From assembly GCF_900188085.1 (NCBI RefSeq), contig NZ_FZOU01000001.1:558001-622000 (forward strand): a stretch of 64,000 nucleotides of DNA. Direction: 5' to 3'. The first letter of the stretch is position 1, and each line of letters opens with the position of its first letter. A program made the position numbers and the translations under genes. This stretch comes from Granulicella rosea. Its GTDB lineage: Bacteria > Acidobacteriota > Terriglobia > Terriglobales > Acidobacteriaceae. Positions 1 to 64,000 of the stretch are shown here, one piece after another. The notes beneath the pieces were generated by a model, which was not told the origin of the DNA, ran no database searches, and saw nothing but the letters and a program-made list of their open reading frames with translations.

Positions 1-399
1 CTTGCGCTGGTTTTGGCATGGGCCACGCCGTGGGCCGGCGGGGCGGTCGGCGCGGCGGCGCTGGTGTGGCAGGCCTCTCCGGCGAAGCAGCGCTGCCTGA
101 ATCGCGGCCACGCGCATCCCGCGCTGGCGGCCTTTGGCGGGGCGGCCGACCGGTCCGCGCTGCGCTTTGGAGCGCTCCACGGAATCTGGTGCGCAGGCTC
201 GTGCTGGGCGTGGATGCTGCTTCCGATGCTGCTGCCGCGGGGACGCCTGCTCGCCATGGCCGCCGTGGGCGGGCTGATCTTCTGCGAGCGGATGGAGCGG
301 CCCGAGCGGCCCTGCTGGAAGATGCGGGGGCTCGGCAGGGCGGTGCGGATGGGGATGGCGAGGGTGCAAACGCGAGGTTTGGTGCGGATTCGATTGTAG
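1..399 (+). CDS. DUF2182 family membrane protein (3' part)
   Basis: Reading frame 1 is open from the window edge to a stop at 397-399, so only the last ~132 residues are present and the start lies outside. It has a hydrophobic helix, then a HGIWCAGSCWAWM stretch and a second helix ending in an IFCERMERP segment. This is the typical end of DUF2182 (predicted metal-binding integral membrane) proteins: a His/Cys-containing helix followed by a Leu-rich helix and a (L/F)xE(K/R) end. Function is unknown; family membership is from motif memory. An overlapping +3 frame is a shadow. Confidence 0.7.
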   Translation, partial: LALVLAWATPWAGGAVGAAALVWQASPAKQRCLNRGHAHPALAAFGGAADRSALRFGALHGIWCAGSCWAWMLLPMLLPRGRLLAMAAVGGLIFCERMERPERPCWKMRGLGRAVRMGMARVQTRGLVRIRL

Positions 400-420
400 G
401 CGGCGCGGCCCAAGCATCGC

Positions 421-452
421 GTTAAGGGCATGGCTGAAGCCATGCCCTTAAC
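421..452. repeat. Family B palindrome (GGCTTCAGCC type)
   Basis: A perfect inverted repeat with 15-nt arms (GTTAAGGGCATGGCT and its complement) around a 2-nt loop. It lies between two convergent genes, so it could also act as a bidirectional terminator. The same core recurs at about 4111, 7027, 9930, 11750, 12262 and 12371. Confidence 0.85.
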
Positions 453-472
453 AAAACACTCCTTTGGCTACG

Positions 473-1189
473 CTATGAAGACGGCGGCGTGCCAGCCCGG
501 CGGGGCGACGGCACGGAGCGCATGCTGAAGCTGGCGATGGCGGCGGGCTCCGAGCCCGGACGCATCTGGAGCGTTCCGAGCGCTTCGTTGCCCTCGGGCG
601 TCTGGTCGCGAAGCCGGAAGACGAGGACGCCGGGCTGCACCTCTTTGGCCGAGAGCAGGTTGAAGCCGCCGGTCTGCTTGCGGAGTTCGAGCTGGAAGGC
701 TGTCGCGGGGCCGGGCGCGACCGTTGGCAGCGCTTCGCCGAGTCCGGCGGCATTCGTCTGGTTGAAGGCCGCGAGCCAGCCATAGAGCAGGTGGCCGACG
801 GGCGAGTTCGGGATCAGGCCGGTCTGGTCGCCGTAGCGCGGCAGGCGGACGACGATGGTGGCGTGGACGGGGCTGACGTGGTTGTCCTTGCGCGCGGGCA
901 CAGGGGCGTCGCCCGGGTCGCCAAGGACGATGGTGTCGATCTGGTTGGGGTCGTCATCGTCGTCGTCATGCTTGCTGTCTCCCGCGGCGCCGGCGGAACG
1001 GGAGGCGCCGGATCCACCGGCGAGCGCGGCGTGCCGGGCGTGATCCATCGCGTAGACGACCGAGGCGAGCACCCCGGCGGCGGCAAGCGTTCCGAGCAGG
1101 ATCGCGCCCGCGCCGAGCCGCTGACGGCCGATGAGATGAAAGCTGGGTGCAGCGAGGGAGCGGGCTTCGGGCGGCACGGACGGCTGCAT
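473..1189 (-). CDS. Membrane-anchored hypothetical protein
   Basis: 238 aa from an ATG preceded by AAGGAG, which decides this start over an upstream extension through a repeat. A short cytoplasmic N-terminus is followed by one hydrophobic segment (about residues 20-45), a Gly/Ser/Asp-rich linker with a run of Asp, and a globular domain of about 130 residues. That domain contains WLAAFN and TGGFNLLSAKEV stretches resembling a small alpha/beta module found in front of some acidobacterial peptidases and beta-lactamase-like proteins. It is probably extracytoplasmic and anchored by the N-terminal helix. No catalytic motif was recognised and no function is assigned. It is transcribed away from hpnI's repeat-filled upstream gap. 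Confidence 0.6.
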   Translation of the reverse strand: MQPSVPPEARSLAAPSFHLIGRQRLGAGAILLGTLAAAGVLASVVYAMDHARHAALAGGSGASRSAGAAGDSKHDDDDDDPNQIDTIVLGDPGDAPVPARKDNHVSPVHATIVVRLPRYGDQTGLIPNSPVGHLLYGWLAAFNQTNAAGLGEALPTVAPGPATAFQLELRKQTGGFNLLSAKEVQPGVLVFRLRDQTPEGNEALGTLQMRPGSEPAAIASFSMRSVPSPRRAGTPPSS

Positions 1190-1239
1190 GGGTAAGCGCT
1201 CCTTAAGCCGGTAGTTTAGACCGGATTGCCTTTCACTAT

Positions 1240-1470
1240 TCACTTCACTATCCAACACCACAAGCTCGTCATCTCGACCGGAGCGCCGCAGCTTCATCGC
1301 GGTGCGGAGTGGAGAGACCCCCGTATTGGCTTTTGCCGTTGCTTGTTTTCGCTTGACGTCAGTGCTGCAGCCGGGAAGCAGACAAGAACGAACAAACGGC
1401 AAAGACGCAATACGGGGGTCTCTCCACTGCGCTGCGCTCCGGTCGAGATGACGAGCATTTTGGGTTGACC
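1240..1470. repeat. Family A long inverted repeat
   Basis: Two inverted arms, starting with CTCGTCATCTCGACCGGAGC and ending with its near complement, enclose a variable core. The internal sequences GACCCCCGTATTG and CAATACGGGGGTC pair. The unit fills the gap between two minus-strand genes. Related units (GTCATCCTGAGCG...GGACCCCCGTATTG) occur at about 15926, 19132, 20782, 29091, 48013, 55625 and 59380. Confidence 0.8.
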
Positions 1471-1480
1471 CAAAACCGCG

Positions 1481-2653
1481 TCAGACCCGTTCGATGCGTC
1501 CGTTCTTCAACCGGAAGGTCTCGCCGCGCCAGACGACCGTATCGCCCGCGAAGCTCCATACCCAGAAGAGCAGGCCGAAGCAGTCGCGCACCGGCAGCAG
1601 CCACAGGTCGCGGAGCACCTGTTCGTCGCGCAGCGTGCCGACGCCGACGGTCAGCGCGACCGTCACCCGCGCGAGCAGCACCAGCGTAAACAGCGAGATG
1701 CTCCACAGCGCGAAACCGCTCGCGACCAGCGTCATCAGCGCCCAGGGGATGCAGTACGTCACGCCCAGGCCGATGTAGCCCGCGCGGCGGCTGTCGCGGG
1801 TGGAGCGCGCCCAGCGCATCTGGTGGTCCCAGTAGCCTTTGAGACCGTAGCCGGGCACAGTCGTCTCGACGCACTCGCCGCAGAGCTCGACCGTGTAACC
1901 GGCGGCGGCGATGCGCTTGCCCATCTCGTAGTCGTCGGCCAGATACTCGGTCAGGGGTTCGAGGCCGCCCGCCGCCGCGAGCGCGGTCCGGGTGCAGGCC
2001 AGCGTCGAACCCAGGCCGAAGCGGATGCCGCCCTCGATCTTGCGCGCGGTCAGCACGCCGGCGAGGAAGTCGGTCGAGATGCCCAGCGCCTCCAGCTTCG
2101 CCCAGACGGTGAGCTCGCGGCCGCCGGCGCCGGTGCGGCCGAGGTACGGCGCGGTGACCATGCCGACCTTCGGGTCCGCGAAGTAGCGGGCGACGCCCTG
2201 CAGGTAGGTCGGCCCGACGTAGATATCGCTGTCGTTGATGATGATGTGCTCGTAGCGAACGTGCGGCAGCATCTGGACGAGGTTCGAGACCTTGCCGCTG
2301 GTTCCGAGGCGCTGGGGGCACTCGACGAGGCGGATGGCGACCTCGGGGTGCTCGGCCTGCAGGCGCGCGATCTCCGGCACGGCGGGGTCGGCGAGCGAGT
2401 GGACGCCGAAGACAATCTCGAACCGGCCCGTATATTGTTGCAAACAATGGCTGACGAGGCCCGCGTACATGCGGTCGTCGACGCCTTTGACCGGCTTGAG
2501 CAGGGTGATGTCGGGCGTGTACTGGCCGGAATCGGCCATGCGGCGGCGGCGCACGGAGTGGACGAAGTCACGCGTCCCCCACAGGGCGAGCACCATATAT
2601 GCCAGACCGCAGAGCGTCAGCAATGTTGTGAGCAGCTCGATTGCTGTCGCCAT
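1481..2653 (-). CDS. hpnI: Hopanoid glycosyltransferase HpnI
   Basis: 390 aa, the usual length for HpnI, a GT21 family-2-fold enzyme related to ceramide glucosyltransferase. HpnI adds N-acetylglucosamine to bacteriohopanetetrol at the inner membrane in composite hopanoid synthesis. Visible features are an N-terminal TM helix, a LLKPVKGVD nucleotide-binding start, a DSD motif (D1/D2, near residue 143), a DDYEMGKR motif and a HQMRWARSTR segment (the (Q/R)xxRW signature), then C-terminal TM helices. No other hpn gene is adjacent. The ATG lies 6 nt after a TAGACT -10-like box with no Shine-Dalgarno sequence. Confidence 0.88.
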   Translation of the reverse strand: MATAIELLTTLLTLCGLAYMVLALWGTRDFVHSVRRRRMADSGQYTPDITLLKPVKGVDDRMYAGLVSHCLQQYTGRFEIVFGVHSLADPAVPEIARLQAEHPEVAIRLVECPQRLGTSGKVSNLVQMLPHVRYEHIIINDSDIYVGPTYLQGVARYFADPKVGMVTAPYLGRTGAGGRELTVWAKLEALGISTDFLAGVLTARKIEGGIRFGLGSTLACTRTALAAAGGLEPLTEYLADDYEMGKRIAAAGYTVELCGECVETTVPGYGLKGYWDHQMRWARSTRDSRRAGYIGLGVTYCIPWALMTLVASGFALWSISLFTLVLLARVTVALTVGVGTLRDEQVLRDLWLLPVRDCFGLLFWVWSFAGDTVVWRGETFRLKNGRIERV

Positions 2654-2659
2654 CTTGCT

Positions 2660-2665
2660 AGTCTA
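2660..2665 (-). promoter_or_regulatory. -10-like box of hpnI, leaderless arrangement
   Basis: TAGACT on the minus strand ends 6 nt before the hpnI ATG, so transcription would begin at or next to the start codon. No convincing -35 was found. Confidence 0.5.
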
Positions 2666-2737
2666 ACGAACCGGGCGGGGGAAAGGATGTCGAATCTGGG
2701 AGATTACTTCCAGATCGGGAGCCAGCGCAGCCGCCAA

Positions 2738-2764
2738 TACCTTCGCTGCGCTCAGGATGACAGA
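2738..2764. repeat. Family A half-unit
   Basis: A single arm (CCTTCGCTGCGCTCAGGATGAC) of the family A repeat, without its partner arm, in the gap between the first permease gene and hpnI. Confidence 0.65.
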
Positions 2765-2813
2765 CCCGTCGGTTGCTCGTGTTGTGGCGGGACTAAGCCC
2801 CGCACTTGCAAAA

Positions 2814-4073
2814 CTATTCGTGCCGCAGCGCCTCGATCGGATCGAGGCTCGCCGCCTTCCACGCCGGGTAGATGCCGAAGAGCAGGCCGATGGCGCATGC
2901 GCTGCCGAAGGCCACGCCCACCCACATCGCCGAGAGCGCCGACGGCAGCACGATGCCCACGCCCAGCGCGATGAGGCTGCCGAGCACGACGCCGGTGACG
3001 CCGCCGACCGCGCACAGCGTGACGGCCTCCAGCGTGAACTGCGTGAGGATCGTCTTCTTGTTCGCGCCGATCGCCTTGCGGATGCCGATCTCGCGCGTTC
3101 GTTCGGTGACGGAGACCAGCATGATGTTCATGACGCCGACGCCGCCCACCATCAGCGCGACCGACGAAAGGGCAAAGAGCAGCGCGAAGAGCCCGAAGGT
3201 CAGCGTGGTCCACAGCCGGGTGAGCGTGTCGGTGCCGAAGATGGCGAAGTTGTCCGGCTTCTCGTTGGCGACCTTGCGGCGGCGGCGCAGCAGCTCCGTG
3301 ACCTCGTCCTGCACCAGCGGCTGGTTGCGCGGGTCGTCGTACTTCAGGGTGATCCAGTAGTCGAGCTGCTCGGGGTGGAGCTGGTGGAAGGTGCTGATGG
3401 GAAAGTACGCCGTGTTGTCGTCGGGATTCTTGCCGCCGCCAAAGGGCTGCTTCTGCTTTTCGAGCACGCCGGCGACGAGGAAGACCATGCCGCCGACCTG
3501 CACCTCCTTGCCGACGGCGTTGGCGACGCCGAAGAGCTCGTCGGCGGTGTCGTAGCCGAGGACGGTGACGTGCGCGCCGCGTTCGATGTCGCCTTCGTTG
3601 AAGAAGCGGCCGTCCTCCAGGTCGAAGTTGTTCACGTCCTTCTGGGCGGGGGTGTCGCCTTCGAGCGTCGTGTTCTGCATCGTGCGGCCGCCGCCGGTCT
3701 TGATGGAGGTCTCGCCGATGCCGCCGCCGGGAGCGTTGTGGTTCGTGAACTGCAGCACCGGCGAGACCGCGACGACGTGCGGCAGGTCGCGCATGGCGAC
3801 GGCATCCTCGTAGGTGAGCTGCTTGCGGGTGAGCATCTCGGTCGTCGGCCGCCCGGTGAAGACCGGGAAGCGGAAGATGAAGAGCACGTTCGAGCCGAGC
3901 GACTGCACGAAGTCGCCCACGCTGTTGTTCAGGCCGTTGACGACGGACGAGATGACGATCACCGTCATGACGCCGATGACGATGCCGAGGATGGTGAGGC
4001 CGGAGCGCAGCTTGTTCGTGCGCAGGGTCTCAAGCGCCATGGAGACGGTCTCTTTAAAGTCGTCGCGTGTCAT
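2814..4073 (-). CDS. MacB/FtsX-type ABC transporter permease
   Basis: 419 aa. It has an N-terminal TM helix in a TNKLRSGLTILGIVIGV context, a periplasmic MacB_PCD domain (about 45-280), then three TM helices of an FtsX domain including the conserved VTERTREIGIRKAIGA cytoplasmic loop. It ends with the usual PAWKAASLDPIEALRHE tail. It is an inner-membrane permease that normally works with a separate LolD/MacB-type ATPase. A second paralogous permease lies 85 nt upstream on the same strand, with no ATPase in the window. The ATG is preceded by GAGGAGG. The substrate is unknown. Confidence 0.9.
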   Translation of the reverse strand: MTRDDFKETVSMALETLRTNKLRSGLTILGIVIGVMTVIVISSVVNGLNNSVGDFVQSLGSNVLFIFRFPVFTGRPTTEMLTRKQLTYEDAVAMRDLPHVVAVSPVLQFTNHNAPGGGIGETSIKTGGGRTMQNTTLEGDTPAQKDVNNFDLEDGRFFNEGDIERGAHVTVLGYDTADELFGVANAVGKEVQVGGMVFLVAGVLEKQKQPFGGGKNPDDNTAYFPISTFHQLHPEQLDYWITLKYDDPRNQPLVQDEVTELLRRRRKVANEKPDNFAIFGTDTLTRLWTTLTFGLFALLFALSSVALMVGGVGVMNIMLVSVTERTREIGIRKAIGANKKTILTQFTLEAVTLCAVGGVTGVVLGSLIALGVGIVLPSALSAMWVGVAFGSACAIGLLFGIYPAWKAASLDPIEALRHE

Positions 4074-4110
4074 GCTGCCTCCTCTCGTTTGTCTCGCTCT
4101 TCGTTTGTTG

Positions 4111-4135
4111 AGGGCACGGCTTTAGCCGTGCCCTT
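4111..4135. repeat. Family B palindrome between permease genes
   Basis: AGGGCACGGC-TTTAG-CCGTGCCCTT forms a 10-bp hairpin in the 85-nt gap between the two permease genes. Confidence 0.8.
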
Positions 4136-4158
4136 AACAAAACTCTCCAAACAAATCA

Positions 4159-5382
4159 TCAGTCTGCCCTCAACGCTACAATCGGGTCCAGAGCGGCCGC
4201 TTTGCGGGCCGGGTAGACCCCGAAGAAGATGCCCGTCGCGGTCGCCATGACCAGCCCGGCGAAGACGCTCCACACGGCCACGGTCGACGGAAAACCGGCG
4301 ATCACGGTGATGATCTCCGCCACGACGATGCCGCCGAAGACGCCGAGGAATCCGCCCACCAGCGCCATCGTCGCCGACTCGATCAGGAACTGCAGCAGAA
4401 TATCGTTCCGCTTCGCGCCCAGCGCCTTGCGGATGCCGATCTCGCGCGTCCGCTCCGTCACCGAGACCAGCATGATGTTCATGATCACGATGCCGCCGAC
4501 GATCAGCGAGATGAGCGCGATGGCCCCGGCGACCAGGCCGAAGGACGCCGTCAGCTTGCTCGCGATGCCGACCAGCGTGTTGTTCGTGTCGAGCTCGAAG
4601 CTGTTCGGCACGCCGGGACCATCGTGGCGCTGCGCGCGCATGAGCACGCGGACCTCGTCGGCGGCGTTCTCCAACCTCGGCCCCGCGCTTCCGGCCTTGA
4701 TGTAGATGGTCAGCGTCTTCTGCGTGCCGTAGCTCTTCTGGTACGCGGTCAGCGGCACGCCGACGAAGTTGTCCTGCGACTGCCCGAAGGTGCTTCCCTG
4801 CTTCTCCACCACGCCGACGACGGTGTAGGGCGAGCCGTCGACGCGCAGCTCCTGCCCCAGCGGGTCGGCGCCGGCGAAGAGGTTCTCCTGCACGTCGGTG
4901 CCGATCAGCGCGACGTGCGAGGCGTGGTCCTCGTCGGTCTCGGTGAGGCCGCGGCCGAGGGCGATGTCGAGGTTCTGGAGCGAGGGCATCTCCCAGGTGT
5001 AGCCGCGAATCTGCGCGTCGGTAATGGCCTGGGTGCCGCGGACGAGCTTGCCGGTGGTCGCCTGCTGCGCGCCCATGCCGGTGCAGAGCTTGCAGTTGCC
5101 CTTGATATAGAGGTAGTCGGCGAAGAGGATGTTCTTGCGCTTCTGGTAGCGGACGTAGTCGTCCGAGTTGGTGATGAGCGACGGCATCTTGCTGACCGTA
5201 AAGGTATCCGATCCGTAGCTCGAAAACTTCGTCGTGACGAAGGTGTTCGCGCCGTTGACCAGCGTGACCACCGCAATGACCGACGCGACGCCGATGACCA
5301 CGCCCAGCAGCGTGAGCACGGATCGCAGCTTGTTCTGCCAGAGCGACTGCAGCGCGAGTTGAACGGCTTCCTTGAACTCCAT
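4159..5382 (-). CDS. MacB/FtsX-type ABC transporter permease
   Basis: 407 aa, a paralogue of the downstream permease. It has an N-terminal helix in NKLRSVLTLLGVVIGVASV, a periplasmic MacB_PCD domain, three C-terminal TM helices with VTERTREIGIRKALGAKR between the first two, and a YPARKAAALDPIVALRAD tail. The two genes probably form one transcription unit, possibly a heteromeric permease. The extracytoplasmic part contains a CKLC pair (near residues 95-98), unusual for the family and possibly a disulfide. No ATPase or membrane-fusion protein is adjacent. Confidence 0.9.
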   Translation of the reverse strand: MEFKEAVQLALQSLWQNKLRSVLTLLGVVIGVASVIAVVTLVNGANTFVTTKFSSYGSDTFTVSKMPSLITNSDDYVRYQKRKNILFADYLYIKGNCKLCTGMGAQQATTGKLVRGTQAITDAQIRGYTWEMPSLQNLDIALGRGLTETDEDHASHVALIGTDVQENLFAGADPLGQELRVDGSPYTVVGVVEKQGSTFGQSQDNFVGVPLTAYQKSYGTQKTLTIYIKAGSAGPRLENAADEVRVLMRAQRHDGPGVPNSFELDTNNTLVGIASKLTASFGLVAGAIALISLIVGGIVIMNIMLVSVTERTREIGIRKALGAKRNDILLQFLIESATMALVGGFLGVFGGIVVAEIITVIAGFPSTVAVWSVFAGLVMATATGIFFGVYPARKAAALDPIVALRAD

Positions 5383-5571
5383 GGGGCGCGGGTACCTGTG
5401 GGGATGCTACGAGAGTATCAGTGGCTGAGTCCGGGCGCCTCCTCAAACGGAGGCTTAACACCGAGGACGCCGATGGAACCGATCGAAAACGGGATGAGGA
5501 TGCCTGCCGTCCTGTCGGAGTGGAATCGGTCCGATCGGCGGAATCGGTGTCAAGTCTTTCTGTCCATGGGC

Positions 5572-5577
5572 TACACT
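5572..5577 (+). promoter_or_regulatory. -10 box of rnpB
   Basis: TACACT lies 6 nt before position 5584, where the 5' strand of RNase P helix P1 begins, as expected for transcription starting at the mature 5' end. The -35 region (GTGTCAAG, about 5547-5554) is only a weak match. Confidence 0.5.
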
Positions 5578-5579
5578 GG

Positions 5580-6040
5580 AAGTGCAGGCGGCCGGACGAT
5601 CGCTGCCGTGTTGTCCGCAAGGACTTTCACGGGGGAGGAAAGTCCGAACTCCGCAGGGCAGTGTGCCGGATAACGTCCGGGACGGATGCTTCAAGGCATC
5701 TGGACGGCCAGTGCAACAGAGAGCGAACCGCCTCTTCGACCGCAAGGGAGAAGAGGTAAGGGTGAAAAGGTGCGGTAAGAGCGCACCGGGCGCTGCGTAA
5801 GCAACGCCGCATGGTAAACCCCACACGGAGCAAGACCAAATAGGCAGGGAGTGTGGCTGCACGTCCTCATGCAGCCAGTGCGTATCGGCCCGATGCGCCC
5901 AGACGAGGATAGTCCGCTTCTAAGCGAAAGCCGGAGCGGGCAGTCGAAACCTGCGGGTAGGTTGCTGGAGCCAGTCAGTAATGGCTGGCCTAGAGGAATG
6001 ATCGTCTAAAACAAAATTCGGCTTACGGGCCGTCTGCAAA
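5580..6040 (+). ncRNA. rnpB: RNase P RNA (bacterial type A)
   Basis: The catalytic RNA of RNase P, which matures tRNA 5' ends. Helix P1 is formed by GCAGGCGGCC (5584-5593) with GGCCGTCTGC (6028-6037). Conserved blocks appear in the right order: GAGGAAAGTCCGAACTCC (about 5635), ACAGAGAGCGAACCGCC, GGTAAGGGTGAAAAGG, GGTAAACCCC and GAGCAAGACCAAATAG. AGAGGAATGATCGTC and ACAAAATTCGGCTTAC follow near the 3' end. The length of about 455 nt is slightly above average for type A. Apparent open frames across it are not genes. Confidence 0.96.
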
Positions 6041-6048
6041 CACCACGA

Positions 6049-6090
6049 CCCCGGTTGTCCCCAAAGGATGACCGGGGCCATCTGCTTTTC
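6049..6090 (+). terminator. Terminator-like hairpin after rnpB
   Basis: CCCCGGTTGTCC (6049-6060) pairs with GGATGACCGGGG (6066-6077): 12 bp including two G-U pairs and a 5-nt loop, followed after a few bases by CTTTTCTG and CGTTTT. It is 11 nt past the 3' end of rnpB. The T-tract is not immediately adjacent, so it is a good but imperfect intrinsic terminator. Confidence 0.6.
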
Positions 6091-6147
6091 TGTCATCGTT
6101 TTGCGATAGAATTCGGCCATTCGCAACAACACCTTCCGAGGCCTCCG

Positions 6148-7017
6148 ATGACGTTCCGCCATGCCACGCTCTCCGCCGCCCTTCTGGGCTTTGCCCTGAT
6201 CGTTCCAGCCGCTCGCCCCGCCGGTCCGAAGCCGCCTTCCGCCGACAGCATCGCCAAGGAGATTTCGACCGTGCGCGCCATGCCCGACGCCAAGCGTGGT
6301 TCGGGAATCACCGCGATCGCGCTCGAGATCCGCACCCTGCCAGCGGGTCTGGACAAGGTAAAGGCTGCCTTTTCGCTCGCCGGGCTTTCCACGGAGGGCG
6401 ACCCGGGCCGCGACGCGCTGCAGGCCGTCACCACCACCCTGGGACAGGCGCTGGCGGAGTATCCGCTGCCGCCAACCAAGAGCGGCAAGCCGCCGCTGCC
6501 TTACCTGAATTTGGCGCGCCTCGTGCGTTACGAAGGCATGACGACCGACTTTACCGGACCGCAGATGGATGAGGCCAACAAGCTGCTCGACTCCTATGAC
6601 GAGGACGTGCGCAAGGCCGACTTTACCCTGAAGGATCTGAAGGGCAAGCCGGTGACGCTCTCCGAACTGCGCGGCAAGATCGTGCTGGTCAACTTCTGGG
6701 CGACATGGTGCCCGCCCTGCCGCAAGGAGATGCCCGATCTGGACGCCATCTACGACCACTTCAAGTCGCAGGGGCTGGTCGTCCTCTCCATCTCGGACGA
6801 GGACGCGTTCAAGGTGAACAGCTACGTGGGCCAGATGGGCTATCGTCCGCCGGTGCTGCTGGACCCGGGCCGCAAGGTGGCGACGCAGTTCCACGTCGAC
6901 GGAATTCCGAAGAACTTCGTCTTCGACCGCGAGGGCAAACTGGTCGCGCAGTCGCTGGACATGCGGACGCAGCGGCAGTTCTTCCAGATGCTCGCCAAGG
7001 CCGGCCTGCACCCGTAG
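6148..7017 (+). CDS. TlpA/ResA-like thioredoxin-fold protein
   Basis: 289 aa. The start with MTFRHATLSA is chosen because it begins a signal peptide (hydrophobic to about residue 20, Ala-rich cleavage region). An upstream in-frame extension would run through the rnpB terminator. Residues 25-150 are an Ala-rich helical region without a known domain. The C-terminal ~140 residues are a redoxin/AhpC-TSA thioredoxin fold with WCPPC at C188/C191 in FWATWCPPCRKEMP and a cis-Pro region VDGIPKNFVFD. It probably acts as an extracytoplasmic thiol reductase. No cytochrome c maturation gene is nearby, so the partner is unknown. Confidence 0.85.
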   Translation: MTFRHATLSAALLGFALIVPAARPAGPKPPSADSIAKEISTVRAMPDAKRGSGITAIALEIRTLPAGLDKVKAAFSLAGLSTEGDPGRDALQAVTTTLGQALAEYPLPPTKSGKPPLPYLNLARLVRYEGMTTDFTGPQMDEANKLLDSYDEDVRKADFTLKDLKGKPVTLSELRGKIVLVNFWATWCPPCRKEMPDLDAIYDHFKSQGLVVLSISDEDAFKVNSYVGQMGYRPPVLLDPGRKVATQFHVDGIPKNFVFDREGKLVAQSLDMRTQRQFFQMLAKAGLHP

Positions 7018-7026
7018 CCAGCCCGT

Positions 7027-7066
7027 CAACGTTCAGGGCACGGCTGAAGCCGCGCCCTGAACGTTG
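7027..7066. repeat. Family B palindrome with extended arms
   Basis: CAACGTTCAGGGC and GCCCTGAACGTTG flank the ACGGCTGAAGCCGC core, giving a long near-perfect hairpin between the thioredoxin-like gene and topB. It is a likely terminator or barrier as well as a repeat copy. Confidence 0.8.
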
Positions 7067-7091
7067 ACGGTCGGGTAGACTCGAAGCTGCC

Positions 7092-9230
7092 ATGCGCGTC
7101 ATCCTTGCAGAAAAGCCGTCGGTTGCCCGAGACATCGCCAAAGCCCTCGGCTGCACCACGAAGGAGCAGGGATTCTTTCGCGGCAAGGACGACCTTGTCA
7201 CCTGGGCCATCGGGCATCTCGTCCGGCTGGCGGAGCCGGGGGACATGAATCCGGCGTGGGGCAAGCCCTGGCGGCGCGAGGCGCTGCCCATGATTCCCGG
7301 CGAGTGGACCTATCTGGCGGAGGACCGCACCGCCGACCAGTTCGCCGTCATCCAGCGGCTTTTCAACGACAAGCGCGTCACCCAGATCGTCAACGCGACC
7401 GATGCGGGCCGCGAGGGCGAGGCGATCTTTCGCCGCATCTACGACCTCACCGGATCGAAGAAGCCGGTGCTGCGCTTCTGGGCGTCGTCGCTGACGGAAG
7501 ACGCGATCGAGGCGGCGTTTGCGAAGCTGCGGCCTGCGTCGGACTACGACGCCCTGGGCGCGGCGGCGCAGGCGAGGGCGCAGATCGACTGGCTGATCGG
7601 CATGAATCACAGCCGGGCGACGACCCTGCACAACAGCCTGAACTGTTCCGTAGGCCGGGTGCAGACGCCGACGCTCGCCATGATCGTGCGCCGGCACCAC
7701 GAGATTACCGGCTTCGTGAAGACCTTCTTCTACGAGGTCCACGCCGACATGGGCGAGTTCGTCGCGCGCGCCCTGAACGCCGCGCAGAAGTACGACTTCG
7801 ATAAGAAGCCGGAGGCCGAGGCGATCCTCGCTTCGATCCCGGCGATGACCATCGCGACCGTGACCGCGATGGAGCGCAAGCCGCGCCGCACGCCTCCGCC
7901 GCAACTGCACAACCTGGGCGAGCTGCAGAAGGAGGCCAACCGGCGCTTCGGCCTCACCGCCGACCGCACGCTCGAGCTGGCGCAGTCGCTCTACGAGAAC
8001 CACAAGGCGATCACCTACCCCAGAAGCTCGTCGCGGCATCTGTCGGAGGATATGGTCGGCGGGCTGCCCGCCGTGCTGCGCGCGCTGCGGCTTGGACCGG
8101 ACAAACAGGTCCACGTAGATGCCGCGCTGGCCCGCGCCAAATCCGGGCCGAAGCTGAGCAAGCGCTTCGTCGACGGGTCCAAACTTTCGGACCACCATGC
8201 GATCATTCCGACCGCGAAGGCCGCGCCGGGAACGCTCTCGGCCGACGAGCGCAAGGTCTACCAGATCGTGGCGGAGCGGTTTCTCTGCATCTTTCTGCCG
8301 GACAAGGAGACCGAAGAGACGCGCATCGACCTGGCCGCCGGCGTGCCGAAGCAGCACCCGTTCCGCGCAAAGGGCTCGCGGCTGGTCGCTCCGGGCTGGA
8401 CGGCCGTGACGGGCAACTTCGACCCCGAAAACAAGAATGAGGAGTTGGAGGACCGGCAGGAGCTGCCGCTGCTGAAGGTCGGCCAGCAGCTTCCGGTGCA
8501 GGACTCCGAACTGGTGACCAAGGAGCGCAAGCCGCCCGCGAAGTTCAACGACGCCACCCTGCTATCCGCAATGGAAACGGCGGGAAAACAGATCGACGAC
8601 GAGGCTCTGCGCGAGGCGATGAAGGGCCGCGGGCTGGGCACCGAGGCGACGCGGTCGGCGATCATCCAGAAGCTGATCGATCTGTCTTATGTCGAACGCA
8701 ATGGAAAAGCCTTCGACCCTACGGGCAAGGGCATCGCGCTGATCGACCAGGTGCTGCCGAAGCTCGCCAGCGCCGAGCTGACGGGCGCGATGGAGGAGCA
8801 ACTGGCGCTGGTGGAGGCCGGGAAGCTGGACGCCTCGGTGATCTTGTCGCAGGTGGCGGACGAGCTGAAGAAGGATATTCCGGCGGTCTTCGCCTCGAAG
8901 AAGATGCAGGCCGCGGCCGCCACGCCGATCACCGCGAAGGAGGGCGAGCTGCTCTGCCCGAAGTGCAAGGGCGGCCTGCTTGCGAAGCGCCCCGGCCAGA
9001 CCTTCTATGGCTGCTCGCGCTTTCGCGAGGGCTGCGGGTTTACGGTCAACACCGTTGTCGCGAAGAAGGCTATCACGGATGCGCAGGTGCGCGATCTTGT
9101 ATCCCCCGCGAAGAAATACCGGACGAAGGTGATCAAGGGATTTACGTCGAAGGCGGGCAAACCCTTCGATGCGCTGCTTTTTCTGAATCAGGCGAATGAG
9201 TGGAAGGTGGAGTTTGAGTTCGAACGGTGA
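7092..9230 (+). CDS. topB: DNA topoisomerase III
   Basis: 712 aa type IA topoisomerase that decatenates and relaxes single-stranded DNA crossings. The N-terminal TOPRIM domain has LAEKPSVARDIA and the DAGREGE metal-binding motif (near residue 105). The CAP-like core contains SVGRVQTPTLA. The catalytic tyrosine is Y309 in ITYPRSSSRHLS, where the usual TYPRTDS is replaced by TYPRSSS. A C-terminal zinc finger, CPKCKGG...YGCSRFREGCGF, is followed by a second small module. The ATG is 10 nt after a TAGACT box (7076-7081). Confidence 0.95.
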   Translation: MRVILAEKPSVARDIAKALGCTTKEQGFFRGKDDLVTWAIGHLVRLAEPGDMNPAWGKPWRREALPMIPGEWTYLAEDRTADQFAVIQRLFNDKRVTQIVNATDAGREGEAIFRRIYDLTGSKKPVLRFWASSLTEDAIEAAFAKLRPASDYDALGAAAQARAQIDWLIGMNHSRATTLHNSLNCSVGRVQTPTLAMIVRRHHEITGFVKTFFYEVHADMGEFVARALNAAQKYDFDKKPEAEAILASIPAMTIATVTAMERKPRRTPPPQLHNLGELQKEANRRFGLTADRTLELAQSLYENHKAITYPRSSSRHLSEDMVGGLPAVLRALRLGPDKQVHVDAALARAKSGPKLSKRFVDGSKLSDHHAIIPTAKAAPGTLSADERKVYQIVAERFLCIFLPDKETEETRIDLAAGVPKQHPFRAKGSRLVAPGWTAVTGNFDPENKNEELEDRQELPLLKVGQQLPVQDSELVTKERKPPAKFNDATLLSAMETAGKQIDDEALREAMKGRGLGTEATRSAIIQKLIDLSYVERNGKAFDPTGKGIALIDQVLPKLASAELTGAMEEQLALVEAGKLDASVILSQVADELKKDIPAVFASKKMQAAAATPITAKEGELLCPKCKGGLLAKRPGQTFYGCSRFREGCGFTVNTVVAKKAITDAQVRDLVSPAKKYRTKVIKGFTSKAGKPFDALLFLNQANEWKVEFEFER

Positions 9231-9249
9231 AGGTCGGATTCGACAGTAA

Positions 9250-9356
9250 TGCCTGGGTGCCCCATCCTTCGCGCCTTTGCGAAGGGTGGGACGTACAAGG
9301 TTTGAGCGTCCAACATCCCACCCTTCCCGATAAAGCCAGGAAGGATGGGGCACCCG
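9250..9356. repeat. Family C repeat, inverted pair
   Basis: Two hairpin units in opposite orientation: GTGCCCCATCCTTCGC with GCGAAGGGTGGG, then CCCACCCTTCCC with AAGGATGGGGCACC. The outer ends are complementary. It sits between convergent topB and the DUF4126 gene. Other copies are at about 16841, 17982, 25560, 27190 and 46530. Confidence 0.8.
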
Positions 9357-9363
9357 AGCAGTC

Positions 9364-9852
9364 TCAGCCCGTCACGATCCCGATCGCCAGAAACGAAAGC
9401 CCGATCGTGACGATGTCCTCGGCGAAGGCGATCGGCAGGTCCTGGCAGGCGGTGTGGTGCTTGATGCCCGCGCGGATGTGGTATCCGGTGAAGGCGCCGC
9501 CCAGCGCGCCGATGGCGCCGAGCACGATTCCCTCCACCGCCGAGCCGCGCAGGGCCGTCGCGGCGATGGCGCCGACCAGGCCGCCGAAGATGACGCGCGA
9601 GGCCAGCGGACCGATATCCAGCCGGCTGGGCGTCTGGGGCAGCTTGTCGCCCACCAGCTCGCCCAGCGCGAGGACGGTGAAGACGCCGACCGTGATCGGA
9701 TTCGCCACCCAGAGCGCCCAGGAGTAGTGGATCGGCAGGCGGTGCAGGTACGCGAACCAGCACAGCATCGCCATGGGCGTCATGCAGCGCAGACCGGTCA
9801 TCGCGCCGAGAACCGGGATGCCGATCATCCAGGACAGGATTGCCATCGCCAT
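9364..9852 (-). CDS. DUF4126 family membrane protein
   Basis: 162 aa. The start at 9852 is chosen because AGAGG precedes it at normal spacing. It is almost entirely hydrophobic (four to five TM helices). Family features are GAMTGLRCMTPMAML near the N-terminus, ALGELVGDKLPQTPSR in the middle and a Gly/Ala-rich second half with GGAFTGYHIR. DUF4126 proteins are small inner-membrane proteins of unknown function. It stands alone between repeat-rich gaps. Confidence 0.75.
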   Translation of the reverse strand: MAMAILSWMIGIPVLGAMTGLRCMTPMAMLCWFAYLHRLPIHYSWALWVANPITVGVFTVLALGELVGDKLPQTPSRLDIGPLASRVIFGGLVGAIAATALRGSAVEGIVLGAIGALGGAFTGYHIRAGIKHHTACQDLPIAFAEDIVTIGLSFLAIGIVTG

Positions 9853-9929
9853 GGTGTTGCCTCTTAGAAACGGTCGTGTGGTGAAAGATGCATACCGGGC
9901 TCGGGTAAAGGTCTTGCCGGTCTGTCGTG

Positions 9930-10080
9930 TTAAGGGCATGGCTTCAGCCATGCCACTTCGATGGACAACAAGACGGCTTTAGCCGCTGAGGTACGCCTTG
10001 ACAGCGTAAAGCGTACCTCAGCGGCTGAAGCCGCGATACAAAGACGGTGCTTACGGCACGGCTGAAGCCGTGCCCTTAAT
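9930..10080. repeat. Family B cluster (several hairpins)
   Basis: Several copies fill half of the 306-nt gap upstream of the DUF4126 gene: TAAGGGCATGGCTTCAGCC, then GGCTTTAGCCGCTGAGGTACG, its inverted partner CGTACCTCAGCGGCTGAAG, and GGCACGGCTGAAGCCGTGCC. This is the two-hairpin compound unit seen around the RAYT gene. The rest of the gap holds nothing recognisable. Confidence 0.85.
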
Positions 10081-10158
10081 CACGACAGCTTCTACAGCGG
10101 CCTTCGAAAACCTGACCGCCAGAATAGCACTCGCAACCCCACGCCCTGAACAAAAGCC

Positions 10159-11424
10159 TTATGCCTTGTGGAGATACTCGTAGAGCGGGAACTTCCCGGC
10201 CAGCTCCAGCACCTCGGCGCGGATCTTCTTGAGCTCCGCCTCGTCGTTGCGGTGGTCGAGCGCGCGCACGATCCAGCCGGCGACGAGCTTCATCTCGGCC
10301 TCCTTCATGCCGCGCGTGGTCAGCGCCGGTGTGCCGATGCGGATGCCCGAGGGCTTCAGCGGCGGATTCGTGTCGTACGGGATGGCGTTCTTGTTGACCG
10401 TGATGCCGGCCTCGCCCAGCGCGTGCTCGGCCTCGGAACCCAGCATGCCGCGCACGAAGACGTCGACCAGGATGACATGCGTATCCGTGCCGCCGGAGAT
10501 GATGCGGAAGCCCTTCTCGGCCAGCTCCGCCGCCAGCACCTTGGCGTTCGCGACCACCTGTGCGGCGTAGGTGGCGAATTCCGGCTGCAGCGCCTCGCCG
10601 AAGGCCACGGCCTTGGCCGCGACGATGTGCATGAGCGGGCCGCCCTGCTGTCCGGGGAAGACCGAGCGGTCGATGCCGGCCGCGAACTGCTGCTGGCAGA
10701 GGATGAGGCCCGAGCGCGGTCCGCGCAGCGTCTTGTGCGTGGTCGTCGTGACGACATGGGCGTGCGGCACCGGCGAAGGATGCGCACCGCCCGCGACCAG
10801 ACCGGCGAAGTGCGCCATGTCGACCAGGAAGTACGCGCCTACCTTATCGGCGATCTGGCGCATGCGGGGAAAGTCGAACTGCCGCGGATAGGCGCTGCCG
10901 CCGCCGATGATCATCTTCGGCTGCTCGCGCACGGCCTGCTCCTCGAGCGCGTCGTAGTCGACGACCTCGGTGTCCTTGCGGACCTGGTAGCCGGCGACCT
11001 TGTAGAGCTTGCCCGAGAAGTTCAGCTTGTGTCCGTGGGTCAGGTGGCCGCCATGCGCAAGGTCCAGACCCAGAATGGTGTCGCCCGGCGTCAGCAGCGT
11101 CATGAAGGCGGCGGCGTTGGCCTGCGAGCCGGAGTGCGGCTGCACGTTGGCGTGATCGGCGCCGAAGATCTGCTTGGCGCGATCGCGTGCGATGTTTTCG
11201 ACGACATCGGCAAACTCGCATCCGCCGTAGTAGCGCTTGCCGGGATAGCCCTCGGCGTACTTGTTGGTGAAGACGGTTCCAGCGGCTTCGAGAACGGCGC
11301 GGCTGACGAAGTTCTCGGAGGCGATCATCTCGAGACCTTCGTGCTGGCGTGCGACTTCGTTGTCGATTTGCGCGGCGATGGCTGGATCAGAGGCGGCGAG
11401 GGTGGCATTCAGATCGATCGGCAT
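10159..11424 (-). CDS. glyA: Serine hydroxymethyltransferase
   Basis: 421 aa, a cytosolic PLP enzyme that interconverts serine and glycine while charging tetrahydrofolate with a one-carbon unit. It shows the [10 protein letters not shown] start, [27 protein letters not shown], the PLP-lysine segment [16 protein letters not shown] and the [12 protein letters not shown] segment. Full length and intact. It is a monocistronic housekeeping gene. Its ATG lies 6 nt after a TAAGAT box, with only GGAG directly abutting the start, so it is probably leaderless. Confidence 0.97.
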
Positions 11425-11430
11425 AGCTCC

Positions 11431-11436
11431 ATCTTA
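11431..11436 (-). promoter_or_regulatory. -10-like box of glyA, leaderless arrangement
   Basis: TAAGAT on the minus strand ends 6 nt before the glyA ATG. The intervening GGAGCT is too close to serve as a normally spaced Shine-Dalgarno sequence. Confidence 0.5.
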
Positions 11437-11622
11437 TGCCAGCCGGCGAGGGTTTCTGCCCAAAACCTGAGGCAAGGTCAAGAGTACGAATGCGGCAGAT
11501 TGCGCACGATCGTAATGGTCACAACGTTCGTAACGGACTGACGCCAGCAGGGGGCGCCCATCGCAGCCCGGAAAAGCGACTCTGGATGTGGGACAAAGCT
11601 CCCACGAAAAGAGGAACTTACG

Positions 11623-11733
11623 ATGCATGATCTGATGATTGCGATGGGATTTGTCGGGATGGTGCTGGCGCCGTGCGTGGTGGCGATGTTTACCCTGCCG
11701 CAACTGGATAGCTCGAAGGATTGGTCGCTGTAG
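11623..11733 (+). CDS. Small membrane peptide (36 aa)
   Basis: A 36-residue frame starting MHDLMIAMGF with AGAGGAA at good spacing. It has one hydrophobic segment (about residues 4-24) and a short polar tail containing SSKDWSL. The length of the hydrophobic stretch, the Shine-Dalgarno sequence and the absence of an overlapping longer gene support a real single-pass membrane peptide. Function unknown. It lies between glyA (divergent) and a repeat/RAYT unit. Confidence 0.5.
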   Translation: MHDLMIAMGFVGMVLAPCVVAMFTLPQLDSSKDWSL

Positions 11734-11749
11734 GATTCCGGTGTCGTGC

Positions 11750-11816
11750 TTAAGGGCACGGCTTCAGCCGTGCCGCAAGCGCCGCATATGTATTGCGGCT
11801 TCAGCCGCTGCGGTAC
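11750..11816. repeat. Family B compound repeat, left of RAYT
   Basis: Two hairpins in tandem: TTAAGGGCACGGCTTCAGCC... then GCGGCTTCAGCCGCTGCGGT. The stop codon of the RAYT gene (11801-11803) lies inside the second hairpin. An inverted copy lies on the other side of the gene at 12262-12342. Confidence 0.85.
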
Positions 11817-12250
11817 GCTTCTGTGCCACTTCCCGGCCGATACGCAGACGAGTACGCGTACATCTCCGCGCGTTCGACAAGCCGGGCACGAACGGGGTTG
11901 GCGTGAATATAACCACGCCTGACCGCAAACTCCTCCGCGTCGCGAATGCGGTGGTCCGTAAACCCGCGCTGCCAAACTGGCATCTTCGAACCGATCCGGT
12001 GAGAGAACCCGCCCTTGATCAGCCCCCTCACCCGCTCAAGGGCAACCTCCGTCGGGGTTAGCAGGAGATGAATATGATCCGGCATGATCACGAAAGCATG
12101 AAGTTTGAAGTTTCCAGCCTTGCGATAGTTCTGCAAGGTTTCGATCAGCATCTCAGCGTTCGCAGGCACTTGGAAAAGCCGACGGCGGTTGTACGTGGCG
12201 CTCGTCACAAAGTAAGTTCCAGATTGAGCCGAGCGTGACGGTATTGCCAT
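11801..12250 (-). CDS. REP-associated tyrosine transposase (RAYT)
   Basis: 149 aa Y1/IS200-like transposase of the REP-associated (TnpA_REP) type. It has TYFVTSATYNRRRLFQ at the N-terminus, the catalytic metal-binding HUH-type motif FVIMPDHIHLLL (about residues 52-63), and a helix with RRGYIHANPVRARLVERAEMY at the end. The nucleophilic tyrosine is probably Y114 in GYIHANPV. RAYTs act on REP-type palindromes without normal transposon ends. It is flanked by inverted copies of the family B compound palindrome, so it and the repeats probably form one functional unit. Confidence 0.9.
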   Translation of the reverse strand: MAIPSRSAQSGTYFVTSATYNRRRLFQVPANAEMLIETLQNYRKAGNFKLHAFVIMPDHIHLLLTPTEVALERVRGLIKGGFSHRIGSKMPVWQRGFTDHRIRDAEEFAVRRGYIHANPVRARLVERAEMYAYSSAYRPGSGTEAYRSG

Positions 12251-12261
12251 GGCGAAGAGTG

Positions 12262-12342
12262 TAAACCGTACCTCAGCGGCTAAAGCCGCAAAGCAATGGC
12301 GACGTTTACGGCACGGCTAAAGCCGTGCCCTTAACAAAACAG
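12262..12342. repeat. Family B compound repeat, right of RAYT
   Basis: CGTACCTCAGCGGCTAAAGCC followed by GGCACGGCTAAAGCCGTGCC and CTTAACAAAAC. It is the reverse orientation of the copy at 11750-11816, just upstream of the RAYT start. Confidence 0.85.
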
Positions 12343-12370
12343 CGCCCTTCAGTAAATGAGTAGCCATGTC

Positions 12371-12447
12371 GTGCTTAAGGGCACGGCTTCAGCCGTGCCG
12401 CAATAGCCGCCTTTGCCTTGCGGCTTCAGCCGCTGCGGTACGCTTCG
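12371..12447. repeat. Family B compound repeat
   Basis: GCTTAAGGGCACGGCTTCAG, GTGCCGCAATAGCC and GCGGCTTCAGCCGCTGCGGT, in the same order and orientation as the copy at 11750-11816. It ends at the stop of the following minus-strand hydrolase gene and may terminate it. Confidence 0.85.
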
Positions 12448-12451
12448 GGCG

Positions 12452-13615
12452 CTACTTCGCCACAGCCAGCTTTTTGAACGCACTCCGGATGAACGTCCCC
12501 AGATACCACGCGTCGATGTACTTGTACGGCGTCTCGCCGGTCGTGTAGTGGCCGCAGGGCAGCACCTTCGAGACGTAGTTCACCCCGTGCGCCTTGAAGT
12601 TCTTCAGTACATCGAGCGAGAACTCCTCGATGAACGTGAGGTCGTACTTCGCGTGGATCACGAGCGCGTGGCGGCGGTTGGCGGCGAACTTCTCCATGTA
12701 CGCCATGGGGCTGATGGCGCGGTAGACCTCGCGCAGCGTCTGCTGGGTCAGCCCGGCCTGCTCGAACGCGGCGCGGATGTGGCGCGTGCTCTGGCCGGTC
12801 CATACGACGTCGCCGAACCAGGTGCTGGCGTGGTTGAACGCGACCACCTGAAGGCGCGGGTCGTGCGCGGCGGCGATGAAGGCGTAACACGATCCGAGCG
12901 AGGTGCCCATGACGCCGAACTGCTCGTAGCCCTGCTGTTCGAGCCAGTCGAGGCAGCTGCGGATGTCGACCACTGCCTGCTGGCAGCTCGACATGGTGCG
13001 CCCGATGTTCGAGCTGCAGGCGTAGTCCGAGCGCTCCAGCTCGGCCGGCCGGCGGATGTCGTGGTACGGCTTCGAGAGCCGCAGGCAGGAGATGCCGAAG
13101 CGGTTGTAGATCTCGCAGAGCGCGTTGTGTGAGAAGGCGTCGGCGTTCCACTGCGGCATGACGATCATGGCCTGCTTCGGCCTGCCGGGCTTCTGCTGGG
13201 CCGGATACCAGCGCGCGTTGACCTGGTCGTTTTCAGGGTATGGCGTGCGCACGGGCGAGGTGAAGCGGAGGAACTCGGCCTTGTCCAGTTCGCCGGAGTC
13301 GGCCTTCTGCTTCAGCTCGGCGTCCTGCGCAAGGGTCTCCGGGCGAACGTTGGTCGGAAAGAGCTGCGGATGGCGATGCTCGAGGCGGAAGTCCGTGGGC
13401 GTCGTATAGCCGAAAAACCGGTCTGAATTGGCCGCGATGGAGGCGCTCAACGCGGTCATGCGTTCCAATTCGGGAAGCCCCTCAACGCTGTCTGAAATGT
13501 CCTGTGGAAGCCAGTCGAAGCCCCATTCCAAAGGGCGTACGATGCGATTGGTGTCGCGGGTGGTGAGCGCCGTCTCCCATGCAAACATCCATTGTGCGTA
13601 CAACTTAGAGAACAT
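12452..13615 (-). CDS. Alpha/beta hydrolase (ABHD18-like)
   Basis: 387 aa. The N-terminal ~140 residues are helical. An alpha/beta-hydrolase core follows, with the nucleophile elbow FGVMGTSLGSCYAF (GxSxG), an Asp in HAKYDLTFIEE and a late His in LPCGHYTTGE, giving a complete putative triad. No signal peptide was seen, so it is probably cytoplasmic. The substrate is unknown. The first residues MFSKLYAQWMF fit the family. The ATG follows a TAAACT box by 6 nt; the GGGGGA between them abuts the ATG and is poorly placed for ribosome binding. Confidence 0.75.
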   Translation of the reverse strand: MFSKLYAQWMFAWETALTTRDTNRIVRPLEWGFDWLPQDISDSVEGLPELERMTALSASIAANSDRFFGYTTPTDFRLEHRHPQLFPTNVRPETLAQDAELKQKADSGELDKAEFLRFTSPVRTPYPENDQVNARWYPAQQKPGRPKQAMIVMPQWNADAFSHNALCEIYNRFGISCLRLSKPYHDIRRPAELERSDYACSSNIGRTMSSCQQAVVDIRSCLDWLEQQGYEQFGVMGTSLGSCYAFIAAAHDPRLQVVAFNHASTWFGDVVWTGQSTRHIRAAFEQAGLTQQTLREVYRAISPMAYMEKFAANRRHALVIHAKYDLTFIEEFSLDVLKNFKAHGVNYVSKVLPCGHYTTGETPYKYIDAWYLGTFIRSAFKKLAVAK

Positions 13616-13621
13616 TCCCCC

Positions 13622-13627
13622 AGTTTA
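13622..13627 (-). promoter_or_regulatory. -10-like box of the hydrolase gene
   Basis: TAAACT on the minus strand ends 6 nt before the ATG at 13613-13615, the same geometry as at hpnI, glyA and hemB. Confidence 0.45.
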
Positions 13628-13773
13628 CCAAGCGTGGTGAAATGGAAGAAAAGCTGCAACCTGAGCGCGAAAGCGAAGATAAGGCGAAAACCTCATCCCT
13701 GTTCTCCATTTTGCTTATAACTCGCAGATTATAAACAGGTTGGGTGCGCGCCAAGGCTGCGGAAAACAAGCCG

Positions 13774-13802
13774 TTGACTCCCACTTTTGGGCCAGTTATA
13801 AC
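13774..13802 (+). promoter_or_regulatory. Sigma-70-type promoter of the phage-derived cluster
   Basis: TTGACT (13774-13779), a 17-nt spacer and TATAAC (13797-13802) face the phage cluster. Transcription from about 13809 would give a ~305-nt leader before the first gene at 14115. TTATAA hexamers recur at 13716, 13730 and 13796. The first two, 8 nt apart, could be an operator. This is the best -35/-10 match noticed in the window. Confidence 0.6.
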
Positions 13803-13809
13803 CTTGAAA

Positions 13810-14114
13810 CTTTCCAAAGGCAGACGCCAGGCCGCCGGACGATGGGATTTGGGCGAGGAGATATCCCCTAAAGGTCCGGAGAGCGAGCAGGCGTGATGCG
13901 GGTGAGCAGGCTGGTGGTCCCTCCCAGGACATGGGCACGACACACAGCCGTAGTGACGACAGAGCGGTGCGTACAACCGAAAACCGGCGACGGGAGGCAC
14001 ACAATCCCGCGGCGAGCCATCGGACGCACTTTTATAGCAACCTGAGCGAGCCCCTCCGACCACTGAAAAGTACCGAGGCTCGCCGGGGGAGAGTATGCCC
14101 TGGAGAACGAAAAG
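13810..14114 (+). other. Long untranslated leader, possibly structured
   Basis: About 305 nt with no credible reading frame on either strand. It is rich in purine blocks and short complementary pairs, for example GCGAGCC (about 14047) with GGCTCGC (about 14077), and GGTCC with GGACC near 13880-13930. It could be a cis-regulatory RNA of the phage cluster. I did not match it to any known riboswitch or ncRNA family. Confidence 0.35.
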
Positions 14115-14327
14115 ATGAATGACCTACGTATGGAATTGAAGGTATGTGAGGGGTGCGGAACGCTGTGGGTCCGCACCGGAGTTGTCGCCGGCGTCTATTG
14201 CCGGGGATGCGCTGCACGTCTGGCGGAGTTTCCCGCTCCCCGCCGGCTGCGCGCCTACCGTCCACGCGTCTCAGCCCGCGCCACCACGACGGCCCGCGTT
14301 GCGTGCTGTGCAGGCGGTGCACGATGA
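14115..14327 (+). CDS. Small zinc-ribbon protein
   Basis: 70 aa. A CEGCGTLWVR knuckle and a YCRGCAARL knuckle (C11/C14 and C29/C32) make a four-cysteine zinc ribbon. A basic Arg-rich tail follows, suggesting nucleic-acid or protein binding. GGAGA lies about 8 nt before the ATG. Its TGA overlaps the ATG of the next gene (ATGA), so the two are translationally coupled. Small zinc-ribbon peptides of this kind occur beside phage-like genes in acidobacteria (recollection, not checked). Confidence 0.55.
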   Translation: MNDLRMELKVCEGCGTLWVRTGVVAGVYCRGCAARLAEFPAPRRLRAYRPRVSARATTTARVACCAGGAR

Positions 14328-14935
14328 GCGCGGCGCTGGTGTTGTTTCCTGCCGTACTGCCGCGGGTGTGGGCCACCGCCTCGGTCGAACGTCCCTTGCC
14401 TCCGGTGACGGAGCTGGAGCCCTTCGGAGCCGAGCCGAAGGACTTTAGCCCTGGGTCTCTCGCCGTCGCCGCACGCCGGATCGGTCCGGCGCGCGTCGTC
14501 GCGATGCCGCCGGCGGCAAAGCCCATGCACGAACCACTGCGGACGCTTGAGCCGGAGCTTGCGTTCTATCGCAAGTACACCGAAGGGATGCTGCGGCGGT
14601 ATATGAAGCTGTCCATGGAGTCGGGGCGCGTGCCCTCGCTGCTGGGCCGGGAGCTGTTTCGCGGACACGTGACCAGCTACAAGGTGAACAGCTTCGAGGA
14701 TGTCGTGATCTTCGTCCACGACGTGGGCAACTGCCTGCGGAAGCTGGACCCGACCCAGCAGGAGCTCATCAAGCGGATCGCCCTGCAGGAGTACACGCAG
14801 GGCGAGACGGCGGGACGGATGGGGCTGAGCCTGAAGACGGTGCAGCGCAAGTACGCCGAGGCGCTGGACGAGCTGACGGGTATCTTCCTGAAGCGCAAAA
14901 TGCTCGAGCCGCTGAAAACCTGTCAAGGGGCCTGA
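14324..14935 (+). CDS. Sigma-70 region 4-like HTH regulator
   Basis: 203 aa from the ATG that overlaps the previous stop. A longer in-frame start exists but would read through the zinc-ribbon gene. The C-terminal third (about 140-195) is a helix-turn-helix of sigma region 4 / LuxR type: LDPTQQELIKRIALQEYTQ then GETAGRMGLSLKTVQRKYAE. The first ~85 residues are proline-rich and poorly conserved-looking. Residues 85-140 are helical. A region-2 domain was not seen, so it is not a complete sigma factor. It probably controls the downstream phage-derived genes, given its first-in-cluster position and the terminator that follows. Confidence 0.6.
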   Translation: MSAALVLFPAVLPRVWATASVERPLPPVTELEPFGAEPKDFSPGSLAVAARRIGPARVVAMPPAAKPMHEPLRTLEPELAFYRKYTEGMLRRYMKLSMESGRVPSLLGRELFRGHVTSYKVNSFEDVVIFVHDVGNCLRKLDPTQQELIKRIALQEYTQGETAGRMGLSLKTVQRKYAEALDELTGIFLKRKMLEPLKTCQGA

Positions 14936-15039
14936 CCTGGGTCCGGCGACGTATACCACTGTTTCGATTGCACTTATGGGTCAAACTTTTATGACCTTCC
15001 CACCTTTGCCGGACTGCTATTCTGAATAGGCAGATGAGA

Positions 15040-15086
15040 CGGGAGCGCTGGACCTCTAACCGGGTCCGGTGCTCCCGTTTTTGTTT
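15040..15086 (+). terminator. Intrinsic terminator after the regulator gene
   Basis: CGGGAGC...GGACC (15040-15053) pairs with GGGTCC...GCTCCCG (15062-15077), followed by TTTTTGTTT. It separates the regulators from the structural genes, so late expression may need a separate promoter or antitermination. Confidence 0.75.
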
Positions 15087-15117
15087 GCGGCAGAAAACGG
15101 CGAAGGCGAGGAGTGAC

Positions 15118-15783
15118 ATGGAATTGGAAGACAGGCTTCATCGAACGAGTGCCGGAGTGGTGTGTGGGCGGCGGGCTGGGTCGCGGATCGGCGTGCAGCT
15201 TTCTGCGATGGGCGAGACCTGTGGCCGGGAGACGGCCGGGGCGTTGGCCCGCAGGGTGCAGCTCCGCGCGATGGCCGTAGAGTTTCCCGAGGTGCATGGG
15301 CATCCGAACCGGCTGCCGTTCGAGGGCTGCCTGACGCTGGTGGACGTCGCCAGCGACAAGGCCCCGAGCGGCGCGCGCGGGCATCGGGTGGTGCTGACCC
15401 GGGCGGCGGCGGAGGCGGCGCTGCCCAGTCTGCTGGGCATGGCCGTCGACTACAAGGCCGGCTGGGACGGGCACGATGCAAGGCAGAAGTGCGGCATCAT
15501 CACCTCGGCCGAGTTGGACGACAAGAAGCTGATGGTGGCCGGCTACCTCTTCGCACGGGACTTTCCGGAGATGGAGCCGGCCATGCTGAAGGGCGGCAAA
15601 ACGGCCATGGGGATGAGCTACGAGCTGGCCGACGCGCACGTCGCCGACATGCGCGCCAGCGTGTGGACGCTGACGCGGGCGACTTTTACCGGCGCGGCGA
15701 TCCTGCTGCGCGAGAAGGCGGCTTACCGCGAGACCAGCTTCCGGCTCAGGCGTCCGGCGGGGCATGCGCGTGCGGTGGCCTAG
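15118..15783 (+). CDS. Prohead protease-like protein
   Basis: 221 aa from the ATG preceded by GAGGAG. It has the layout of HK97/U35-type prohead proteases: an N-terminal beta domain, a His in AGWDGHDARQKCGII (about residue 117), beta strands, then MGMSYELADAHV carrying the candidate nucleophile serine. A C-terminal TFTGAAILLREKAAY segment resembles the region after the catalytic serine. Such proteases cleave the scaffold and capsid during head maturation. Position ahead of a scaffold-like protein and the major capsid supports the call. The catalytic roles are inferred from spacing. Confidence 0.6.
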   Translation: MELEDRLHRTSAGVVCGRRAGSRIGVQLSAMGETCGRETAGALARRVQLRAMAVEFPEVHGHPNRLPFEGCLTLVDVASDKAPSGARGHRVVLTRAAAEAALPSLLGMAVDYKAGWDGHDARQKCGIITSAELDDKKLMVAGYLFARDFPEMEPAMLKGGKTAMGMSYELADAHVADMRASVWTLTRATFTGAAILLREKAAYRETSFRLRRPAGHARAVA

Positions 15784-15830
15784 CGGGTGGACGTATTGGA
15801 AGCAGAGGATTTCGCTTTTGCTTTCAGGCA

Positions 15831-15893
15831 GGCCAAGGCTTCAGCCTTGGCGTTCGGAGCCGCCGCAAATCGGGGCTTTAGCCCCTGGGGTAT
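15831..15893. repeat. Family B-like hairpins inside the phage cluster
   Basis: GCCAAGGCTTCAGCCTTGGC and GGGGCTTTAGCCCCTGGGG: diverged members of the two-hairpin unit, between the protease gene and the next gene. Confidence 0.65.
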
Positions 15894-15925
15894 GCCTTCG
15901 CGCGTGTCCGCTCTGGGCAAAGTTG

Positions 15926-16000
15926 AAAGACAAAATACGGGGGTCTCTCCGCTACGCATCGCGGTACAGCCGCGACGCTTCGGTCGAGATGACGCACCTG
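15926..16000. repeat. Family A arm inside the phage cluster
   Basis: ATACGGGGGTCTCTCCGCTAC through GCTTCGGTCGAGATGACG, matching the right arm of the unit at 1240-1470. The left arm is missing. Confidence 0.7.
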
Positions 16001-16024
16001 GTTGCTGAACAGACAGGAGACAAG

Positions 16025-16417
16025 ATGAGTTTCGTAAGTGTGTTGGAGGCAGTAGGCAAGGACTTCGTGAAGGGGCTGAAGTGGGCCCTGACGTACGCGG
16101 TGCCGGTGGAGCGGCTGGTGGGGCTGGTCTTTCCGGCGACCGCGCCGGTGGCGGCCGAGGCGATCGACGCGACCACGCTGATTCAGTCCGCGGTTGTGCT
16201 GGTCGAGCAGAAGTATGCCGCGGCCGGCGTGCAGAACGGCACCGGCGAGCAGAAGCTGGCCGAGGTGCTGCTGCTGGTCGGGCAGACGGTGAGCGCGCTG
16301 CTGGCCAAGGCCGGCATCACGGCAAGCAGCGACTACGTCGCGAACCTGGTCTCGGCCGTGGTCGCGATTCTGAACGTGCAGAGCATGCCCGCCACGACGA
16401 CCACGGGAGGCCAGTAA
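16025..16417 (+). CDS. Small helical phage-cluster protein (holin-like?)
   Basis: 130 aa starting MSFVSVLEAVGKDF with AGGAG at good spacing. Amphipathic and hydrophobic helices dominate: a VPVERLVGLVFPATAPVAAEA segment, a VVLVEQKYAAAG helix, and a C-terminal ANLVSAVVAILNV helix. No charged catalytic motif is present. Segments recall LLH-type phage holins, but no clear single TM topology was established. The stop overlaps the next start (TAATG). Function uncertain. Confidence 0.45.
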   Translation: MSFVSVLEAVGKDFVKGLKWALTYAVPVERLVGLVFPATAPVAAEAIDATTLIQSAVVLVEQKYAAAGVQNGTGEQKLAEVLLLVGQTVSALLAKAGITASSDYVANLVSAVVAILNVQSMPATTTTGGQ

Positions 16418-16827
16418 TGGAGAACGAGATGATTCTCAACGAACAGATGGAGCAGCGTCTGACCGGCGCGATCGAAAGGCTGGAGGCGCTGCACGAGACG
16501 CTGAGCGCGTCGGCTTCGATCGGGCCGATCGTCGCGACGATCGAGAACGAGCGCGAGGCGGAGCTGGAGCGCCGGCTCGCCGAGGCGGAGGCGACCATCG
16601 CCAGCCTGCGCGCGCAGGCCGCAACCGCCGTGGCGCCGGCGCGCAAGACCCTGCCCGCGGGCGTGGCGTCGATGCTCGCCAAGCAGGGCCTGACGGGCGA
16701 GAGCGTCGGCGGCCTGGAGGCCGGCGCGCTGGCCCTGTCTCAAGTAGACGGGGCGCTGATCAGCCTGAGCATCGAGCAGCGCATCGCCGTCAAGGCGGAG
16801 CTGCTCCGCGCAGGCCTGCTCCGCTAG
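16417..16827 (+). CDS. Coiled-coil, scaffold-like phage protein
   Basis: 136 aa. Residues 1-70 form a long Glu/Leu/Ala-rich coiled coil (IENEREAELERRLAEAEAT region). A short linker and a small compact C-terminal domain from about residue 78 follow. Size, acidic coiled coil, coupling to the upstream gene and placement directly before the major capsid gene are typical of head scaffolding proteins. No sequence motif proves it. Confidence 0.45.
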   Translation: MENEMILNEQMEQRLTGAIERLEALHETLSASASIGPIVATIENEREAELERRLAEAEATIASLRAQAATAVAPARKTLPAGVASMLAKQGLTGESVGGLEAGALALSQVDGALISLSIEQRIAVKAELLRAGLLR

Positions 16828-16840
16828 CGACCGCGACAAA

Positions 16841-16892
16841 AGCTCGGGCGCCCCATCCTTCGCGCACTTGCGAAGGGTGGGACGTACGCACT
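16841..16892. repeat. Family C hairpin
   Basis: GGGCGCCCCATCCTTCGC paired with GCGAAGGGTGGGACG. A host-type repeat in the gap between the scaffold-like and capsid genes. Confidence 0.75.
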
Positions 16893-16937
16893 CCGGGCGG
16901 CCTACGTCACCCAGGCTGTGAACAGAGCCCAACACAA

Positions 16938-16975
16938 GCCTCTCCCGCGCACCGACGCGGCGGGAGGCTTTTCTC
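16938..16975 (+). terminator. Terminator-like hairpin before the capsid gene
   Basis: GCCTCTCCCGCGC and GCGGCGGGAGGC form a stem with one small irregularity, followed at once by TTTTCTC. It ends 17 nt before the capsid ATG and could limit read-through or act as an RNA-processing or stability element. Confidence 0.6.
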
Positions 16976-16991
16976 ATTGGAAAGGAAAAGA

Positions 16992-17963
16992 ATGAACATC
17001 AAGTTTACGGATCTACACGCAGCGGCGGACTACATCGGACCTGGCGCTATCGAAGTCCCGCTTTACCAGTCGGAGATCACCGACCTGGTGCGCCGTCGCG
17101 GACTCTTCGGCCAGCGCATCAAGCAGGTGCCGGCCACCGGCCATCCGTCGCGCTACTTCGAGGAGACGTCGATTCCCTCGCCCGCGGCCAGCTCCGGCTT
17201 CGTCGACCCGCGCAACATCGTCGCGCCGCTGGTCTCGCCCACCCGCGTGGAGCGCAGCGTGCCGCTGAAGGCGCTGGTCGCGCAGATCAACTACAACCTG
17301 TTCGACATCGAGCTGGGCAAGCAGCAGAGCCAGTTCGCCTATCTGCAGGCCAAGGATCTGACCGACACGGTCGACGGCGTCCTGCGCACGCATGACGTCG
17401 CGCTGTGGAACGGCACCGACACCAGCCTCAGCTCGCCCACCACCGCGCAGTATTTTGGCGCGGCCGGCCAGATCGCCGCGGGCGGCAACTCGGTCACCAT
17501 CGGCAGCACGCAGTCGATCGTCGACGGTCTGAAGAGCACGATCGCGCAGATGGTCTCGAACTCCAGCTACGGCGTGCGCCCGACGGCGATCTACGCCAAC
17601 CCCGTACTGCTCGACCTGATCGACCGCGAGATGAAGTCGGAGTTCAACGTCGTGCTGGGCACGAAGGAGATCACCTCCGGCTTCACGGTGAAGATGCTCT
17701 CGACCCAGGCGGGCGACATTCCGCTGATCCCGGAGTGGACGCTTCCCTACACCGGCACGCCGGGTTCGGGCAGCGCGGTGCTGCCGGCCTACATCGTGAC
17801 CGAAGACCTGATCGAGTACCACTGGCTGAGCGACCCGAACCCGCGTGTCTTCCAGCTCGGCGTACCCGGCTCGCTGGCCTCGCAGTACGTGGTCGTGAAG
17901 TTCGGCGGCGTGGTCGTGAAGGGCGCGAACTACGCGCACTACCAGGTGCTGGTCGACCGCTAA
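16992..17963 (+). CDS. Major capsid protein, HK97-like fold
   Basis: 323 aa with a purine-rich Shine-Dalgarno region (GGAAAGGAAAAG). It has an extended N-arm, an E-loop-like region (RIKQVPATGHPSRYFEET), then an alpha/beta P-domain with the helix LVAQINYNLFDIELGKQQSQFAYLQAKDL. A YIVTEDLIEYHWL strand and a late QYVVVKFGGVVVKGANYAHY strand complete a pattern seen in tailed-phage capsid proteins. Cluster position (after protease and scaffold-like genes, before the connector) strongly supports it. It is intact. It probably self-assembles into the shell if expressed. Confidence 0.75.
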   Translation: MNIKFTDLHAAADYIGPGAIEVPLYQSEITDLVRRRGLFGQRIKQVPATGHPSRYFEETSIPSPAASSGFVDPRNIVAPLVSPTRVERSVPLKALVAQINYNLFDIELGKQQSQFAYLQAKDLTDTVDGVLRTHDVALWNGTDTSLSSPTTAQYFGAAGQIAAGGNSVTIGSTQSIVDGLKSTIAQMVSNSSYGVRPTAIYANPVLLDLIDREMKSEFNVVLGTKEITSGFTVKMLSTQAGDIPLIPEWTLPYTGTPGSGSAVLPAYIVTEDLIEYHWLSDPNPRVFQLGVPGSLASQYVVVKFGGVVVKGANYAHYQVLVDR

Positions 17964-17981
17964 TTCGGACTGAAACGACAG

Positions 17982-18031
17982 CTCGGGCGCCCCATCCTTC
18001 GCGCCTTTGCGAAGGGTGGGGCGCCCAGACG
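17982..18031. repeat. Family C hairpin between capsid and connector genes
   Basis: GGGCGCCCCATCCTTCGC and GCGAAGGGTGGGGCGCCC form an 18-bp stem with one G-U pair and a 6-nt loop, the strongest hairpin of the family. It lies 20 nt after the capsid stop and is followed by an AAAGGAGG Shine-Dalgarno sequence. Confidence 0.85.
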
Positions 18032-18056
18032 TAAACGACCTGGAAAGGAGGAACGA

Positions 18057-18674
18057 ATGGGATATCTACAACCGGCCGAGTACCAGGCCTACGGCCTGAG
18101 TGCGGAGACCGGGGACGATTGGATCGCGACCGCGTCGGCGTTGATCGAGGCCTACTGTCGCCGATGCAGTCTGATGGCGACCGAATACGTCGAGCGCATA
18201 CGGCTGACGCCCGGCTGCCAGACCGTGCGGCTGAGCTACGGGCCGCTGTTCAGCAATGCGCTGGTGGGCATACGCGTACGCTACGGGCGGCCGCGGCGCG
18301 GCGAGAACGGGCCGCTCGATGAGCCGATGCTCGCGCAGGTGGCCTTCGCCTTCGGCCTGCCGGGAAGCTGGAGCACGCTCGATCTTGCGAGCGTCGACCT
18401 GAATACCGGCCCGCGCGAGGTCACCTTCGCGGCGAACTTCCTCGGGCTGGACTACAACGAGGTGGAGGTGACCTATACCGCCGGATTTGTAACCGTTCCG
18501 GTTGCAGTCAAGGTGGCGTGCGCGCAGATCGTGAAGAATGCGCAGGCGACGCCCGCGCTGAACGTGCGTTCGAGCAAGCTGGACACGATGCAGATGCAGT
18601 ACTTCAGCGGCAGTCTGATCGATCCGCAGGTGCAGGCGCTGCTGCGGCCCTTCATCGCCGAAAGGCTGGGTTGA
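18057..18674 (+). CDS. Head-tail connector protein (gp6-like)
   Basis: 205 aa. The start YLQPAEYQAYGL...DDWIATASALIEAYCRRCSL is characteristic of gp6-like head-tail adaptors, an alpha-helical N-terminus that docks under the portal. A beta-rich insertion (about 45-130) and a C-terminal helical part with PVAVKVACAQIVKNAQA follow. AAAGGAGG lies 5 nt before the ATG. The TGA is immediately followed by the ATG of the next gene, so they are co-translated. Confidence 0.65.
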   Translation: MGYLQPAEYQAYGLSAETGDDWIATASALIEAYCRRCSLMATEYVERIRLTPGCQTVRLSYGPLFSNALVGIRVRYGRPRRGENGPLDEPMLAQVAFAFGLPGSWSTLDLASVDLNTGPREVTFAANFLGLDYNEVEVTYTAGFVTVPVAVKVACAQIVKNAQATPALNVRSSKLDTMQMQYFSGSLIDPQVQALLRPFIAERLG

Positions 18675-19100
18675 ATGATGGCGACCATGCATGCACTGGA
18701 GCGGATGGCGGATGCGCTGCTGCGCGGTTGCGGCGGCGAAAAAGTGACGCTGCGCATGCCCGCGCCCGCGATCGCGGGAGACCCAGCCGAGCAGATGGGG
18801 CTGGCGCAGCCGCAGTTTCAGGATTTTGTGCTTGTGCCGGTTACATTTCGCAGGCTGCGTCCGAAGGTCGGAGCGAAGAACGAGGCCGCGGGCTATGAGC
18901 TGCTGGTCTCGGCCACGGCGGTCGAGACGTTGCTGACTTCGCTGGCGTATGAGGCGGCGAGCGTGCTGTTCCAGAACGCCGCCGGAGTGCTGGTGGGCGA
19001 GGCGCTGCTGCGGGTGGATTCGTGTACAGCGGTGGAGATGTTCGGGGGCGTGATTTTGTATCGGATTCAGTTACACGATCCGCTGGCGTTGCTGGTGTAG
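18675..19100 (+). CDS. Phage neck/tail-joining candidate
   Basis: 141 aa starting MMATMHALERMADAL, directly abutting the connector stop. An N-terminal amphipathic helix and mostly beta-strand-like sequence match the size and position of head-closure or stopper proteins of tailed phages. No specific family motif was recognised. The call rests on position. Confidence 0.45.
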   Translation: MMATMHALERMADALLRGCGGEKVTLRMPAPAIAGDPAEQMGLAQPQFQDFVLVPVTFRRLRPKVGAKNEAAGYELLVSATAVETLLTSLAYEAASVLFQNAAGVLVGEALLRVDSCTAVEMFGGVILYRIQLHDPLALLV

Positions 19101-19131
19101 CTCCGGTTTCACGTTGATCGGACGAGCAACC

Positions 19132-19258
19132 AAGCTTGTCATCCTGAACGCAGTGAAGGACCCCTGTATTGGCTGTTGCTTGTTCTTGTCATCTGCGCAC
19201 GCGACCGTGCCAGTTCAAGCGAAATACAGGGGTCCTTCGCTCCGCTCAGGATGACGGA
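19132..19258. repeat. Family A complete unit inside the phage cluster
   Basis: GTCATCCTGAACGCAGTGAAG...GACCCCTGTATTG and the complementary right arm ATACAGGGGTCCTTCGCTCCG...AGGATGAC, separating two tail-joining genes. Confidence 0.85.
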
Positions 19259-19290
19259 CATTTGTGGTGCTCGAAGGAAAAGGAGGACAT

Positions 19291-19788
19291 GTGCAGGATG
19301 CGCGGGATACGTTTTATGCGATGTTGCGGGACCGGATTGCGGCGGGCAATCCGGCCCGTACGGTGGTCGTGCGAGGGGCCACGCGGCCGGGCGTGGTGGT
19401 GGTGGAGAATGAACTTCCGGCGGCTTCGGTCGACGGGCTCTCGCTGACCGATGTCTTCTGCCTGCGGTGGACGGCGCTGCGCGTGGAGGCGGGCGCGCTG
19501 CCGCTGGCGGCGATGACGTGCGAGGTCCGCTACGGAACGGACGGCACAACCGGCGCCGCGGGCATGGACCGGGGCCGGGCGCTGGCGGCGATGGATGCGG
19601 AACTCGCGTTTGCGCTGCAAACCGAGCCCCAGTCGGCGCCAAAGCTCTCATTTGTAACCGGCGTGGTTCGCGGCACGAATGTCTTCTGGAGCGATCCGCT
19701 CTTCGGGCCGGTGGCGACGCATGGCGAGCGGCTGGAGCGCGTGGCGACGGTCGAGGTCTACAGCTACCAGGAAGCGGGTGAGCTATGA
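19291..19788 (+). CDS. Tail terminator/completion candidate
   Basis: 165 aa from a GTG preceded by AGGAGG (4-nt spacing). In-frame GTGs upstream at 19264 and 19267 lack a ribosome site. It is an alpha/beta protein of the size of tail-completion or terminator proteins, with an N-terminal helix DARDTFYAMLRDRIAAG and later strands (VATVEVYSYQEA). Its TGA overlaps the ATG of the next gene. The function is inferred from order: connector, neck, terminator, tube. Confidence 0.45.
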   Translation: MQDARDTFYAMLRDRIAAGNPARTVVVRGATRPGVVVVENELPAASVDGLSLTDVFCLRWTALRVEAGALPLAAMTCEVRYGTDGTTGAAGMDRGRALAAMDAELAFALQTEPQSAPKLSFVTGVVRGTNVFWSDPLFGPVATHGERLERVATVEVYSYQEAGEL

Positions 19789-20753
19789 GCGTCCCGATTG
19801 CAGGTGTGGCGCCGGTAAGCCGCAGAGTGAGGGCGTACTTCGCGCCGGTAAACCGTGCTGGGAGCGCACCGACGCTCTTCGACCCGGCCAATATTGCCTC
19901 GTTCAACGTGGATGCGCCGCCGGCGCCGTGGGTGGATCTGGGTTGGTGCAGCGGATTTGTGCGCAAATCGGGCACACATATCGCCGCGCTGAACACGGGC
20001 GCGCCGGCGATGGCGGCGGGCCAGGCGCGGACCGAGGTCGAGGCCACGGTCTCGCTTGAATTCGAGAGCTGGGGCAAGCTCCAGTTGGCGCTGGCCGCGG
20101 GCGTGCAGCAGATGAACGTGCTGAAACCCGCTGCTGGCGCGGCTGCGAACGGTTCGGGCGGCGTCGCCGCGACGGCCTTGCCGCTGGCGACGGATTCGAC
20201 CGCGACCGCGCTCGACGTGGGCACGACGGCGGCGCCGAGCTTCAACGTAGGCGATGTGGTGGCGGTCGATGTGGACTATGTCGCGCAGGTGGGTTTCGTG
20301 GGCAGCGGGGTGAGCGGCGGGTATGTAACCAGTCCGGTTGCAGTTGCGAGCGATCCGAACTACATCCGTCGCGTGACGCTGAATGTGGGCCGCGTGACGG
20401 CGATTGCGGGCGGCGTGCTGACGCTGGGCGCGCCCTTGCCGGCGGGCATTCCAGTCACGGGCATGAAGGTTTCTCCGGTCGCGGCCTTCTGCGATCGCGA
20501 GGGAGGCGGCTTCTTTCAGGAGTGGTCCGCGCTGTTCGTGCTCGATGGCGCCGAGGGCGACCGGGTGATCTTCCACTATCCGCGGCTGCAGAGCATGGCG
20601 GGGATTGCGGAGAAGACCGAGGCGCTGGCGGGCGGACTTGCGAAGCTCCGGCTGGCCGGGACGTTTCGCGCGCTGCCGGTGGTCGACGCGAACGATGGCG
20701 AGCGCGTGGTTTGTTTTCGGAGCTATCTGGCGGCGGCTTTGCGAGCCGTTTAG
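19785..20753 (+). CDS. Phage tail-tube-like protein
   Basis: 322 aa. The N-terminal part contains WVDLGWCSGFVRKSGTHI and TEVEATVSLEFESWGKLQLAL, a pattern of tail-tube proteins. The middle contains a small beta domain with a VAVDVDYVAQVGF strand and a proline/valine-rich loop. It ends with RLAGTFRALPVVDANDGERV. It is longer than a minimal tube protein because of the inserted domain. It is coupled to the upstream gene by an ATGA overlap. Confidence 0.5.
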   Translation: MSVPIAGVAPVSRRVRAYFAPVNRAGSAPTLFDPANIASFNVDAPPAPWVDLGWCSGFVRKSGTHIAALNTGAPAMAAGQARTEVEATVSLEFESWGKLQLALAAGVQQMNVLKPAAGAAANGSGGVAATALPLATDSTATALDVGTTAAPSFNVGDVVAVDVDYVAQVGFVGSGVSGGYVTSPVAVASDPNYIRRVTLNVGRVTAIAGGVLTLGAPLPAGIPVTGMKVSPVAAFCDREGGGFFQEWSALFVLDGAEGDRVIFHYPRLQSMAGIAEKTEALAGGLAKLRLAGTFRALPVVDANDGERVVCFRSYLAAALRAV

Positions 20754-20769
20754 CGGGCGCCGCAACGAG

Positions 20770-20876
20770 CAAAAGACAACAGCAGATTCCCTGCGGGAAT
20801 GACAAACAGAGAACAGGCAACCGCAAAGGCCAATACGGGGGTCCTTCGCTGCGCTCAGGATGACGAGCTGTATGGG
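20770..20876. repeat. Family A half-unit with an associated motif
   Basis: GCAGATTCCCTGCGGGAATG (20782 on) followed by GCCAATACGGGGGTCCTTCG and CTCAGGATGACGAGCT. The same two-part arrangement recurs at 48133-48238. Confidence 0.75.
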
Positions 20877-20925
20877 CGCGGGACACAAGGGGCCGAAACA
20901 ACAGCAGGTTCGAGGAGGGTTCAAG

Positions 20926-23900
20926 ATGGGTTTGAGACGCAAGAGTTGGACGCTGGTGGAGGTGTTGCTGGCGCTTTCGTTGCTGCTGGGGGTGAGCTAT
21001 GCCCAGGCGCCGACGACGCAGGTGACGGAGACGGTTTATCACGCGGATGGAACGGCTGCGGCCGGCACGCTGCTGGTGAGCTGGCCTTCGTTCACAGCGG
21101 CGAGCGGCGCCTCGGTGCCGGCAGGCTCCACCTCGGTGACGATCGGCGCGGGCGGCGCGATGACGGCGTCGCTGGTGCCGAACGCGGGCGCGACGCCGAT
21201 AGGGAGTTTCTACACGGTGGTGTATCACCTGGACGACGGCAGCACGACGCGCGAGTACTGGGTGGTGCCGGTGAGCGCGTATCCGGTGCAGGTGAGCGCG
21301 ATCAAGAGCTCGGTGCTGCCGCTGAGCGTGGCGATGCAGACGGTGAGCAAGTCGTATGTGGACACGGCGATTGCGACGGCGATGACGGGGCATCCGCTCG
21401 ATAGTTCGACGCCGTATGTGCTGAAGACCGGGGATACGATGACGGGTCCGCTGGTGCTGCCGGGAGATCCGACCTCGGCCCTGCAGGCTTCGGACAAGCA
21501 GTATGTGGACGAGCAGGCAGCGGCGTTGACGGCGGGTCTGGCGCAGAAGGTGAGCACCCTGCCGACCTCCACGCAGACGGTGTCGCAGCCGCTCGGCACG
21601 ACGCTGGCGGTGAACGACCTGAACGGCGTGCAGTATGCGAGCCAGTCGGTGAGCTCCGCGGGCAACGACGGCATCGCCAATGCGACCGCGGACGCGGACT
21701 GCGCGAGCGGCTGCGCGGTGGTGGCGGAGCCGACCTACGGCGGGACCGAGGCCGTGGCGCCGGCGACGTGGAACGCGCAGACCCATGTGACCGATCTGCG
21801 CGGCGGAGCGGTGGTGGATACGTTTCTGAACCCGGAAAATCCGCACGCGGGCGGCGTCGAAACGGCCGCGACGGTGCATGTGGTTTCGACGCGCAGCTCG
21901 GCCGGTCTGAAGGCGACGGAGGGCGTGGCGGAGCCGTTTTCGCTGGGTCTTTCGGTCCAGCAGGAGGGTCTGGCCGGCGGTTCGAACCTGTTTCCGCAGC
22001 AGATCCAGGGGTCGGTTCCCTACTTCAAGACAACCTACACGGCGACGCAGGTGACGGGTGTGCAGCATACGCTGGGCCAGCATGTGCTGGCGGGCTTCAG
22101 CCAGACCTGCTACGCGGTGGGCGACTGCCTGCTGGGCGGCCAGTTGCTGGTCTCCTCGGGCGGCTTTCGCGACGACGCGGACGAGGCGACGCATCCCTTC
22201 GACCTGCAGTACAGCGAGGACACGCAGGTCTTCGACGGCACGTGCGCCAGCGGCTGCACGACCGGTTCGACCAGCGTGCAGGTGACGGCGACAGCAGGAG
22301 CCGGGACGCAGGGCGAGGGTCGCTACCTGATCGACACCAACCCCGCGAAGGTGCTGACGAGCGGCACGCTGACAGGCGGCAGCAATACCGATCCGCTGTC
22401 CGGCGGCATCGCGCGGCAGCCGAGCGCGACCTTTAGCGGCACGAGCTTTCCGGTGAGCGTGCTGATGGAGACGGCGCAGTTGATTCCGACGCAGGCGAAC
22501 GACGTGCGGCCGGGCACGGTGACGGTGCAGATGGCGACCAGCGGCGTGCCGGCGGGCTTCCAGACCAACACGGCGGCGCTGCCCACGGCGAGCGGCGTGG
22601 CCTGCGTGACGGACGCGGCCGTGAACGATGGGCGTCCGCTGAACTACGAGATGGCGGCCTATACGACCATCGACGGCAGCCACCTGAGCCTGACGCTGAA
22701 CAAGGCGCACGCCAACGGCGCAACCGTCGCGGTGGGCGGGCTGTGCGGCTATGGACTGGAGCAGACGGTCGATACGTTGAACGGCATCCGGCAGGTCTTT
22801 CCGGTGGTCGCTTCGACCAGCGCGACGACGCTGCTCTATGCGGGCGGGCAGACCGCGATCGTGGGCGTGCAGTCGAACACGAGCGCGTACCTGAATGTGA
22901 ATGCGTCGATCGCTTCGGTCTCCCGCAGCTCGAATGTGGTGACGGTGACGACGGCGGGTAATCTGCCGGTGGACGTAAGCGGTCTGACGCTGACGATCGC
23001 CGGGGTGTCGGACTCGAGCTTCAACGGCAGCTTCGCCGTGACCTCGACCGGGCCGAACACCTTCACCTTTGCGCAGAGCGGCGGAAACGCCACGAGCACG
23101 GGCGGCGCGGCGACGGTCGTGACCGGCGGCTATGCGCTCTATCCGATGGCCGAGGTGCTGGGCGTCTTCAACACGGCGACCAAGGCAGTCGACGGGCAGT
23201 TTACTCTGGCGGCGAACAACGTGGCCTGGGCGGCGGGCGACACGGTGGAGCAGCCGCACTACTTCCAGGAGTCGGTGCTGGCCGATACGGCGTTCGTGCA
23301 GCAGTTCGCGCCGCGTCCGACGCGCGTGGGCGTGGCGGGCATTGCGTACGCGGGCAACAACGGACCGGGCCTGACGGGCTGGCAGATCAACAACACGGCG
23401 TCCAGCTCGCTGTATCTGGGCAACGGCGGCACGCACACGGCGCCGGATTCGGCCTACCAGGCGCTGGGCGTCTGGAACCGTACGATGAGCCTGGAGGCGG
23501 GCGAGCGGGCGGCCTTCGCGGTGCATTGCAACTCGCACGGCTGCGGCAAGTGGAACTCGGCCTACAACCTCTTCGAGCTGGACTCGAACGTGGGTGTGGA
23601 TACGGTCGGGTATACGCCGACGACCAGCACGCTGAGCTTCAACCTGCGGGGGACACAATACGGCCTGAGCCCCACCTCGCTGACCGCAGGCACCATCAAC
23701 GCCAGCACCATCAACGCGACGACGATCAACGCAGGCGTGGTGACGGGTGCGATCCCGGCGTCGAACCTGCCGGTCTTCCTGGCATCCGGTGCAGGACACG
23801 CGCAGGGCGCGGTGCCCGATCCCGGCGCCACAGCCAGCGCCACACGCTTTCTGCGTGAGGACGGAACGTGGAGCACGCTGGCGCCGGCGCTGCCGGTCAC

Positions 23901-25545
23901 GCCACAGTGCGAGTTCCTCTTCGCAGGCGGCTCGGGTTCTACCTGGCCGGCGACGGTTGGCTCGTACACGGCCACGCTGGGCACGGGCTCGAACGCACCC
24001 GCATGGGTGCAGGGCGGGCTTAGCTTCAACGCCTCGGCGAACAACTATGCCACGATCCCGGCGGGCTGCCTTGGCGGCGCGAAGACGATCCTGCTGGTGT
24101 ACACGACCGATCTCTCCCAGATGAACGGGAACGGAAACGGCTTCGGGCCGATCGTCTCAAGCGATGCACCCGGAACCTTCATCAACGTGCCGCCCTCGGC
24201 CCCACAGCAGGGTCCGGGATACCTCGTCGGTGCGAACCCGGTCTTCACCAGCACCGACCGCATCACCGGCACGGTAGCCGCATCGCTGACCTTCGACGCC
24301 ACCGCGCCGAAGGTCTATATCAACGGCGCGCGGCTTTCCTCGGGCAACTTCACGCCGGTGAACGGAACGCCCACGTCCTTCCCCGCAACCACGACGACGT
24401 GGCTCGGTGACGTTCAGGGTTCCAGCCTGTTCACCTGGGGCGGCACGTTGAGCGCCGTCATCGCGTTTCCCAGCGAGCTGAACTCGCTCCAGCAGGAGCA
24501 GGCGTTCGAGGCGGTTCAAGGTTCGCTGAAGCCGTACAGCGTGCTGCCCGAGGATCGCACCGACTACAGCCAGGGCGTGATCGTGGCGGACGGCGACTCG
24601 GTGCGCGAGACCTCGGTCTGCGCGTACCGCTATGCGTGCGCCATCACCGCGCAGGCGGTGGCGAGCCTTGGTCTGAACGTGCCGTTCTACAACATGGGTA
24701 AGGGTGGCGCAGCCTCGGCCGATCTGCTGGCCGCGTATCCCACGAAGATCGCGCCGGTCTTCAGCAAGTTCGGCCCCTCGCCGCGCGTGCTGATGCTCGA
24801 AGGCGGCATCAACGATATCGCGCACGGCGTCACCGACCCGAACGTGATCTTCACCAACCAGTACAACGAGTGCGCGCTGGCCGTACAGCAGGGCGCGGTC
24901 TGCAGCCTGACGACCGTACCGCCGAACGAGGCCTTCGACTCGACGCATGAGGCGGAGCGCCAGTCGTATAACCACCTCGTCGTCAACAGCGTACTGAACG
25001 GCCTTGTGCCGGCGGTCGCCGTCTCCGACTGGGCGGGCGACCCAGTAATGGGCAACCTGAACACCCCGGCCAATACGCTGTATTACAGCGATGGCACGCA
25101 CCCCACCGCCACCGGAGCGCCGATCTTCGCGCGGTACGATGCGCTGGCGCTGCACCGTCTGCTCAGCCCTTCGACGCCCTACTGGATGAAGGTCAACGTC
25201 AACCCGGTCGCGTTCGTCGGCATCAACAGCACGACGTACACGATGCCTCTGCTGCAGTTGATGCCGAAGGAAAAGGTCTGCGGCGTCACGCCCAATGCGA
25301 CCGCCGCGATGGCGGGTACGGGCATCACGGCCCTTACCTTCAACACCGGCAACTCGCTCGCAGGCGCGACAACCTACGGCAGCGCGTTCAACGCAGCAAC
25401 CGTCAACTCGGTCGACTATCCCGCAGCGGCAAACGTTCCGGGCAACGGCGTGATTCAGGCAAGCTGGACCGCCACGGGCGCCAACCTGAGCGCGATCAAT
25501 GCAGGCTCGGTCGACGTGAACATCTGTGTGGTGACACAGCCGTAA
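20926..25545 (+). CDS. Exported fibre-like protein with SGNH hydrolase domain
   Basis: 1539 aa; the ATG is preceded by GAGGAGGG. Residues 1-28 look like a signal sequence (RRK, then a VEVLLALSLLLG core, AQA cleavage site). The WTLVEVLLALSLLLG stretch also resembles a prepilin N-terminus, but the residue before it is Ser rather than Gly. Residues 165-205 match tail-fibre repeats (TGDTMTGPLVLP, then ALQASDKQYVD). A long beta-rich middle and a concanavalin-like region (about 1010-1190) follow. A GDSL/SGNH esterase domain has GDS at 1223-1225, GGIND at 1293-1297 and DGTH at 1389-1392 (catalytic S, N, D/H all present). It has about 18 cysteines, many in short CxxC/CxxxC-like spacings, suggesting disulfides outside the cytoplasm. 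Confidence 0.7.
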   Translation: MGLRRKSWTLVEVLLALSLLLGVSYAQAPTTQVTETVYHADGTAAAGTLLVSWPSFTAASGASVPAGSTSVTIGAGGAMTASLVPNAGATPIGSFYTVVYHLDDGSTTREYWVVPVSAYPVQVSAIKSSVLPLSVAMQTVSKSYVDTAIATAMTGHPLDSSTPYVLKTGDTMTGPLVLPGDPTSALQASDKQYVDEQAAALTAGLAQKVSTLPTSTQTVSQPLGTTLAVNDLNGVQYASQSVSSAGNDGIANATADADCASGCAVVAEPTYGGTEAVAPATWNAQTHVTDLRGGAVVDTFLNPENPHAGGVETAATVHVVSTRSSAGLKATEGVAEPFSLGLSVQQEGLAGGSNLFPQQIQGSVPYFKTTYTATQVTGVQHTLGQHVLAGFSQTCYAVGDCLLGGQLLVSSGGFRDDADEATHPFDLQYSEDTQVFDGTCASGCTTGSTSVQVTATAGAGTQGEGRYLIDTNPAKVLTSGTLTGGSNTDPLSGGIARQPSATFSGTSFPVSVLMETAQLIPTQANDVRPGTVTVQMATSGVPAGFQTNTAALPTASGVACVTDAAVNDGRPLNYEMAAYTTIDGSHLSLTLNKAHANGATVAVGGLCGYGLEQTVDTLNGIRQVFPVVASTSATTLLYAGGQTAIVGVQSNTSAYLNVNASIASVSRSSNVVTVTTAGNLPVDVSGLTLTIAGVSDSSFNGSFAVTSTGPNTFTFAQSGGNATSTGGAATVVTGGYALYPMAEVLGVFNTATKAVDGQFTLAANNVAWAAGDTVEQPHYFQESVLADTAFVQQFAPRPTRVGVAGIAYAGNNGPGLTGWQINNTASSSLYLGNGGTHTAPDSAYQALGVWNRTMSLEAGERAAFAVHCNSHGCGKWNSAYNLFELDSNVGVDTVGYTPTTSTLSFNLRGTQYGLSPTSLTAGTINASTINATTINAGVVTGAIPASNLPVFLASGAGHAQGAVPDPGATASATRFLREDGTWSTLAPALPVTPQCEFLFAGGSGSTWPATVGSYTATLGTGSNAPAWVQGGLSFNASANNYATIPAGCLGGAKTILLVYTTDLSQMNGNGNGFGPIVSSDAPGTFINVPPSAPQQGPGYLVGANPVFTSTDRITGTVAASLTFDATAPKVYINGARLSSGNFTPVNGTPTSFPATTTTWLGDVQGSSLFTWGGTLSAVIAFPSELNSLQQEQAFEAVQGSLKPYSVLPEDRTDYSQGVIVADGDSVRETSVCAYRYACAITAQAVASLGLNVPFYNMGKGGAASADLLAAYPTKIAPVFSKFGPSPRVLMLEGGINDIAHGVTDPNVIFTNQYNECALAVQQGAVCSLTTVPPNEAFDSTHEAERQSYNHLVVNSVLNGLVPAVAVSDWAGDPVMGNLNTPANTLYYSDGTHPTATGAPIFARYDALALHRLLSPSTPYWMKVNVNPVAFVGINSTTYTMPLLQLMPKEKVCGVTPNATAAMAGTGITALTFNTGNSLAGATTYGSAFNAATVNSVDYPAAANVPGNGVIQASWTATGANLSAINAGSVDVNICVVTQP

Positions 25546-25559
25546 GAACCTGTTCAACA

Positions 25560-25672
25560 TGCTCGGTTGCCCCATCCTTTCGGCTTCATCGAAAGGGTGG
25601 GATGCACACCGTTTGAGCGGTCTACGTCCCACCCTTTGCTCAAAATCGAGCAAAGAATGGGGCGCCCGGGCA
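25560..25672. repeat. Family C inverted pair upstream of terminase
   Basis: GTTGCCCCATCCTTTCG...GAAAGGGTGGGATGC and CGTCCCACCCTTTGCTC...AAAGAATGGGGCGCCC. The terminase frame stays open through this repeat, giving an artificial upstream ATG. Confidence 0.75.
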
Positions 25673-25698
25673 TTGGGTTGGAGGAACCAGAGGACGAT

Positions 25699-27189
25699 GT
25701 GGAGGAACACAAGCTGGGGCTGGAGGACCTGCTCGCCTGGGGTAAGCTCCTGCGCGAGCGGAAAGAGATCGATGGCGCGCCGGCCGGGATTCACCTGGCC
25801 GGCGAGTACCTGAACGTGAGGCTGAAGACCGGCGAGCTGGCCCCGCTGCATGCGAATACGGCGCAACGGCTGTATGAGCAGCGGCGGGGCCGCGGTAACA
25901 TCGTACTGAAGGCAAGACAGATGGGCATGACCACCTGGATCGCGGGGCAGTATTTTCTGCGCACGATCACCCAGGAGGGTGTGATGACCGTACAGGTGGC
26001 CCAGACCATCGAGGCCGCCCAGAGCATCTTCCGGATGGTGCAGCGCATGTGGGAGAACCTGCCCGAAGAGCTGCGCACCGGACCGTTGAAACGCAGCCGC
26101 AATAACATCGGGCAGATGTCTTTCCCGGCGCTCGACAGCGAGTTTCGCGTGGTGAGCGCGTCGGACGAGAACGCCGGACGCGGCCTGACGATCCACCACC
26201 TGCACTGCAGCGAGGTGAGCCGCTGGCCGCGCGACGCCTCGGCCACGCTGGCCGGGCTGCGCGCGGCGCTGACGCCGGACGGCGAGATCTGTCTCGAGTC
26301 CACGCCGAACGGCGCCTATGGCTGCTTCTACGAGGAGTGGATGCGGGCCTCGGGCAACGGGCCTGAAGAGAGTCTGGTCCAGCACTTCTTTCCCTGGTGG
26401 CTGGAGCCGGCGTATGTATCCACAGCGGTTACAGATATGAACGTAGCCGAGCTGGAGTTGATGAACCGGCACGGTCTGTCGGCGGGCCAGATCGGCTTTC
26501 GCCGCACGCTCGAACAGCGCTACCACGGGCTGCGCGCGCAGGAGTTCGCCGAGGACGCGGTGAGCTGCTTCAAGTCCAGCGGCGACTGCTGCTTCGAGGT
26601 CGAGGCGGTCGAGCAGCGTCTGCGGGCGCTGGGCGGACCGGTGCAGACGAAGCGAGGCGGCGCGCTGCTGGTGTGGCTGCCGCCGGTTCCGGGCAAAGGC
26701 TACATCGTCGCGGTGGATACGGCGGGCGGCGGCCCGGACGGCGACTACGCCGCGATGCAGGTGATCGAACGTACGACCGGCATGCAGTGCGCGGAGCTGC
26801 GGCAGCGGCTCTCGCTGATCGAGACGGCGAAGCAGGCGGCGGCGCTGGCGCGGGAGTACAACAACGCGCTGCTGGTGGTGGAACGCAACAACCACGGGCC
26901 CGCCGTGCTGGCGAACCTGGAGTCCACGGAGCGTTACGAGCGCGTCTACGAACGCGACGGCGTGCCCGGCTGGCTGACGACGGCGAACAGCAAACCCGCC
27001 GCCATCAGCCGGATGAGCACGCTGCTGTCGGAGTCGCCGCAGCTCTTCCAGAGCAGACGCCTGCTGGAGGAGTGCCGCAGCTTCGTCACCTTCGCGGGCG
27101 GGCGCACGGGCGCGGCCAACGGCTCGCACGACGACTGCCTGATGGCGATGGCGATCGCGCAGGCGGTGCGGGCGGAGATGCACAGGTAG
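25699..27189 (+). CDS. Terminase large subunit
   Basis: 496 aa from a GTG preceded by AGAGGA. Earlier ATGs lie in the family C repeat and are not favoured, but the start is uncertain. ATPase: Walker A-like KARQMGMT (residues 71-78), a Walker B/catalytic SE at 171-172 in HCSEVSRWP, and the coupling-like STPNGA segment. Nuclease: D340 in VAVDTAGGGPDGD, E395 in VVERNNHG, and D478 in HDDCLMA. This is the motor that would package DNA into heads. No small-terminase gene was recognised beside it. Confidence 0.85.
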   Translation: MEEHKLGLEDLLAWGKLLRERKEIDGAPAGIHLAGEYLNVRLKTGELAPLHANTAQRLYEQRRGRGNIVLKARQMGMTTWIAGQYFLRTITQEGVMTVQVAQTIEAAQSIFRMVQRMWENLPEELRTGPLKRSRNNIGQMSFPALDSEFRVVSASDENAGRGLTIHHLHCSEVSRWPRDASATLAGLRAALTPDGEICLESTPNGAYGCFYEEWMRASGNGPEESLVQHFFPWWLEPAYVSTAVTDMNVAELELMNRHGLSAGQIGFRRTLEQRYHGLRAQEFAEDAVSCFKSSGDCCFEVEAVEQRLRALGGPVQTKRGGALLVWLPPVPGKGYIVAVDTAGGGPDGDYAAMQVIERTTGMQCAELRQRLSLIETAKQAAALAREYNNALLVVERNNHGPAVLANLESTERYERVYERDGVPGWLTTANSKPAAISRMSTLLSESPQLFQSRRLLEECRSFVTFAGGRTGAANGSHDDCLMAMAIAQAVRAEMHR

Positions 27190-27242
27190 CCTGGGCGTCC
27201 CAATCCTGACAACGGCGCGAAGGTTGGGGCGCCCGGGCATTT
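27190..27242. repeat. Family C diverged unit
   Basis: GGGCGTCCCAATCCTG...GAAGGTTGGGGCGCCC, between the terminase and the HipA-like gene. It is more decayed than other copies. Confidence 0.6.
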
Positions 27243-27323
27243 CCCGAAACGGGAAGATTTCCAGCGATAGGCGAACGGCCCGATCCACCCCGTGCAGTAT
27301 GCTTGCTCCGAGGGCTTCGGACG

Positions 27324-28184
27324 TTGGCGGTACTGGCGGTACAGGCGATTCGCAGGATGCGGGGCGGCGCGCAGAGCCAGTTGATGCTCGGCGCGGATGG
27401 CCGCCTGTGGGTGGTGAAGTTTCAGAACAATCCGCAGCATCTGCGCGTGCTGGCGAACGAGCTGATCGCGACCCGCCTGGCCGAGGCGGTGGGCCTGACC
27501 GTGCCGGCCTGCGACGTGGTCGAGGTGACGGACTGGCTGATCGCGAACACGCCCGACATGCAGATGCAGCTCGGCCGCGGGGTGCGCGCGCCATGCCATG
27601 CGGGGCTGCAGTTCGGGTCGCGCTATGTGGGCGGGCTGATGCCGGGGCAGGTGGTGGACTACCTGCCCGAGTCCCAGATGGACGAGCTGCGCAACCTGGC
27701 CGAGTTCGCCGGGATGCTGTGCGTGGACAAGTGGGCGGGCAACTGCAACGGCCGCCAGGCGGTGTACGAGCGGCGCCAGCGCGAGCGCAAGTATCGCGCC
27801 ACGTTCATCGACCAGGGCTTCTGCTTCAATGCGGGCGAGTGGAGCTTCCCGGATATCCCGCTGCGCGGCGTGTATGCACGCAACCACGTGTATGCGACCG
27901 TGTCGGGTTGGGAGAGCTTCGAGCCCTGGCTGACGCGCGTGGAGGAGTTCGACGCGCGCAAGCTGTGGGCCATCGCCGAGGCCGTGCCGCCGGAGTGGTA
28001 CGGCGGCGACACGGGCGAGATCGAACGGCTGATGGAGCAGATGGTGAAGCGCCGAGCAAGGGTGCGCGAGCTGATCGCCGCCTTTCGGGATTCGAACCGT
28101 GAGCCGTTTCCGCGCTGGACGGGAACCACCGTGGCGATGCGTTCGTTCCACGGCATCGAACGGGCTGGCGGGTTGGTGATGTAA
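27324..28184 (+). CDS. HipA-like kinase (HipA_2 family)
   Basis: 286 aa from a TTG preceded by GAGGG. An alternative TTG lies at 27303 and an ATG 11 codons further in. The family's N-terminus (IRRMRGGAQSQLML...VVKFQNNPQHLRVLANE) supports the present choice, with K32 as the nucleotide-binding lysine. The catalytic loop VDKWAGNCNGRQ (D135, N140) and metal-binding IDQGFCF (D163) are intact, so it is probably an active Ser/Thr kinase. HipA proper phosphorylates glutamyl-tRNA synthetase; the target here is unknown. No HipB-like HTH antitoxin is present. It is paired with a DUF3037 gene and lies between terminase and portal. Confidence 0.8.
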   Translation: MAVLAVQAIRRMRGGAQSQLMLGADGRLWVVKFQNNPQHLRVLANELIATRLAEAVGLTVPACDVVEVTDWLIANTPDMQMQLGRGVRAPCHAGLQFGSRYVGGLMPGQVVDYLPESQMDELRNLAEFAGMLCVDKWAGNCNGRQAVYERRQRERKYRATFIDQGFCFNAGEWSFPDIPLRGVYARNHVYATVSGWESFEPWLTRVEEFDARKLWAIAEAVPPEWYGGDTGEIERLMEQMVKRRARVRELIAAFRDSNREPFPRWTGTTVAMRSFHGIERAGGLVM

Positions 28185-28197
28185 GGGGAGGGTTGCG

Positions 28198-29061
28198 GTG
28201 GCGGAGCGTCTGCCGTGCGAGTTCTTCCTGATCCGGTATGTGCCGGATACGGTGAAGGGCGAGTTCGTGAACATCGGGGTGGTGCTGCGCGAGGCCGGCC
28301 TGGCGGGCGCGAGCGGCGCCGTGCCCGCCGTCCGCTCGGCCGTGCGGTTCACCCGCGACTGGGCGCGCGTGCGCTGCATGGACGCGGACGCCGACACCGA
28401 GATGCTCGAAGCGCTGGAGCAGGAGGTGGGGCGGCGTCTCGAACGCGGGGTCAGCTCCCTCGATCCGAAGCATGTGCTCGACACGTTCGAGGACGGGCTG
28501 TCGAACTCGATCCAGATCACCGAGGGGCGGGCTACCCTGGCCGAAAACTTCGCGGCCGAGCTGGACCAGTTGATGACGCTCTACGTCGAACCGCTGAAGG
28601 TCGCGCGCATTCGCGCGAAGAGTGGGCGCGCGACGATCTCGGGCGCGATCCGCACGGAGTTCGAGCGGGCCGGCGTGTGGGGCGCGATGCGCAAACGCAT
28701 TCCGGCCGCGCAGTACACCTCGGCGGGCGATCCGCTGAAGATCGACTGCGGCTATCGCTGGGATGCAGGGCCGGTCGTGCGGATGTTCCAGGCGGTCTCG
28801 CTCGAAGGCGATGTGGAGGCGGCCAAGGGGCTGGCCTTCTCCGCCCCGCAGTTGCGCGACGGCGTGGAACGGATCGAAGGTTCCGCGCTGGAGCTGACGG
28901 CGGTGATCGAGGCGCTGCGCGGCGGCGGCTTCGAGAATGAAGAAGCCGAGGAACGCTACCAGTTCGGCGTGGCGACGCTGGAGCGGCAGGCCATCCGCGT
29001 GGTCACGGTGAACGATCTGGCGCGGGCGGCCCAGACGGCGCGGCGGGAGCTTGGATTTTAG
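28198..29061 (+). CDS. DUF3037 protein, partner of the HipA-like kinase
   Basis: 287 aa from a GTG with GGGGAGGG before it. The opening CEFFLIRYVPDTVKGEFVNIGVVL is the DUF3037 signature. The rest is helical with an ESRxY-free, Leu/Ala-rich C-terminus. DUF3037 genes commonly follow HipA_2-family kinases (recollection), suggesting that the two proteins form a toxin/partner or kinase/substrate pair. It is 13 nt after the kinase stop, in one operon with it. Biochemical function is unknown. Confidence 0.75.
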   Translation: MAERLPCEFFLIRYVPDTVKGEFVNIGVVLREAGLAGASGAVPAVRSAVRFTRDWARVRCMDADADTEMLEALEQEVGRRLERGVSSLDPKHVLDTFEDGLSNSIQITEGRATLAENFAAELDQLMTLYVEPLKVARIRAKSGRATISGAIRTEFERAGVWGAMRKRIPAAQYTSAGDPLKIDCGYRWDAGPVVRMFQAVSLEGDVEAAKGLAFSAPQLRDGVERIEGSALELTAVIEALRGGGFENEEAEERYQFGVATLERQAIRVVTVNDLARAAQTARRELGF

Positions 29062-29090
29062 CTTTTGCGCTTCATGGAACGACTACAACC

Positions 29091-29224
29091 GCTCGTCATC
29101 CTGAACGCAGTGAAGGACCCCCGTATTGGTCTTTGCTCTTGCGGTTGTCCTCCTTCCAGCGAGGACAAAAGCAACGACAAACGCCAATACGGGGGTCCTT
29201 CGCTCCGCTCAGGATGACGAGCTT
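29091..29224. repeat. Family A complete unit
   Basis: CGTCATCCTGAACGCAGTGAAG...GACCCCCGTATTGG and GCCAATACGGGGGTCCTTCG...AGGATGACGAGC, inverted, between the DUF3037 gene and the portal gene. The remaining ~110 nt before the portal gene hold only a CACGGAGGTG Shine-Dalgarno region. Confidence 0.85.
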
Positions 29225-29345
29225 CTTAGGTAGAACAAACGATCTGTAAAGCGAGCATTTGGATGTTGGATGAGAGATTCAGGGGCGTGGCCAATGGCTG
29301 CACCCCTTTCATTTTGCAATCGACTTTTTTGCACGGAGGTGCGGC

Positions 29346-30587
29346 ATGGGTTTTGTGGAACGTGTGACAGAGGTTTGGCAGGGGCTGGCGGGTGTGAAGG
29401 CGGCCAACGGCGCCAGGAAGACGGCGGCGCTGCCCTCGATCCTGACGCCCTACACAGCGGGCGGACGCAACGGCGCGGCGGCGACGCCCAAGCCGACCGC
29501 GGTCAACCTGCGGCGGTTCGCGGAGACGCCCGTCGCCAGGCGCGCCATCAACATCGTGAAGGACCGCATCGCCAGCATGGACTGGCAGGTGCGCGTGCGG
29601 CGCGGTTGCACGGCGCCCGAGGATGCGCAGGCCAAGATGGAAGCCCTGCGCATGTGTCTCGAAGAGCCGAACGCGTCGGACAGCTTCCGCACGCTCTTCG
29701 AGCAGGTGCTCGAGGACATCCTGGTCGGCGGCTTCGGCGCGATCGAGATGGAGGCCACCGGCGATCCGGCGCGGCCCTTCGAGCTCTACGCGGTCGACGG
29801 CGCGACGATCCAGATCGACAGCCGCTGGTCGGGAGATCCGGCTACGCCCAGGTATACGCAGAGCGCGGGCCTCGCCGGAACGGGCGCGCAGGTGCCGCTG
29901 CTCGACGACGAGCTGATGTACATCCGGCTGAATCCGCGCACGCACACGCCCTTCGGCCTGGGGCGGCTGGAGGTCGCGTTCGAGACCGTGAATCAGTTCC
30001 TGAGCGCCAACCGCTACGCCGGCCGGCTCGCCTCGAACTCGGTCGTCCAGTACGCGCTGTGGCTGAACGAGGCCACGCCCGAGCAGCACGACCGCCTCAT
30101 CCGCTGGTGGCAGGACGAGATCGAAGGCACCGGCCGCGTGCCGCTGCTGAGCTGCGAGCAGAAGCCCGAGGTGCTGCGCTTCGCCGGCGGCACCGACGCC
30201 GATCTGCGCATCGCCTGGCAGGAGTTCCTGCTGCGCATGATCGCCAACGCCTTCGACCTGCCGCCGATGCTGCTCGGCCTGACCGGCGACGTGAACAAGT
30301 CGACCGCCGGCGAGATGGCCGACGACGCCTTCCAGTCCGCCATCGTACCCGTCGCGAAGCTGCTCGCCGGACACATCACGCGCGACCTCTTCGCCAAACG
30401 GCTGGGCTGGCGCGAGTTCGAGTTCGCCTTCAACGAGCTCGAAAGCCGCAATGAGATGGAAGAGGTGCAGATCCAGGTGCAACTGCTCAACGCCAAGGTC
30501 ATCACAGTGGACGAGGTGCGCGCGGCGCGTGGGCTTGCGCCTTTGACGCCTGCTCCCGAACCGGCTCCAGTTGAGGAGGCAGCTTGA
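29346..30587 (+). CDS. Phage portal protein
   Basis: 413 aa with GGAGG before the ATG. It belongs to the HK97-like portal family. Visible features are NIVKDRIASMDWQVRVRRG, LVGGFGAIEMEA, the helical stem region FGLGRLEVAFETVNQFLSAN, and the conserved MIANAFDLPPMLLGLTGDVNKSTAGEM near the end. Portals form the dodecameric DNA gate at one capsid vertex. It lies downstream of the terminase and the HipA/DUF3037 pair, but ~11 kb after the capsid gene, an inverted order compared with most tailed phages. The stop overlaps the next start. Confidence 0.9.
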   Translation: MGFVERVTEVWQGLAGVKAANGARKTAALPSILTPYTAGGRNGAAATPKPTAVNLRRFAETPVARRAINIVKDRIASMDWQVRVRRGCTAPEDAQAKMEALRMCLEEPNASDSFRTLFEQVLEDILVGGFGAIEMEATGDPARPFELYAVDGATIQIDSRWSGDPATPRYTQSAGLAGTGAQVPLLDDELMYIRLNPRTHTPFGLGRLEVAFETVNQFLSANRYAGRLASNSVVQYALWLNEATPEQHDRLIRWWQDEIEGTGRVPLLSCEQKPEVLRFAGGTDADLRIAWQEFLLRMIANAFDLPPMLLGLTGDVNKSTAGEMADDAFQSAIVPVAKLLAGHITRDLFAKRLGWREFEFAFNELESRNEMEEVQIQVQLLNAKVITVDEVRAARGLAPLTPAPEPAPVEEAA

Positions 30588-32923
30588 ACCTGACCTTCGA
30601 CAATCTGGATGGACTCGGCGCGGTGGACTACACGCAGGCCGTCGATGCTTCGAAGCCGCTGACGATCGAGCGTGTGTTGAACGAGCCTTCGATCTGTCAC
30701 GGCCTGCTGTGCCTTGCGGGCACGGCCTTGGCCACGCCTGTTCGCAGGGCTCGCGTGACGGTTACAAATAGCGCTGGAACGGCTTTATTCACGGGCTATC
30801 TTGCGACCGAACCGATCTCCGAATACGCCGGCTCGGCGAGCGCGGGACCGGTCTACCGGCTGGCTTTTTCAGCCGTCAGCGACGAGTGGCTGCTCGACCG
30901 GCAGGCGCCGTTCGGCGAGGCCGCTGGATTGGGCGCGCTGGCGGGCGCGGTTGTCGAACGGCTGGTGCAGCGGACGGCGGTGACGGGCTTCACCACGGCG
31001 GGACTCGCGGGCGGGACCAGGGCGGTCGGCGTATTTGTGCCTGAAAAGAGCACAAACTGGTCGGCGAAGGCGGGCGCCGCCGCGGCATCGGCCTACGCGG
31101 GCTATCGCGTGCTGAACGGGGCCATCGGGATCGCGCCGGTCGCCTCCGTCACGCATGCGTTCAACGACGGCGACGGCTCGCTGACGGTCGCGGCGCTGAA
31201 GACCTCGTCCGTCAAGGAGCTGGCCAACGACGTCAGCCTGAGCGGCGAGATCGAGCCGTGGGAGTATGTAACCGAAGTCGTTACAGGAGACGGAACCACC
31301 GCCGCCTTCCCGCTCGCCGAGCAGCCCTTTCGCGCCAAGGCCGGTCTGCGCCTGCTCGTGAACGACAGCTTCAACGCCGGCGCCTTCGACACGCGACTCT
31401 GGGCGGTGGCCGATCCGGGCTCGCACCTGGGCTTTTCAAGCGCGGGTCTCAACCTGACCGGCGGCAACGGCGCCGACGGCCAGACCACGCTGACGCTGCT
31501 CGACGCACTCGAGATGGGCGGCACACTGGTGCTCGAATCGGGCAGCACGCAGTTGACCGCGCGCAGCGACGGCGTCGTCTGCGGGCTCTACCAGGGCGCG
31601 ACCTCGCGGGCAAACTGCTTCGCGGGGTACAACGTGCGCCAGACGGGCGGCAACACGGTCGTCGTGCCCTACGTGAACGGCGCGGAGGTGGGCACGGCCT
31701 ACACGCTCGCGAGCGGGCATGCGTACACACTGCGGCTGCGGCTGCACTGCAACGAGCCGCTGCGCGTGCAGCAGACCTACTACGCGACGATCGACGGGGT
31801 GGTGACGCAGTTTGGCGGCGGGCTGAACGCGGCCCCGATGTCGGTCGTCTTCGACCTCATCGACCTCGGCGCGGCCTCGAACACACCCGCGACCGTGCTC
31901 TACGACGGCAGCATCGCGAGCACGCCGGCAAGCTGCACCTTCGTTCCGGTGAACAGCGTGCAACTGACCGGCAGCATCGGCTACGTGCGGGCGACGCAGA
32001 CCGGGTCGGTCTGGGTGACGAGCACGCCGCCCGGCTCGACGACCGCCACGCGGCTGATCGGCGTCGCGGGCGAGGGCGTGGACTGCGCCGTCACCTATGG
32101 ATCGGGCGCGCTGGATGGAGTGGATACCGGAAAGGTTACATTCTTCAGCGGACGCATTCCGGTCGCGAACGAGATTGTAACCGTGACGTATCGCGGCCGG
32201 CAGCGCGCGGTCGCGCGGCTGGAGGACGCGGCCAGCATCGCGGCGGAGGCGGCGGGCGGCGCCTCCGGAACAGCCGCCTGGCTGGGCAGGGTGGTCCGCC
32301 CACCCGCGCGGAGTTCGGCGGACTGCGAGGCGGCGGCCCAGGCCGTGCTGGGCTTCGCGGCCAATCGCGCCGCGGCGGTCGCGGGCAGTTATGTCGCGGT
32401 GAATCCCCCAGCCGACGTGTGGCCGGGCGATGTGCTGGCCCTGACGACGAGCGGCGACACCGCGAACGTGATCGTGCGCAGGGTCGTCGTCGAGGACCTG
32501 CACGCGCGTCCCGAGGCGCTACGCTACGCCATGGCCTTCGCGAACGACTGGGCCGAGGGGCTTGGTCTGGCGCTGAGCGAGAGCTTCGCCGCCGACGCCT
32601 TGCTGCCCCCGACCGCGGCGGCCACACCAGGGCTCGTGCTCGCGAACCTGGCGCAGCTTAGCGTCGTCAGCGTCAGCGCGACCGCGATCGTGGTCGACGC
32701 AGGCACGGCGCCGCCCACCGGCGGAGGCTTCGAGGTGCGGCGGCGCGACGGCGACTTTGGCCCGGGCGTCGACCAGGACCTCGTCCTGCGGTCGCCCGTG
32801 CGCGGCTTCACGATTCCCCGCGCGGCGGTGGGCGAGCGCTTCTATGTGCGGATGTACGACGCCTCGACGCCGCCGCTGTATTCGCGCGCGTCGAGCATGA
32901 TCGTCGCCAATGTGCCGGTTTAG
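30584..32923 (+). CDS. Baseplate hub-like tail protein with inserted beta domain
   Basis: 779 aa from a TTG that overlaps the portal stop (TTGA), with GAGGAGG upstream. Residues 1-190 contain a beta-rich module (RARVTVTNSAGTALFTGYL, RLAFSAVSDEWLLDRQ) like the first hub domains of late-control-type proteins. A concanavalin/jelly-roll-like insertion (about 255-470) follows. A second hub part contains ARLEDAASIAAEA and VNPPADVWPGDVLALTT. A C-terminal FN3-like domain (about 690-775) ends the protein. The long insertion is unusual and may bind a surface ligand. Confidence 0.55.
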   Translation: MNLTFDNLDGLGAVDYTQAVDASKPLTIERVLNEPSICHGLLCLAGTALATPVRRARVTVTNSAGTALFTGYLATEPISEYAGSASAGPVYRLAFSAVSDEWLLDRQAPFGEAAGLGALAGAVVERLVQRTAVTGFTTAGLAGGTRAVGVFVPEKSTNWSAKAGAAAASAYAGYRVLNGAIGIAPVASVTHAFNDGDGSLTVAALKTSSVKELANDVSLSGEIEPWEYVTEVVTGDGTTAAFPLAEQPFRAKAGLRLLVNDSFNAGAFDTRLWAVADPGSHLGFSSAGLNLTGGNGADGQTTLTLLDALEMGGTLVLESGSTQLTARSDGVVCGLYQGATSRANCFAGYNVRQTGGNTVVVPYVNGAEVGTAYTLASGHAYTLRLRLHCNEPLRVQQTYYATIDGVVTQFGGGLNAAPMSVVFDLIDLGAASNTPATVLYDGSIASTPASCTFVPVNSVQLTGSIGYVRATQTGSVWVTSTPPGSTTATRLIGVAGEGVDCAVTYGSGALDGVDTGKVTFFSGRIPVANEIVTVTYRGRQRAVARLEDAASIAAEAAGGASGTAAWLGRVVRPPARSSADCEAAAQAVLGFAANRAAAVAGSYVAVNPPADVWPGDVLALTTSGDTANVIVRRVVVEDLHARPEALRYAMAFANDWAEGLGLALSESFAADALLPPTAAATPGLVLANLAQLSVVSVSATAIVVDAGTAPPTGGGFEVRRRDGDFGPGVDQDLVLRSPVRGFTIPRAAVGERFYVRMYDASTPPLYSRASSMIVANVPV

Positions 32924-32936
32924 AGAGGAGCGGAAG

Positions 32937-33158
32937 ATGACGGATTTTGAGGCGAAGGTGCTGGCCGATCTGGGCGTGTTGAAGAGCCAGATGGATCAGT
33001 TGATGGGCATCGGACAGCCGGGCACGCTGCTGGGGCTGGAGGCGCGGGTGGCCGCCAGCGAACGCAGCGTGCAACGCAGCAAGGGCGCCGTCGGCGCATT
33101 TGGCCTGCTGCTGACGGTGCTGCATGTGGCGATCAGCTACTTCGGCGGCAGGCGGTGA
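32937..33158 (+). CDS. Small coiled-coil/TM protein (XhlA-like)
   Basis: 73 aa with GAGGAG before the ATG. A short coiled coil (EAKVLADLGVLKSQMDQLM) is followed by a C-terminal TM helix (AVGAFGLLLTVLHVAIS) and a basic end. Topology and size resemble XhlA-type phage lysis accessory or tail-associated proteins. It is the last gene of the cluster. No holin or endolysin accompanies it. Confidence 0.5.
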   Translation: MTDFEAKVLADLGVLKSQMDQLMGIGQPGTLLGLEARVAASERSVQRSKGAVGAFGLLLTVLHVAISYFGGRR

Positions 33159-33164
33159 AAAGAC

Positions 33165-33215
33165 AACAGCAGATTCCCTGCGGGAATGACAAACCAAAAG
33201 AACGGGAATGACAAA
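33165..33215. repeat. Family A-associated motif at the right end of the cluster
   Basis: GACAACAGCAGATTCCCTGC and repeated GGGAATGACAAA units, the same motif as at 20770 and 48133, marking the border with purE. Confidence 0.6.
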
Positions 33216-33247
33216 TAAGAGAATGACAAGCAGGAAAGACCGCCTCG

Positions 33248-33253
33248 TATAAT
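33248..33253 (+). promoter_or_regulatory. -10 box of purE, leaderless arrangement
   Basis: A perfect TATAAT ends 7 nt before the purE ATG, and no Shine-Dalgarno sequence is present. An ATGACA (33223-33228) 19 nt further upstream is a possible -35. Confidence 0.65.
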
Positions 33254-33260
33254 CGGGCTT

Positions 33261-33758
33261 ATGGACGGTACGTTGGTCGGGGTTGTGATGGGGAGCCGCA
33301 GCGACTATGCGGTGATGAAGGCCGCGGTGGAGATTCTGCGGGAGTTCGGCGTGCCGTATGAGGCGAAGGTCGTCAGCGCGCACCGGACGCCGGAGCTGAT
33401 GGTGAGCTATGCGCAATCGGCGGCGGAGCGCGGCCTGCGCGTCATCATCGCCGGAGCGGGCGGCGCGGCGCATCTGCCGGGCATGATCGCGGCGCTGACG
33501 GTCGTGCCGGTGCTCGGCGTGCCGGTCGCGGCGACCGGGCTGCAGGGGCTCGACTCCCTGTTGAGCATCGTGCAGATGCCCAAGGGCGTGCCCGTGGGGA
33601 CGCTCGCCATCGGCGCGGCCGGCGCGGCGAACGCGGCGCTGCTCGCCGTTGCGATGCTGGCGACCACGGACGATGCCCTGCGCGCGAAGCTGACGGCGCG
33701 GCGAGCGGCCACACGAGATACGGTTCTCAACGAATCGCTCGACGAGGTGACCGCATGA
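33261..33758 (+). CDS. purE: N5-carboxyaminoimidazole ribonucleotide mutase
   Basis: 165 aa class I PurE, converting N5-CAIR to CAIR in purine synthesis. It shows the [12 protein letters not shown] nucleotide-binding motif, the catalytic-region SAHRTPELM with its His, [12 protein letters not shown] and the substrate-loop [19 protein letters not shown]. It is complete. The purK start overlaps its stop (ATGA), giving a classical purEK operon. Confidence 0.97.
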
Positions 33759-34912
33759 GCGCACTGCTTCCCGGCGCAACGATCGGCATCTTCGGCGGCG
33801 GCCAGCTTGGCCGCATGATCGCCATGGCGGCGCGCGGCATGGGATACCGCATTCTGGTGCTGGACCCCGATCCGGGCTGTCCGGCGCGGTTCGTGGTCGA
33901 CGGCTGCATCGAGGCGAGCTGGGACGATAGCCGGGGCGCGGCGAACCTCGCGCGCGGCTGCGACGTCGTGACGCTCGAGATCGAGCAGATCGCCTACGCC
34001 AGCATGGAGGCCGCCGCGGCTTATTGTCCGGTGCGTCCTGGCGGGGCGATGCTGGCGATCATCCAGAACCGCATCGAGCAGAAGGACTGGCTGCGCAAGC
34101 ACGGCTTTCCCATCGGCGACTACCGCGCGGTGCGGTCGCTCGACGAGACGCGCGACGCGATCCACGCGCTCGGCGGCAAGGCGTTTTGCAAGAGCGCGCA
34201 GGGCGGGTACGACGGACGCGGCCAGGGCAAGGTCGGCTTCTCCGGTCCGGTCTCCGAAGATCAGGTGCGCGGCGCGTGGCAGGCGCTGGGCGAAGGCCCC
34301 GGCGTCGTCGAGAAAGCGGTCGAGCTGGAACGCGAGATCAGCGTGATGGTCGCGCGCAGCCCGCGCGGCGAGGTGAAGGTCTACCCCGCGGCGTGGAATC
34401 ACCACGAGAACCAGATTCTGGACTGGAGCGTCATCCCGGCGCCGATCTCTCCCGGCCTCGAGGCCAGGGCAAGACAGATCGCCGGCGAGATCGCCGACAC
34501 CTTCGCGCTCGAAGGCCTGCTGGCCGTGGAGCTTTTCGTCACCACGGGCGGCGAGCTGCTGGTGAACGAGCTGGCTCCGCGCCCGCACAACAGCTACCAC
34601 GAGAGCGAACGCGCCTGCGTGACGAGCCAGTTCGAGCAGGCCGTGCGCGCGGTCTGCGACCTGCCGCTGGGCGATGTGGACGTCGTCCAGCCAGCGGCGA
34701 TCGCCAACCTGCTGGGCGACCTGTGGATCAACCCCGACAAGACGCCGCGCCAGCCGCACTTCGACGCCGCGCTGGCGGTGCCAGGCGTAAGACTGCACCT
34801 CTACGAGAAGCTGAAGCCGCGCAAGGGCCGGAAGATGGGTCACCTGTCCGCCGTCGGCGCAACCAGCGAAGAGGCCGTGGAGCGGGTGCTGGCGGCGAAG
34901 GCGGCGCTGTAG
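33755..34912 (+). CDS. purK: N5-carboxyaminoimidazole ribonucleotide synthase
   Basis: 385 aa ATP-grasp enzyme that carboxylates AIR to N5-CAIR using ATP and bicarbonate. It shows the N-terminal [31 protein letters not shown], the ATP-grasp YDGRGQGK glycine loop and [15 protein letters not shown] with metal-binding residues. It is translationally coupled to purE. A weak hairpin (AGGACT/AGTCCT, about 34918-34937) follows the stop. Confidence 0.97.
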
Positions 34913-34990
34913 TGCTGAGGACTACTTGAGAGAGTCCTTGGAAGCTCTCAGTTATTATTTATGTACGGACGCCGATGGAGGGGGATAGCG

Positions 34991-35161
34991 ATGAGCGATG
35001 CAGATTACAAAATGCTGTCGGCATACTTCGAAGAACTTCGGCTCACCTGCACCACGCCGGAAAAAGCCTTTGCACAGCTTCGGCTGGAGGGTCTTATCGA
35101 TGAAAACGGGCGAAGCCGAGCCTACTCCTACGATCTTGATGCGGAAGCCACTTGTCCCTAG
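34991..35161 (+). CDS. Small antitoxin-like protein
   Basis: 56 aa from the ATG at 34991 (GGAGGGGGATAGCG upstream). An earlier in-frame ATG at 34961 adds ten basic residues. It is a helical protein with YFEELRLTCTTPEKAFAQLRLEG followed by LIDENGRSRAY. The (L/I)xDENG ending is common to small proteins encoded in front of larger uncharacterised genes. It overlaps the next gene by 10 nt. GC content is clearly lower than in the flanking pur genes, suggesting recent acquisition. Confidence 0.5.
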   Translation: MSDADYKMLSAYFEELRLTCTTPEKAFAQLRLEGLIDENGRSRAYSYDLDAEATCP

Positions 35162-35766
35162 TCTTGGGATATCACGGTTGTAGTGTGTCGGCCGCTCAAG
35201 CCTTATTGAGCGGCTCTCCGTTTAAGCTGAGCGATAAACCTTACGATTGGCTTGGTTCCGGCTCTTATTTCTGGGAGTGGGACATTCTCCGAGCTTACGA
35301 ATGGGCAGTGCAGTGGAGATCGAAAGATCCATGCGTCGTGGGCGCCGTGATTGAGTTGGGCAACTGCCTGGATCTGACGACGCGAAAGGGCGCCGAAGCT
35401 GTGATGGAAGCGCACACTACCTATCTTGAACTGATGCGTATAACCGGCAGCCCTGTGCGTGAGAACAAGAAAGCTAAGACCGACGAAGCAGGTGACGTTA
35501 CCCTGCGCTTTCTGGACCGGGAGGTCATGGAGCATCTCCACGCCAGCTACAAGATCGTCTCTAAGAAAACCAATGGAAGCGTGAAAGAGTTCGATACAGT
35601 AAGGGCCCTTTTTCCGGAAGGGAAGGAGCTGTATCCAGGAGCAGGTTTCTGGGACAAGACGCATGTTCAAATTGCCGTGAAGGAAGTCGCTCAGATTCGC
35701 GGGGTGTTCCGCGTTCCGATCCGCGAACTTAAAGCACTGAACATACCGGATGTTTATCGTTTCTGA
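35152..35766 (+). CDS. ADP-ribosyltransferase-like toxin candidate
   Basis: 204 aa from a TTG overlapping the upstream gene (a second TTG four codons later is possible). The opening GYHGCSVSAAQALLSG and the following WLGSGSYFWEWDILRAYEWA have the H...G-x-Y-F spacing of ART/DUF3990-like ADP-ribosyltransferases. DKTHVQIAVKEVAQIRGVFRV near the end sits where the third catalytic strand would be, with Gln rather than Glu. The pair with the small upstream gene looks like a toxin-antitoxin module. Assignment to the ART fold is inference from these motifs. Confidence 0.5.
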   Translation: MSLVLGYHGCSVSAAQALLSGSPFKLSDKPYDWLGSGSYFWEWDILRAYEWAVQWRSKDPCVVGAVIELGNCLDLTTRKGAEAVMEAHTTYLELMRITGSPVRENKKAKTDEAGDVTLRFLDREVMEHLHASYKIVSKKTNGSVKEFDTVRALFPEGKELYPGAGFWDKTHVQIAVKEVAQIRGVFRVPIRELKALNIPDVYRF

Positions 35767-35791
35767 TGTTGCAATCAAGGGAGTGTTCTGG

Positions 35792-36856
35792 CTACGGCTT
35801 TGGCTTCTTCGGCACATTGGTCGTGAAGTGCGGCAGGATGAACTCCTCCGCGACACCGACGAACATCTGTCCGAGCACTCCCAGGCCGGCGTTGGCGAAG
35901 ACGAGTCCGGCGCCGCGATCCGCGTGTGGGTAGTAGAGGTTCGAGAGCGCGCCCGAGCCCAGGTTTCCGAGAATGTAGGAGTAGTTCGGCTCCGTGCGTC
36001 CGTTGTCCCCGCGCGTGACGAAGGCGAAGGCGAGCGCGTGTTTCAGCCGCGACTTCTTCGAGCCCGTGCCCTGGTAAAAGTAGCGCGGATCCTGGTGGAA
36101 GATCTGCGGGAAGACGGCGTGGCTCAGCAGGTCGGCGGTCAGGCCGTCTCCGTAGAGGGCGGCATAGCGCTTGCCGTATCCGGCCCAGCCGTAGCCGTAT
36201 CCGGGAAAGGTCTTGCCCAACTGCTCGGCCTCCGCGCCAATGGCCGCGCCGACGAAGCCGATGGGGTCGAAGGTGTCGCGCAGCGCCAGCTTGTACTTCT
36301 GCTTCGCGTTCATCGGCACGGGATCGTGTACGTAGCTGACGTAGAAGTTGGGGATGATGCCGACGACGCGCTGCTTCTCCTCTTCCTTCACCTGCAGGTC
36401 GGCGACGTGTGGATCGTTGGCCAGCACCTCGACCTGCGAGTCGGCCGTCGCCACGGCCAGCTCCATCCTCGGCGCGGAGTATTGCTGGCCGTCCACCAGC
36501 ACCAGCGGCTCCGAGATGTAAGGCGCGAAGCCCGTGGCCTGCACGCTGAGCCGGTACGTGCCCGCCGACACATTCGCCAGGGTGAACTCGCCATGCGGAC
36601 TGGCTTTGACCCCCGGCAGGTTGGTTCCGTCGGCGCGGATCAGCCAGACGAGCGCGCCCTCGACCGCCGCGCCGCTCCGGTCGACCACGACGCCCGAGAC
36701 CGTCGCCGTTCCCGGCGCATCGGGCAGAGAGTTACCCGCCAGCGCGAACGCCGCCTGCGCCGTGGCCGGAGCCGGACATGCAAAGACCAGCCCCGCGCAC
36801 AGCGCAGAGGCGCCGAGACGGTTTCGACGAGTGCGGAGCCTGCTCTTCTGCTTCAT
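35792..36856 (-). CDS. Secreted carboxypeptidase-regulatory-like protein
   Basis: 354 aa. A basic N-terminus and Ala-rich hydrophobic stretch to the ATAQA site make a signal peptide. Residues 50-130 are a carboxypeptidase-regulatory-like beta-sandwich (VSGVVVDRSGAAVEGALVWL ... GEFTLANVSAGTYRLSVQATGF). The rest is a ~220-residue domain with Tyr/Gly-rich segments (YGYGWAGYGKRYAALYGDG), typical of outer-membrane-associated acidobacterial proteins. Function is unknown. The ATG follows a TAGAGT box by 6 nt. Confidence 0.75.
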   Translation of the reverse strand: MKQKSRLRTRRNRLGASALCAGLVFACPAPATAQAAFALAGNSLPDAPGTATVSGVVVDRSGAAVEGALVWLIRADGTNLPGVKASPHGEFTLANVSAGTYRLSVQATGFAPYISEPLVLVDGQQYSAPRMELAVATADSQVEVLANDPHVADLQVKEEEKQRVVGIIPNFYVSYVHDPVPMNAKQKYKLALRDTFDPIGFVGAAIGAEAEQLGKTFPGYGYGWAGYGKRYAALYGDGLTADLLSHAVFPQIFHQDPRYFYQGTGSKKSRLKHALAFAFVTRGDNGRTEPNYSYILGNLGSGALSNLYYPHADRGAGLVFANAGLGVLGQMFVGVAEEFILPHFTTNVPKKPKP

Positions 36857-36862
36857 TCAGTG

Positions 36863-36868
36863 ACTCTA
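36863..36868 (-). promoter_or_regulatory. -10-like box, leaderless arrangement
   Basis: TAGAGT on the minus strand ends 6 nt before the ATG of the carboxypeptidase-regulatory-like gene. No Shine-Dalgarno sequence is present. Confidence 0.45.
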
Positions 36869-37066
36869 CCGTACGTTGAGTTAAGTCGGCCTGAAGCCAG
36901 GCCTACCGAAATACGATGCGGGCGCGGTTTGAAAGGGTCCAGTCAAACGATTCCCCGGCAGCGGACTCGTGCGAATCGCCTCCTGCAAAGATGGTCCGGT
37001 CGGCGCTTCCGTGCATCTGTTTAGAGTGAGGCCGGGTGAAGGAAGCTTCAGTTAAGGAGTTCGCAG

Positions 37067-37708
37067 ATGGGATCGACAGCGCCGGCAGCATTCGAGGCAA
37101 GAAAGACGCCGGTGCAGGCTCGCTCCGGCGTCACGGTGGACGCCATCCACGAGGCGGCGATTCAGGTCTTGCTGAGCCATGGCCCGGACCGTCTGACGAC
37201 GACGCGGGTGGCGACGCGCGCGGGGGTCTCGGTCGGCACGCTGTATCAGTACTACCCGCACAAGCAGGCGCTGCTCTACGCGGTGATGGAGCGGCATCTG
37301 AACCGCGTGGTCGCGGCGGTGGAGCGGGCCTGTGGCGAAAGCCTGGGCAAGCCGATCCCGGCGATGGTCGACGCGGTGATTCAGAGCTTCGTGGACGCCA
37401 AGATGGAGCGCGCGGACGTCTCGCGCGCGCTGTACGCGGTGGCGGCGGAGATGAACAGCATCTCGCTGATCCGCCACACGGGCGAACGAGCGCGAACCGC
37501 GCTGGCGGCCATGCTGCGCACAGCGCCCGGCGCCCGGTTCGAACGTCTGGAAGAGACAGTGCAGATGCTCTACGCCGCCATGGCCGGAACGACGCGCCAC
37601 GTGATGGAAAACGGCGCCAGACCGGAGGCAGTCGGCATGCTGCGCCGGGAGCTGCGGATGCTGGCGGAAAGCTATCTGCTGCGGAGCGCGGACGGGCGGG
37701 GCGAGTGA
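37067..37708 (+). CDS. TetR family transcriptional regulator
   Basis: 213 aa with AAGGAG before the ATG. The N-terminal HTH runs IHEAAIQVLLSHGPDRLTT ... VATRAGVSVGTLYQYYPHKQALL. The C-terminal ligand-binding half is helical (about 75-205). It probably represses a gene or operon in response to a small molecule. The target is not evident, since neighbours are unrelated. It faces sucB convergently, with a strong shared hairpin between them. Confidence 0.88.
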   Translation: MGSTAPAAFEARKTPVQARSGVTVDAIHEAAIQVLLSHGPDRLTTTRVATRAGVSVGTLYQYYPHKQALLYAVMERHLNRVVAAVERACGESLGKPIPAMVDAVIQSFVDAKMERADVSRALYAVAAEMNSISLIRHTGERARTALAAMLRTAPGARFERLEETVQMLYAAMAGTTRHVMENGARPEAVGMLRRELRMLAESYLLRSADGRGE

Positions 37709-37833
37709 ATAGCTCACCATTTCAAGATTCGCAAGGGGTCGCCAATCGGATTACATTCAAATTGACACGACACGATGCCGGCATACGAGATCAGCCCGAC
37801 ACCCGAGTCGGATAGTTTTGCCGCCGCAAACGA

Positions 37834-37861
37834 GACGCGGCAGCCAAATGGCTGCCGCGTC
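37834..37861. terminator. Bidirectional terminator between the TetR gene and sucB
   Basis: GACGCGGCAGCC and GGCTGCCGCGTC form a perfect 12-bp stem with an AAAT loop, 21 nt past the sucB stop on the minus strand. Short T-runs follow on the minus strand. Confidence 0.65.
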
Positions 37862-37881
37862 ACGTCTTGCATGGCCAAGAG

Positions 37882-39498
37882 CTAGCCGATGTCTTCGGAC
37901 CAGTTCTCGAGGTACTGCTTGAAGTCGGTCATGAACTTGCCTGCGTCCGCGCCGTCGACGATCCGGTGATCGAAGCCCAGGGTGAAGCGCTGGATCGAGC
38001 GAATGGCGAGCGAGTCCTGGCCGTCCTTGTCGGTGATCACCATTGGCTCTTTGTTCAGGCCTCCGATGCCGAGGATCGCCGCCTGCGGCTGGTTGATGAT
38101 CGGCGTGCCGAACTGCTCGCCGAAGATGCCCGAGTTGGTCAGGGTGAACGTGCCGCCCGATGCCTCGTCCGGCTTCAGCTTCTTGTTGCGCGCGCGGTCG
38201 GCGAGATCGATGATCGCGCGCGTGATGCCGAGGAAGTTGCGCTCCTCGCAGCCCTTGATGACCGGAACGATCAGGCCCCAGTCGAGCGCGACCGCGATGC
38301 CGATGTTGATGTTTTTGTTGTAGAGGATCGCGTCGCCCTGGACGGCGGCGTTCACGATCGGGTGCTTGCGCAGGGCGTTCACGGCGGCGCGCGTGATGAA
38401 CGGCATGTAGGTCAGCTTCACGCCGTTGCGCTGCTCGTACTTGTTCTTTTCCTTCTCGCGCAGCTTGACGATGCGCGTCATGTCGACCTTGAAGACGGTG
38501 TGGACGTGCGGGCTGGTCTGCTTGCTCTCGACCATGCGCTTGGCGATGATGGAGCGCATCTTGGTCATGGGTACCAGCTCGCCGCCCTGCGGGACGAAGG
38601 CCGGCGCCGCCTGGGCAACCGGCGCGGGAGCCGGCGGAGCAGCGGCCGCGGGGGCCGGTGCGGCGGCGGGCTTGGCCGCAGGGGCTTCGAGGTGGCCGAG
38701 GATGTCCTGCTTGGTGATGCGGCCCTGGGAGCCAGTGCCGGGGACGCCGGAGAGGTCGACATTGTTGTCCGACGCGATCTTGCGGACCAGCGGCGAGGAG
38801 CGCGGCGTCTCGCCCACCGAGGCGGAGGCAGCGGGAGCCGCGGCGGCGGCCGGCGCCGGAGCCGCGGGCGCGGCGGCCGGGGCAGCCTTCGCGGCCGGAG
38901 CGGCAGCGCCGCCGCCGATGACCGCGACGATGGAGTTGACGGTAACGGTCGAGCCTTCCTGCACCTTGATCTCGGTGAGGATGCCGGCGACGGGCGACGG
39001 AATCTCCGCGTCCACCTTGTCGGTCGAAATCTCGAAGATCGGCTCGTCGCGCTGAACGCTGTCGCCCACCTTCTTGAGCCACTTCGTGATGGTGCCCTCG
39101 GTGATGGACTCGCCCATCTGCGGCATCATGACGTCGGTGCCGCCAGCGGCCTCCGGCGCCGGGGGCGGAATCGCGGCCTCAATGGCGGCGGTCGCCTCGG
39201 CGGCGGGAGTGGCGGAGTCGGCCTTCAGGTCGACTGGAGCGGGAGGAGCGGCGACCGAGCCGGTCTCGGCAATCGTGCAGACGACGGTGTTCACCTGGAC
39301 GGTCGTGCCCTCGGCGATCTTGATCTCTTCCAGCGTGCCGGCGGTGGGCGAAGGGATCTCAGCGTCGACCTTGTCGGTCGAGATTTCGAAGAGCGGCTCG
39401 TCGCGCAGGACGCTGTCGCCCGGCTTCTTCAGCCACTTGGTGATGGTGCCTTCGGTGATGGATTCGCCCATCTGGGGCATTACTACTTCGGTCGCCAT
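37882..39498 (-). CDS. sucB: 2-oxoacid dehydrogenase E2 (succinyltransferase)
   Basis: 538 aa dihydrolipoyllysine acyltransferase, the core of a 2-oxoacid dehydrogenase complex. It has two N-terminal lipoyl domains, each with EISTDKVDAE (lipoyl-lysines K43 and K161), Ala/Pro-rich linkers, and an E1/E3-binding domain (SPLVRKIASDNNVDL..., about 235-270). The catalytic domain has the active-site FDHRIVDGADAG (H511). The two lipoyl domains suit succinyl- or branched-chain-type E2; succinyltransferase is the best guess. lipB lies 145 nt upstream on the same strand, and lpdA (E3) 4 kb further. The E1 gene is not in the window. A good AAGGA Shine-Dalgarno sequence is present. Confidence 0.85.
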   Translation of the reverse strand: MATEVVMPQMGESITEGTITKWLKKPGDSVLRDEPLFEISTDKVDAEIPSPTAGTLEEIKIAEGTTVQVNTVVCTIAETGSVAAPPAPVDLKADSATPAAEATAAIEAAIPPPAPEAAGGTDVMMPQMGESITEGTITKWLKKVGDSVQRDEPIFEISTDKVDAEIPSPVAGILTEIKVQEGSTVTVNSIVAVIGGGAAAPAAKAAPAAAPAAPAPAAAAAPAASASVGETPRSSPLVRKIASDNNVDLSGVPGTGSQGRITKQDILGHLEAPAAKPAAAPAPAAAAPPAPAPVAQAAPAFVPQGGELVPMTKMRSIIAKRMVESKQTSPHVHTVFKVDMTRIVKLREKEKNKYEQRNGVKLTYMPFITRAAVNALRKHPIVNAAVQGDAILYNKNINIGIAVALDWGLIVPVIKGCEERNFLGITRAIIDLADRARNKKLKPDEASGGTFTLTNSGIFGEQFGTPIINQPQAAILGIGGLNKEPMVITDKDGQDSLAIRSIQRFTLGFDHRIVDGADAGKFMTDFKQYLENWSEDIG

Positions 39499-39643
39499 GA
39501 GAGTTCCTTATCGTCGGTCGAGCTTGAAAGTGTAAACCGTGCGCCACTGGATTATAAGACTCCGAGACGACTGGGTGCCCAATCCGTGCGGTTATAGGAC
39601 GGATGTTGCAGAAATCGGACGCCAGGCCGGCCCCGGAGAGGGT

Positions 39644-40393
39644 TCAACCCCGGTCCGCGCCGTGGACACCGATCTCAGTGCCGAGAAGCTCGTCGACCGA
39701 CTCGGTCCAGAGCATCTGCCGGTCGAAGACCTTGCCGAAGTTGCGTGCGGTCGCGTTCAACACCTGGTCGAAGGTGGGCGGCGGGTCGTGCGGGGTTTCG
39801 AGTTCAAGGCTGGTGACGTCGCGGTCCGCGATGCCGCAGGGGACGATCCACTGGAAGTCGCGCAGGTCGGTCGTGACATTGAGCGCGAAGCCGTGCGAGG
39901 TGACGCCCTGCGAGACATGCACGCCGAGCGCGGCGATCTTCTTTTCGAGAATGCTGCCGCCGGCGAAGGTCCAGACGCCGGTGCGGCCCTTCACCCGCTG
40001 CGTCATGACGCCGTACTCGCCGCAGGTGCGGATGAGCACCTCCTCCAGCAGACGGATGAAGTCGACCGGGCCGAGGTGCGGGCCTTTCTTGCCCGGCAGA
40101 TCGCCGCGCAGATCGACGATGGGGTAGCCGATGAGCTGTCCGGGGCCGTGGTAGGTGACGTCGCCGCCGCGGTTGGTGTCGTGGAGTTCCACTCCCTTTG
40201 CGGCGAGAAGCTCGTCGCTGGCGAGGATGTTGGCGCGGTCGGAGTTGCGGCCCAGCGTCAGCACCGGCGGGTGTTCGAGCAGCAGGAGCGTGTCGGCGAT
40301 CAGGCCCGCCTTGCGCGCGGCGACCACCCGCTGCTGGATGGCGAGGGCTTCGGCGTAGGGCACGCGGCCGAGGGATAAAAGGTGGACGAACAT
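39644..40393 (-). CDS. lipB: Octanoyl-[ACP]:protein N-octanoyltransferase
   Basis: 249 aa LipB, which transfers octanoate from ACP to lipoyl domains such as those of the E2 encoded next to it. It has the RGGDVTYHGPGQLIGYPIVDL motif, the catalytic lysine in TSHGFALNVTTDL context and the nucleophile Cys in IVPCGIADRDVTSL. The start MFVHLLSLGRVPY fits the family. A TAAGCT box lies 9 nt before the ATG. No lipA was seen in the window. Confidence 0.93.
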   Translation of the reverse strand: MFVHLLSLGRVPYAEALAIQQRVVAARKAGLIADTLLLLEHPPVLTLGRNSDRANILASDELLAAKGVELHDTNRGGDVTYHGPGQLIGYPIVDLRGDLPGKKGPHLGPVDFIRLLEEVLIRTCGEYGVMTQRVKGRTGVWTFAGGSILEKKIAALGVHVSQGVTSHGFALNVTTDLRDFQWIVPCGIADRDVTSLELETPHDPPPTFDQVLNATARNFGKVFDRQMLWTESVDELLGTEIGVHGADRG

Positions 40394-40521
40394 GCTTGCA
40401 CCAGCTTACGAGAATCTTCGCGGTCAACGCAGATTCATCGCCGCAAAGACGCGAGTTGGGAGTATGTTTCAATTCTGACGTTGACTCAATGCAGGTGACT
40501 TCAGTAACCGGAGGGTGCTTT

Positions 40522-41802
40522 ATGAGGCCGGAACAACTCATCAACCTTCCGAATACGGCGGCGCTGGTGCTGCTGATCGTCATGCTGCTAGTGCTGCGGC
40601 ATCGGGAGTCGAAGCTCGCGATCGGCAGTTGGCTGGTCGCGATGAGCCTGGTGCTGGCCTCGCAGGTCGCCTGGTACTTTGCGAAGGCCAGCGGCCCGCA
40701 GGCGATCATGGTCCACACCTTCCGGCTGTGCGCCGACATGCTGGCGGGGGTCGTGCTGCTGCTCTTTACCGGCTGGCAGGACGAAGGCCGCTCCGGCCAG
40801 ACGAAGCTGCTGGCATGGAATGCAGTTCCCTTCCTGGCGCTGGAGCTGCTGTACGGTCTGCAGGTCTATCGTCCGGAGGTCTTCGTCGCGTGCGCGGCGG
40901 GCGGCGCGGTGGTTTGTCTTGCGGTCGGATTTGCCCTCTGCCGCAGATGGCCGTATGTGGTGTGGCAGCTTTTGCTGTGGTGCGCCGTCGGAGCCTTCGG
41001 CGCGAACGGCAACTTCCGGGCCGCGGCCTACTGGGGGCTGGGCTTCGTCTACAGCCGCGCGGCGTTCCACCTGTGGTTCCGGCTGGGACGAGGCCAGCTT
41101 GGACGCCTCATGGTGGTGGGCAGCCTTGCCGTCTGGTCCACGAGCTTCTTTCTGCATCCGTGGCTGCTGCAGATCGCGACGCTTCGGCCGCTGGCGGAGT
41201 CGATCTGGGCGATGCAGCGCTTTGCGGTGCCGATCGGCATGCTGGTGATTCTGCTCGAAGACGCGATGCGCGAGAACAAGCTGCTGGCGCTGCACGATCA
41301 ACTGACGGGCCTGCCCAATCGCCGGTTCATGGAGCAGAGCCTGCTGGCCGCGGTGCAAAGCGGCAGGGCGGGTGTTCTGCTGCTGGATCTGAACGGCTTC
41401 AAGGCAGTGAACGATCGGCATGGACACCTGGCCGGCGACCTGCTACTGCGGCAGATCGCCGTGCGGCTGCGACGGCTTGCCGATGCGGAGGATACCGTGG
41501 TGCGGATGGGCGGGGATGAGTACCTGATCGTCTCGAACCACGACCTGGAGTCGCTGGCCCTGGCCGTGCGCGCGGCGGTGCGGGAGCCGGTCCGGATCGA
41601 CGAGGAGGTCACGGTCTCCGTGCAGGCCAGCGTGGGAACCGCATCGTTCCCCGAGGACACGGGCAGAGCCCGCGGTGAAGACGCGGTGACCGAACTGATC
41701 CGCGTCGCGGACCGCCGCATGTACGCCGCCAAGGAGAGCGGCAAGGCGAACCGGGGACTTATCGGGACGAACGATCGCAGGACGACGCCACGGAGCGCGT
41801 AA
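40522..41802 (+). CDS. Membrane diguanylate cyclase (GGDEF)
   Basis: 426 aa with GGAGGG before the ATG. Residues 1-240 hold about seven to eight TM helices, an uncharacterised membrane sensor module. The GGDEF domain (about 255-415) has HDQLTGLPNRRFM, DLNGFKAVNDRHGHLAGD and the active-site GGDEY at 330-334. GGDEY departs from GGDEF only at the last position, which usually tolerates a Tyr, so it is probably active. No RxxD inhibitory site was recognised near residue 322 (RLRRLAD only partly matches). It makes c-di-GMP in response to an unknown signal. Confidence 0.88.
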   Translation: MRPEQLINLPNTAALVLLIVMLLVLRHRESKLAIGSWLVAMSLVLASQVAWYFAKASGPQAIMVHTFRLCADMLAGVVLLLFTGWQDEGRSGQTKLLAWNAVPFLALELLYGLQVYRPEVFVACAAGGAVVCLAVGFALCRRWPYVVWQLLLWCAVGAFGANGNFRAAAYWGLGFVYSRAAFHLWFRLGRGQLGRLMVVGSLAVWSTSFFLHPWLLQIATLRPLAESIWAMQRFAVPIGMLVILLEDAMRENKLLALHDQLTGLPNRRFMEQSLLAAVQSGRAGVLLLDLNGFKAVNDRHGHLAGDLLLRQIAVRLRRLADAEDTVVRMGGDEYLIVSNHDLESLALAVRAAVREPVRIDEEVTVSVQASVGTASFPEDTGRARGEDAVTELIRVADRRMYAAKESGKANRGLIGTNDRRTTPRSA

Positions 41803-41817
41803 CCCAAGGCACGATAT

Positions 41818-43077
41818 CTACTGCTTCGTCTTCTCCGGCGCTCGATAGATCACCGTCCCGTTGCGAATCGTGCAGCGGACGCGGGCAAAGGCGGTGATGT
41901 CGGCGGCGGGATCGCCTTCGAGGACGACGAGGTCCGCATCCATCTTCGGCGCGATGGAGCCTGTGTGGGCGGAGAGACCGAAGCGTCGAGCGGGGCTCGT
42001 GGTGAGCGAGGCGAGGATCTGCGGGAAGCTCATACCGGCGTGCTGCATGAGCGCATACTCCTCGGTCGTGTCGAACTGGTAGATGTAGCCGACGTCCGTG
42101 CCGAAGAGAATCTCGCCGCCAGCGGAGGCGTAGGCGCGCAGGCGCGCGACGGCTTGGTCGGCGAACTTCGCGGCTGCCTCCGGTGTCGCGCCTCCCTTTT
42201 TCGCCTCCACGTCGAAGAGCGTGAGCGTGGGGATGAGCGCCATATGGGCGGAGAGCATGCGCTGGACCAGCGCGGACGGCCACGGTCCGTCGTGCGAGTC
42301 GGAGGTGACGTGGGCGAGGATGTCCACGCCCGAGTCCAGTGCGAGATTGACGCCGGCCAGATTGGTCGGATGCGCAAAGACCGGCCGATGCAGCCGGTGG
42401 GCTTCGTTCACAATGGCCTTCGCGCGGTCGAGCGGCATCATCAGGACGGTGTCTTCCTGGATGGAGCCGGCGAAGATCTTGACGCCGTCGGCGCCTGCTT
42501 CGATCTGCTTCTGAGCCCTCGCGGCGGCTTCGGCGGTGGTGGCGTCGTCGGGTAGCGTGATGTGCTGCTGGGCGAGGTAGCCCTGGACGTAGACGGGCAC
42601 GCCGTGCGGCGGAAAGAAGGGCTCCCCGACGGTGAGGATGTTTGGACCTCGCACCTCGCCGGTGTTTATCCGGTTGCGGAGGGTCTCGGCGTTCGCGAGC
42701 GTCGAGGCGATGTCAAAGACCGTGGTGAAGCCCCAGCGCGTGAGCATCTCCTGGAACGCCTTTGTTAGCTCCGGGGCGGATTTCTCGTCGGCGTGGAGGA
42801 ACTGCACCGGCAGCAGGTGAACGTGACTGTTCCAGAGGCCAGCGGTGACGGTTTGACCCTTGCAGTCGAGGATGTCGTCCGCCGGGATGTTCTTTGGGAT
42901 TTGGATCGACTTGCCGGCTGAGACGATCTTGCCGTCGTGGATGAGGATGGTTCCGTCTTCGATGGGCTTTGCGGTGGGCGAGGCGTAGATGCGGGCGTGG
43001 GTGAGGACGAGGTCGGCGGCGCGAGCGCCGGGGCCGGCACAGAGGATGGCGGCGGCAAGGAGGGTCACGATACGCAT
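41818..43077 (-). CDS. Secreted amidohydrolase family protein
   Basis: 419 aa with a signal peptide (hydrophobic to the ARA site, residue 20). It is an amidohydrolase-type TIM barrel with metal ligands in GLWNSHVHLLP (HxH), the lysine in GADGVKIFAGS, His residues in VFAHPTN and ILAHVTSD, and an Asp in GGEILFGTDVGY. It belongs to the imidazolonepropionase/prolidase-like amidohydrolases common in acidobacteria. Substrate unknown. It is on the same strand as lpdA, which ends in a terminator hairpin before it. Confidence 0.85.
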   Translation of the reverse strand: MRIVTLLAAAILCAGPGARAADLVLTHARIYASPTAKPIEDGTILIHDGKIVSAGKSIQIPKNIPADDILDCKGQTVTAGLWNSHVHLLPVQFLHADEKSAPELTKAFQEMLTRWGFTTVFDIASTLANAETLRNRINTGEVRGPNILTVGEPFFPPHGVPVYVQGYLAQQHITLPDDATTAEAAARAQKQIEAGADGVKIFAGSIQEDTVLMMPLDRAKAIVNEAHRLHRPVFAHPTNLAGVNLALDSGVDILAHVTSDSHDGPWPSALVQRMLSAHMALIPTLTLFDVEAKKGGATPEAAAKFADQAVARLRAYASAGGEILFGTDVGYIYQFDTTEEYALMQHAGMSFPQILASLTTSPARRFGLSAHTGSIAPKMDADLVVLEGDPAADITAFARVRCTIRNGTVIYRAPEKTKQ

Positions 43078-43102
43078 CGGAGGTGTACCTCGGCAATGAA
43101 AT

Positions 43103-43127
43103 GAGGCCGGGCTGATTGCCCGGCCTC
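43103..43127 (-). terminator. Terminator after lpdA
   Basis: GAGGCCGGGC and GCCCGGCCTC form a perfect 10-bp stem with a 5-nt loop. On the minus strand it is followed by ATTTCATT. It lies between lpdA and the amidohydrolase gene. Confidence 0.65.
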
Positions 43128-43147
43128 GTGCGTTTCGGGAGTGGGAA

Positions 43148-44608
43148 CTACACGTTGACGGCCAGGCCTTCGACGCTGGAGAAGCCATCCAGCAGGCTTT
43201 CGGCGAGCGTGGGGTGGGCGTGGATGGTGAACATCATCTCTTCGACCGTGGCTTCGAGTTCGATCGCCGTGACGCACTCGGCGATGATCTCGGTCGCCAT
43301 GGGGCCGATGATGTGGACGCCCAGCACCTCGCCGTACTTCGCGTCCGAGACCACCTTCACGAAGCCGTCGTGGCTGTCGAGGATCGTCGCCTTGGAGTTG
43401 CCGGCGAAGGGGAACTTGCCGACCTTGACCTGGTAGCCCTTCTCCTTCGCCTGAGCCTCCGTCAGACCGACAGACCCGATCTGCGGGTCGCAGTACGTGC
43501 AGCCGGGGATGCGCTGGCGATTGACCGGGCGGGCGTACTTGCCGGCCAGCTTCGACGCGACCACCAGGCCGCACATGGCGCCGACGTGCGCGAGCTGCGG
43601 CAGGCCGCCGACGATGTCGCCGATGGCGTAGATGCCGGGTTCCGACGTCTCCATCCACTGGTTCGGCATGATGAAGCCACGCTCGAGCTGGATGTTCGTC
43701 TTGTCGAGGCCGCAGTCGTAGGTGCGGGGCGCGCGTCCCACGGCGACCAGAACCTTCTCCGCCTGCTTGGTCTCGGTTTTGCCGGCTGCGGTCGTGTAGG
43801 TGACGAGCGCGCCCTCGGCGTTCTTCTCGATCTTCTCGACCTTGCAGGAGACGTTGATGTCGATGCCGCGCTTCTTGTACAGGCGCGTAAGCTCCTTGGA
43901 GATCTCTTCGTCCTCGGCGTTCACGATGCGGGGCAGCGCCTCGAGGATGGTCACATCCGCGCCGAAGCTCTTGAAGACCGAGGCAAACTCGACGCCGACC
44001 GCGCCCGAACCGATGACGATCAGGGACTTCGGGCAGTGGTCGGTCGTGAGAACCTCCATGTTGGTCATGATGGTCTCGTCGGACTTGTAACCCGGCAGCA
44101 TGCGCGCGTCGGAGCCGGTGGCGATGACGACGGACTTGGCCTTCACCTCGGCGGCCTTCTGCGACGTATAGCCTTCGGCCTGCGCGTCTTTACCCTTGCC
44201 GATGTCCTCGGCGGTGACCGATACGGTGTGTACGCCGGCGACGGCTGCGCCGGTCAGGCGGCCGTGTCCGCGGAAGACCGTGATCTTGTTCTTCTTCATC
44301 AGGAAGTCGAGGCCCTTGGTGTGCTTGGCGGTGACCTCGTTCTTGCGCGCGATGACATTGGCCCAGTTCAGCTTCACGTCGCCGACGTCGATGCCGTATT
44401 TGGACGAGTGCTTGAGGTGGTCCCAGATCTCGGCCGAGAAGAGCATGGACTTTGTCGGGATGCAGCCCCAGTGCAGACAGGTGCCGCCGAGCTTGTCGGT
44501 CTTCTCGATGAGCGCGACCTTGAGGCCGAACTGTGCGGCGCGAATCGCGCAGGTGTAGCCGGCGGGTCCGCCGCCAATCACTACGAGGTCGTAAATCGTC
44601 TCTGCCAA
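43148..44608 (-). CDS. lpdA: Dihydrolipoyl dehydrogenase (E3)
   Basis: 486 aa flavoprotein that reoxidises dihydrolipoamide of 2-oxoacid dehydrogenases. The start is a TTG preceded by CGGAGAG. Upstream in-frame ATG use would add non-homologous residues before LAETIYDLVVIGGGPAG. It shows the FAD site GGGPAG, redox pair C44/C49 in GGTCLHWGCIPTKS, an NAD site (IVIGSGAVGVEFAS), and the active-site His in HAHPTLAES near residue 455. It serves the E2 encoded 4 kb downstream. Confidence 0.95.
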   Translation of the reverse strand: MAETIYDLVVIGGGPAGYTCAIRAAQFGLKVALIEKTDKLGGTCLHWGCIPTKSMLFSAEIWDHLKHSSKYGIDVGDVKLNWANVIARKNEVTAKHTKGLDFLMKKNKITVFRGHGRLTGAAVAGVHTVSVTAEDIGKGKDAQAEGYTSQKAAEVKAKSVVIATGSDARMLPGYKSDETIMTNMEVLTTDHCPKSLIVIGSGAVGVEFASVFKSFGADVTILEALPRIVNAEDEEISKELTRLYKKRGIDINVSCKVEKIEKNAEGALVTYTTAAGKTETKQAEKVLVAVGRAPRTYDCGLDKTNIQLERGFIMPNQWMETSEPGIYAIGDIVGGLPQLAHVGAMCGLVVASKLAGKYARPVNRQRIPGCTYCDPQIGSVGLTEAQAKEKGYQVKVGKFPFAGNSKATILDSHDGFVKVVSDAKYGEVLGVHIIGPMATEIIAECVTAIELEATVEEMMFTIHAHPTLAESLLDGFSSVEGLAVNV

Positions 44609-44751
44609 GGGAACTCTCCGTTCGGTGCCGAATATCAACAGTTTGAATTTTACGCTTGGCGTCAAGTGGGGCTGAAAATCGGGTGCGGTACTCGAACGGC
44701 GGCGTGGCGAATCGGCGTCACAATGTGCTTCTCAAGGTTGAATCCCGGTGC

Positions 44752-44757
44752 GATACT
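44752..44757 (+). promoter_or_regulatory. -10-like box of the Uma2 gene
   Basis: GATACT ends 7 nt before the ATG at 44765. No Shine-Dalgarno sequence is present. Confidence 0.45.
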
Positions 44758-44764
44758 CGATCAC

Positions 44765-45298
44765 ATGGCGACGACGGCGCTCATCTCGGTCAGCGAATAC
44801 CTGAACACGACCTACCGGCCCGACCGCGACTACATCGACGGCGAGGTGAGGGAGAGGAACCTGGGCGAACGTCCGCATGCCATGCTGCAGATGGTTTTGA
44901 GCGTAATCTTCGCGCAAAACCGCAATCTTTGGAATGTTCTACCTTTGCCGGAGCAGCGAGTTCAGACCTCGGCGACCCACTTCCGCATTCCCGACCTCTG
45001 CATCGTACGGCGTAGCGACCCGGCTGACCGTATCGTCTACACCGCGCCCCTGCTTTGCATTGAGGTGCTCTCGCGGGACGACACCCTCGGCGATATGCAG
45101 GAACGCGTGGACGACTACGTGGGCATGGGAGTCGAGAACGTGTGGGTGATCGACCCGGTTCGACGCACGGCCTATATGAGCAATTCGTCCGGATTCGTGA
45201 TGCCTGCGAATGGCGAGCTGACCGTGACCGGGACGCCGATACGCGTTGTGCTGGCGGAATTGTTTGCGCAGGTGGACGAGTTCGAGGCCGGTAGGTAG
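44765..45298 (+). CDS. Uma2 family restriction-endonuclease-like protein
   Basis: 177 aa DUF820/Uma2 protein with a PD-(D/E)xK-like fold. It shows VSEYLNTTYRPDRDYIDGEV, FRIPDLCIV, LLCIEVLSRDDTLGDMQERVDDY and MGVENVWVIDP. The D...ExL core residues are present; the usual lysine position is not obvious. These proteins are widespread, often in many copies, and their role is not established. It is the first gene on the plus strand after lpdA. Confidence 0.85.
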   Translation: MATTALISVSEYLNTTYRPDRDYIDGEVRERNLGERPHAMLQMVLSVIFAQNRNLWNVLPLPEQRVQTSATHFRIPDLCIVRRSDPADRIVYTAPLLCIEVLSRDDTLGDMQERVDDYVGMGVENVWVIDPVRRTAYMSNSSGFVMPANGELTVTGTPIRVVLAELFAQVDEFEAGR

Positions 45299-45339
45299 AG
45301 CTCGCCGGCACTCCGAAAGCGTGCCCTCAGGCAAACTGT

Positions 45340-46506
45340 CTAGCCTTCCCGCAATACAGTGCCGATCTCGCGCGGCCCGTCGCCGAACCGAACCCGTAGC
45401 CAACGATTTGCGGGCTCGGAATAGAATCTCGCCACCAGCACTCCCAGCGCACCGGCCAGCAGAATCGTCACGCCAAACAGCGGCCACACCAGCGTCAGCG
45501 GCTTGCCCCAGCGCACGAACTGGTCGAAGCAGGTGTAGACCACGAACATGTGCGTGAGGTAGACCTCGTAGCTGTTTCTTCCATAGGCCAGCAAAGGGCG
45601 AACGAAGCGCGGCGCCCGCCAGCGGCTCTGCGAGGCCGCCGCGATGACCAGGCAGGCGCCGATGCCGACGAACGTCATCAGCAGGCCGGTCTCTTCGAGC
45701 TTCAGCTTCGCAAGCTGCGGTGAGCAGGTGAGGCACAGGATCAGAAGGGTCAGGCCGCCCGCCAGGCAGGCGCGGACCGTCGCCGGCTTGAGCGTGCGGT
45801 GCGCGAGACAGATCGCCGTCAGACAGCCGAGCGCGATCGCGTCCATGCCGCCGAGATAGCTGTACTCCTGCCAGACGTCGTTGCCATGCGTGAGCAGCGT
45901 GCGGCCGAAGGGGCCGAGCACGACGAAGACGCCGAGCAGCGCGATCAGCCAGCGGCCGCGCAGGAACCGGCAGGCCAGCGGGAAGCCGAGGTAGAAGAGC
46001 TCCTCGACCGAGAGCGACCAGAGGATGTCCCAGTTGCCGGGCAGGTAGCCGCGCGTGGCCTCGAGCCAGCCGATGTGAAACGTCAGTGCGGCGACAAGCG
46101 CGCGGCCCAGGCCGCCGGTCTGTGGCTTCACGACGTAGTTCGGCACATGCAGCGCGTGCAGCAGGCTGAGGATGGCGAGCAGCGTCAGCAGCAGCGGCGC
46201 GATGCGCGCGAAGCGGATGAGGTAGAAGTCCTTGATACGGACGTCGCCGAGCGTGCCCCAGCGCCGGATCGTCGTCGCCGCGATGAGGAAGCCGGAGACA
46301 GCAAAGAAGATCTGCACGCCGGGCTGTCCCTGCCAGACCAGCGCGACGACCAACTGCTTGGGCATGCCGTGGGTGTACGGAATGCGCGCGCCGCGCAGAC
46401 GCATGTTCACGTGGTTCATCAGGACGTAAAAGATCGCCAGCGCGCGCAGGCAGTCGACGCCGTCGATGCGGGTCCAGCTACGGGTTTGGTTTGGTTGCTC
46501 AGTCAT
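45340..46506 (-). CDS. Acyltransferase 3 family membrane protein
   Basis: 388 aa with about ten TM helices. It shows the family motif WTRIDGVDCLRALAIFYVLMNHV with its conserved His, GQPGVQIFFAVSGFLIA, and SLSVEELFYLGFPLA. Such proteins O-acylate extracellular carbohydrates or lipids (OafA/NodX type). The acceptor is unknown. A longer frame upstream runs into a family C repeat, so the ATG at 46506 is used. Confidence 0.85.
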   Translation of the reverse strand: MTEQPNQTRSWTRIDGVDCLRALAIFYVLMNHVNMRLRGARIPYTHGMPKQLVVALVWQGQPGVQIFFAVSGFLIAATTIRRWGTLGDVRIKDFYLIRFARIAPLLLTLLAILSLLHALHVPNYVVKPQTGGLGRALVAALTFHIGWLEATRGYLPGNWDILWSLSVEELFYLGFPLACRFLRGRWLIALLGVFVVLGPFGRTLLTHGNDVWQEYSYLGGMDAIALGCLTAICLAHRTLKPATVRACLAGGLTLLILCLTCSPQLAKLKLEETGLLMTFVGIGACLVIAAASQSRWRAPRFVRPLLAYGRNSYEVYLTHMFVVYTCFDQFVRWGKPLTLVWPLFGVTILLAGALGVLVARFYSEPANRWLRVRFGDGPREIGTVLREG

Positions 46507-46529
46507 GGGATTCAGAACGCGCTCACAAT

Positions 46530-46585
46530 GCCTGGGCGCCCCATCCTTCGCGCCTTTGCAAAGGGTGGGGCGCCCCAGCACTTTC
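46530..46585. repeat. Family C hairpin
   Basis: GGGCGCCCCATCCTTCGC and GCAAAGGGTGGGGCGCCCC, upstream of the acyltransferase gene. Confidence 0.8.
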
Positions 46586-46615
46586 ATTCCTCTTGAGAAA
46601 AACAGGCTTACGTTG

Positions 46616-46999
46616 CTACTCGACGGGCATAGGTCCGTCGCACTGCCATTTCCGAAGGCCGCAGTTGCGGCACTTGCGTGCGAATCGGTTCAGGCCGAAG
46701 ATCCCTGGTCCATTCCTGTAAAACTTCGACCCGCAACGTGGACACAGGAAAGACAGTCTCTTCCCATCGATTGCGGCGAAGCAAAAGAAGTACAGAAGCA
46801 TCAAAATGCCCGGCGCCAGTAAGGCCTTCAGACCATGCTGGTGAAAGATCGACCCCACCGGAAACGCGACAAATAGTGCGAAGGGCGCCCAACCCACAAG
46901 GAACGCAATCGGAACTCCGCGAAGATTGCGATGCTTCTTCCACGCAGCAGCGCAATCTGCGAGCGGATAACCCGGCCTGAACTCCCAATCGCCGTTCAT
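46616..46999 (-). CDS. Small membrane protein with C-terminal zinc ribbon
   Basis: 127 aa. Two TM helices (about 28-50 and 57-78) are followed by a cytosolic zinc ribbon, [12 protein letters not shown] ... [14 protein letters not shown] (C85/C88 and C107/C110). Its ATG overlaps the hemB stop (ATGA), so it is translated with hemB. Function unknown. Not recognised beyond the ribbon. Confidence 0.65.
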
Positions 47000-47985
47000 C
47001 CCAGCACCCGCCCCGCATCCTTGGCGAAGTACGTCACGATGAAGTCCGCCCCCGCTCTGCGGATGCTGAGCAGCGACTCCATCATGGCGCGTTCGGGTTC
47101 CAGCCAGCCGCGCTGGAAGGCTGCGTGCAGCATGCTGTACTCGCCCGAAACCTGGTACGCGCCCAGCGGCAGGTCGACGCGCTCTCTCGCGGCGCGGATG
47201 ACGTCGAGATACGGCATCGCGGGCTTCATCAGGATCATGTCCGCGCCTTCGACGACGTCCTGTTCGATCTCGCGCATGGCCTCGCGCAGGTTGGCCCCGT
47301 CCATCTGGTAGCTGCGCCGGTCGCCGAAGGCGGGAGCGGAGTCGGCGGCCTCGCGGAAGGGTCCGTAGAAGGCGGAGGCGAACTTCGACGCGTAGCTCAT
47401 GATGGGCGTCATGGCGTGGCCGCCTTCATCGAGCGCGTGGCGGATGGCGTCGATGCGGCCGTCCATCATGTCGCTGGGCGCGACGATATCCGCGCCCGCG
47501 GCTGCGAGCGATGCGGCGGCCTTGGCGATGAGCTGGATGCTCGAATCGTTCTCGATCTCGTAGTGATCGCCATCGCGGGCGACGATGCCGCAGTGGCCGT
47601 GCGAGGTGTACTCGCAGAGGCAGACGTCGGCGATCATGGTCAGGGGCTTCAGCTTGCTCTCCGACTTGAAGACGCGCAGAGCCGTTTGAACGATGCCGTC
47701 CGAAGCCCAGGCGCCGGTGCCCTGCTCGTCCTTCTCCGCCGGCAGGCCGAAGAGCAGCAGGCCGCCGAGACCCAGCTCCGCGCACTCGTGCGCCTCCTTC
47801 ACGGCCTCGTCGACCGAGAGGTTGAAGACGCCGGGCATGGAGCCGATCTCCTTGCGCACGCCCTCTCCGGGGCAGATAAAGAGCGGGTAGATCAACGACT
47901 CGGGACGGAGGTGCGTCTCGCGGACCAGCGACCGGATGGCCTCCGTGCGGCGCAGACGGCGCATGCGGGTGACGGGAAAGTTCAT
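46996..47985 (-). CDS. hemB: Delta-aminolevulinic acid dehydratase
   Basis: 329 aa porphobilinogen synthase of haem biosynthesis. It shows the cysteine-rich Zn site [14 protein letters not shown], the active-site lysines in [14 protein letters not shown] and [13 protein letters not shown], and the end [16 protein letters not shown]. The start at [12 protein letters not shown] is preferred, since upstream sequence is a family A repeat. A TAAACT box ends 7 nt before the ATG. Confidence 0.97.
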
Positions 47986-47992
47986 GGATACC

Positions 47993-47998
47993 AGTTTA
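47993..47998 (-). promoter_or_regulatory. -10-like box of hemB, leaderless arrangement
   Basis: TAAACT on the minus strand ends 7 nt before the hemB ATG. GGTATCC lies between. The rest of the 344-nt gap upstream is repeat. Confidence 0.5.
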
Positions 47999-48012
47999 TG
48001 CCCATGCCCAAA

Positions 48013-48238
48013 CAGCTCGTCATCCTGAGCGGAGCGAAGGACCTGCGTATTGCCTTGCGCTGCGACGCCGCTCCGTACGAGACGCAGGTCTTTCGCTGCG
48101 CTCAAGATGACACTGGATTTTGCGACGCTGCAGGTACAGAAGCAGATTCCCCACGGGAATGACAAACAAGAGAACAGGCAACGGCAAGAGCAAGGGCCAA
48201 TACGGGGTCCTTCACTTCGTTCAGGATGACGAGCTTTT
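48013..48238. repeat. Family A double unit
   Basis: CTCGTCATCCTGAGCGGAGC...GACCTGCGTATTG, its partner GACGCAGGTCTTTCG...CTCAAGATGAC, then GCAGATTCCCCACGGGAATG and GGCCAATACGGGGTCCTTC...AGGATGACGAGC. It fills most of the 344-nt gap between hemB and the divergent membrane enzyme gene. Confidence 0.85.
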
Positions 48239-48291
48239 GGGGTAGGAGGACCACCGCAAAAAGTTGTATCGGTGCGGTCTTCCCCGTGCGA

Positions 48292-48333
48292 TATAGTTTG
48301 CCCATGCCGCACGCCCGTCCGCCGCTCGCATGA
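48292..48333 (+). promoter_or_regulatory. -10-like box and 9-codon leader frame
   Basis: TATAGT (48292-48297) ends 6 nt before an ATG at 48304 that opens a nine-codon frame (MPHARPPLA). Its TGA overlaps the ATG of the main gene at 48330 (ATGA). The main ATG has no Shine-Dalgarno sequence, so translation may enter through this leaderless mini-frame. The alternative is that 48304 is irrelevant and 48330 is used from a ~30-nt leader. Confidence 0.4.
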
Positions 48334-50150
48334 AGATCGACTCCATCCCCACGGCGCGTCCGCGCATGCGGCTGATCCTGCTTGCGGTCAGCGTGCTGAT
48401 CCTTGTGCTGGGCGCGGTCGAAAATCTCTACGGCAACACCGACGACGGCGACGTCTACGGCTCGGACGCGGTGCAGTATCTCGACATCGCGCGCGCCATC
48501 GAGCGCCACGACTGGCGCTCGGCCCTGAACCCGCTCTGGAGCCAGGGGTATCCGGCGCTGCTGGCTGCGGAACGACCGCTCTTCGCGGCTGGGCCGGGCG
48601 GCGACTGGGCCGCCATCCGCGTGTTGAACTTCTCCATCTTCGCGGCGAACTACGCAGCGTTTCTCTATTTTCTGGTGACGATTCTGCCGGGGATCGTCGG
48701 CAGTACGCCCGCGCACGAACGGCGAAAGACGCTGCTCTGGATCGCGGGACTGACCTTCTTTGTCGCGACACAGATCTGCCTGGGACAGGTCTCGCGGGTG
48801 AACCCGGACGAGCTGGTGACCACGCTCTTCTTCCTCTTCTGCGGTCTTGCGGCGCGTTGCTGGAGGTGGACGGTTGCGCTGGCGCAGCGCCGAGGCAGCG
48901 TGCGCTGGGGCCTGAGCATGGGGCTCGTGCTCGGCGTTGGCTTTCTCGTGAAGGCGATCTTTCTGCCGCTCGGTTGCGGCATGCTGGCTCTGCTGGCGCT
49001 GCGCTGGCGTAGACATTGGCGCTCGGTGCGCGTGCCGCTCTTCGCCGCGGCGGCGGTCTTCGCCTCCATCGTCGCGGTCTATGGAATCGCGCTTTCGTCG
49101 GCGGTTGGCCACAGAACTCTGGGCGAATCCGGCGCAATCAACTACGCATGGCACGTGAACCGGCTGCAGAAGTGGGTGCACTGGGAGGGCGGCAGGCAGC
49201 CCGCGAACATCGCATGGCCGAAGACGTCGATGGCGCGCTTCGCACGGTGGGACGACGATCCGCCGGAGTTCGGCGCACCGCTGCATCCGAGCGCCATCCT
49301 GCAGGAGTCGCCCCGCGTCTACGGCTTTACCGCCCCCATCCATGCGACGTATGTGCCGTACTACGATCCGCCCTACTGGTATGAGGGCTACCGCCACCTG
49401 ATCAGGCCGCGCTATCAACTGATTGCGCTGGTGAAGTGCATCAGCGATCTTGCCCTGGTGTTGCTGCGGATGCCGCTCTTCTTTGCCTTCCTGCTGGCGC
49501 TGGGCCTGCTGCTGCGCGACGCGCAGGCTCGCGCGCTGCTGCGAATTTACGTCGGGAATGTCTCGTGGGCGCTCTGGTTCGGCTTGCTGGGCGTCGCGAT
49601 CTATCTTCCGGTGCATCTCGAAGGACGATACCTTGCGGGCTTTCTTGCGCTGATCGCGCTGCAGCTCTTCGCGGGCGCGACGCTGAAGGTGGAGATGATG
49701 ACGACGGGCCGCGTTCGCGCCGTGAGCGGGCTGTTGCTGATCGGGCTGGCGGGCAATCTGCTGCTGACGCAGGCGCCGGTGTGGCGCAACCTTCTGCACC
49801 ACAAGTCTCCCCGCAACAACGTGGAGTGGAAGATCGGCGAGGCCGTGGTGGCGCAGGGTCTGCCGCCGATGAGTCAGGTCGGCGTGCTGGGCTGGACCGC
49901 CAACCTGCACAGCGACTGGGCCTACATCGCGCATCTGCAGATCACCAGCGAGATCGCCTCGCCCGCCGACATCGATCTCTTCTGGCGACAGACGCCCGCC
50001 GAGCAGGCCCGCACGCTCGAGACCTTTCGCAAGGCCGGCGCGGTGGCCGTCTTCACGCGCGGCAAGCCCGCCAGCGCCGGTCCGGAGTGGACGCCGCTGG
50101 GCGACACCGGCATGTCGATGCTGCGGCTTGCCGACGCGCAGGTCAGGTAG
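48330..50150 (+). CDS. GT-C-like membrane glycosyltransferase
   Basis: 606 aa integral membrane protein. The first TM helix is followed by an acidic loop ([22 protein letters not shown]), where GT-C enzymes carry their catalytic Asp. About ten further TM helices and a large C-terminal extracytoplasmic domain (about 500-600) follow. Architecture resembles PMT/ArnT-type polyprenyl-phosphate sugar transferases. Donor and acceptor unknown. It is 9 nt upstream of a PAF-acetylhydrolase-like gene and probably co-transcribed. Confidence 0.65.
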
Positions 50151-50159
50151 ATTGGCGAT

Positions 50160-51404
50160 ATGACCCAACGCTACAGCTACGATCCACCGCGACGCTGGGG
50201 CCTGTGGCGTCTGCTGGCCGCGCTGGCCTGCGTCGCAGCTGCCTCCGCGCTGGCGCTGATGCTGATCGTGAAGCGGCATCGCCTGCCCGCGCCCACCGGG
50301 CCGTATGCCGTGGGCACGCGCATTCTGGATATGACCGACACGAGCCGGCATGCGGATGGCGTCGCCGGGTCGGCGGCCGGCGGCAGCCGCCAGTTGGTCG
50401 CGCAGATCTGGTATCCGGCGCTGCCTTCGCAGCAGCCGGTGGCGGCCTATAAACGCTGGCGCGAGGTTGGTTATAAGGATCTCTACGAGCCGCTGGTGAA
50501 GACGAACTCGCGCTGGGACGCTCCCGTCGCGCCTGACCTTCAGAGAGTCGCGTTCCCGGTGCTCATTTTCGGCCATAGCTGGGGCGGCGAACGGGTGCAG
50601 AACACGGCGCTGGCCGAGGATCTGGCGAGCCACGGCTACATCGTCCTCGCGGTCGATCACCCGTACAACTCCGGCCGCGTGCTGCTGCAGGATGGCCGCG
50701 TCATCGCGGGCTCTGAGCCGATCGAAGGTCCGCTGGGCGCCTCCGCGACGGCCGAGCAGCAGATCGACTACTGGAACGCCACGCTCGACATCTGGGCCGC
50801 GGACGATCTCTTCGCGCTGAACCGGCTGGCCGCGCTGAACGCCGACGCCGACGACCCATTGCACGGACGCGTGGATACGAACATCGTCGGCGCGTACGGT
50901 CACTCCTTCGGCGGCGCGGCGTCGCTGCGGCTGTGCGGGCTGGATCCGAGGATCAAGGCGGCAGTAAACCTCGACGGCTGGACCTTCGGCGCGCTCGCCA
51001 GCCGCACCTCCGCCCAGCCGGTGCTGATCTTTTATGAGCAGGTGTCGGTCGGCCGCAGGGACGAGCTCGCGAAGACGCCGCCGCCCGGCACGGTCGAGGA
51101 TCAGAAGGACCGCGCGGACTTCGCCGCCGTCGACCGCAGCTTCGCCCGGTACGGCGGCACGCGCCTCTTCGTGAGGGACACGCAGCACCTCGACTTCAGC
51201 GACCAGCCCCTGCTCCCGCCGCTGCACCGCGGCCACTTCACTGGGCCGATCGCCCCGGCGCGGGTCGACGACATCCTGCGCCAGACCGTGCTCGCCTTCT
51301 TCGACCAGAGCCTGCGCGGCAAGCCGTCGAAGCTGCTTGCCGACCCGCACGCCGTCTTCCCCGAGGTGACGGCGGAGGTACATGAGACGGCTGCGAATCC
51401 GTAA
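50160..51404 (+). CDS. PAF-acetylhydrolase-like alpha/beta hydrolase
   Basis: 414 aa with an N-terminal TM/signal anchor (about 17-38). An alpha/beta-hydrolase core has FPVLIFGHSWGG, the nucleophile elbow GAYGHSFGGAASLRL, strand NLDGWTFG and His in DTQHLDFSDQPLL. This is the platelet-activating-factor acetylhydrolase (phospholipase A2 group VII) family layout. It is probably periplasmic. The substrate may be a short-chain acyl ester. It is convergent with mnmE. Confidence 0.8.
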   Translation: MTQRYSYDPPRRWGLWRLLAALACVAAASALALMLIVKRHRLPAPTGPYAVGTRILDMTDTSRHADGVAGSAAGGSRQLVAQIWYPALPSQQPVAAYKRWREVGYKDLYEPLVKTNSRWDAPVAPDLQRVAFPVLIFGHSWGGERVQNTALAEDLASHGYIVLAVDHPYNSGRVLLQDGRVIAGSEPIEGPLGASATAEQQIDYWNATLDIWAADDLFALNRLAALNADADDPLHGRVDTNIVGAYGHSFGGAASLRLCGLDPRIKAAVNLDGWTFGALASRTSAQPVLIFYEQVSVGRRDELAKTPPPGTVEDQKDRADFAAVDRSFARYGGTRLFVRDTQHLDFSDQPLLPPLHRGHFTGPIAPARVDDILRQTVLAFFDQSLRGKPSKLLADPHAVFPEVTAEVHETAANP

Positions 51405-51451
51405 GAGCCTCTGCTGAAACAGCAGTTACAAGAGGGTGGAAGCGTGAGGCA

Positions 51452-52813
51452 TCACTTGCCGATGCAGAAGGTCGAAAAGATGAGCCGCAGAATGTCGTCC
51501 GCCGTGGTCGCGCCGGTCAGGCTGTCGAGCGACTCGAGCGTCTGGTAGAGGTCGAGCAGCAGCATCTCGTGCGGCATCGTCTCCCGCAGTGCGCGTGCGG
51601 CGGCGGATAAGGCTGCGAGCGCGGCGGCGATGGCCCCGTGCTGGCGCAGGTTCGTAATCAGCGCCGAGTCGCCTGTGGGCGCGGCGTGCGCGAAGGTCTG
51701 GAGCAGCGCCTCTTTCAGCTCTTCGACGCCGGCCCCGGTCTTCGCCGAGACGATGCGATGTGGAACGGGAAACGCTGGCGGCGCGGCGATGAGGTCGGCC
51801 TTGTTGACGACCAGCAGCGCGGCGCGGCCCTCCAGCTTCGACCATGTTTCAAAGGCTTCGCCGTGGTCCGGGTCGGTCGCGTCAACGACGAGCAGTACCA
51901 CGTCCGCCTCGGCCATGGCGGCGCCGCTGCGTGCGATGCCCTGGCGTTCGGCCTCGCCCTCGGGGCCGGCGGGCGCCTCGCGCAGGCCGGCGGTGTCGAT
52001 CAGCTCGACCGGGATGCCGCCGAGCGAGAGCCGCTCCTGGATGGGGTCGCGCGTGGTGCCGGGCTGCGCGGTGACGATGGCTCGGTCGCGCTGGAGCAGC
52101 CGGTTGAAGAGCGAGCTCTTGCCCGCGTTCGGCTTGCCCACGATCGCCAGCGTGAAGCCCTCGCGCACGATGCGTCCGTAGCGGTAGCTGTCGGCCAGCG
52201 CCCGCAGCGGGGCTTCGACTCCGGCGATGCGCGCGGCGATCTCCGGCTGCGGCATCAGGTCGAGGTCGTCCTCGGCGAAGTCGATACCGGCCTCGAGCGC
52301 GGCGATCAGTTGAATCAGGCTTTCTTTGATCGGGGATAGGACGCGCGAGAGGCTGCCGCCAAGCTGCCGCGCCGCCACGCGCGCCTGGTGCAGCGTGCTC
52401 GATTCGATGAGGTCGTGGACGGCCTCGGCCTGCGTGAGGTCGAGCCGCCCGGCGAGAAACGCCCGCTGGGTGAACTCGCCCGGCTCAGCCAGCCTTGCGC
52501 CCCGGTCGAGGCACGCCTGAACGATCGCCCCCAGCAGCACCGGCGAGCCATGCGCGGCGATCTCGACCACATCCTCCGACGTGTAGGAGCGCGGACCCTG
52601 AAAGTAGGTGACGACCGCCTCATCCAACACCAAGCCCGTGTCCGGGTCGAGCACCTCGGCAAAGCGAGCCTGCCCCGCCGCCAAAGCGTGTCGCAGACGC
52701 AGCAGCGGCTCGGCGATCTCCTTCGCCCGCGGCCCCGACAGCCGCACGATGCCGATGCCGCCGCGGCCGGGCGGGGTCGAGATGGCGACGATAGTGTCTT
52801 GTTCGAAAGTCAC
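51452..52813 (-). CDS. mnmE: tRNA modification GTPase MnmE
   Basis: 453 aa GTPase that, with MnmG, makes the 5-carboxymethylaminomethyl group on U34 of tRNAs. It has an N-terminal formyl-THF-binding domain (IVAISTPPGRGGIGIVRLSGP), a central G domain with GKPNAGKSSLFN, DTAGLREA and NKADL, and the family's C-terminal FCIGK. The GTG start lies 6 nt after a TAACCT box. mnmG is not in the window. Confidence 0.97.
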   Translation of the reverse strand: MTFEQDTIVAISTPPGRGGIGIVRLSGPRAKEIAEPLLRLRHALAAGQARFAEVLDPDTGLVLDEAVVTYFQGPRSYTSEDVVEIAAHGSPVLLGAIVQACLDRGARLAEPGEFTQRAFLAGRLDLTQAEAVHDLIESSTLHQARVAARQLGGSLSRVLSPIKESLIQLIAALEAGIDFAEDDLDLMPQPEIAARIAGVEAPLRALADSYRYGRIVREGFTLAIVGKPNAGKSSLFNRLLQRDRAIVTAQPGTTRDPIQERLSLGGIPVELIDTAGLREAPAGPEGEAERQGIARSGAAMAEADVVLLVVDATDPDHGEAFETWSKLEGRAALLVVNKADLIAAPPAFPVPHRIVSAKTGAGVEELKEALLQTFAHAAPTGDSALITNLRQHGAIAAALAALSAAARALRETMPHEMLLLDLYQTLESLDSLTGATTADDILRLIFSTFCIGK

Positions 52814-52819
52814 TGTTTG

Positions 52820-52825
52820 AGGTTA
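52820..52825 (-). promoter_or_regulatory. -10-like box of mnmE, leaderless GTG
   Basis: TAACCT on the minus strand ends 6 nt before the GTG start. No Shine-Dalgarno sequence is present. Confidence 0.45.
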
Positions 52826-53050
52826 GCGCAAGGAGGACCAATACATCCGATGGCCGATGACGATAAGGGCGTTTATTGAGAGTAATTGCATCCCACGCCA
52901 CCTGAGCGAGTGCTCAATAAGTGCATCGGGCTGTTTTCGTCAATTGACCTTCTGGATCGCGGGAGCGCACTTTTGCCCTGTTGACAGCGGTTGTTAATCG
53001 ATTGGACGCCATTTGTCTGTTGGCTTCAGCGGAGCTTTATGCCACTTGTT

Positions 53051-53872
53051 TCATTGAGTCATTACCTTGCAATAGTCACGTTTTTGCCGATCCGTGTCGA
53101 AGATTTGATCGTCTTTTACGCAGGCATCAAACTTCTTCTGCCATGCAGCCTGTTCTTGCTTGTGGCGTTTGTCATATGACTCAAAAAACGATTGTGGCAG
53201 GGTGAGTCCGGACACGTCGAAGCTGATCGTCTCAGCCACCTTTTGATATGGATGATATTCGAGATAAAGCTTCTTACTCGCTTGTAACTTCGCAACGAAT
53301 TGACGCGGGTTCGAGGCGAACAGTGCGTGATAATCCGAAGAACGTGACCAGCTCTGGCGGACCGGTCGTTCATCGTCGAACCTGATTCGAACAGATGTAT
53401 CATCATATCCAACCATTTCCGGTGTAATTACGTAAGCTTCGAGTGCTTTCCCTTTTAAACGCACTATGATCGTCGATCTGCCATTGGAGTCCCGGTAAAC
53501 CGTAGTTTTTACCCCATCTATAGAGTTGACGGACTCGTTCTTATCCCAGGTTGGGTTTGCATCTGCGGATGAGACAGGGGCCGAAATCGGGACACTTGCT
53601 GGAGTAGTAGCGGCCGTCGATTGCCCCGATTTCTTTGCAGTGAGAAGGATCATTGCCACAAAGAGAAGCACCGCGAAAATGACTCCGATGGCAACCTTGC
53701 GAGAAAACCCTGAACTTAGTTGTTCAGTTAAAACTGAAGGCGCGGACATCTCAGAAGACGAGGGGGTAGTCGCCTGAAGGAGCGTGGGTTCGGTGGTGAC
53801 GGGGTTGCCGCACTTGCCGCAAAATGCATTATTTTCCGGGATTGTGCTCCCACAATTTGAACAAAGCGACAT
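53051..53872 (-). CDS. Zinc-ribbon membrane protein in AT-rich islet
   Basis: 273 aa; the ATG follows GAGAAG. It has an N-terminal zinc ribbon, LCSNCGSTIPENNAFCGKCGNP (four Cys), a Ser/Thr-rich linker, one TM helix (about 60-82), then an extracytoplasmic domain of ~180 residues with no recognised family. GC content is markedly lower than in neighbours. It is downstream of, and probably in an operon with, a small membrane gene. It is likely a horizontally acquired pair. Function unknown. Confidence 0.65.
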   Translation of the reverse strand: MSLCSNCGSTIPENNAFCGKCGNPVTTEPTLLQATTPSSSEMSAPSVLTEQLSSGFSRKVAIGVIFAVLLFVAMILLTAKKSGQSTAATTPASVPISAPVSSADANPTWDKNESVNSIDGVKTTVYRDSNGRSTIIVRLKGKALEAYVITPEMVGYDDTSVRIRFDDERPVRQSWSRSSDYHALFASNPRQFVAKLQASKKLYLEYHPYQKVAETISFDVSGLTLPQSFFESYDKRHKQEQAAWQKKFDACVKDDQIFDTDRQKRDYCKVMTQ

Positions 53873-53891
53873 CAGCTTCTCCCATGTTTCG

Positions 53892-54233
53892 CTAAATACT
53901 CTCTTGCCACTTGGAAACCGCTGCGGGGATGGCCTCGCCAATGGTTTCACAATGTTCCAAAGTTTTTTTGATTTTCCACGCGAGAATTTCGTCCTTCAAG
54001 GTGTGAACATGCTCGTGGGTTTCGATAATCTCCCCGGCTACATTCGACTCGTCGGTCAACGTTTGAATTGAACCGATCAAGCCTGTAGAGAGCGATGCAT
54101 TTGTTCTTGCCATTTCCAAATGAAGGTTTACCAAAGCAATATGCTCCTGCATGTCATTGCTGTACCTCCATTCATAAGCGAAAAATGCTAATAGCAAAAG
54201 CAAAATCCACGACGCAATAACCTTCTTCTTCAT
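53892..54233 (-). CDS. Small TM/coiled-coil protein in AT-rich islet
   Basis: 113 aa with AAAGGAG before the ATG (the alternative start at 54272 lacks one). It has MKKK followed by a TM helix (about 5-20), then a long amphipathic helix. A stretch between residues 50 and 90 is hydrophobic every 3-4 residues, consistent with a coiled coil. It may associate with the downstream zinc-ribbon protein. Function unknown. Confidence 0.6.
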   Translation of the reverse strand: MKKKVIASWILLLLLAFFAYEWRYSNDMQEHIALVNLHLEMARTNASLSTGLIGSIQTLTDESNVAGEIIETHEHVHTLKDEILAWKIKKTLEHCETIGEAIPAAVSKWQESI

Positions 54234-54599
54234 TGACACTCCTTTGCCTCGCCGAATTCGCTCCCAGCTCATTGCCTGATTGAACCCCGCCCCTGCGGAC
54301 GGAGTATACAGTAAATCTCTTCTCAGACCGTTGACTGTTCGCGCATTTGTGAGTACGGCTGAGGCATAATAGTCGCACGAGGCGATCAGATGCTTTCGGC
54401 TTTGGCGAGTGGACGCTAGATTCTTGCGGAATGCCAGAAGGCATACTTAAAGTTGGGGCTCCATTCATACAAATCGCCAATGCACTCATGGAGCTGCATT
54501 AGTAACGACAAGTCGGCTTGTGGGAAGTAATGGCGGTTCACCTTTTAGAGCGCAGTTTCACAAGCCTCTACTGCGGCAGCGGTCCAGTTCCCTGTGGGC
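54234..54599. other. Intergenic stretch, nothing recognised
   Basis: 366 nt of lower GC content without a credible gene, RNA or repeat. It separates the two-gene islet from the pseudogene. Confidence 0.5.
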
Positions 54600-54890
54600 C
54601 GCGCGATGGCGCTGCGGCGACACCCTGGGCAAGCTGCTGCGGGTAATCCCGCTGCGCAGGCCTGCCGTGATCTGCATCAGGAAGTCGTGCGCCGCGCCGG
54701 GTTATTGGGCAGGAAGAGCGTGTTCGTGCCGCCGCGTGTGCCGATGTCGCGCAGCGTGTCGAAGTACTGGGTGAGCAGCACGGGCGCCATCACATCCTCC
54801 GGCGTCGCGCCCGGTACGCCCTGCTGGAAGTGCTCGATCGACGCCGAGAGGCCGTCGATGATGGCCTGCCGCTCATGATCCGGTCGAGCT
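54600..54890 (-). pseudogene. Truncated, frameshifted SPFH/Band-7 gene remnant
   Basis: On the minus strand a frame reads DGLSASIEHFQQGVPGATPE ... LLTQYFDTLRDIGTRGGTNTLFLPNN and stops at 54677-54679. After a one-base shift near 54700 the homology-like sequence continues as AAHDFLMQITAGLRSGI. YFDTLRDIG...NT(L/I)F(L/I)P is typical of the C-terminus of SPFH/Band-7 membrane scaffold proteins. The N-terminal SPFH domain is missing: the frame is open but unrecognisable upstream. So this is a 5'-truncated and frameshifted remnant. Confidence 0.65.
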
Positions 54891-54909
54891 ACGACCGGCC
54901 GTTCTCGGC

Positions 54910-54915
54910 TAACAT
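54910..54915 (+). promoter_or_regulatory. -10-like box of the DUF2461 gene
   Basis: TAACAT ends 6 nt before the ATG at 54922. No Shine-Dalgarno sequence is present. Confidence 0.4.
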
Positions 54916-54921
54916 GAAGCC

Positions 54922-55614
54922 ATGAGCGTGCATTTATCCAAGGCGGCGCTGGCCTTTCTGAAAGGCCTGAAGAAGAACAACGACCGCGTCTGGTTCGACG
55001 AGCGCAAGCCGGTCTATGAGAAGGAACTGAAGGCGCCCATGCTGGCGCTGGCCGAGGAGATCAACGCCGGCCTCGCGAAGTTCGCGCCCGACTACGTGCG
55101 TCCGCCGCAGAAGGCCGTGATGCGCATCTATCGCGACATCCGGTTCAGCAAGAACAAGCAACCGTACAAGACGCATGTGTCGGCCTGGTGGACCAGACAA
55201 GGCCTCGAAAAGACCTCCGGCGGCGGCTTCTACCTCGAGATTGGCGAGCGCGGCGTGATGATCGCGGCGGGCGTCTACATGCCGGAGAAGGAGCAGTTGC
55301 TCGCGATCCGGCGGCATCTGCTCGACCACCACGAGCGCCTGCGCAAGATCATGAACGCGAAGAAGCTGCGCGAGGCGATGACGCCGATCGACCCCGTCAG
55401 GATGACGCGCGGACCGAAGGGCTTCCCCGCCGATCACGCGGCGATGGATCTGATCCTGCAGCGGCAGTGGGGCGTCTCCGCGACGCTGCCGATCGAACAC
55501 GCACTCCAGCCGGCGCTGGTGAGCGACATCCTGACGCACATGAAGCTGGCCTATCCGATGGTCGCGCTGCTGAACGAGCCGCTTGCGCCGAAGCCGAAAG
55601 AGCCGTTGTTTTAG
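54922..55614 (+). CDS. DUF2461 domain protein
   Basis: 230 aa, full length for this family (TIGR02453). It shows FLKGLKKNNDRVWFDERKPVYE, VMRIYRDIRFSKNKQPYKTHVSAWW, and GGGFYLEIGERGVMIAAGVYMP. It is a cytosolic protein of unknown function. It begins just after the SPFH remnant's truncated end. Confidence 0.88.
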   Translation: MSVHLSKAALAFLKGLKKNNDRVWFDERKPVYEKELKAPMLALAEEINAGLAKFAPDYVRPPQKAVMRIYRDIRFSKNKQPYKTHVSAWWTRQGLEKTSGGGFYLEIGERGVMIAAGVYMPEKEQLLAIRRHLLDHHERLRKIMNAKKLREAMTPIDPVRMTRGPKGFPADHAAMDLILQRQWGVSATLPIEHALQPALVSDILTHMKLAYPMVALLNEPLAPKPKEPLF

Positions 55615-55624
55615 CCTTGTCTTC

Positions 55625-55732
55625 TTGTTTGTCCTTCCCGCAGGGAATCTGCTTTTCGCCTTTGCGACTGCCGGTTTTGTCCCTTAGCAACTGGCGCAAG
55701 GCAGAAGCGGACCCTCCGCGAGGATGACAGAC
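55625..55732. repeat. Family A-related repeat
   Basis: TTTGTCCTTCCCGCAGGGAA, TCTGCTTTTCGCC and GGACCCTCCGCGAGGATGAC. It is inverted relative to the motif at 20770. The following ~280 nt to HU contain only A/T-rich inverted stretches (GGGGTTTTTAG with AAAAACCC) of unclear meaning. Confidence 0.65.
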
Positions 55733-56018
55733 GACGGCGACGGTCGCCAGGTCGGCGGCGCTCATCGAACCCGCGTCAACACACGGGTTTTCTCGCTTCC
55801 CCTTCAAATTTCCGGGGTTTTTAGCCTGTTTTCGACATGAATCCGGTAAAAACCCGAAAAAACCTGTGGAAACCCGACAATTCCGGTTGACAAAGCCCCG
55901 CGAAGGGCCGAAGGTGGATTGCGGTACAGTACTCCGAACCCGCATGAATACTGGCGATTTCGGCCGCGACCAGGATTTTTATACGCACTACACCTCGAAT
56001 CGACGAAGGAGCAACACC

Positions 56019-56315
56019 ATGGCAAAGGGTATGACCAAGACCGCACTCGTCCGCGCGCTGGCCGAGAAGATGGAACTCACGAACAAGCAGACCTCGGCCT
56101 TCCTGGAGCTGCTCGCCGAGACCGCCGTGAAGGAGACCAAGAAGAACGGCGAGTTCACCATCCCCGGCATCGGCAAGCTGGTCAAGGCGGAGCGCAAGGC
56201 GCGCCTCGGCCGCAACCCCCAGACCGGCGAGACCATCAAGATCAAGGCCAAGACCGTGGTCAAGTTCCGCGTCGCCAAGGTCGCCAAGGACACCATCGCT
56301 CCGCCGAAGAAGTAG
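56019..56315 (+). CDS. HU-family DNA-binding protein
   Basis: 98 aa; the ATG is preceded by GAAGGAG. Typical HU/IHF: an N-terminal helix pair (TKTALVRALAEKMELT), a FTIPGIGKLVKAERKARLGRNPQTGE beta-arm, and the late KVVKFRVAK-like segment. Arg and Pro at the arm tip (RNPQTG) bind and bend DNA. It is a nucleoid protein. A long 5' gap suggests its own regulation. Confidence 0.93.
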   Translation: MAKGMTKTALVRALAEKMELTNKQTSAFLELLAETAVKETKKNGEFTIPGIGKLVKAERKARLGRNPQTGETIKIKAKTVVKFRVAKVAKDTIAPPKK

Positions 56316-56383
56316 TTCAAAAGCAGGGAATAGGGCTTAAGAATATGGACTAGCTGCCACCGTCGCCAGCCGCTCGCTTACTC

Positions 56384-57571
56384 CTACTTCCCTATTCCCT
56401 GCTTCAAGGGCTCCAGCACGATATCGTCCAGCACGACATCGTGCTCCCCGACGATCACCGTGATGTCGGCATTCTTGTACATCGGTGCAATGCTTTCCGC
56501 GCTCATGTCTTTCGCGGAGCCGGTCCAGTCGGTCCCGTCCGTGATCGCCAGCTTGTAGGTTCCGGACGGCACATAGTCGAAGTGGAACGCTCCATCGGCG
56601 ACACCGAGGAATTTGCGATAACCCTCATCATCCTTTAGCAGAGCGGATGCATGGGCGATGGGGTGCAGGCTTCCATTGGCAAGCACCCTCCCACGGACGC
56701 CGTGCAAGATCTGAAGCGTCACCGCCAGATCGACGCCGGTCCTCTGCTCACCGTCCTTGAGTTCGACGATCTGAGCCTTGGACCTGCGAAACTCTCCCGG
56801 AGCATAGACTGTGAGACCCTGCCAACTGCTGCTCAAGGGACTCTGCCCGGCGTTTGACGTCCGCGTCTCGCGCGCCGTGGAGAGCGTCGCGGTGACGACA
56901 TACTTGCCGGGGCGCAGGCCGTATAAGCGATAGCTCCCGTCATCCAGCGCAGTCGCGATGCTGCGTTGGTTGACGAAGGCGATCTGCATGAGCGCCTGGC
57001 CAAGTCCGTAGTTCTCCGGTAGCTCCAGCCCCGTAGCCGGCTGCACGCGCAGATAAAGACCGCCCACCGGCGTGCCGTCGTCATAGCGCGCGACGCCTGA
57101 GATCGAAGCTCCCCGCTCCATCGTCAGGTCCACTGTCGAAGTCTGGTCGGTGGCGACATGAACCACTGGAACCGAGGCCAGCACCACATTCATATCCGGC
57201 GTGGCGAGCTTGTCCTCGCTGGATACCGGCAGCTGCACCGGCACGATATAGCCGGGCGCGGTCGCCAATGCGAAGTAATCGCCCGGTGGCAACCGTTGGA
57301 CGTTGAAGCTGCCATCGAGTTCGCTTTCGACGCTCACCATGGTGAGGCGATCTTCGGCTTTCTTCGCCTGCGAGTCCCGCTTTGAGGCATCGCCCTTCAG
57401 CGTCTCGTCCTTCGGCAACAGATACACTGTCGCGAAGCGAGCCGGGCGCTGCGTGTCCGAAGCAATCACATGCCCGGTGACCGAGCCGCCTGGCGCCTGC
57501 GGCGGTGCGGATGTCTGCGCGCAAAGTAGCGGCGCGAACACAAGAGCGAGACAGGTCGCGGGAATCTTCAT
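56384..57571 (-). CDS. Secreted carboxypeptidase-regulatory-like protein
   Basis: 395 aa with a signal peptide (MKIPATCLALVFAPLLCAQ). It has an N-terminal carboxypeptidase-regulatory-like domain (VTGHVIASDTQRPARFATVY ... FNVQRLPPGDYFALATAPGY), a second similar domain (ISGVARYDDGTPVGGLYLRV) and a C-terminal one (VRGRVLANGSLHPIAHASALL). It is a string of Ig-like beta-sandwiches, probably surface-exposed. Function unknown. A GATACT box ends 7 nt before the ATG. Confidence 0.75.
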   Translation of the reverse strand: MKIPATCLALVFAPLLCAQTSAPPQAPGGSVTGHVIASDTQRPARFATVYLLPKDETLKGDASKRDSQAKKAEDRLTMVSVESELDGSFNVQRLPPGDYFALATAPGYIVPVQLPVSSEDKLATPDMNVVLASVPVVHVATDQTSTVDLTMERGASISGVARYDDGTPVGGLYLRVQPATGLELPENYGLGQALMQIAFVNQRSIATALDDGSYRLYGLRPGKYVVTATLSTARETRTSNAGQSPLSSSWQGLTVYAPGEFRRSKAQIVELKDGEQRTGVDLAVTLQILHGVRGRVLANGSLHPIAHASALLKDDEGYRKFLGVADGAFHFDYVPSGTYKLAITDGTDWTGSAKDMSAESIAPMYKNADITVIVGEHDVVLDDIVLEPLKQGIGK

Positions 57572-57578
57572 GGCCCCA

Positions 57579-57584
57579 AGTATC
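57579..57584 (-). promoter_or_regulatory. -10-like box, leaderless arrangement
   Basis: GATACT on the minus strand ends 7 nt before the ATG of the secreted protein gene. No Shine-Dalgarno sequence is present. Confidence 0.45.
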
Positions 57585-57641
57585 GTGCCGACGCTCATGC
57601 CGCGCAACTGGATTTGTCGGCGGAGCTTTATTCCCTGTTTC

Positions 57642-58424
57642 CTACTCCCTGTTTTTCGGGCCCTTGATAAATGCCCGCGCCACCAGCGACAGCCCCAGCG
57701 ATATGATCACGCATTTGATCAGCGGGCGCGCGTTGTAGTTCCATCCCGCGAAGGCGAACGAGCAGGCCACGCCCCACATATACAGCTCGCCCAGAAACGC
57801 CTGTCCCCACGCAGGCGGCTTGCCTGCGGCGGCGATGCGCGTCTTCAGCGACGGCAGCAGGCGCGGCACAAGCTGGCAGTACGCAAGGTACGGCGCGCCC
57901 AGCGTGCTTTCCAGAAACGCCTCTTCGCCGAGAATCAGCCGGATCTGCATGACGCCGATCAGCACGAGCGTCCAGATGGCGCCGCTTGGCGGCATCAGCA
58001 GCGTGAGCGTAAAGCTGTGCAGGAAGGTGCCGAGATAAAGCGGGTTGCGCAGATGCCGGTACGGCCCGTCCGCGACGACGCCCGCATGCATGCTGCCATC
58101 CTGCACGATGCCCGCGCCCAGGTACGCCGAACCCCACGTTCGCAGCAGCGCGCCGCCGACCGCAAACGCGATGCCAAGCGCCAGCAGCAGGTCGAAGTCC
58201 GCGCCGATGTTCATCAACCCGGCCTTCGACAGCGTCGCGGCCAGCAGACCCCAGGTGTGCGAGTTCGGCCCCGGCGGGTCGAGGTGCAGCGCATAGTTCC
58301 ACGGCGCCCAGAAACCCAGCGTGTAGACCAGACCATGAAGAAAATAACGCAGGCGAAACTCGAGCGCGGAGGCCTTCATCGGACCGTCCGGATTCGCGGG
58401 GCGATTTGTAACTGTAATGCGCAC
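57642..58424 (-). CDS. ICMT/PEMT-like membrane methyltransferase
   Basis: 260 aa from a GTG 5 nt after the parB stop; the end of parB (GAGGAAGAG) supplies the ribosome site. An internal ATG at 58379 is the alternative. It has five or so TM helices and the isoprenylcysteine-methyltransferase/PEMT signature DGPYRHLRNPLYLGTFLHSF, with a C-terminal EEAFLESTLGAPYLAYCQLVPR. It probably methylates a lipid or small hydrophobic substrate. It is linked to parAB only by position. Confidence 0.75.
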   Translation of the reverse strand: MRITVTNRPANPDGPMKASALEFRLRYFLHGLVYTLGFWAPWNYALHLDPPGPNSHTWGLLAATLSKAGLMNIGADFDLLLALGIAFAVGGALLRTWGSAYLGAGIVQDGSMHAGVVADGPYRHLRNPLYLGTFLHSFTLTLLMPPSGAIWTLVLIGVMQIRLILGEEAFLESTLGAPYLAYCQLVPRLLPSLKTRIAAAGKPPAWGQAFLGELYMWGVACSFAFAGWNYNARPLIKCVIISLGLSLVARAFIKGPKNRE

Positions 58425-58429
58425 ATACT

Positions 58430-59329
58430 CTACTCTTCCTCAATCACATTGCGGTCGCCCAGCGCGGCCATGATGGCGTCGAAGTCCTCGAGGCCGGAGT
58501 ATTCGATGATGACCTTGCCCTTGCCCTTCTTGTCCTCGATCCGCACCTTCAGGCCCAGCACGCGCTGCAACTGGTTCTGCGCCTCGTGTACATTCGGATC
58601 CTGCGCGGCCTCGATCTTTTCGATCTTACCGGGTTTGGACTCGGGATTCATCAGCCCCTGCACATAGCTTTCGGTCTGGCGGACCGACATCGACAGCGCG
58701 ATCACCTTCTGCGCGGCGGACGCAATCTGCTCCGGCGTACTCAGCGCGAGCAGCGTTCGCGCGTGTCCGAAGCTCAGATCGCCCGCCTCCACCTTCTGCT
58801 GGATTAATTCGGGTAAACGCAGTAACCGTAAAAAGTTTGCGACGCTGGCCCGCTCCTTGCCCGTCCTGATGGCCATCTGCTCCTGCGTCATGTGGAAGTC
58901 CTGGCTGAGCCGATGGTAGGCGCGCGCCTGCTCCATCGGGTTCAGATCGGCGCGCTGCAGGTTCTCGACGATGGTCATCTCCATCGCCTGCTCGTCTGAA
59001 ACCGTGCGGACGATGGCCGGAATCGTCTCCTTGCCTGCCTTCTTCGACGCCAGCAGTCGGCGCTCGCCGGTGATGAGCTGGTAGCGCCCGCCATTCAGCG
59101 CCTTCACCACGATCGGCTGCACGACTCCGGTGGCCGTGATGCTGGCCGCAAGCTCGTTCAGCTTCGATTCGTCGAAGGTCGTGCGGGTCTGGAAGGGGTT
59201 GCGGTCGATCTGGCCGAGCGGAATCTCGAGCGGTCTGCCGCCAGTCTCGGCGGCAGCGGCGGACGGACGGGGCGGAAGCAGGGTCTCAAGGCCCTTGCCG
59301 AGGGCGCGGCGTTTGTCGGGTGCGGTCAT
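58430..59329 (-). CDS. parB: Chromosome-partitioning protein ParB
   Basis: 299 aa CTP-dependent DNA clamp that loads at parS. It has an N-terminal basic stretch (RALGKGLETLLPP), the ParB/Srx domain with QLITGERRLLASKKAG (CTP-binding GERR), an HTH (MTQEQMAIRTGKERASVANFLRLLRLP) and a C-terminal dimerisation domain. It is 128 nt downstream of parA, the gap containing a family A arm. parS sites lie at 60561 and 61450. Confidence 0.96.
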   Translation of the reverse strand: MTAPDKRRALGKGLETLLPPRPSAAAAETGGRPLEIPLGQIDRNPFQTRTTFDESKLNELAASITATGVVQPIVVKALNGGRYQLITGERRLLASKKAGKETIPAIVRTVSDEQAMEMTIVENLQRADLNPMEQARAYHRLSQDFHMTQEQMAIRTGKERASVANFLRLLRLPELIQQKVEAGDLSFGHARTLLALSTPEQIASAAQKVIALSMSVRQTESYVQGLMNPESKPGKIEKIEAAQDPNVHEAQNQLQRVLGLKVRIEDKKGKGKVIIEYSGLEDFDAIMAALGDRNVIEEE

Positions 59330-59379
59330 TCGGTTTACCTTCTCATTTGGCGTTTGTGGAAGAATCGCCGATAAAATCT

Positions 59380-59445
59380 GTCATCCTGAGCGAAGCGGAG
59401 AATCTGCGCCGAGTGCGAACCGGGACAGGGTTCCGCAAAGCCTTG
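59380..59445. repeat. Family A-like arm between parB and parA
   Basis: GTCATCCTGAGCGAAGCGGAG followed by AATCTGCGCCGAGTG. One arm only, in the gap between parA and parB. Confidence 0.6.
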
Positions 59446-59457
59446 ATTTGTCTCTCT

Positions 59458-60429
59458 TTACTTCGGAACGATCGAAACCGGCTCGGACTTCGAGCCGAAT
59501 GGCCAGATGCTCTTCTTCTTTTTCGGCTCGGGCGCTTCCAGCTCTCGCGTGGCGAGCTTCGACGCCTCGACCGCGTCCAGATCGCGCTGATGCTGCGCCG
59601 GACTGGTGATGTTGTTGCGGCTCAACAGTTCGCTGGCAAGGTCGCAATAGGCCTCCGCGCCCTTCGAGCGCGGATCGTAGACCGAGACCGGCAGACCGTG
59701 GCTCGGCGCCTCCGCCAGACGAACGTTCCGCGGAATCGTCGTCAGCAGCAGCTTGTCGCCGAAGAATGCCTTCAGATTCGCGCTCACCTGCTGCGAAAGA
59801 TTGGTGCGGTCGTCATACATCGTCAGCAGAACGCCCTCAAGCGCCAACTGCGGGTTGAAGGCCTGGGCGACGCGGTCGAGCGTCCCCATCAGTTCGGAGA
59901 TGCCCTCGAGCGCGAAGTACTCCGCCTGCATTGGAACGAGCAAGCCGTCGGCCGCCACCAGCGCGTTCAGCGTCAGCAGATCAAGCGCCGGGGGGCAGTC
60001 CAGCAGGATGATGGGATACTTCGCCCGGATCGGCTCGATGGCCTCGCGCAGGCGAAACTCGCGGCGAGGCTGCGAGACCAGCTCCAGATTGGCGCCGATA
60101 AGATTCTTGCTTCCCGGAACGAGCGAGAGCGTCTTCACCGAGGTTGGGATGATCGCCTCTTCGATGGTCGCCCCGCCGAGCAGGATGTCGTAGATCGAGA
60201 GACGCTGCTTGTCGTCGTCCTTCTGGCGCTGGATGCCGAGGCCGCCGGTGGCGTTGGCCTGCGGGTCGCAGTCGATCAGGAGGATGTCGAGGCCTTCGAG
60301 CGCGAACTCCGCCGCGAGATTGATGGCGGTGGTGGTCTTGCCGACGCCGCCCTTCTGGTTGACGACGGCGATGACCTTGCCCTTGGGGGTTTGGAGTGGG
60401 CGGGCTGGTGAGACTGCGTCGGTGGGCAT
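59458..60429 (-). CDS. parA: Chromosome-partitioning ATPase ParA
   Basis: 323 aa with GGGAGAG before the ATG. It has the deviant Walker [48 protein letters not shown] and [13 protein letters not shown], standard for Soj-type ParA. A ~60-residue Lys/Glu-rich C-terminal extension ends in [10 protein letters not shown]. It works with ParB on parS-bound origins. Confidence 0.96.
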
Positions 60430-60560
60430 AGTGGCTCTCCCAGCGTAGCGGGAGTCGCGCGGGCTGGCAATACGCCGGGGCTGAGGAAGCCTGTGCATCC
60501 CAAGGAAAACGGCCATCTCGCTTGGGGCGGATGGCCGTTGTTCCACGATTCAGGAGTCGA

Positions 60561-60576
60561 TGTTCCACGTGGAACG
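60561..60576 (-). promoter_or_regulatory. parS site 1
   Basis: TGTTCCACGTGGAACG: 15 of 16 bases match the palindromic parS consensus TGTTCCACGTGGAACA. It is between parA and the small membrane gene upstream. Confidence 0.85.
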
Positions 60577-60582
60577 TGGTGG

Positions 60583-61188
60583 TCAGGCGAAATGGCGACG
60601 CGGCACGAGCTTCGGCGGATCGTTCGGCGGCTGGGGTGGTTCGGCATGATGCAGGTAGTCGACCAACTGGTCGATATTCTCAACGCTCGATGGAATCGCC
60701 ATTCCACGCGCATCCACCGCAGCTTCCCGCAGCTTGGCCGCGATCTGGGCAATCTCCCTTGGCGAGAGTACCGTGTCCAGGCGCGCCTCCTCGCGATGCA
60801 CGATGGCATGGCCGCAGGTGCGACAGCTCGCACGGCGTTCCGCGCGATGCGTCAGGCCCGGCTGGCTCTCCTCGCAGATGCAGGTCAGCGCGCCAAGGCT
60901 GGAGAAGTTCATGATCGACTCGCTCTCGTCCGGAACACCCGGCCTCAGGATCTGGCGAATCTGTCGCGCGCTCCAGATCGCCACAACCGCCAGGGACACG
61001 ATCGAGGCGCTCAGAAGGACCGAGGGATAGATGGCGACAAGGTGCAGGCTGAAGAGAAATAGCGGCACCGCCGCAACCAACGCGATCTCGGATTTCGACA
61101 TGGATTTTGAAGTCGGGAAAAAGGAGATGGCTCCCTCGCCGAAAAGCCGGCGTATTCCCGTTTTTCGCGTGTTGATCTGTGTCGTCAT
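60583..61188 (-). CDS. Membrane protein with Cys-rich cytosolic part, between parS sites
   Basis: 201 aa; the ATG is preceded by GGAGG. A basic N-terminus is followed by two TM helices (about 34-55 and 60-78), then a soluble part. That part contains LTCICEESQPGL ... RRASCRTCGHAIVH (C112, C114, C130, C133: a probable zinc site) and a helical C-terminus. Not recognised. It sits exactly between the two parS sites and upstream of parA. Confidence 0.6.
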   Translation of the reverse strand: MTTQINTRKTGIRRLFGEGAISFFPTSKSMSKSEIALVAAVPLFLFSLHLVAIYPSVLLSASIVSLAVVAIWSARQIRQILRPGVPDESESIMNFSSLGALTCICEESQPGLTHRAERRASCRTCGHAIVHREEARLDTVLSPREIAQIAAKLREAAVDARGMAIPSSVENIDQLVDYLHHAEPPQPPNDPPKLVPRRHFA

Positions 61189-61449
61189 CTCGACCTCCGA
61201 GGCCTTGCAGGAGCGCCGCCCATGTACTCCAAACTACGGAAAGTAACCTGCCGTCACCATCCCTCGATGGATCGGAGGCTGCAACTTTGTAGGAATTGAA
61301 GTCGGCGGTGGAAGGCATGAAACGGCTTACAATGAGGGATTTACCGGGAACATTCTCTGTGGGCGCGCGACTATATCCACAGCGACGCACAGGTTGCCGC
61401 TGAGCCCCGGCCTCTCTCAGGTTACGAAAGCGGTAGAGATGCGACACCT

Positions 61450-61465
61450 TGTTCCACGTGGAACA
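61450..61465 (+). promoter_or_regulatory. parS site 2
   Basis: A perfect TGTTCCACGTGGAACA, 0.9 kb from site 1 and just downstream of the rsmG stop. A nearby ATATCCACA (61373-61381) is one mismatch from a DnaA box, but is single. Confidence 0.9.
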
Positions 61466-61475
61466 TCGTTAGCTG

Positions 61476-62057
61476 CTAGCAGCGCGTCATTACGAGGTAG
61501 CGATCCGTGCTTCGTGGCAGGAGTAGCGCATCCGCAGCGCCTGAAACATCGGAGGTTAGGCTCGCCAGCGTGCCGCCCACGGCCACGCGAACGCTGGCGC
61601 CAGCCATGGCCGCCTGGGGATTGTCCACCGCGCGCAGCGTGACCGCGTCGAAGCGCCGCGAGGCGGGCATATCCTCGACGCGCCCCGACCAGACCTCTGT
61701 CTGTAGGCCCAGCGTGCGGACCGCTTCTCGGAGGAAGCTCGCCTTCTTATTCTGCGATTCCGCCAGCGTCACCCGAATCTCAGGACGCAAAAGCTGGATT
61801 GGCAGGCCCGGAAAGCCCGCGCCAGAGCCGAAGTCCAGCAAGGTCCCACATAGCGGCAGATGGGCGCCTGTGAAGAGAGACTCCCCAAAGTGCCGCGCCA
61901 CGATCTCGCGTGGGTCGCGGATCGCCGTCAGGTTGGTCCGGGCATTCCACTTCAACAGAAGGTCGAGGTAGGTCGAAAGCTGCGCCAGCACCGGGGCCGG
62001 CGTCTCGGCGAAGGGCGCCAGCAGCGCGGCCAGTTCGGTCTGCGAAAGGGTTGGCAC
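61476..62057 (-). CDS. rsmG: 16S rRNA (guanine527-N7)-methyltransferase
   Basis: 193 aa from a GTG two bases after the upstream stop (TAGCCGTG), the only start that fits the family. SAM-binding motif LDFGSGAGFPGLPIQLL, then ESQNKKASFLREA, and RAVDNPQAAMAG. The substrate is 16S rRNA G527. It is co-transcribed with the glutamine amidotransferase, and close to parAB as in many bacteria. Confidence 0.93.
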   Translation of the reverse strand: MPTLSQTELAALLAPFAETPAPVLAQLSTYLDLLLKWNARTNLTAIRDPREIVARHFGESLFTGAHLPLCGTLLDFGSGAGFPGLPIQLLRPEIRVTLAESQNKKASFLREAVRTLGLQTEVWSGRVEDMPASRRFDAVTLRAVDNPQAAMAGASVRVAVGGTLASLTSDVSGAADALLLPRSTDRYLVMTRC

Positions 62058-62059
62058 GG

Positions 62060-62848
62060 CTAGCGGCTCGCGACCGAGGTGTGAATGGGACGGGGCTTCC
62101 AGGCGGCGGCCTCCGCGACGAAGCGTGCAAAGATCGCGGCGGAGATAGGGCTTTGATCGAAGGTCCGCTCGGGATGCCACTGCACGCCGAGGACGAAGTG
62201 CGCGGGGCGGCTGGCCAGTGCGTCGTGCGCTTCGCCCTGGCCGCCCTCGATGGCCTCAACGACGCCGTCCTGCGGGCAGCGCGCGGAGACCCGCAGGCCG
62301 TCGCCCGCGATGCCGACCGCCTGGTGGTGGCTGGAGTTCACCGGGATGCGCTCCTCGTCAACCACCTCCCGCGTAATCGAGGCCAGCAAGGATCCCTCGG
62401 CGACGGCCGCGGTATGGGCGACGGCGACGCCGCGCGCAGCGCTATGGTTGACGGGCAGGATGGTCAGATCCTGCACCAGCGTGCCGGAGCGCCAGACATT
62501 CAACATCTGCGTCCCGAAGCAGATGCCAAGGATCGGCTTGTAGAGATTGTGCGCGTCCTGCAGGAGCAGTTCGTCTACGTTTTCGCGCGGCAGGTCGGCC
62601 GGCGCGGTAGCCTCGTCGGGCTGCTGGCCGTACTTCCACGGGTTCACATCGGCCGGGCTTCCGGGCAGCAGCACGCCCTGGCAGGTATTCGCCAGTTCGA
62701 CGATCGCGCGCGGCGAGAGATCGAGCGACACGACGACGGGCTCGCCCCCGCATCGCGCGATGGCTGTGGCGTAGGCGGGCCAGTTGAGCTGGTTATAGGG
62801 CTGGTCGGTGCTGGTGGGAAGCGGAATGGCGATACGTGGCTTGGACAT
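62060..62848 (-). CDS. Class-I glutamine amidotransferase-like hydrolase (C26)
   Basis: 262 aa, PuuD/gamma-glutamyl hydrolase-like. It has the nucleophile elbow ILGICFGTQMLN (Cys at about 111), the HxE pair in VLGVQWHPE and the early GVLLPGSPADVNP. SHHQAV is also conserved. It hydrolyses gamma-glutamyl amide bonds; the physiological substrate is uncertain. It overlaps nothing but is 2 nt from rsmG, so they are coupled. Confidence 0.85.
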   Translation of the reverse strand: MSKPRIAIPLPTSTDQPYNQLNWPAYATAIARCGGEPVVVSLDLSPRAIVELANTCQGVLLPGSPADVNPWKYGQQPDEATAPADLPRENVDELLLQDAHNLYKPILGICFGTQMLNVWRSGTLVQDLTILPVNHSAARGVAVAHTAAVAEGSLLASITREVVDEERIPVNSSHHQAVGIAGDGLRVSARCPQDGVVEAIEGGQGEAHDALASRPAHFVLGVQWHPERTFDQSPISAAIFARFVAEAAAWKPRPIHTSVASR

Positions 62849-62891
62849 GGCGGCTGCTTCAATCGTAGCAGCGTCGACGGCTCCGCTTCGC

Positions 62892-63704
62892 TCAGGCTGG
62901 CGGCGTGTTGGACTGCTCGAAGTAAAGCCGTGAGATCTCGGCGTGCAGGCGTTCGGAGAGCGCTTCGGCGTCCCTGGTCGTCAGACCCACGGTCGAGATC
63001 GGCTCCCCGATGACGATCTTCAGGGGACGAGGCGTCAAAAAGTAGGTGTGGATGGGCAGTAGTTCGTAGGTGCCGATCAGCGCCAGCGGCACTAGCGGAA
63101 CCTGCGCCTTGATCGCCATGAAGGCCGCGCCCGAGGCCATGGGTTGCAGCTTGCCGTCGGCGGTGCGACCGCCTTCGGGAAAAAGAACCAGCGGCAGACC
63201 TGCCTGCAGGGTCTTCACCCCGCGCAGCAGCCCGGCGATGGCCGAGCGAGCGCTCTTCTGATCGATCGGCACCTGGCCCGACCGGTCGAGATGCCATCCG
63301 ATGAACGGCGCCTTCCAAAGCTCGATCTTCGCGAAGATGCGGAACTGGAAGGGCAGCTTGGCGAAGAGGACGGGCGTGTCGTAGTAACTGGTATGGTTCG
63401 AGGCGTAGACCGCGACCTCGTGGGTGTGGAGGTGCTCCGCCCCGATCAGTTCGACCGGTGAAAGCGAGATCAGCAACAGCACGCGAGCCCATGCGCGCGC
63501 GATGGCGTGCTGCTGGCGGCCGGATTGATCCCACAGCGAGCAGGTCAGCGAGATGGCGCCGAAGAAGGCCGTCGCCAACCCGATCAGCGGCAGCAGCAGC
63601 AGATAGGTCAGCCAGGGTAGCAGACCGGGCCTCTTCGGCGCCGCGGGCGGCGGCATCGTGCGGATTGCGGCTTCCTCTTCCCTCACCTGTTCGATCTCGC
63701 TCAT
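62892..63704 (-). CDS. plsC: 1-acyl-sn-glycerol-3-phosphate acyltransferase
   Basis: 270 aa lysophosphatidic acid acyltransferase of phospholipid synthesis, on the inner membrane. It has two N-terminal TM helices (about 27-50 and 65-80), block I NHTSYYDTPV (HX4D, catalytic), block III FPEGGRTADGKL, and block IV LVPLALIGTY. Its ATG overlaps the folC stop (ATGA), so the two are co-translated. Confidence 0.88.
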   Translation of the reverse strand: MSEIEQVREEEAAIRTMPPPAAPKRPGLLPWLTYLLLLPLIGLATAFFGAISLTCSLWDQSGRQQHAIARAWARVLLLISLSPVELIGAEHLHTHEVAVYASNHTSYYDTPVLFAKLPFQFRIFAKIELWKAPFIGWHLDRSGQVPIDQKSARSAIAGLLRGVKTLQAGLPLVLFPEGGRTADGKLQPMASGAAFMAIKAQVPLVPLALIGTYELLPIHTYFLTPRPLKIVIGEPISTVGLTTRDAEALSERLHAEISRLYFEQSNTPPA

Positions 63705-64000
63705 GCGTGCTCCTGCGTCGGATGCAGCGTGGGTTCGAGCGCGAGGTGGCGAATCTCGCCAACGAGGTACACCGAGCCGGTAGCGACGATGAGGCCGCCG
63801 GCCGGCGTGATGGCGCGCGCCTGGTTCAAGGCGCCGGCCAGATGCGGCGCCGCGTGCGCAGGAACCTCGAGCGCGTGCGCCGCGGCGAGCAGGTCTTCGA
63901 CCGCTGCGGCGCGTGGGTTGCCGATCGGGGCGAGCAGGATGTGATCGTAGCGGCGCAGCGGGTCGCCGCCGCCATTGCCCTGCGCAAAGGACGAGTCGAA
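63701..64000 (-). CDS. folC: Dihydrofolate/folylpolyglutamate synthase (C-terminal part)
   Basis: The minus frame enters from the window edge and runs 99 codons to a TGA overlapping the plsC start; the gene begins outside the window. It reads HILLAPIGNPRAAAVEDLL and AGGLIVATGSVYLVGEIRHLA, the typical C-terminal (d)folate synthase end (ATGSxYLxGE). Confidence 0.85.
   Translation of the reverse strand, partial: FDSSFAQGNGGGDPLRRYDHILLAPIGNPRAAAVEDLLAAAHALEVPAHAAPHLAGALNQARAITPAGGLIVATGSVYLVGEIRHLALEPTLHPTQEHA

Follow-up and report, generated by a model that had tools for sequence, protein, structure and literature searches.

A predicted Sec-exported receptor-binding fibre in a gene-transfer-agent-like cluster of the Acidobacteriaceae

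The phage-like gene cluster and its fibre gene

The 64,000-nucleotide stretch of the Granulicella rosea genome analysed here (the window) contains a run of phage-like genes, all those listed in Table 1 lying on the plus strand and followed by the housekeeping genes purE-purK. Open frames were present in all 15 cluster genes checked. A Pfam scan of 15 cluster proteins, which left out the 136-aa scaffold-like protein, revealed no integrase, recombinase or replication gene, so that on this evidence the cluster combines phage-derived head and packaging genes with an absence of replication and integration genes, a feature of gene transfer agents (GTAs). A plasmid origin was considered as well and gave no match. 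In genera other than that of the window the usual order is sigma, fibre, terL, hipA, DUF3037, portal, the gene in the protease place, MCP and adaptor, whereas in the window's genus blocks of the cluster are permuted relative to that order; the counts over 82 loci given here and in Table 1 are lower bounds since several loci end before the cluster does.

Table 1. Genes and fibre segments of the cluster (positions within the window)
Feature	Position	Strand	Basis and remarks
Sigma-like regulator, region 4 only	14153..14935	+	PF08281, E 8.7e-8; start uncertain
Conserved protein in head-protease place (guessed from position)	15034..15783	+	at least 56/82 loci
Membrane/holin-like protein, uncertain	15764..16417	+	PF09682, E 0.01, under cut-off
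Coiled-coil scaffold-like protein, 136 aa	16417..16827	+	tblastn of pre-MCP gene from L057/L053/L074
Probable HK97-fold major capsid protein (MCP)	16977..17963	+	Foldseek; ATG at 16992 likely
Head-tail adaptor	18057..18674	+	phrog_442, E 5.2e-18
Conserved protein in head-closure position (function guessed)	18675..19100	+	at least 29/82 loci
Conserved protein in tail-completion position (function guessed)	19264..19788	+	at least 29/82 loci
Conserved protein in tail-tube position, 322 aa (function guessed)	19785..20753	+	at least 27/82 loci
Fibre / receptor-binding protein, 1539 aa	20926..25545	+	ORF and RBS; single match in own genome
Fibre: Sec-type signal peptide	20926..21003	+	residues 1-26; homologues against controls (see text); alignment
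Fibre: N-terminal beta-rich domain of mature protein	21004..21306	+	family-wide alignment; hhalign to Dryad gp33; AF2
Fibre: phage fibre trunk repeats (YVD / GDTMTGPL)	21334..21594	+	tblastn to Streptomyces and Achromobacter phage proteins; hhalign
Fibre: shaft	21700..23544	+	ten cysteines (residues 259-873), each present in at least 14 of the 15 close fibres, which include that of the window
Fibre: SGNH/GDSL hydrolase domain	24592..25116	+	residues 1223-1397; PF13472; triad motifs
Terminase large subunit (terL)	25567..27189	+	PF17289, E 3e-8
HipA-like protein, first half of candidate defence pair PDC-M66	27303..28184	+	PF20613; PDLC04766, E 8.3e-10
DUF3037 protein, second half of PDC-M66	28198..29061	+	PF11236, E 2.7e-19; PDLC04767, E 3.9e-8
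Portal protein	29346..30587	+	PF04860, E 7e-52
Conserved 779-aa protein, candidate tail tip/hub (function guessed)	30584..32923	+	at least 27/82 loci
82-aa protein, one hydrophobic segment	32910..33158	+	cluster end, before purE

A weak structural model of the capsid protein (pLDDT 50.8) suggests the HK97 fold: the 50 listed of 288 PDB matches in Foldseek are tailed-phage or satellite capsid or vertex chains or encapsulin, with one at E below 0.001 (4.2e-4) and TM values of about 0.3, and a PDB profile search with the MCP found nothing. The protein in the head-protease place had no Pfam or PHROG match, and the L074 homologue of the scaffold-like protein gave weak matches, 2 of 13 to scaffold PHROGs. 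The tube-place protein and its L074 homologue had no PHROG match; the hub-place protein belongs to no named family, a PDB profile search with it found nothing, and PHROGs returned one weak match for 1 of 20 hub-place proteins. Neither a tape measure nor a lysis enzyme was recognised in the cluster, and the proteins in the tube and hub places could not be assigned to any named family. The 82-aa end protein is kept in two same-genus loci (L137 and L139) that lost most other cluster genes. As a separate observation, the HipA-like and DUF3037 proteins (27303-29061) match the PADLOC candidate pair PDC-M66A/B, and the pair occurs in at least 60 of the 82 cluster loci.

The fibre protein matches itself once in its own 5.29-Mb genome, with no second copy. 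Its open reading frame, the 18 cysteines, the motifs GDS1223, GGIND1293 and DGTH1389 and the AQA at residue 26 were all found where the original prediction had placed them. The motif GAGGAGGG, read as the ribosome-binding site, ends 6 nt upstream of ATG 20926; an in-frame ATG at 20860, 66 nt further upstream, is the less likely start since the ribosome-binding site stands at 20926, and aligned homologues begin at the equivalent of 20926 with a signal-like N-terminus. By sequence homology the protein is built like a phage tail fibre or tailspike, with an N-terminal region followed by trunk repeats and, at the C-terminus, a receptor or enzyme domain, so that the fibre-like body with an SGNH domain, as it had first been read, is borne out by trunk repeats, PF13472 and the triad motifs.

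The N-terminal domain and trunk align with gp33 of Streptomyces phage Dryad over residues 39-199 (hhalign 97.5%, E 8e-12), although much of this score may come from the trunk repeats since part of the aligned range is trunk. Dryad gp33 begins almost directly with the matched region, in which, together with the trunk, it is 71% identical to the phiRKBJ001 tailspike. These two proteins thus resemble the window fibre in N-terminal region and trunk, the homology having been computed for Dryad, but unlike it they have no signal peptide and have 2-3 cysteines in 1206-1431 aa. A tblastn search gave 18 phage records, and among the seven inspected, three resemble the N-terminal region and four only a later trunk repeat. 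Structure prediction had been proposed as a check on the domains: AF2 on eight sequences made the N-region beta-rich, but at an overall pLDDT of 39 it is a poor model of a docking domain. The model had no match in BFVD at E 0.001 or better, and a PDB profile search with the N-region retrieved phage hyaluronidases and relatives at sub-significant scores only.

The SGNH/GDSL domain is the sole Pfam domain of the window fibre (PF13472, Lipase_GDSL_2, E 6.7e-8), its 33.7 bits being barely above the 32.9 cut-off; the Ser, Asn and Asp-His blocks are in place, and the domain may act as an esterase. Of 15 close fibres, 12 still show recognisable motifs, whereas L022, L143 and L149 have lost them. A Pfam scan of 35 full-length fibres (34 of the 77 complete homologues and the window protein) found pectate-lyase-like domains in 10, GDSL in 4, BppL_N in 4, Laminin_G_3 in 2, and a phage-tail-repeat, an F5/8 and a YadA-stalk domain in one each, a variety that suggests a receptor-binding protein whose end, enzyme or lectin, can be exchanged. 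Inspection of the sequence by eye revealed no outer-membrane anchor on the fibre.

Signal peptide and cysteines of the fibre

Ordinary phage tail fibres and tailspikes are synthesised in the cytoplasm, and no signal peptide is expected on them. The fibres of this family depart from that expectation: a custom rule (n-region charge, hydrophobic core, small-x-small site), used instead of SignalP, was satisfied by 67 of 81 homologues. Among other proteins from the same clusters 1 of 426 satisfied it (134 further control rows, whose start could not be set, were skipped), and none of the seven inspected phage proteins with local similarity did. The Sec-type signal proposed earlier is thus no annotation slip. 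Half of the 14 failing fibres pass by eye given another start, and the remaining seven have no charged n-region or may be truncated. Across the family the signal is conserved in kind while its letters change, and export of the fibre via Sec appears well supported. The position of the cleavage site has to be revised. Signal peptidase disfavours proline at +1, which makes the AQA/P site originally proposed unlikely, and the sites ALA/Q and ARA/Q of relatives align with SYA/Q in the window fibre, where cleavage after residue 26 is likely. Signal-like starts extend to neighbouring genes as well: 50 loci with the fibre upstream of terL hold between the two a further 31 ORFs with a length of 200 aa or more, and 25 of these are signal-like by a laxer rule, so export seems to mark the whole module. 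Nine of the 31 were scanned with Pfam, giving three with beta-helix domains (two of them also with a polysaccharide-deacetylase domain), one Ig-like, one with a peptidase domain and four with no domain.

As for the cysteines, their number, on which the original prediction had dwelt, is ordinary, the density in fibres being 13.5 per 1000 residues against 18.1 in terminase; what is unusual is their parity. The count is even in 66 of 75 complete, cysteine-containing homologues (binomial p 8e-12, a value that overstates independence since the homologues are related), five fibres cut by contig ends having been excluded. No surplus of even counts appeared in any of ten control families, and the MCP leans odd (17 of 21). 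One locus (L025), from the same genome as L021, was excluded from the signal, parity, control-family and further-ORF counts. Besides the conserved cysteines of the shaft (Table 1), eight C-terminal ones, again an even number, are private to the window fibre, except that 1316 is common to three fibres. The inspected phage proteins with local similarity have 0-6 cysteines. A VKOR-type oxidase is encoded in the own genome. By the parity, the earlier claim that the fibre cysteines are likely to form disulfides, presumably in the periplasm, is supported.

Distribution and descent of the cluster

Of the 150 genomes sampled from the family, 88 carry the MCP gene, the window's own genome among them (73 of 110 if good assemblies alone are counted); each has a single copy without internal stops, and the other copies are 72-89% identical to that of the window. 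A phylum-wide sample of 297 genomes contained it in 25, all from the window's family and none from outside it. Over the 64 genomes with full RpoB matches, those with partial matches having been dropped, the identities of MCP and RpoB are correlated (rho 0.75). Two genomes (G008 and G044), however, combine an RpoB identity of 88% with an MCP identity of no more than 75 and 74%, so that in places descent departs from strict verticality. Trees of terL, portal and hipA (58, 54 and 59 rows, 8 rows in each tree belonging to no group) all recovered the two groups defined by RpoB, with a bootstrap support of 200 out of 200 trees. The purE-purK site is common to all 10 further same-genus copies, each of which ends at purE, and purE also lies near the cluster in L044, L049, L053, L057 and L086. 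In the last of these loci purK/purE stands within the cluster itself in inverted orientation, flanked by the protease-place gene and the MCP gene.

Selection appears to act differently along the fibre. For the MCP, dN/dS is 0.02-0.09 over six pairs, one of which comprises 40 codons, and for the fibre, at unsaturated dS, it is 0.07-0.29 in the N-part (eight pairs) and 0.26-0.52 in the C-part (six pairs); pairs with saturated dS were dropped, as was the terL value of 1.98 for L048/L067, which was taken as a broken alignment. This pattern suggests that the structure is kept by selection while the receptor-binding end changes fast. The cluster thus has three further features of GTAs, namely vertical inheritance, a fixed site (compared within the genus) and purifying selection, and its interpretation as a vertically inherited, domesticated, phage-derived and GTA-like element appears well supported by these comparisons. 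A metagenome-assembled genome labelled Rhodanobacteraceae (L022) has the cluster with the same alpha/beta-hydrolase flank (76%) and is probably a mis-binned contig.

The fibre is matched in 107 of the 150 family genomes, mostly via its N-terminal part; 83 have both fibre and MCP, 5 the MCP only and 24 the fibre only. Within the genus it occurs in 32 of 41 genomes, and at the purE site of five of the seven same-genus genomes without a fibre match that were inspected, one (G444) has nothing, two (G375 and G445) a remnant, one (G452) half a cluster and one (G443, L141) the whole cluster except the fibre. In four same-genus genomes (G435, G439, G448 and G453) the fibre matched as two adjacent pieces, suggesting split or decaying genes. 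Among good assemblies the median open frame of the fibre is 904 aa without the MCP (n=10) and 1533 aa with it (n=60; p 6e-4), and this argues that the fibre serves the particle; 10 of the 70 good assemblies with a fibre N-terminus lack the MCP, and five of those keep frames above 1000 aa. Five of the 107 fibre genomes were dropped from this comparison: the own genome, G029, G052 and G095, which have no N-terminal match, and G079, where the fibre is on a 4-kb contig. A link between fibre and particle is thus indicated by the shorter frame without the capsid gene and by the place of the fibre in a conserved capsid cluster.

Scans of viral contigs for the fibre returned 1 and 4 loci. Of the 27 IMG/VR loci with the capsid protein, 22 (L103-L115, L117-L124 and L127) show the same syntenic cluster and are therefore probably chromosomal fragments of the family listed as viruses. 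The other five (L116, L125, L126, L128 and L129) carry the same capsid protein at 72-78% identity in a different, phage-like context, the first four having been listed gene by gene, and capsid genes seem to have moved between the cluster and phages.

Possible role of the fibre

Several other readings of the protein have to be weighed. That the hydrophobic N-terminus goes unused, either because the true start lies downstream of it, the case which the original prediction had named as its counter-evidence, or because it remains as an uncleaved anchor, is very improbable: the ribosome-binding site precedes ATG 20926, the signals of the homologues agree with that start and are kept in kind family-wide while their letters change, and cysteine parity speaks against it too. 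Type IV prepilins have Gly or Ala at -1 and a conserved Glu at +5. The resemblance of WTLVEVLLALS in the window protein to such a segment, which had been pointed out before, looks like chance, because Ser stands at -1, a single one of 14 close relatives (L022) repeats the Glu of WTLVE (in L147 the chosen start is too far downstream for a judgement) and the body is that of a phage fibre, leaving a prepilin-like protein with a negligible probability.

It is improbable as well that the cluster is an ordinary prophage, active or decaying, whose fibre happens to be odd. Such a prophage could be argued from the five phage-like IMG/VR contigs with related MCPs and from Eichorst et al. 2018 (PMC5900883), who, in the part of that paper considered here, list as prophages regions that may be identical; the single open copy per genome, the vertical trees, the site fixed in the genus and the lack of an integrase or replication gene among the 15 scanned proteins are difficult to reconcile with it. 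A more substantial alternative, if still an unlikely one, is that the fibre is an independent secreted or surface adhesin that modifies polysaccharide, shares an operon with the capsid genes and never sits on a particle. The signal peptide and even cysteines would suit such a protein, three secretins offer an outer-membrane route, the 24 of 150 genomes in which the fibre but not the MCP is matched could be explained by it, and WceF of Pantoea stewartii, as described in the portion of PMC7949094 drawn on, is an exported enzyme with a tailspike fold. Against this stand the homology of the fibre N-terminal region to phage tailspikes, the position that the gene keeps in other genera, after sigma and before terL, and the shorter frame once the MCP is gone. 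We therefore favour, at a probability of about 0.55, the interpretation that the fibre is a Sec-exported receptor-binding fibre or tailspike of a domesticated, vertically inherited, GTA-like particle of one acidobacterial family, for which sequence analysis supports domestication, vertical descent, purifying selection, the signal, the even cysteines, the N-terminal homology and, through a weak model, the capsid fold.

The closest working analogue of the fibre, by description, is TspA of the Rhodobacter capsulatus agent RcGTA, which according to the available text of a preprint (PMC13420450) is a tailspike that degrades biofilm, is loosely attached and has a beta-sandwich at its N-terminus. RcGTA and the window cluster, likened here by description, are both made of phage-derived particle genes, and their hosts belong to different phyla. 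The gene tspA (rcc02623) adjoins lysS and is treated apart from the RcGTA cluster in that text, whereas the window fibre lies inside its cluster; the strings 'signal peptide', 'secret' and 'periplasm' are absent from the same text, whereas the window fibre has a Sec signal. WceF, in turn, appears to be the closest exported enzyme with a tailspike fold. It is exported, as is predicted for the window fibre, and it acts on exopolysaccharide; it differs in having a Tat signal and in sitting in an exopolysaccharide synthesis cluster, with no capsid genes mentioned beside it in the available text (PMC7949094), whereas the window fibre adjoins a capsid cluster. The acidobacterial prophage 'Cluster 153' of Eichorst et al. 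2018 (PMC5900883), with hosts that include Terriglobus, Terracidiphilus and others and also 'Ca. Koribacter' in the part considered, may be the same element, judged by hosts and low identity. It is described there as prophages, and neither vertical inheritance nor an exported fibre, both indicated for the window cluster, is mentioned in that part.

If the fibre does belong to a GTA-like particle, it would be threaded across the inner membrane by Sec, losing its first ~26 residues, and would trimerise and form disulfides in the periplasm, where it would wait for, or leave ahead of, the head-tail particles assembled and presumably packed with DNA in the cytoplasm. At lysis the N-terminal domain, homologous to phage tailspike N-termini, could dock on the particle, while unbound copies might modify the surrounding matrix or surface polysaccharide. 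The shaft would project an exchangeable domain at the C-terminus. In the window fibre this would be an SGNH esterase, which may remove acetyl groups from the capsule or exopolysaccharide of kin, while the fibres of relatives have pectate-lyase-like or lectin domains; DNA transfer to such kin would follow. In the literature searched we found no precedent for a cytoplasmic particle meeting a periplasmic fibre, and no acidobacterial gene transfer agent is described in the titles and abstracts found among open-licence literature. More tentatively, the Acidobacteriaceae might possess a hitherto undescribed GTA whose Sec-exported, disulfide-bonded receptor-binding proteins arm the particles outside the cytoplasm, the tailspikes perhaps being shared matrix enzymes that open the biofilm of kin. 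If this is right, a soil bacterial family would have an inherited particle system that is catalogued as virus contigs in a public collection, tail fibres would turn out to assemble also by way of the Sec pathway and disulfide chemistry, and gene exchange in the family would become directly testable, with a natural set of polysaccharide-active enzymes at hand.
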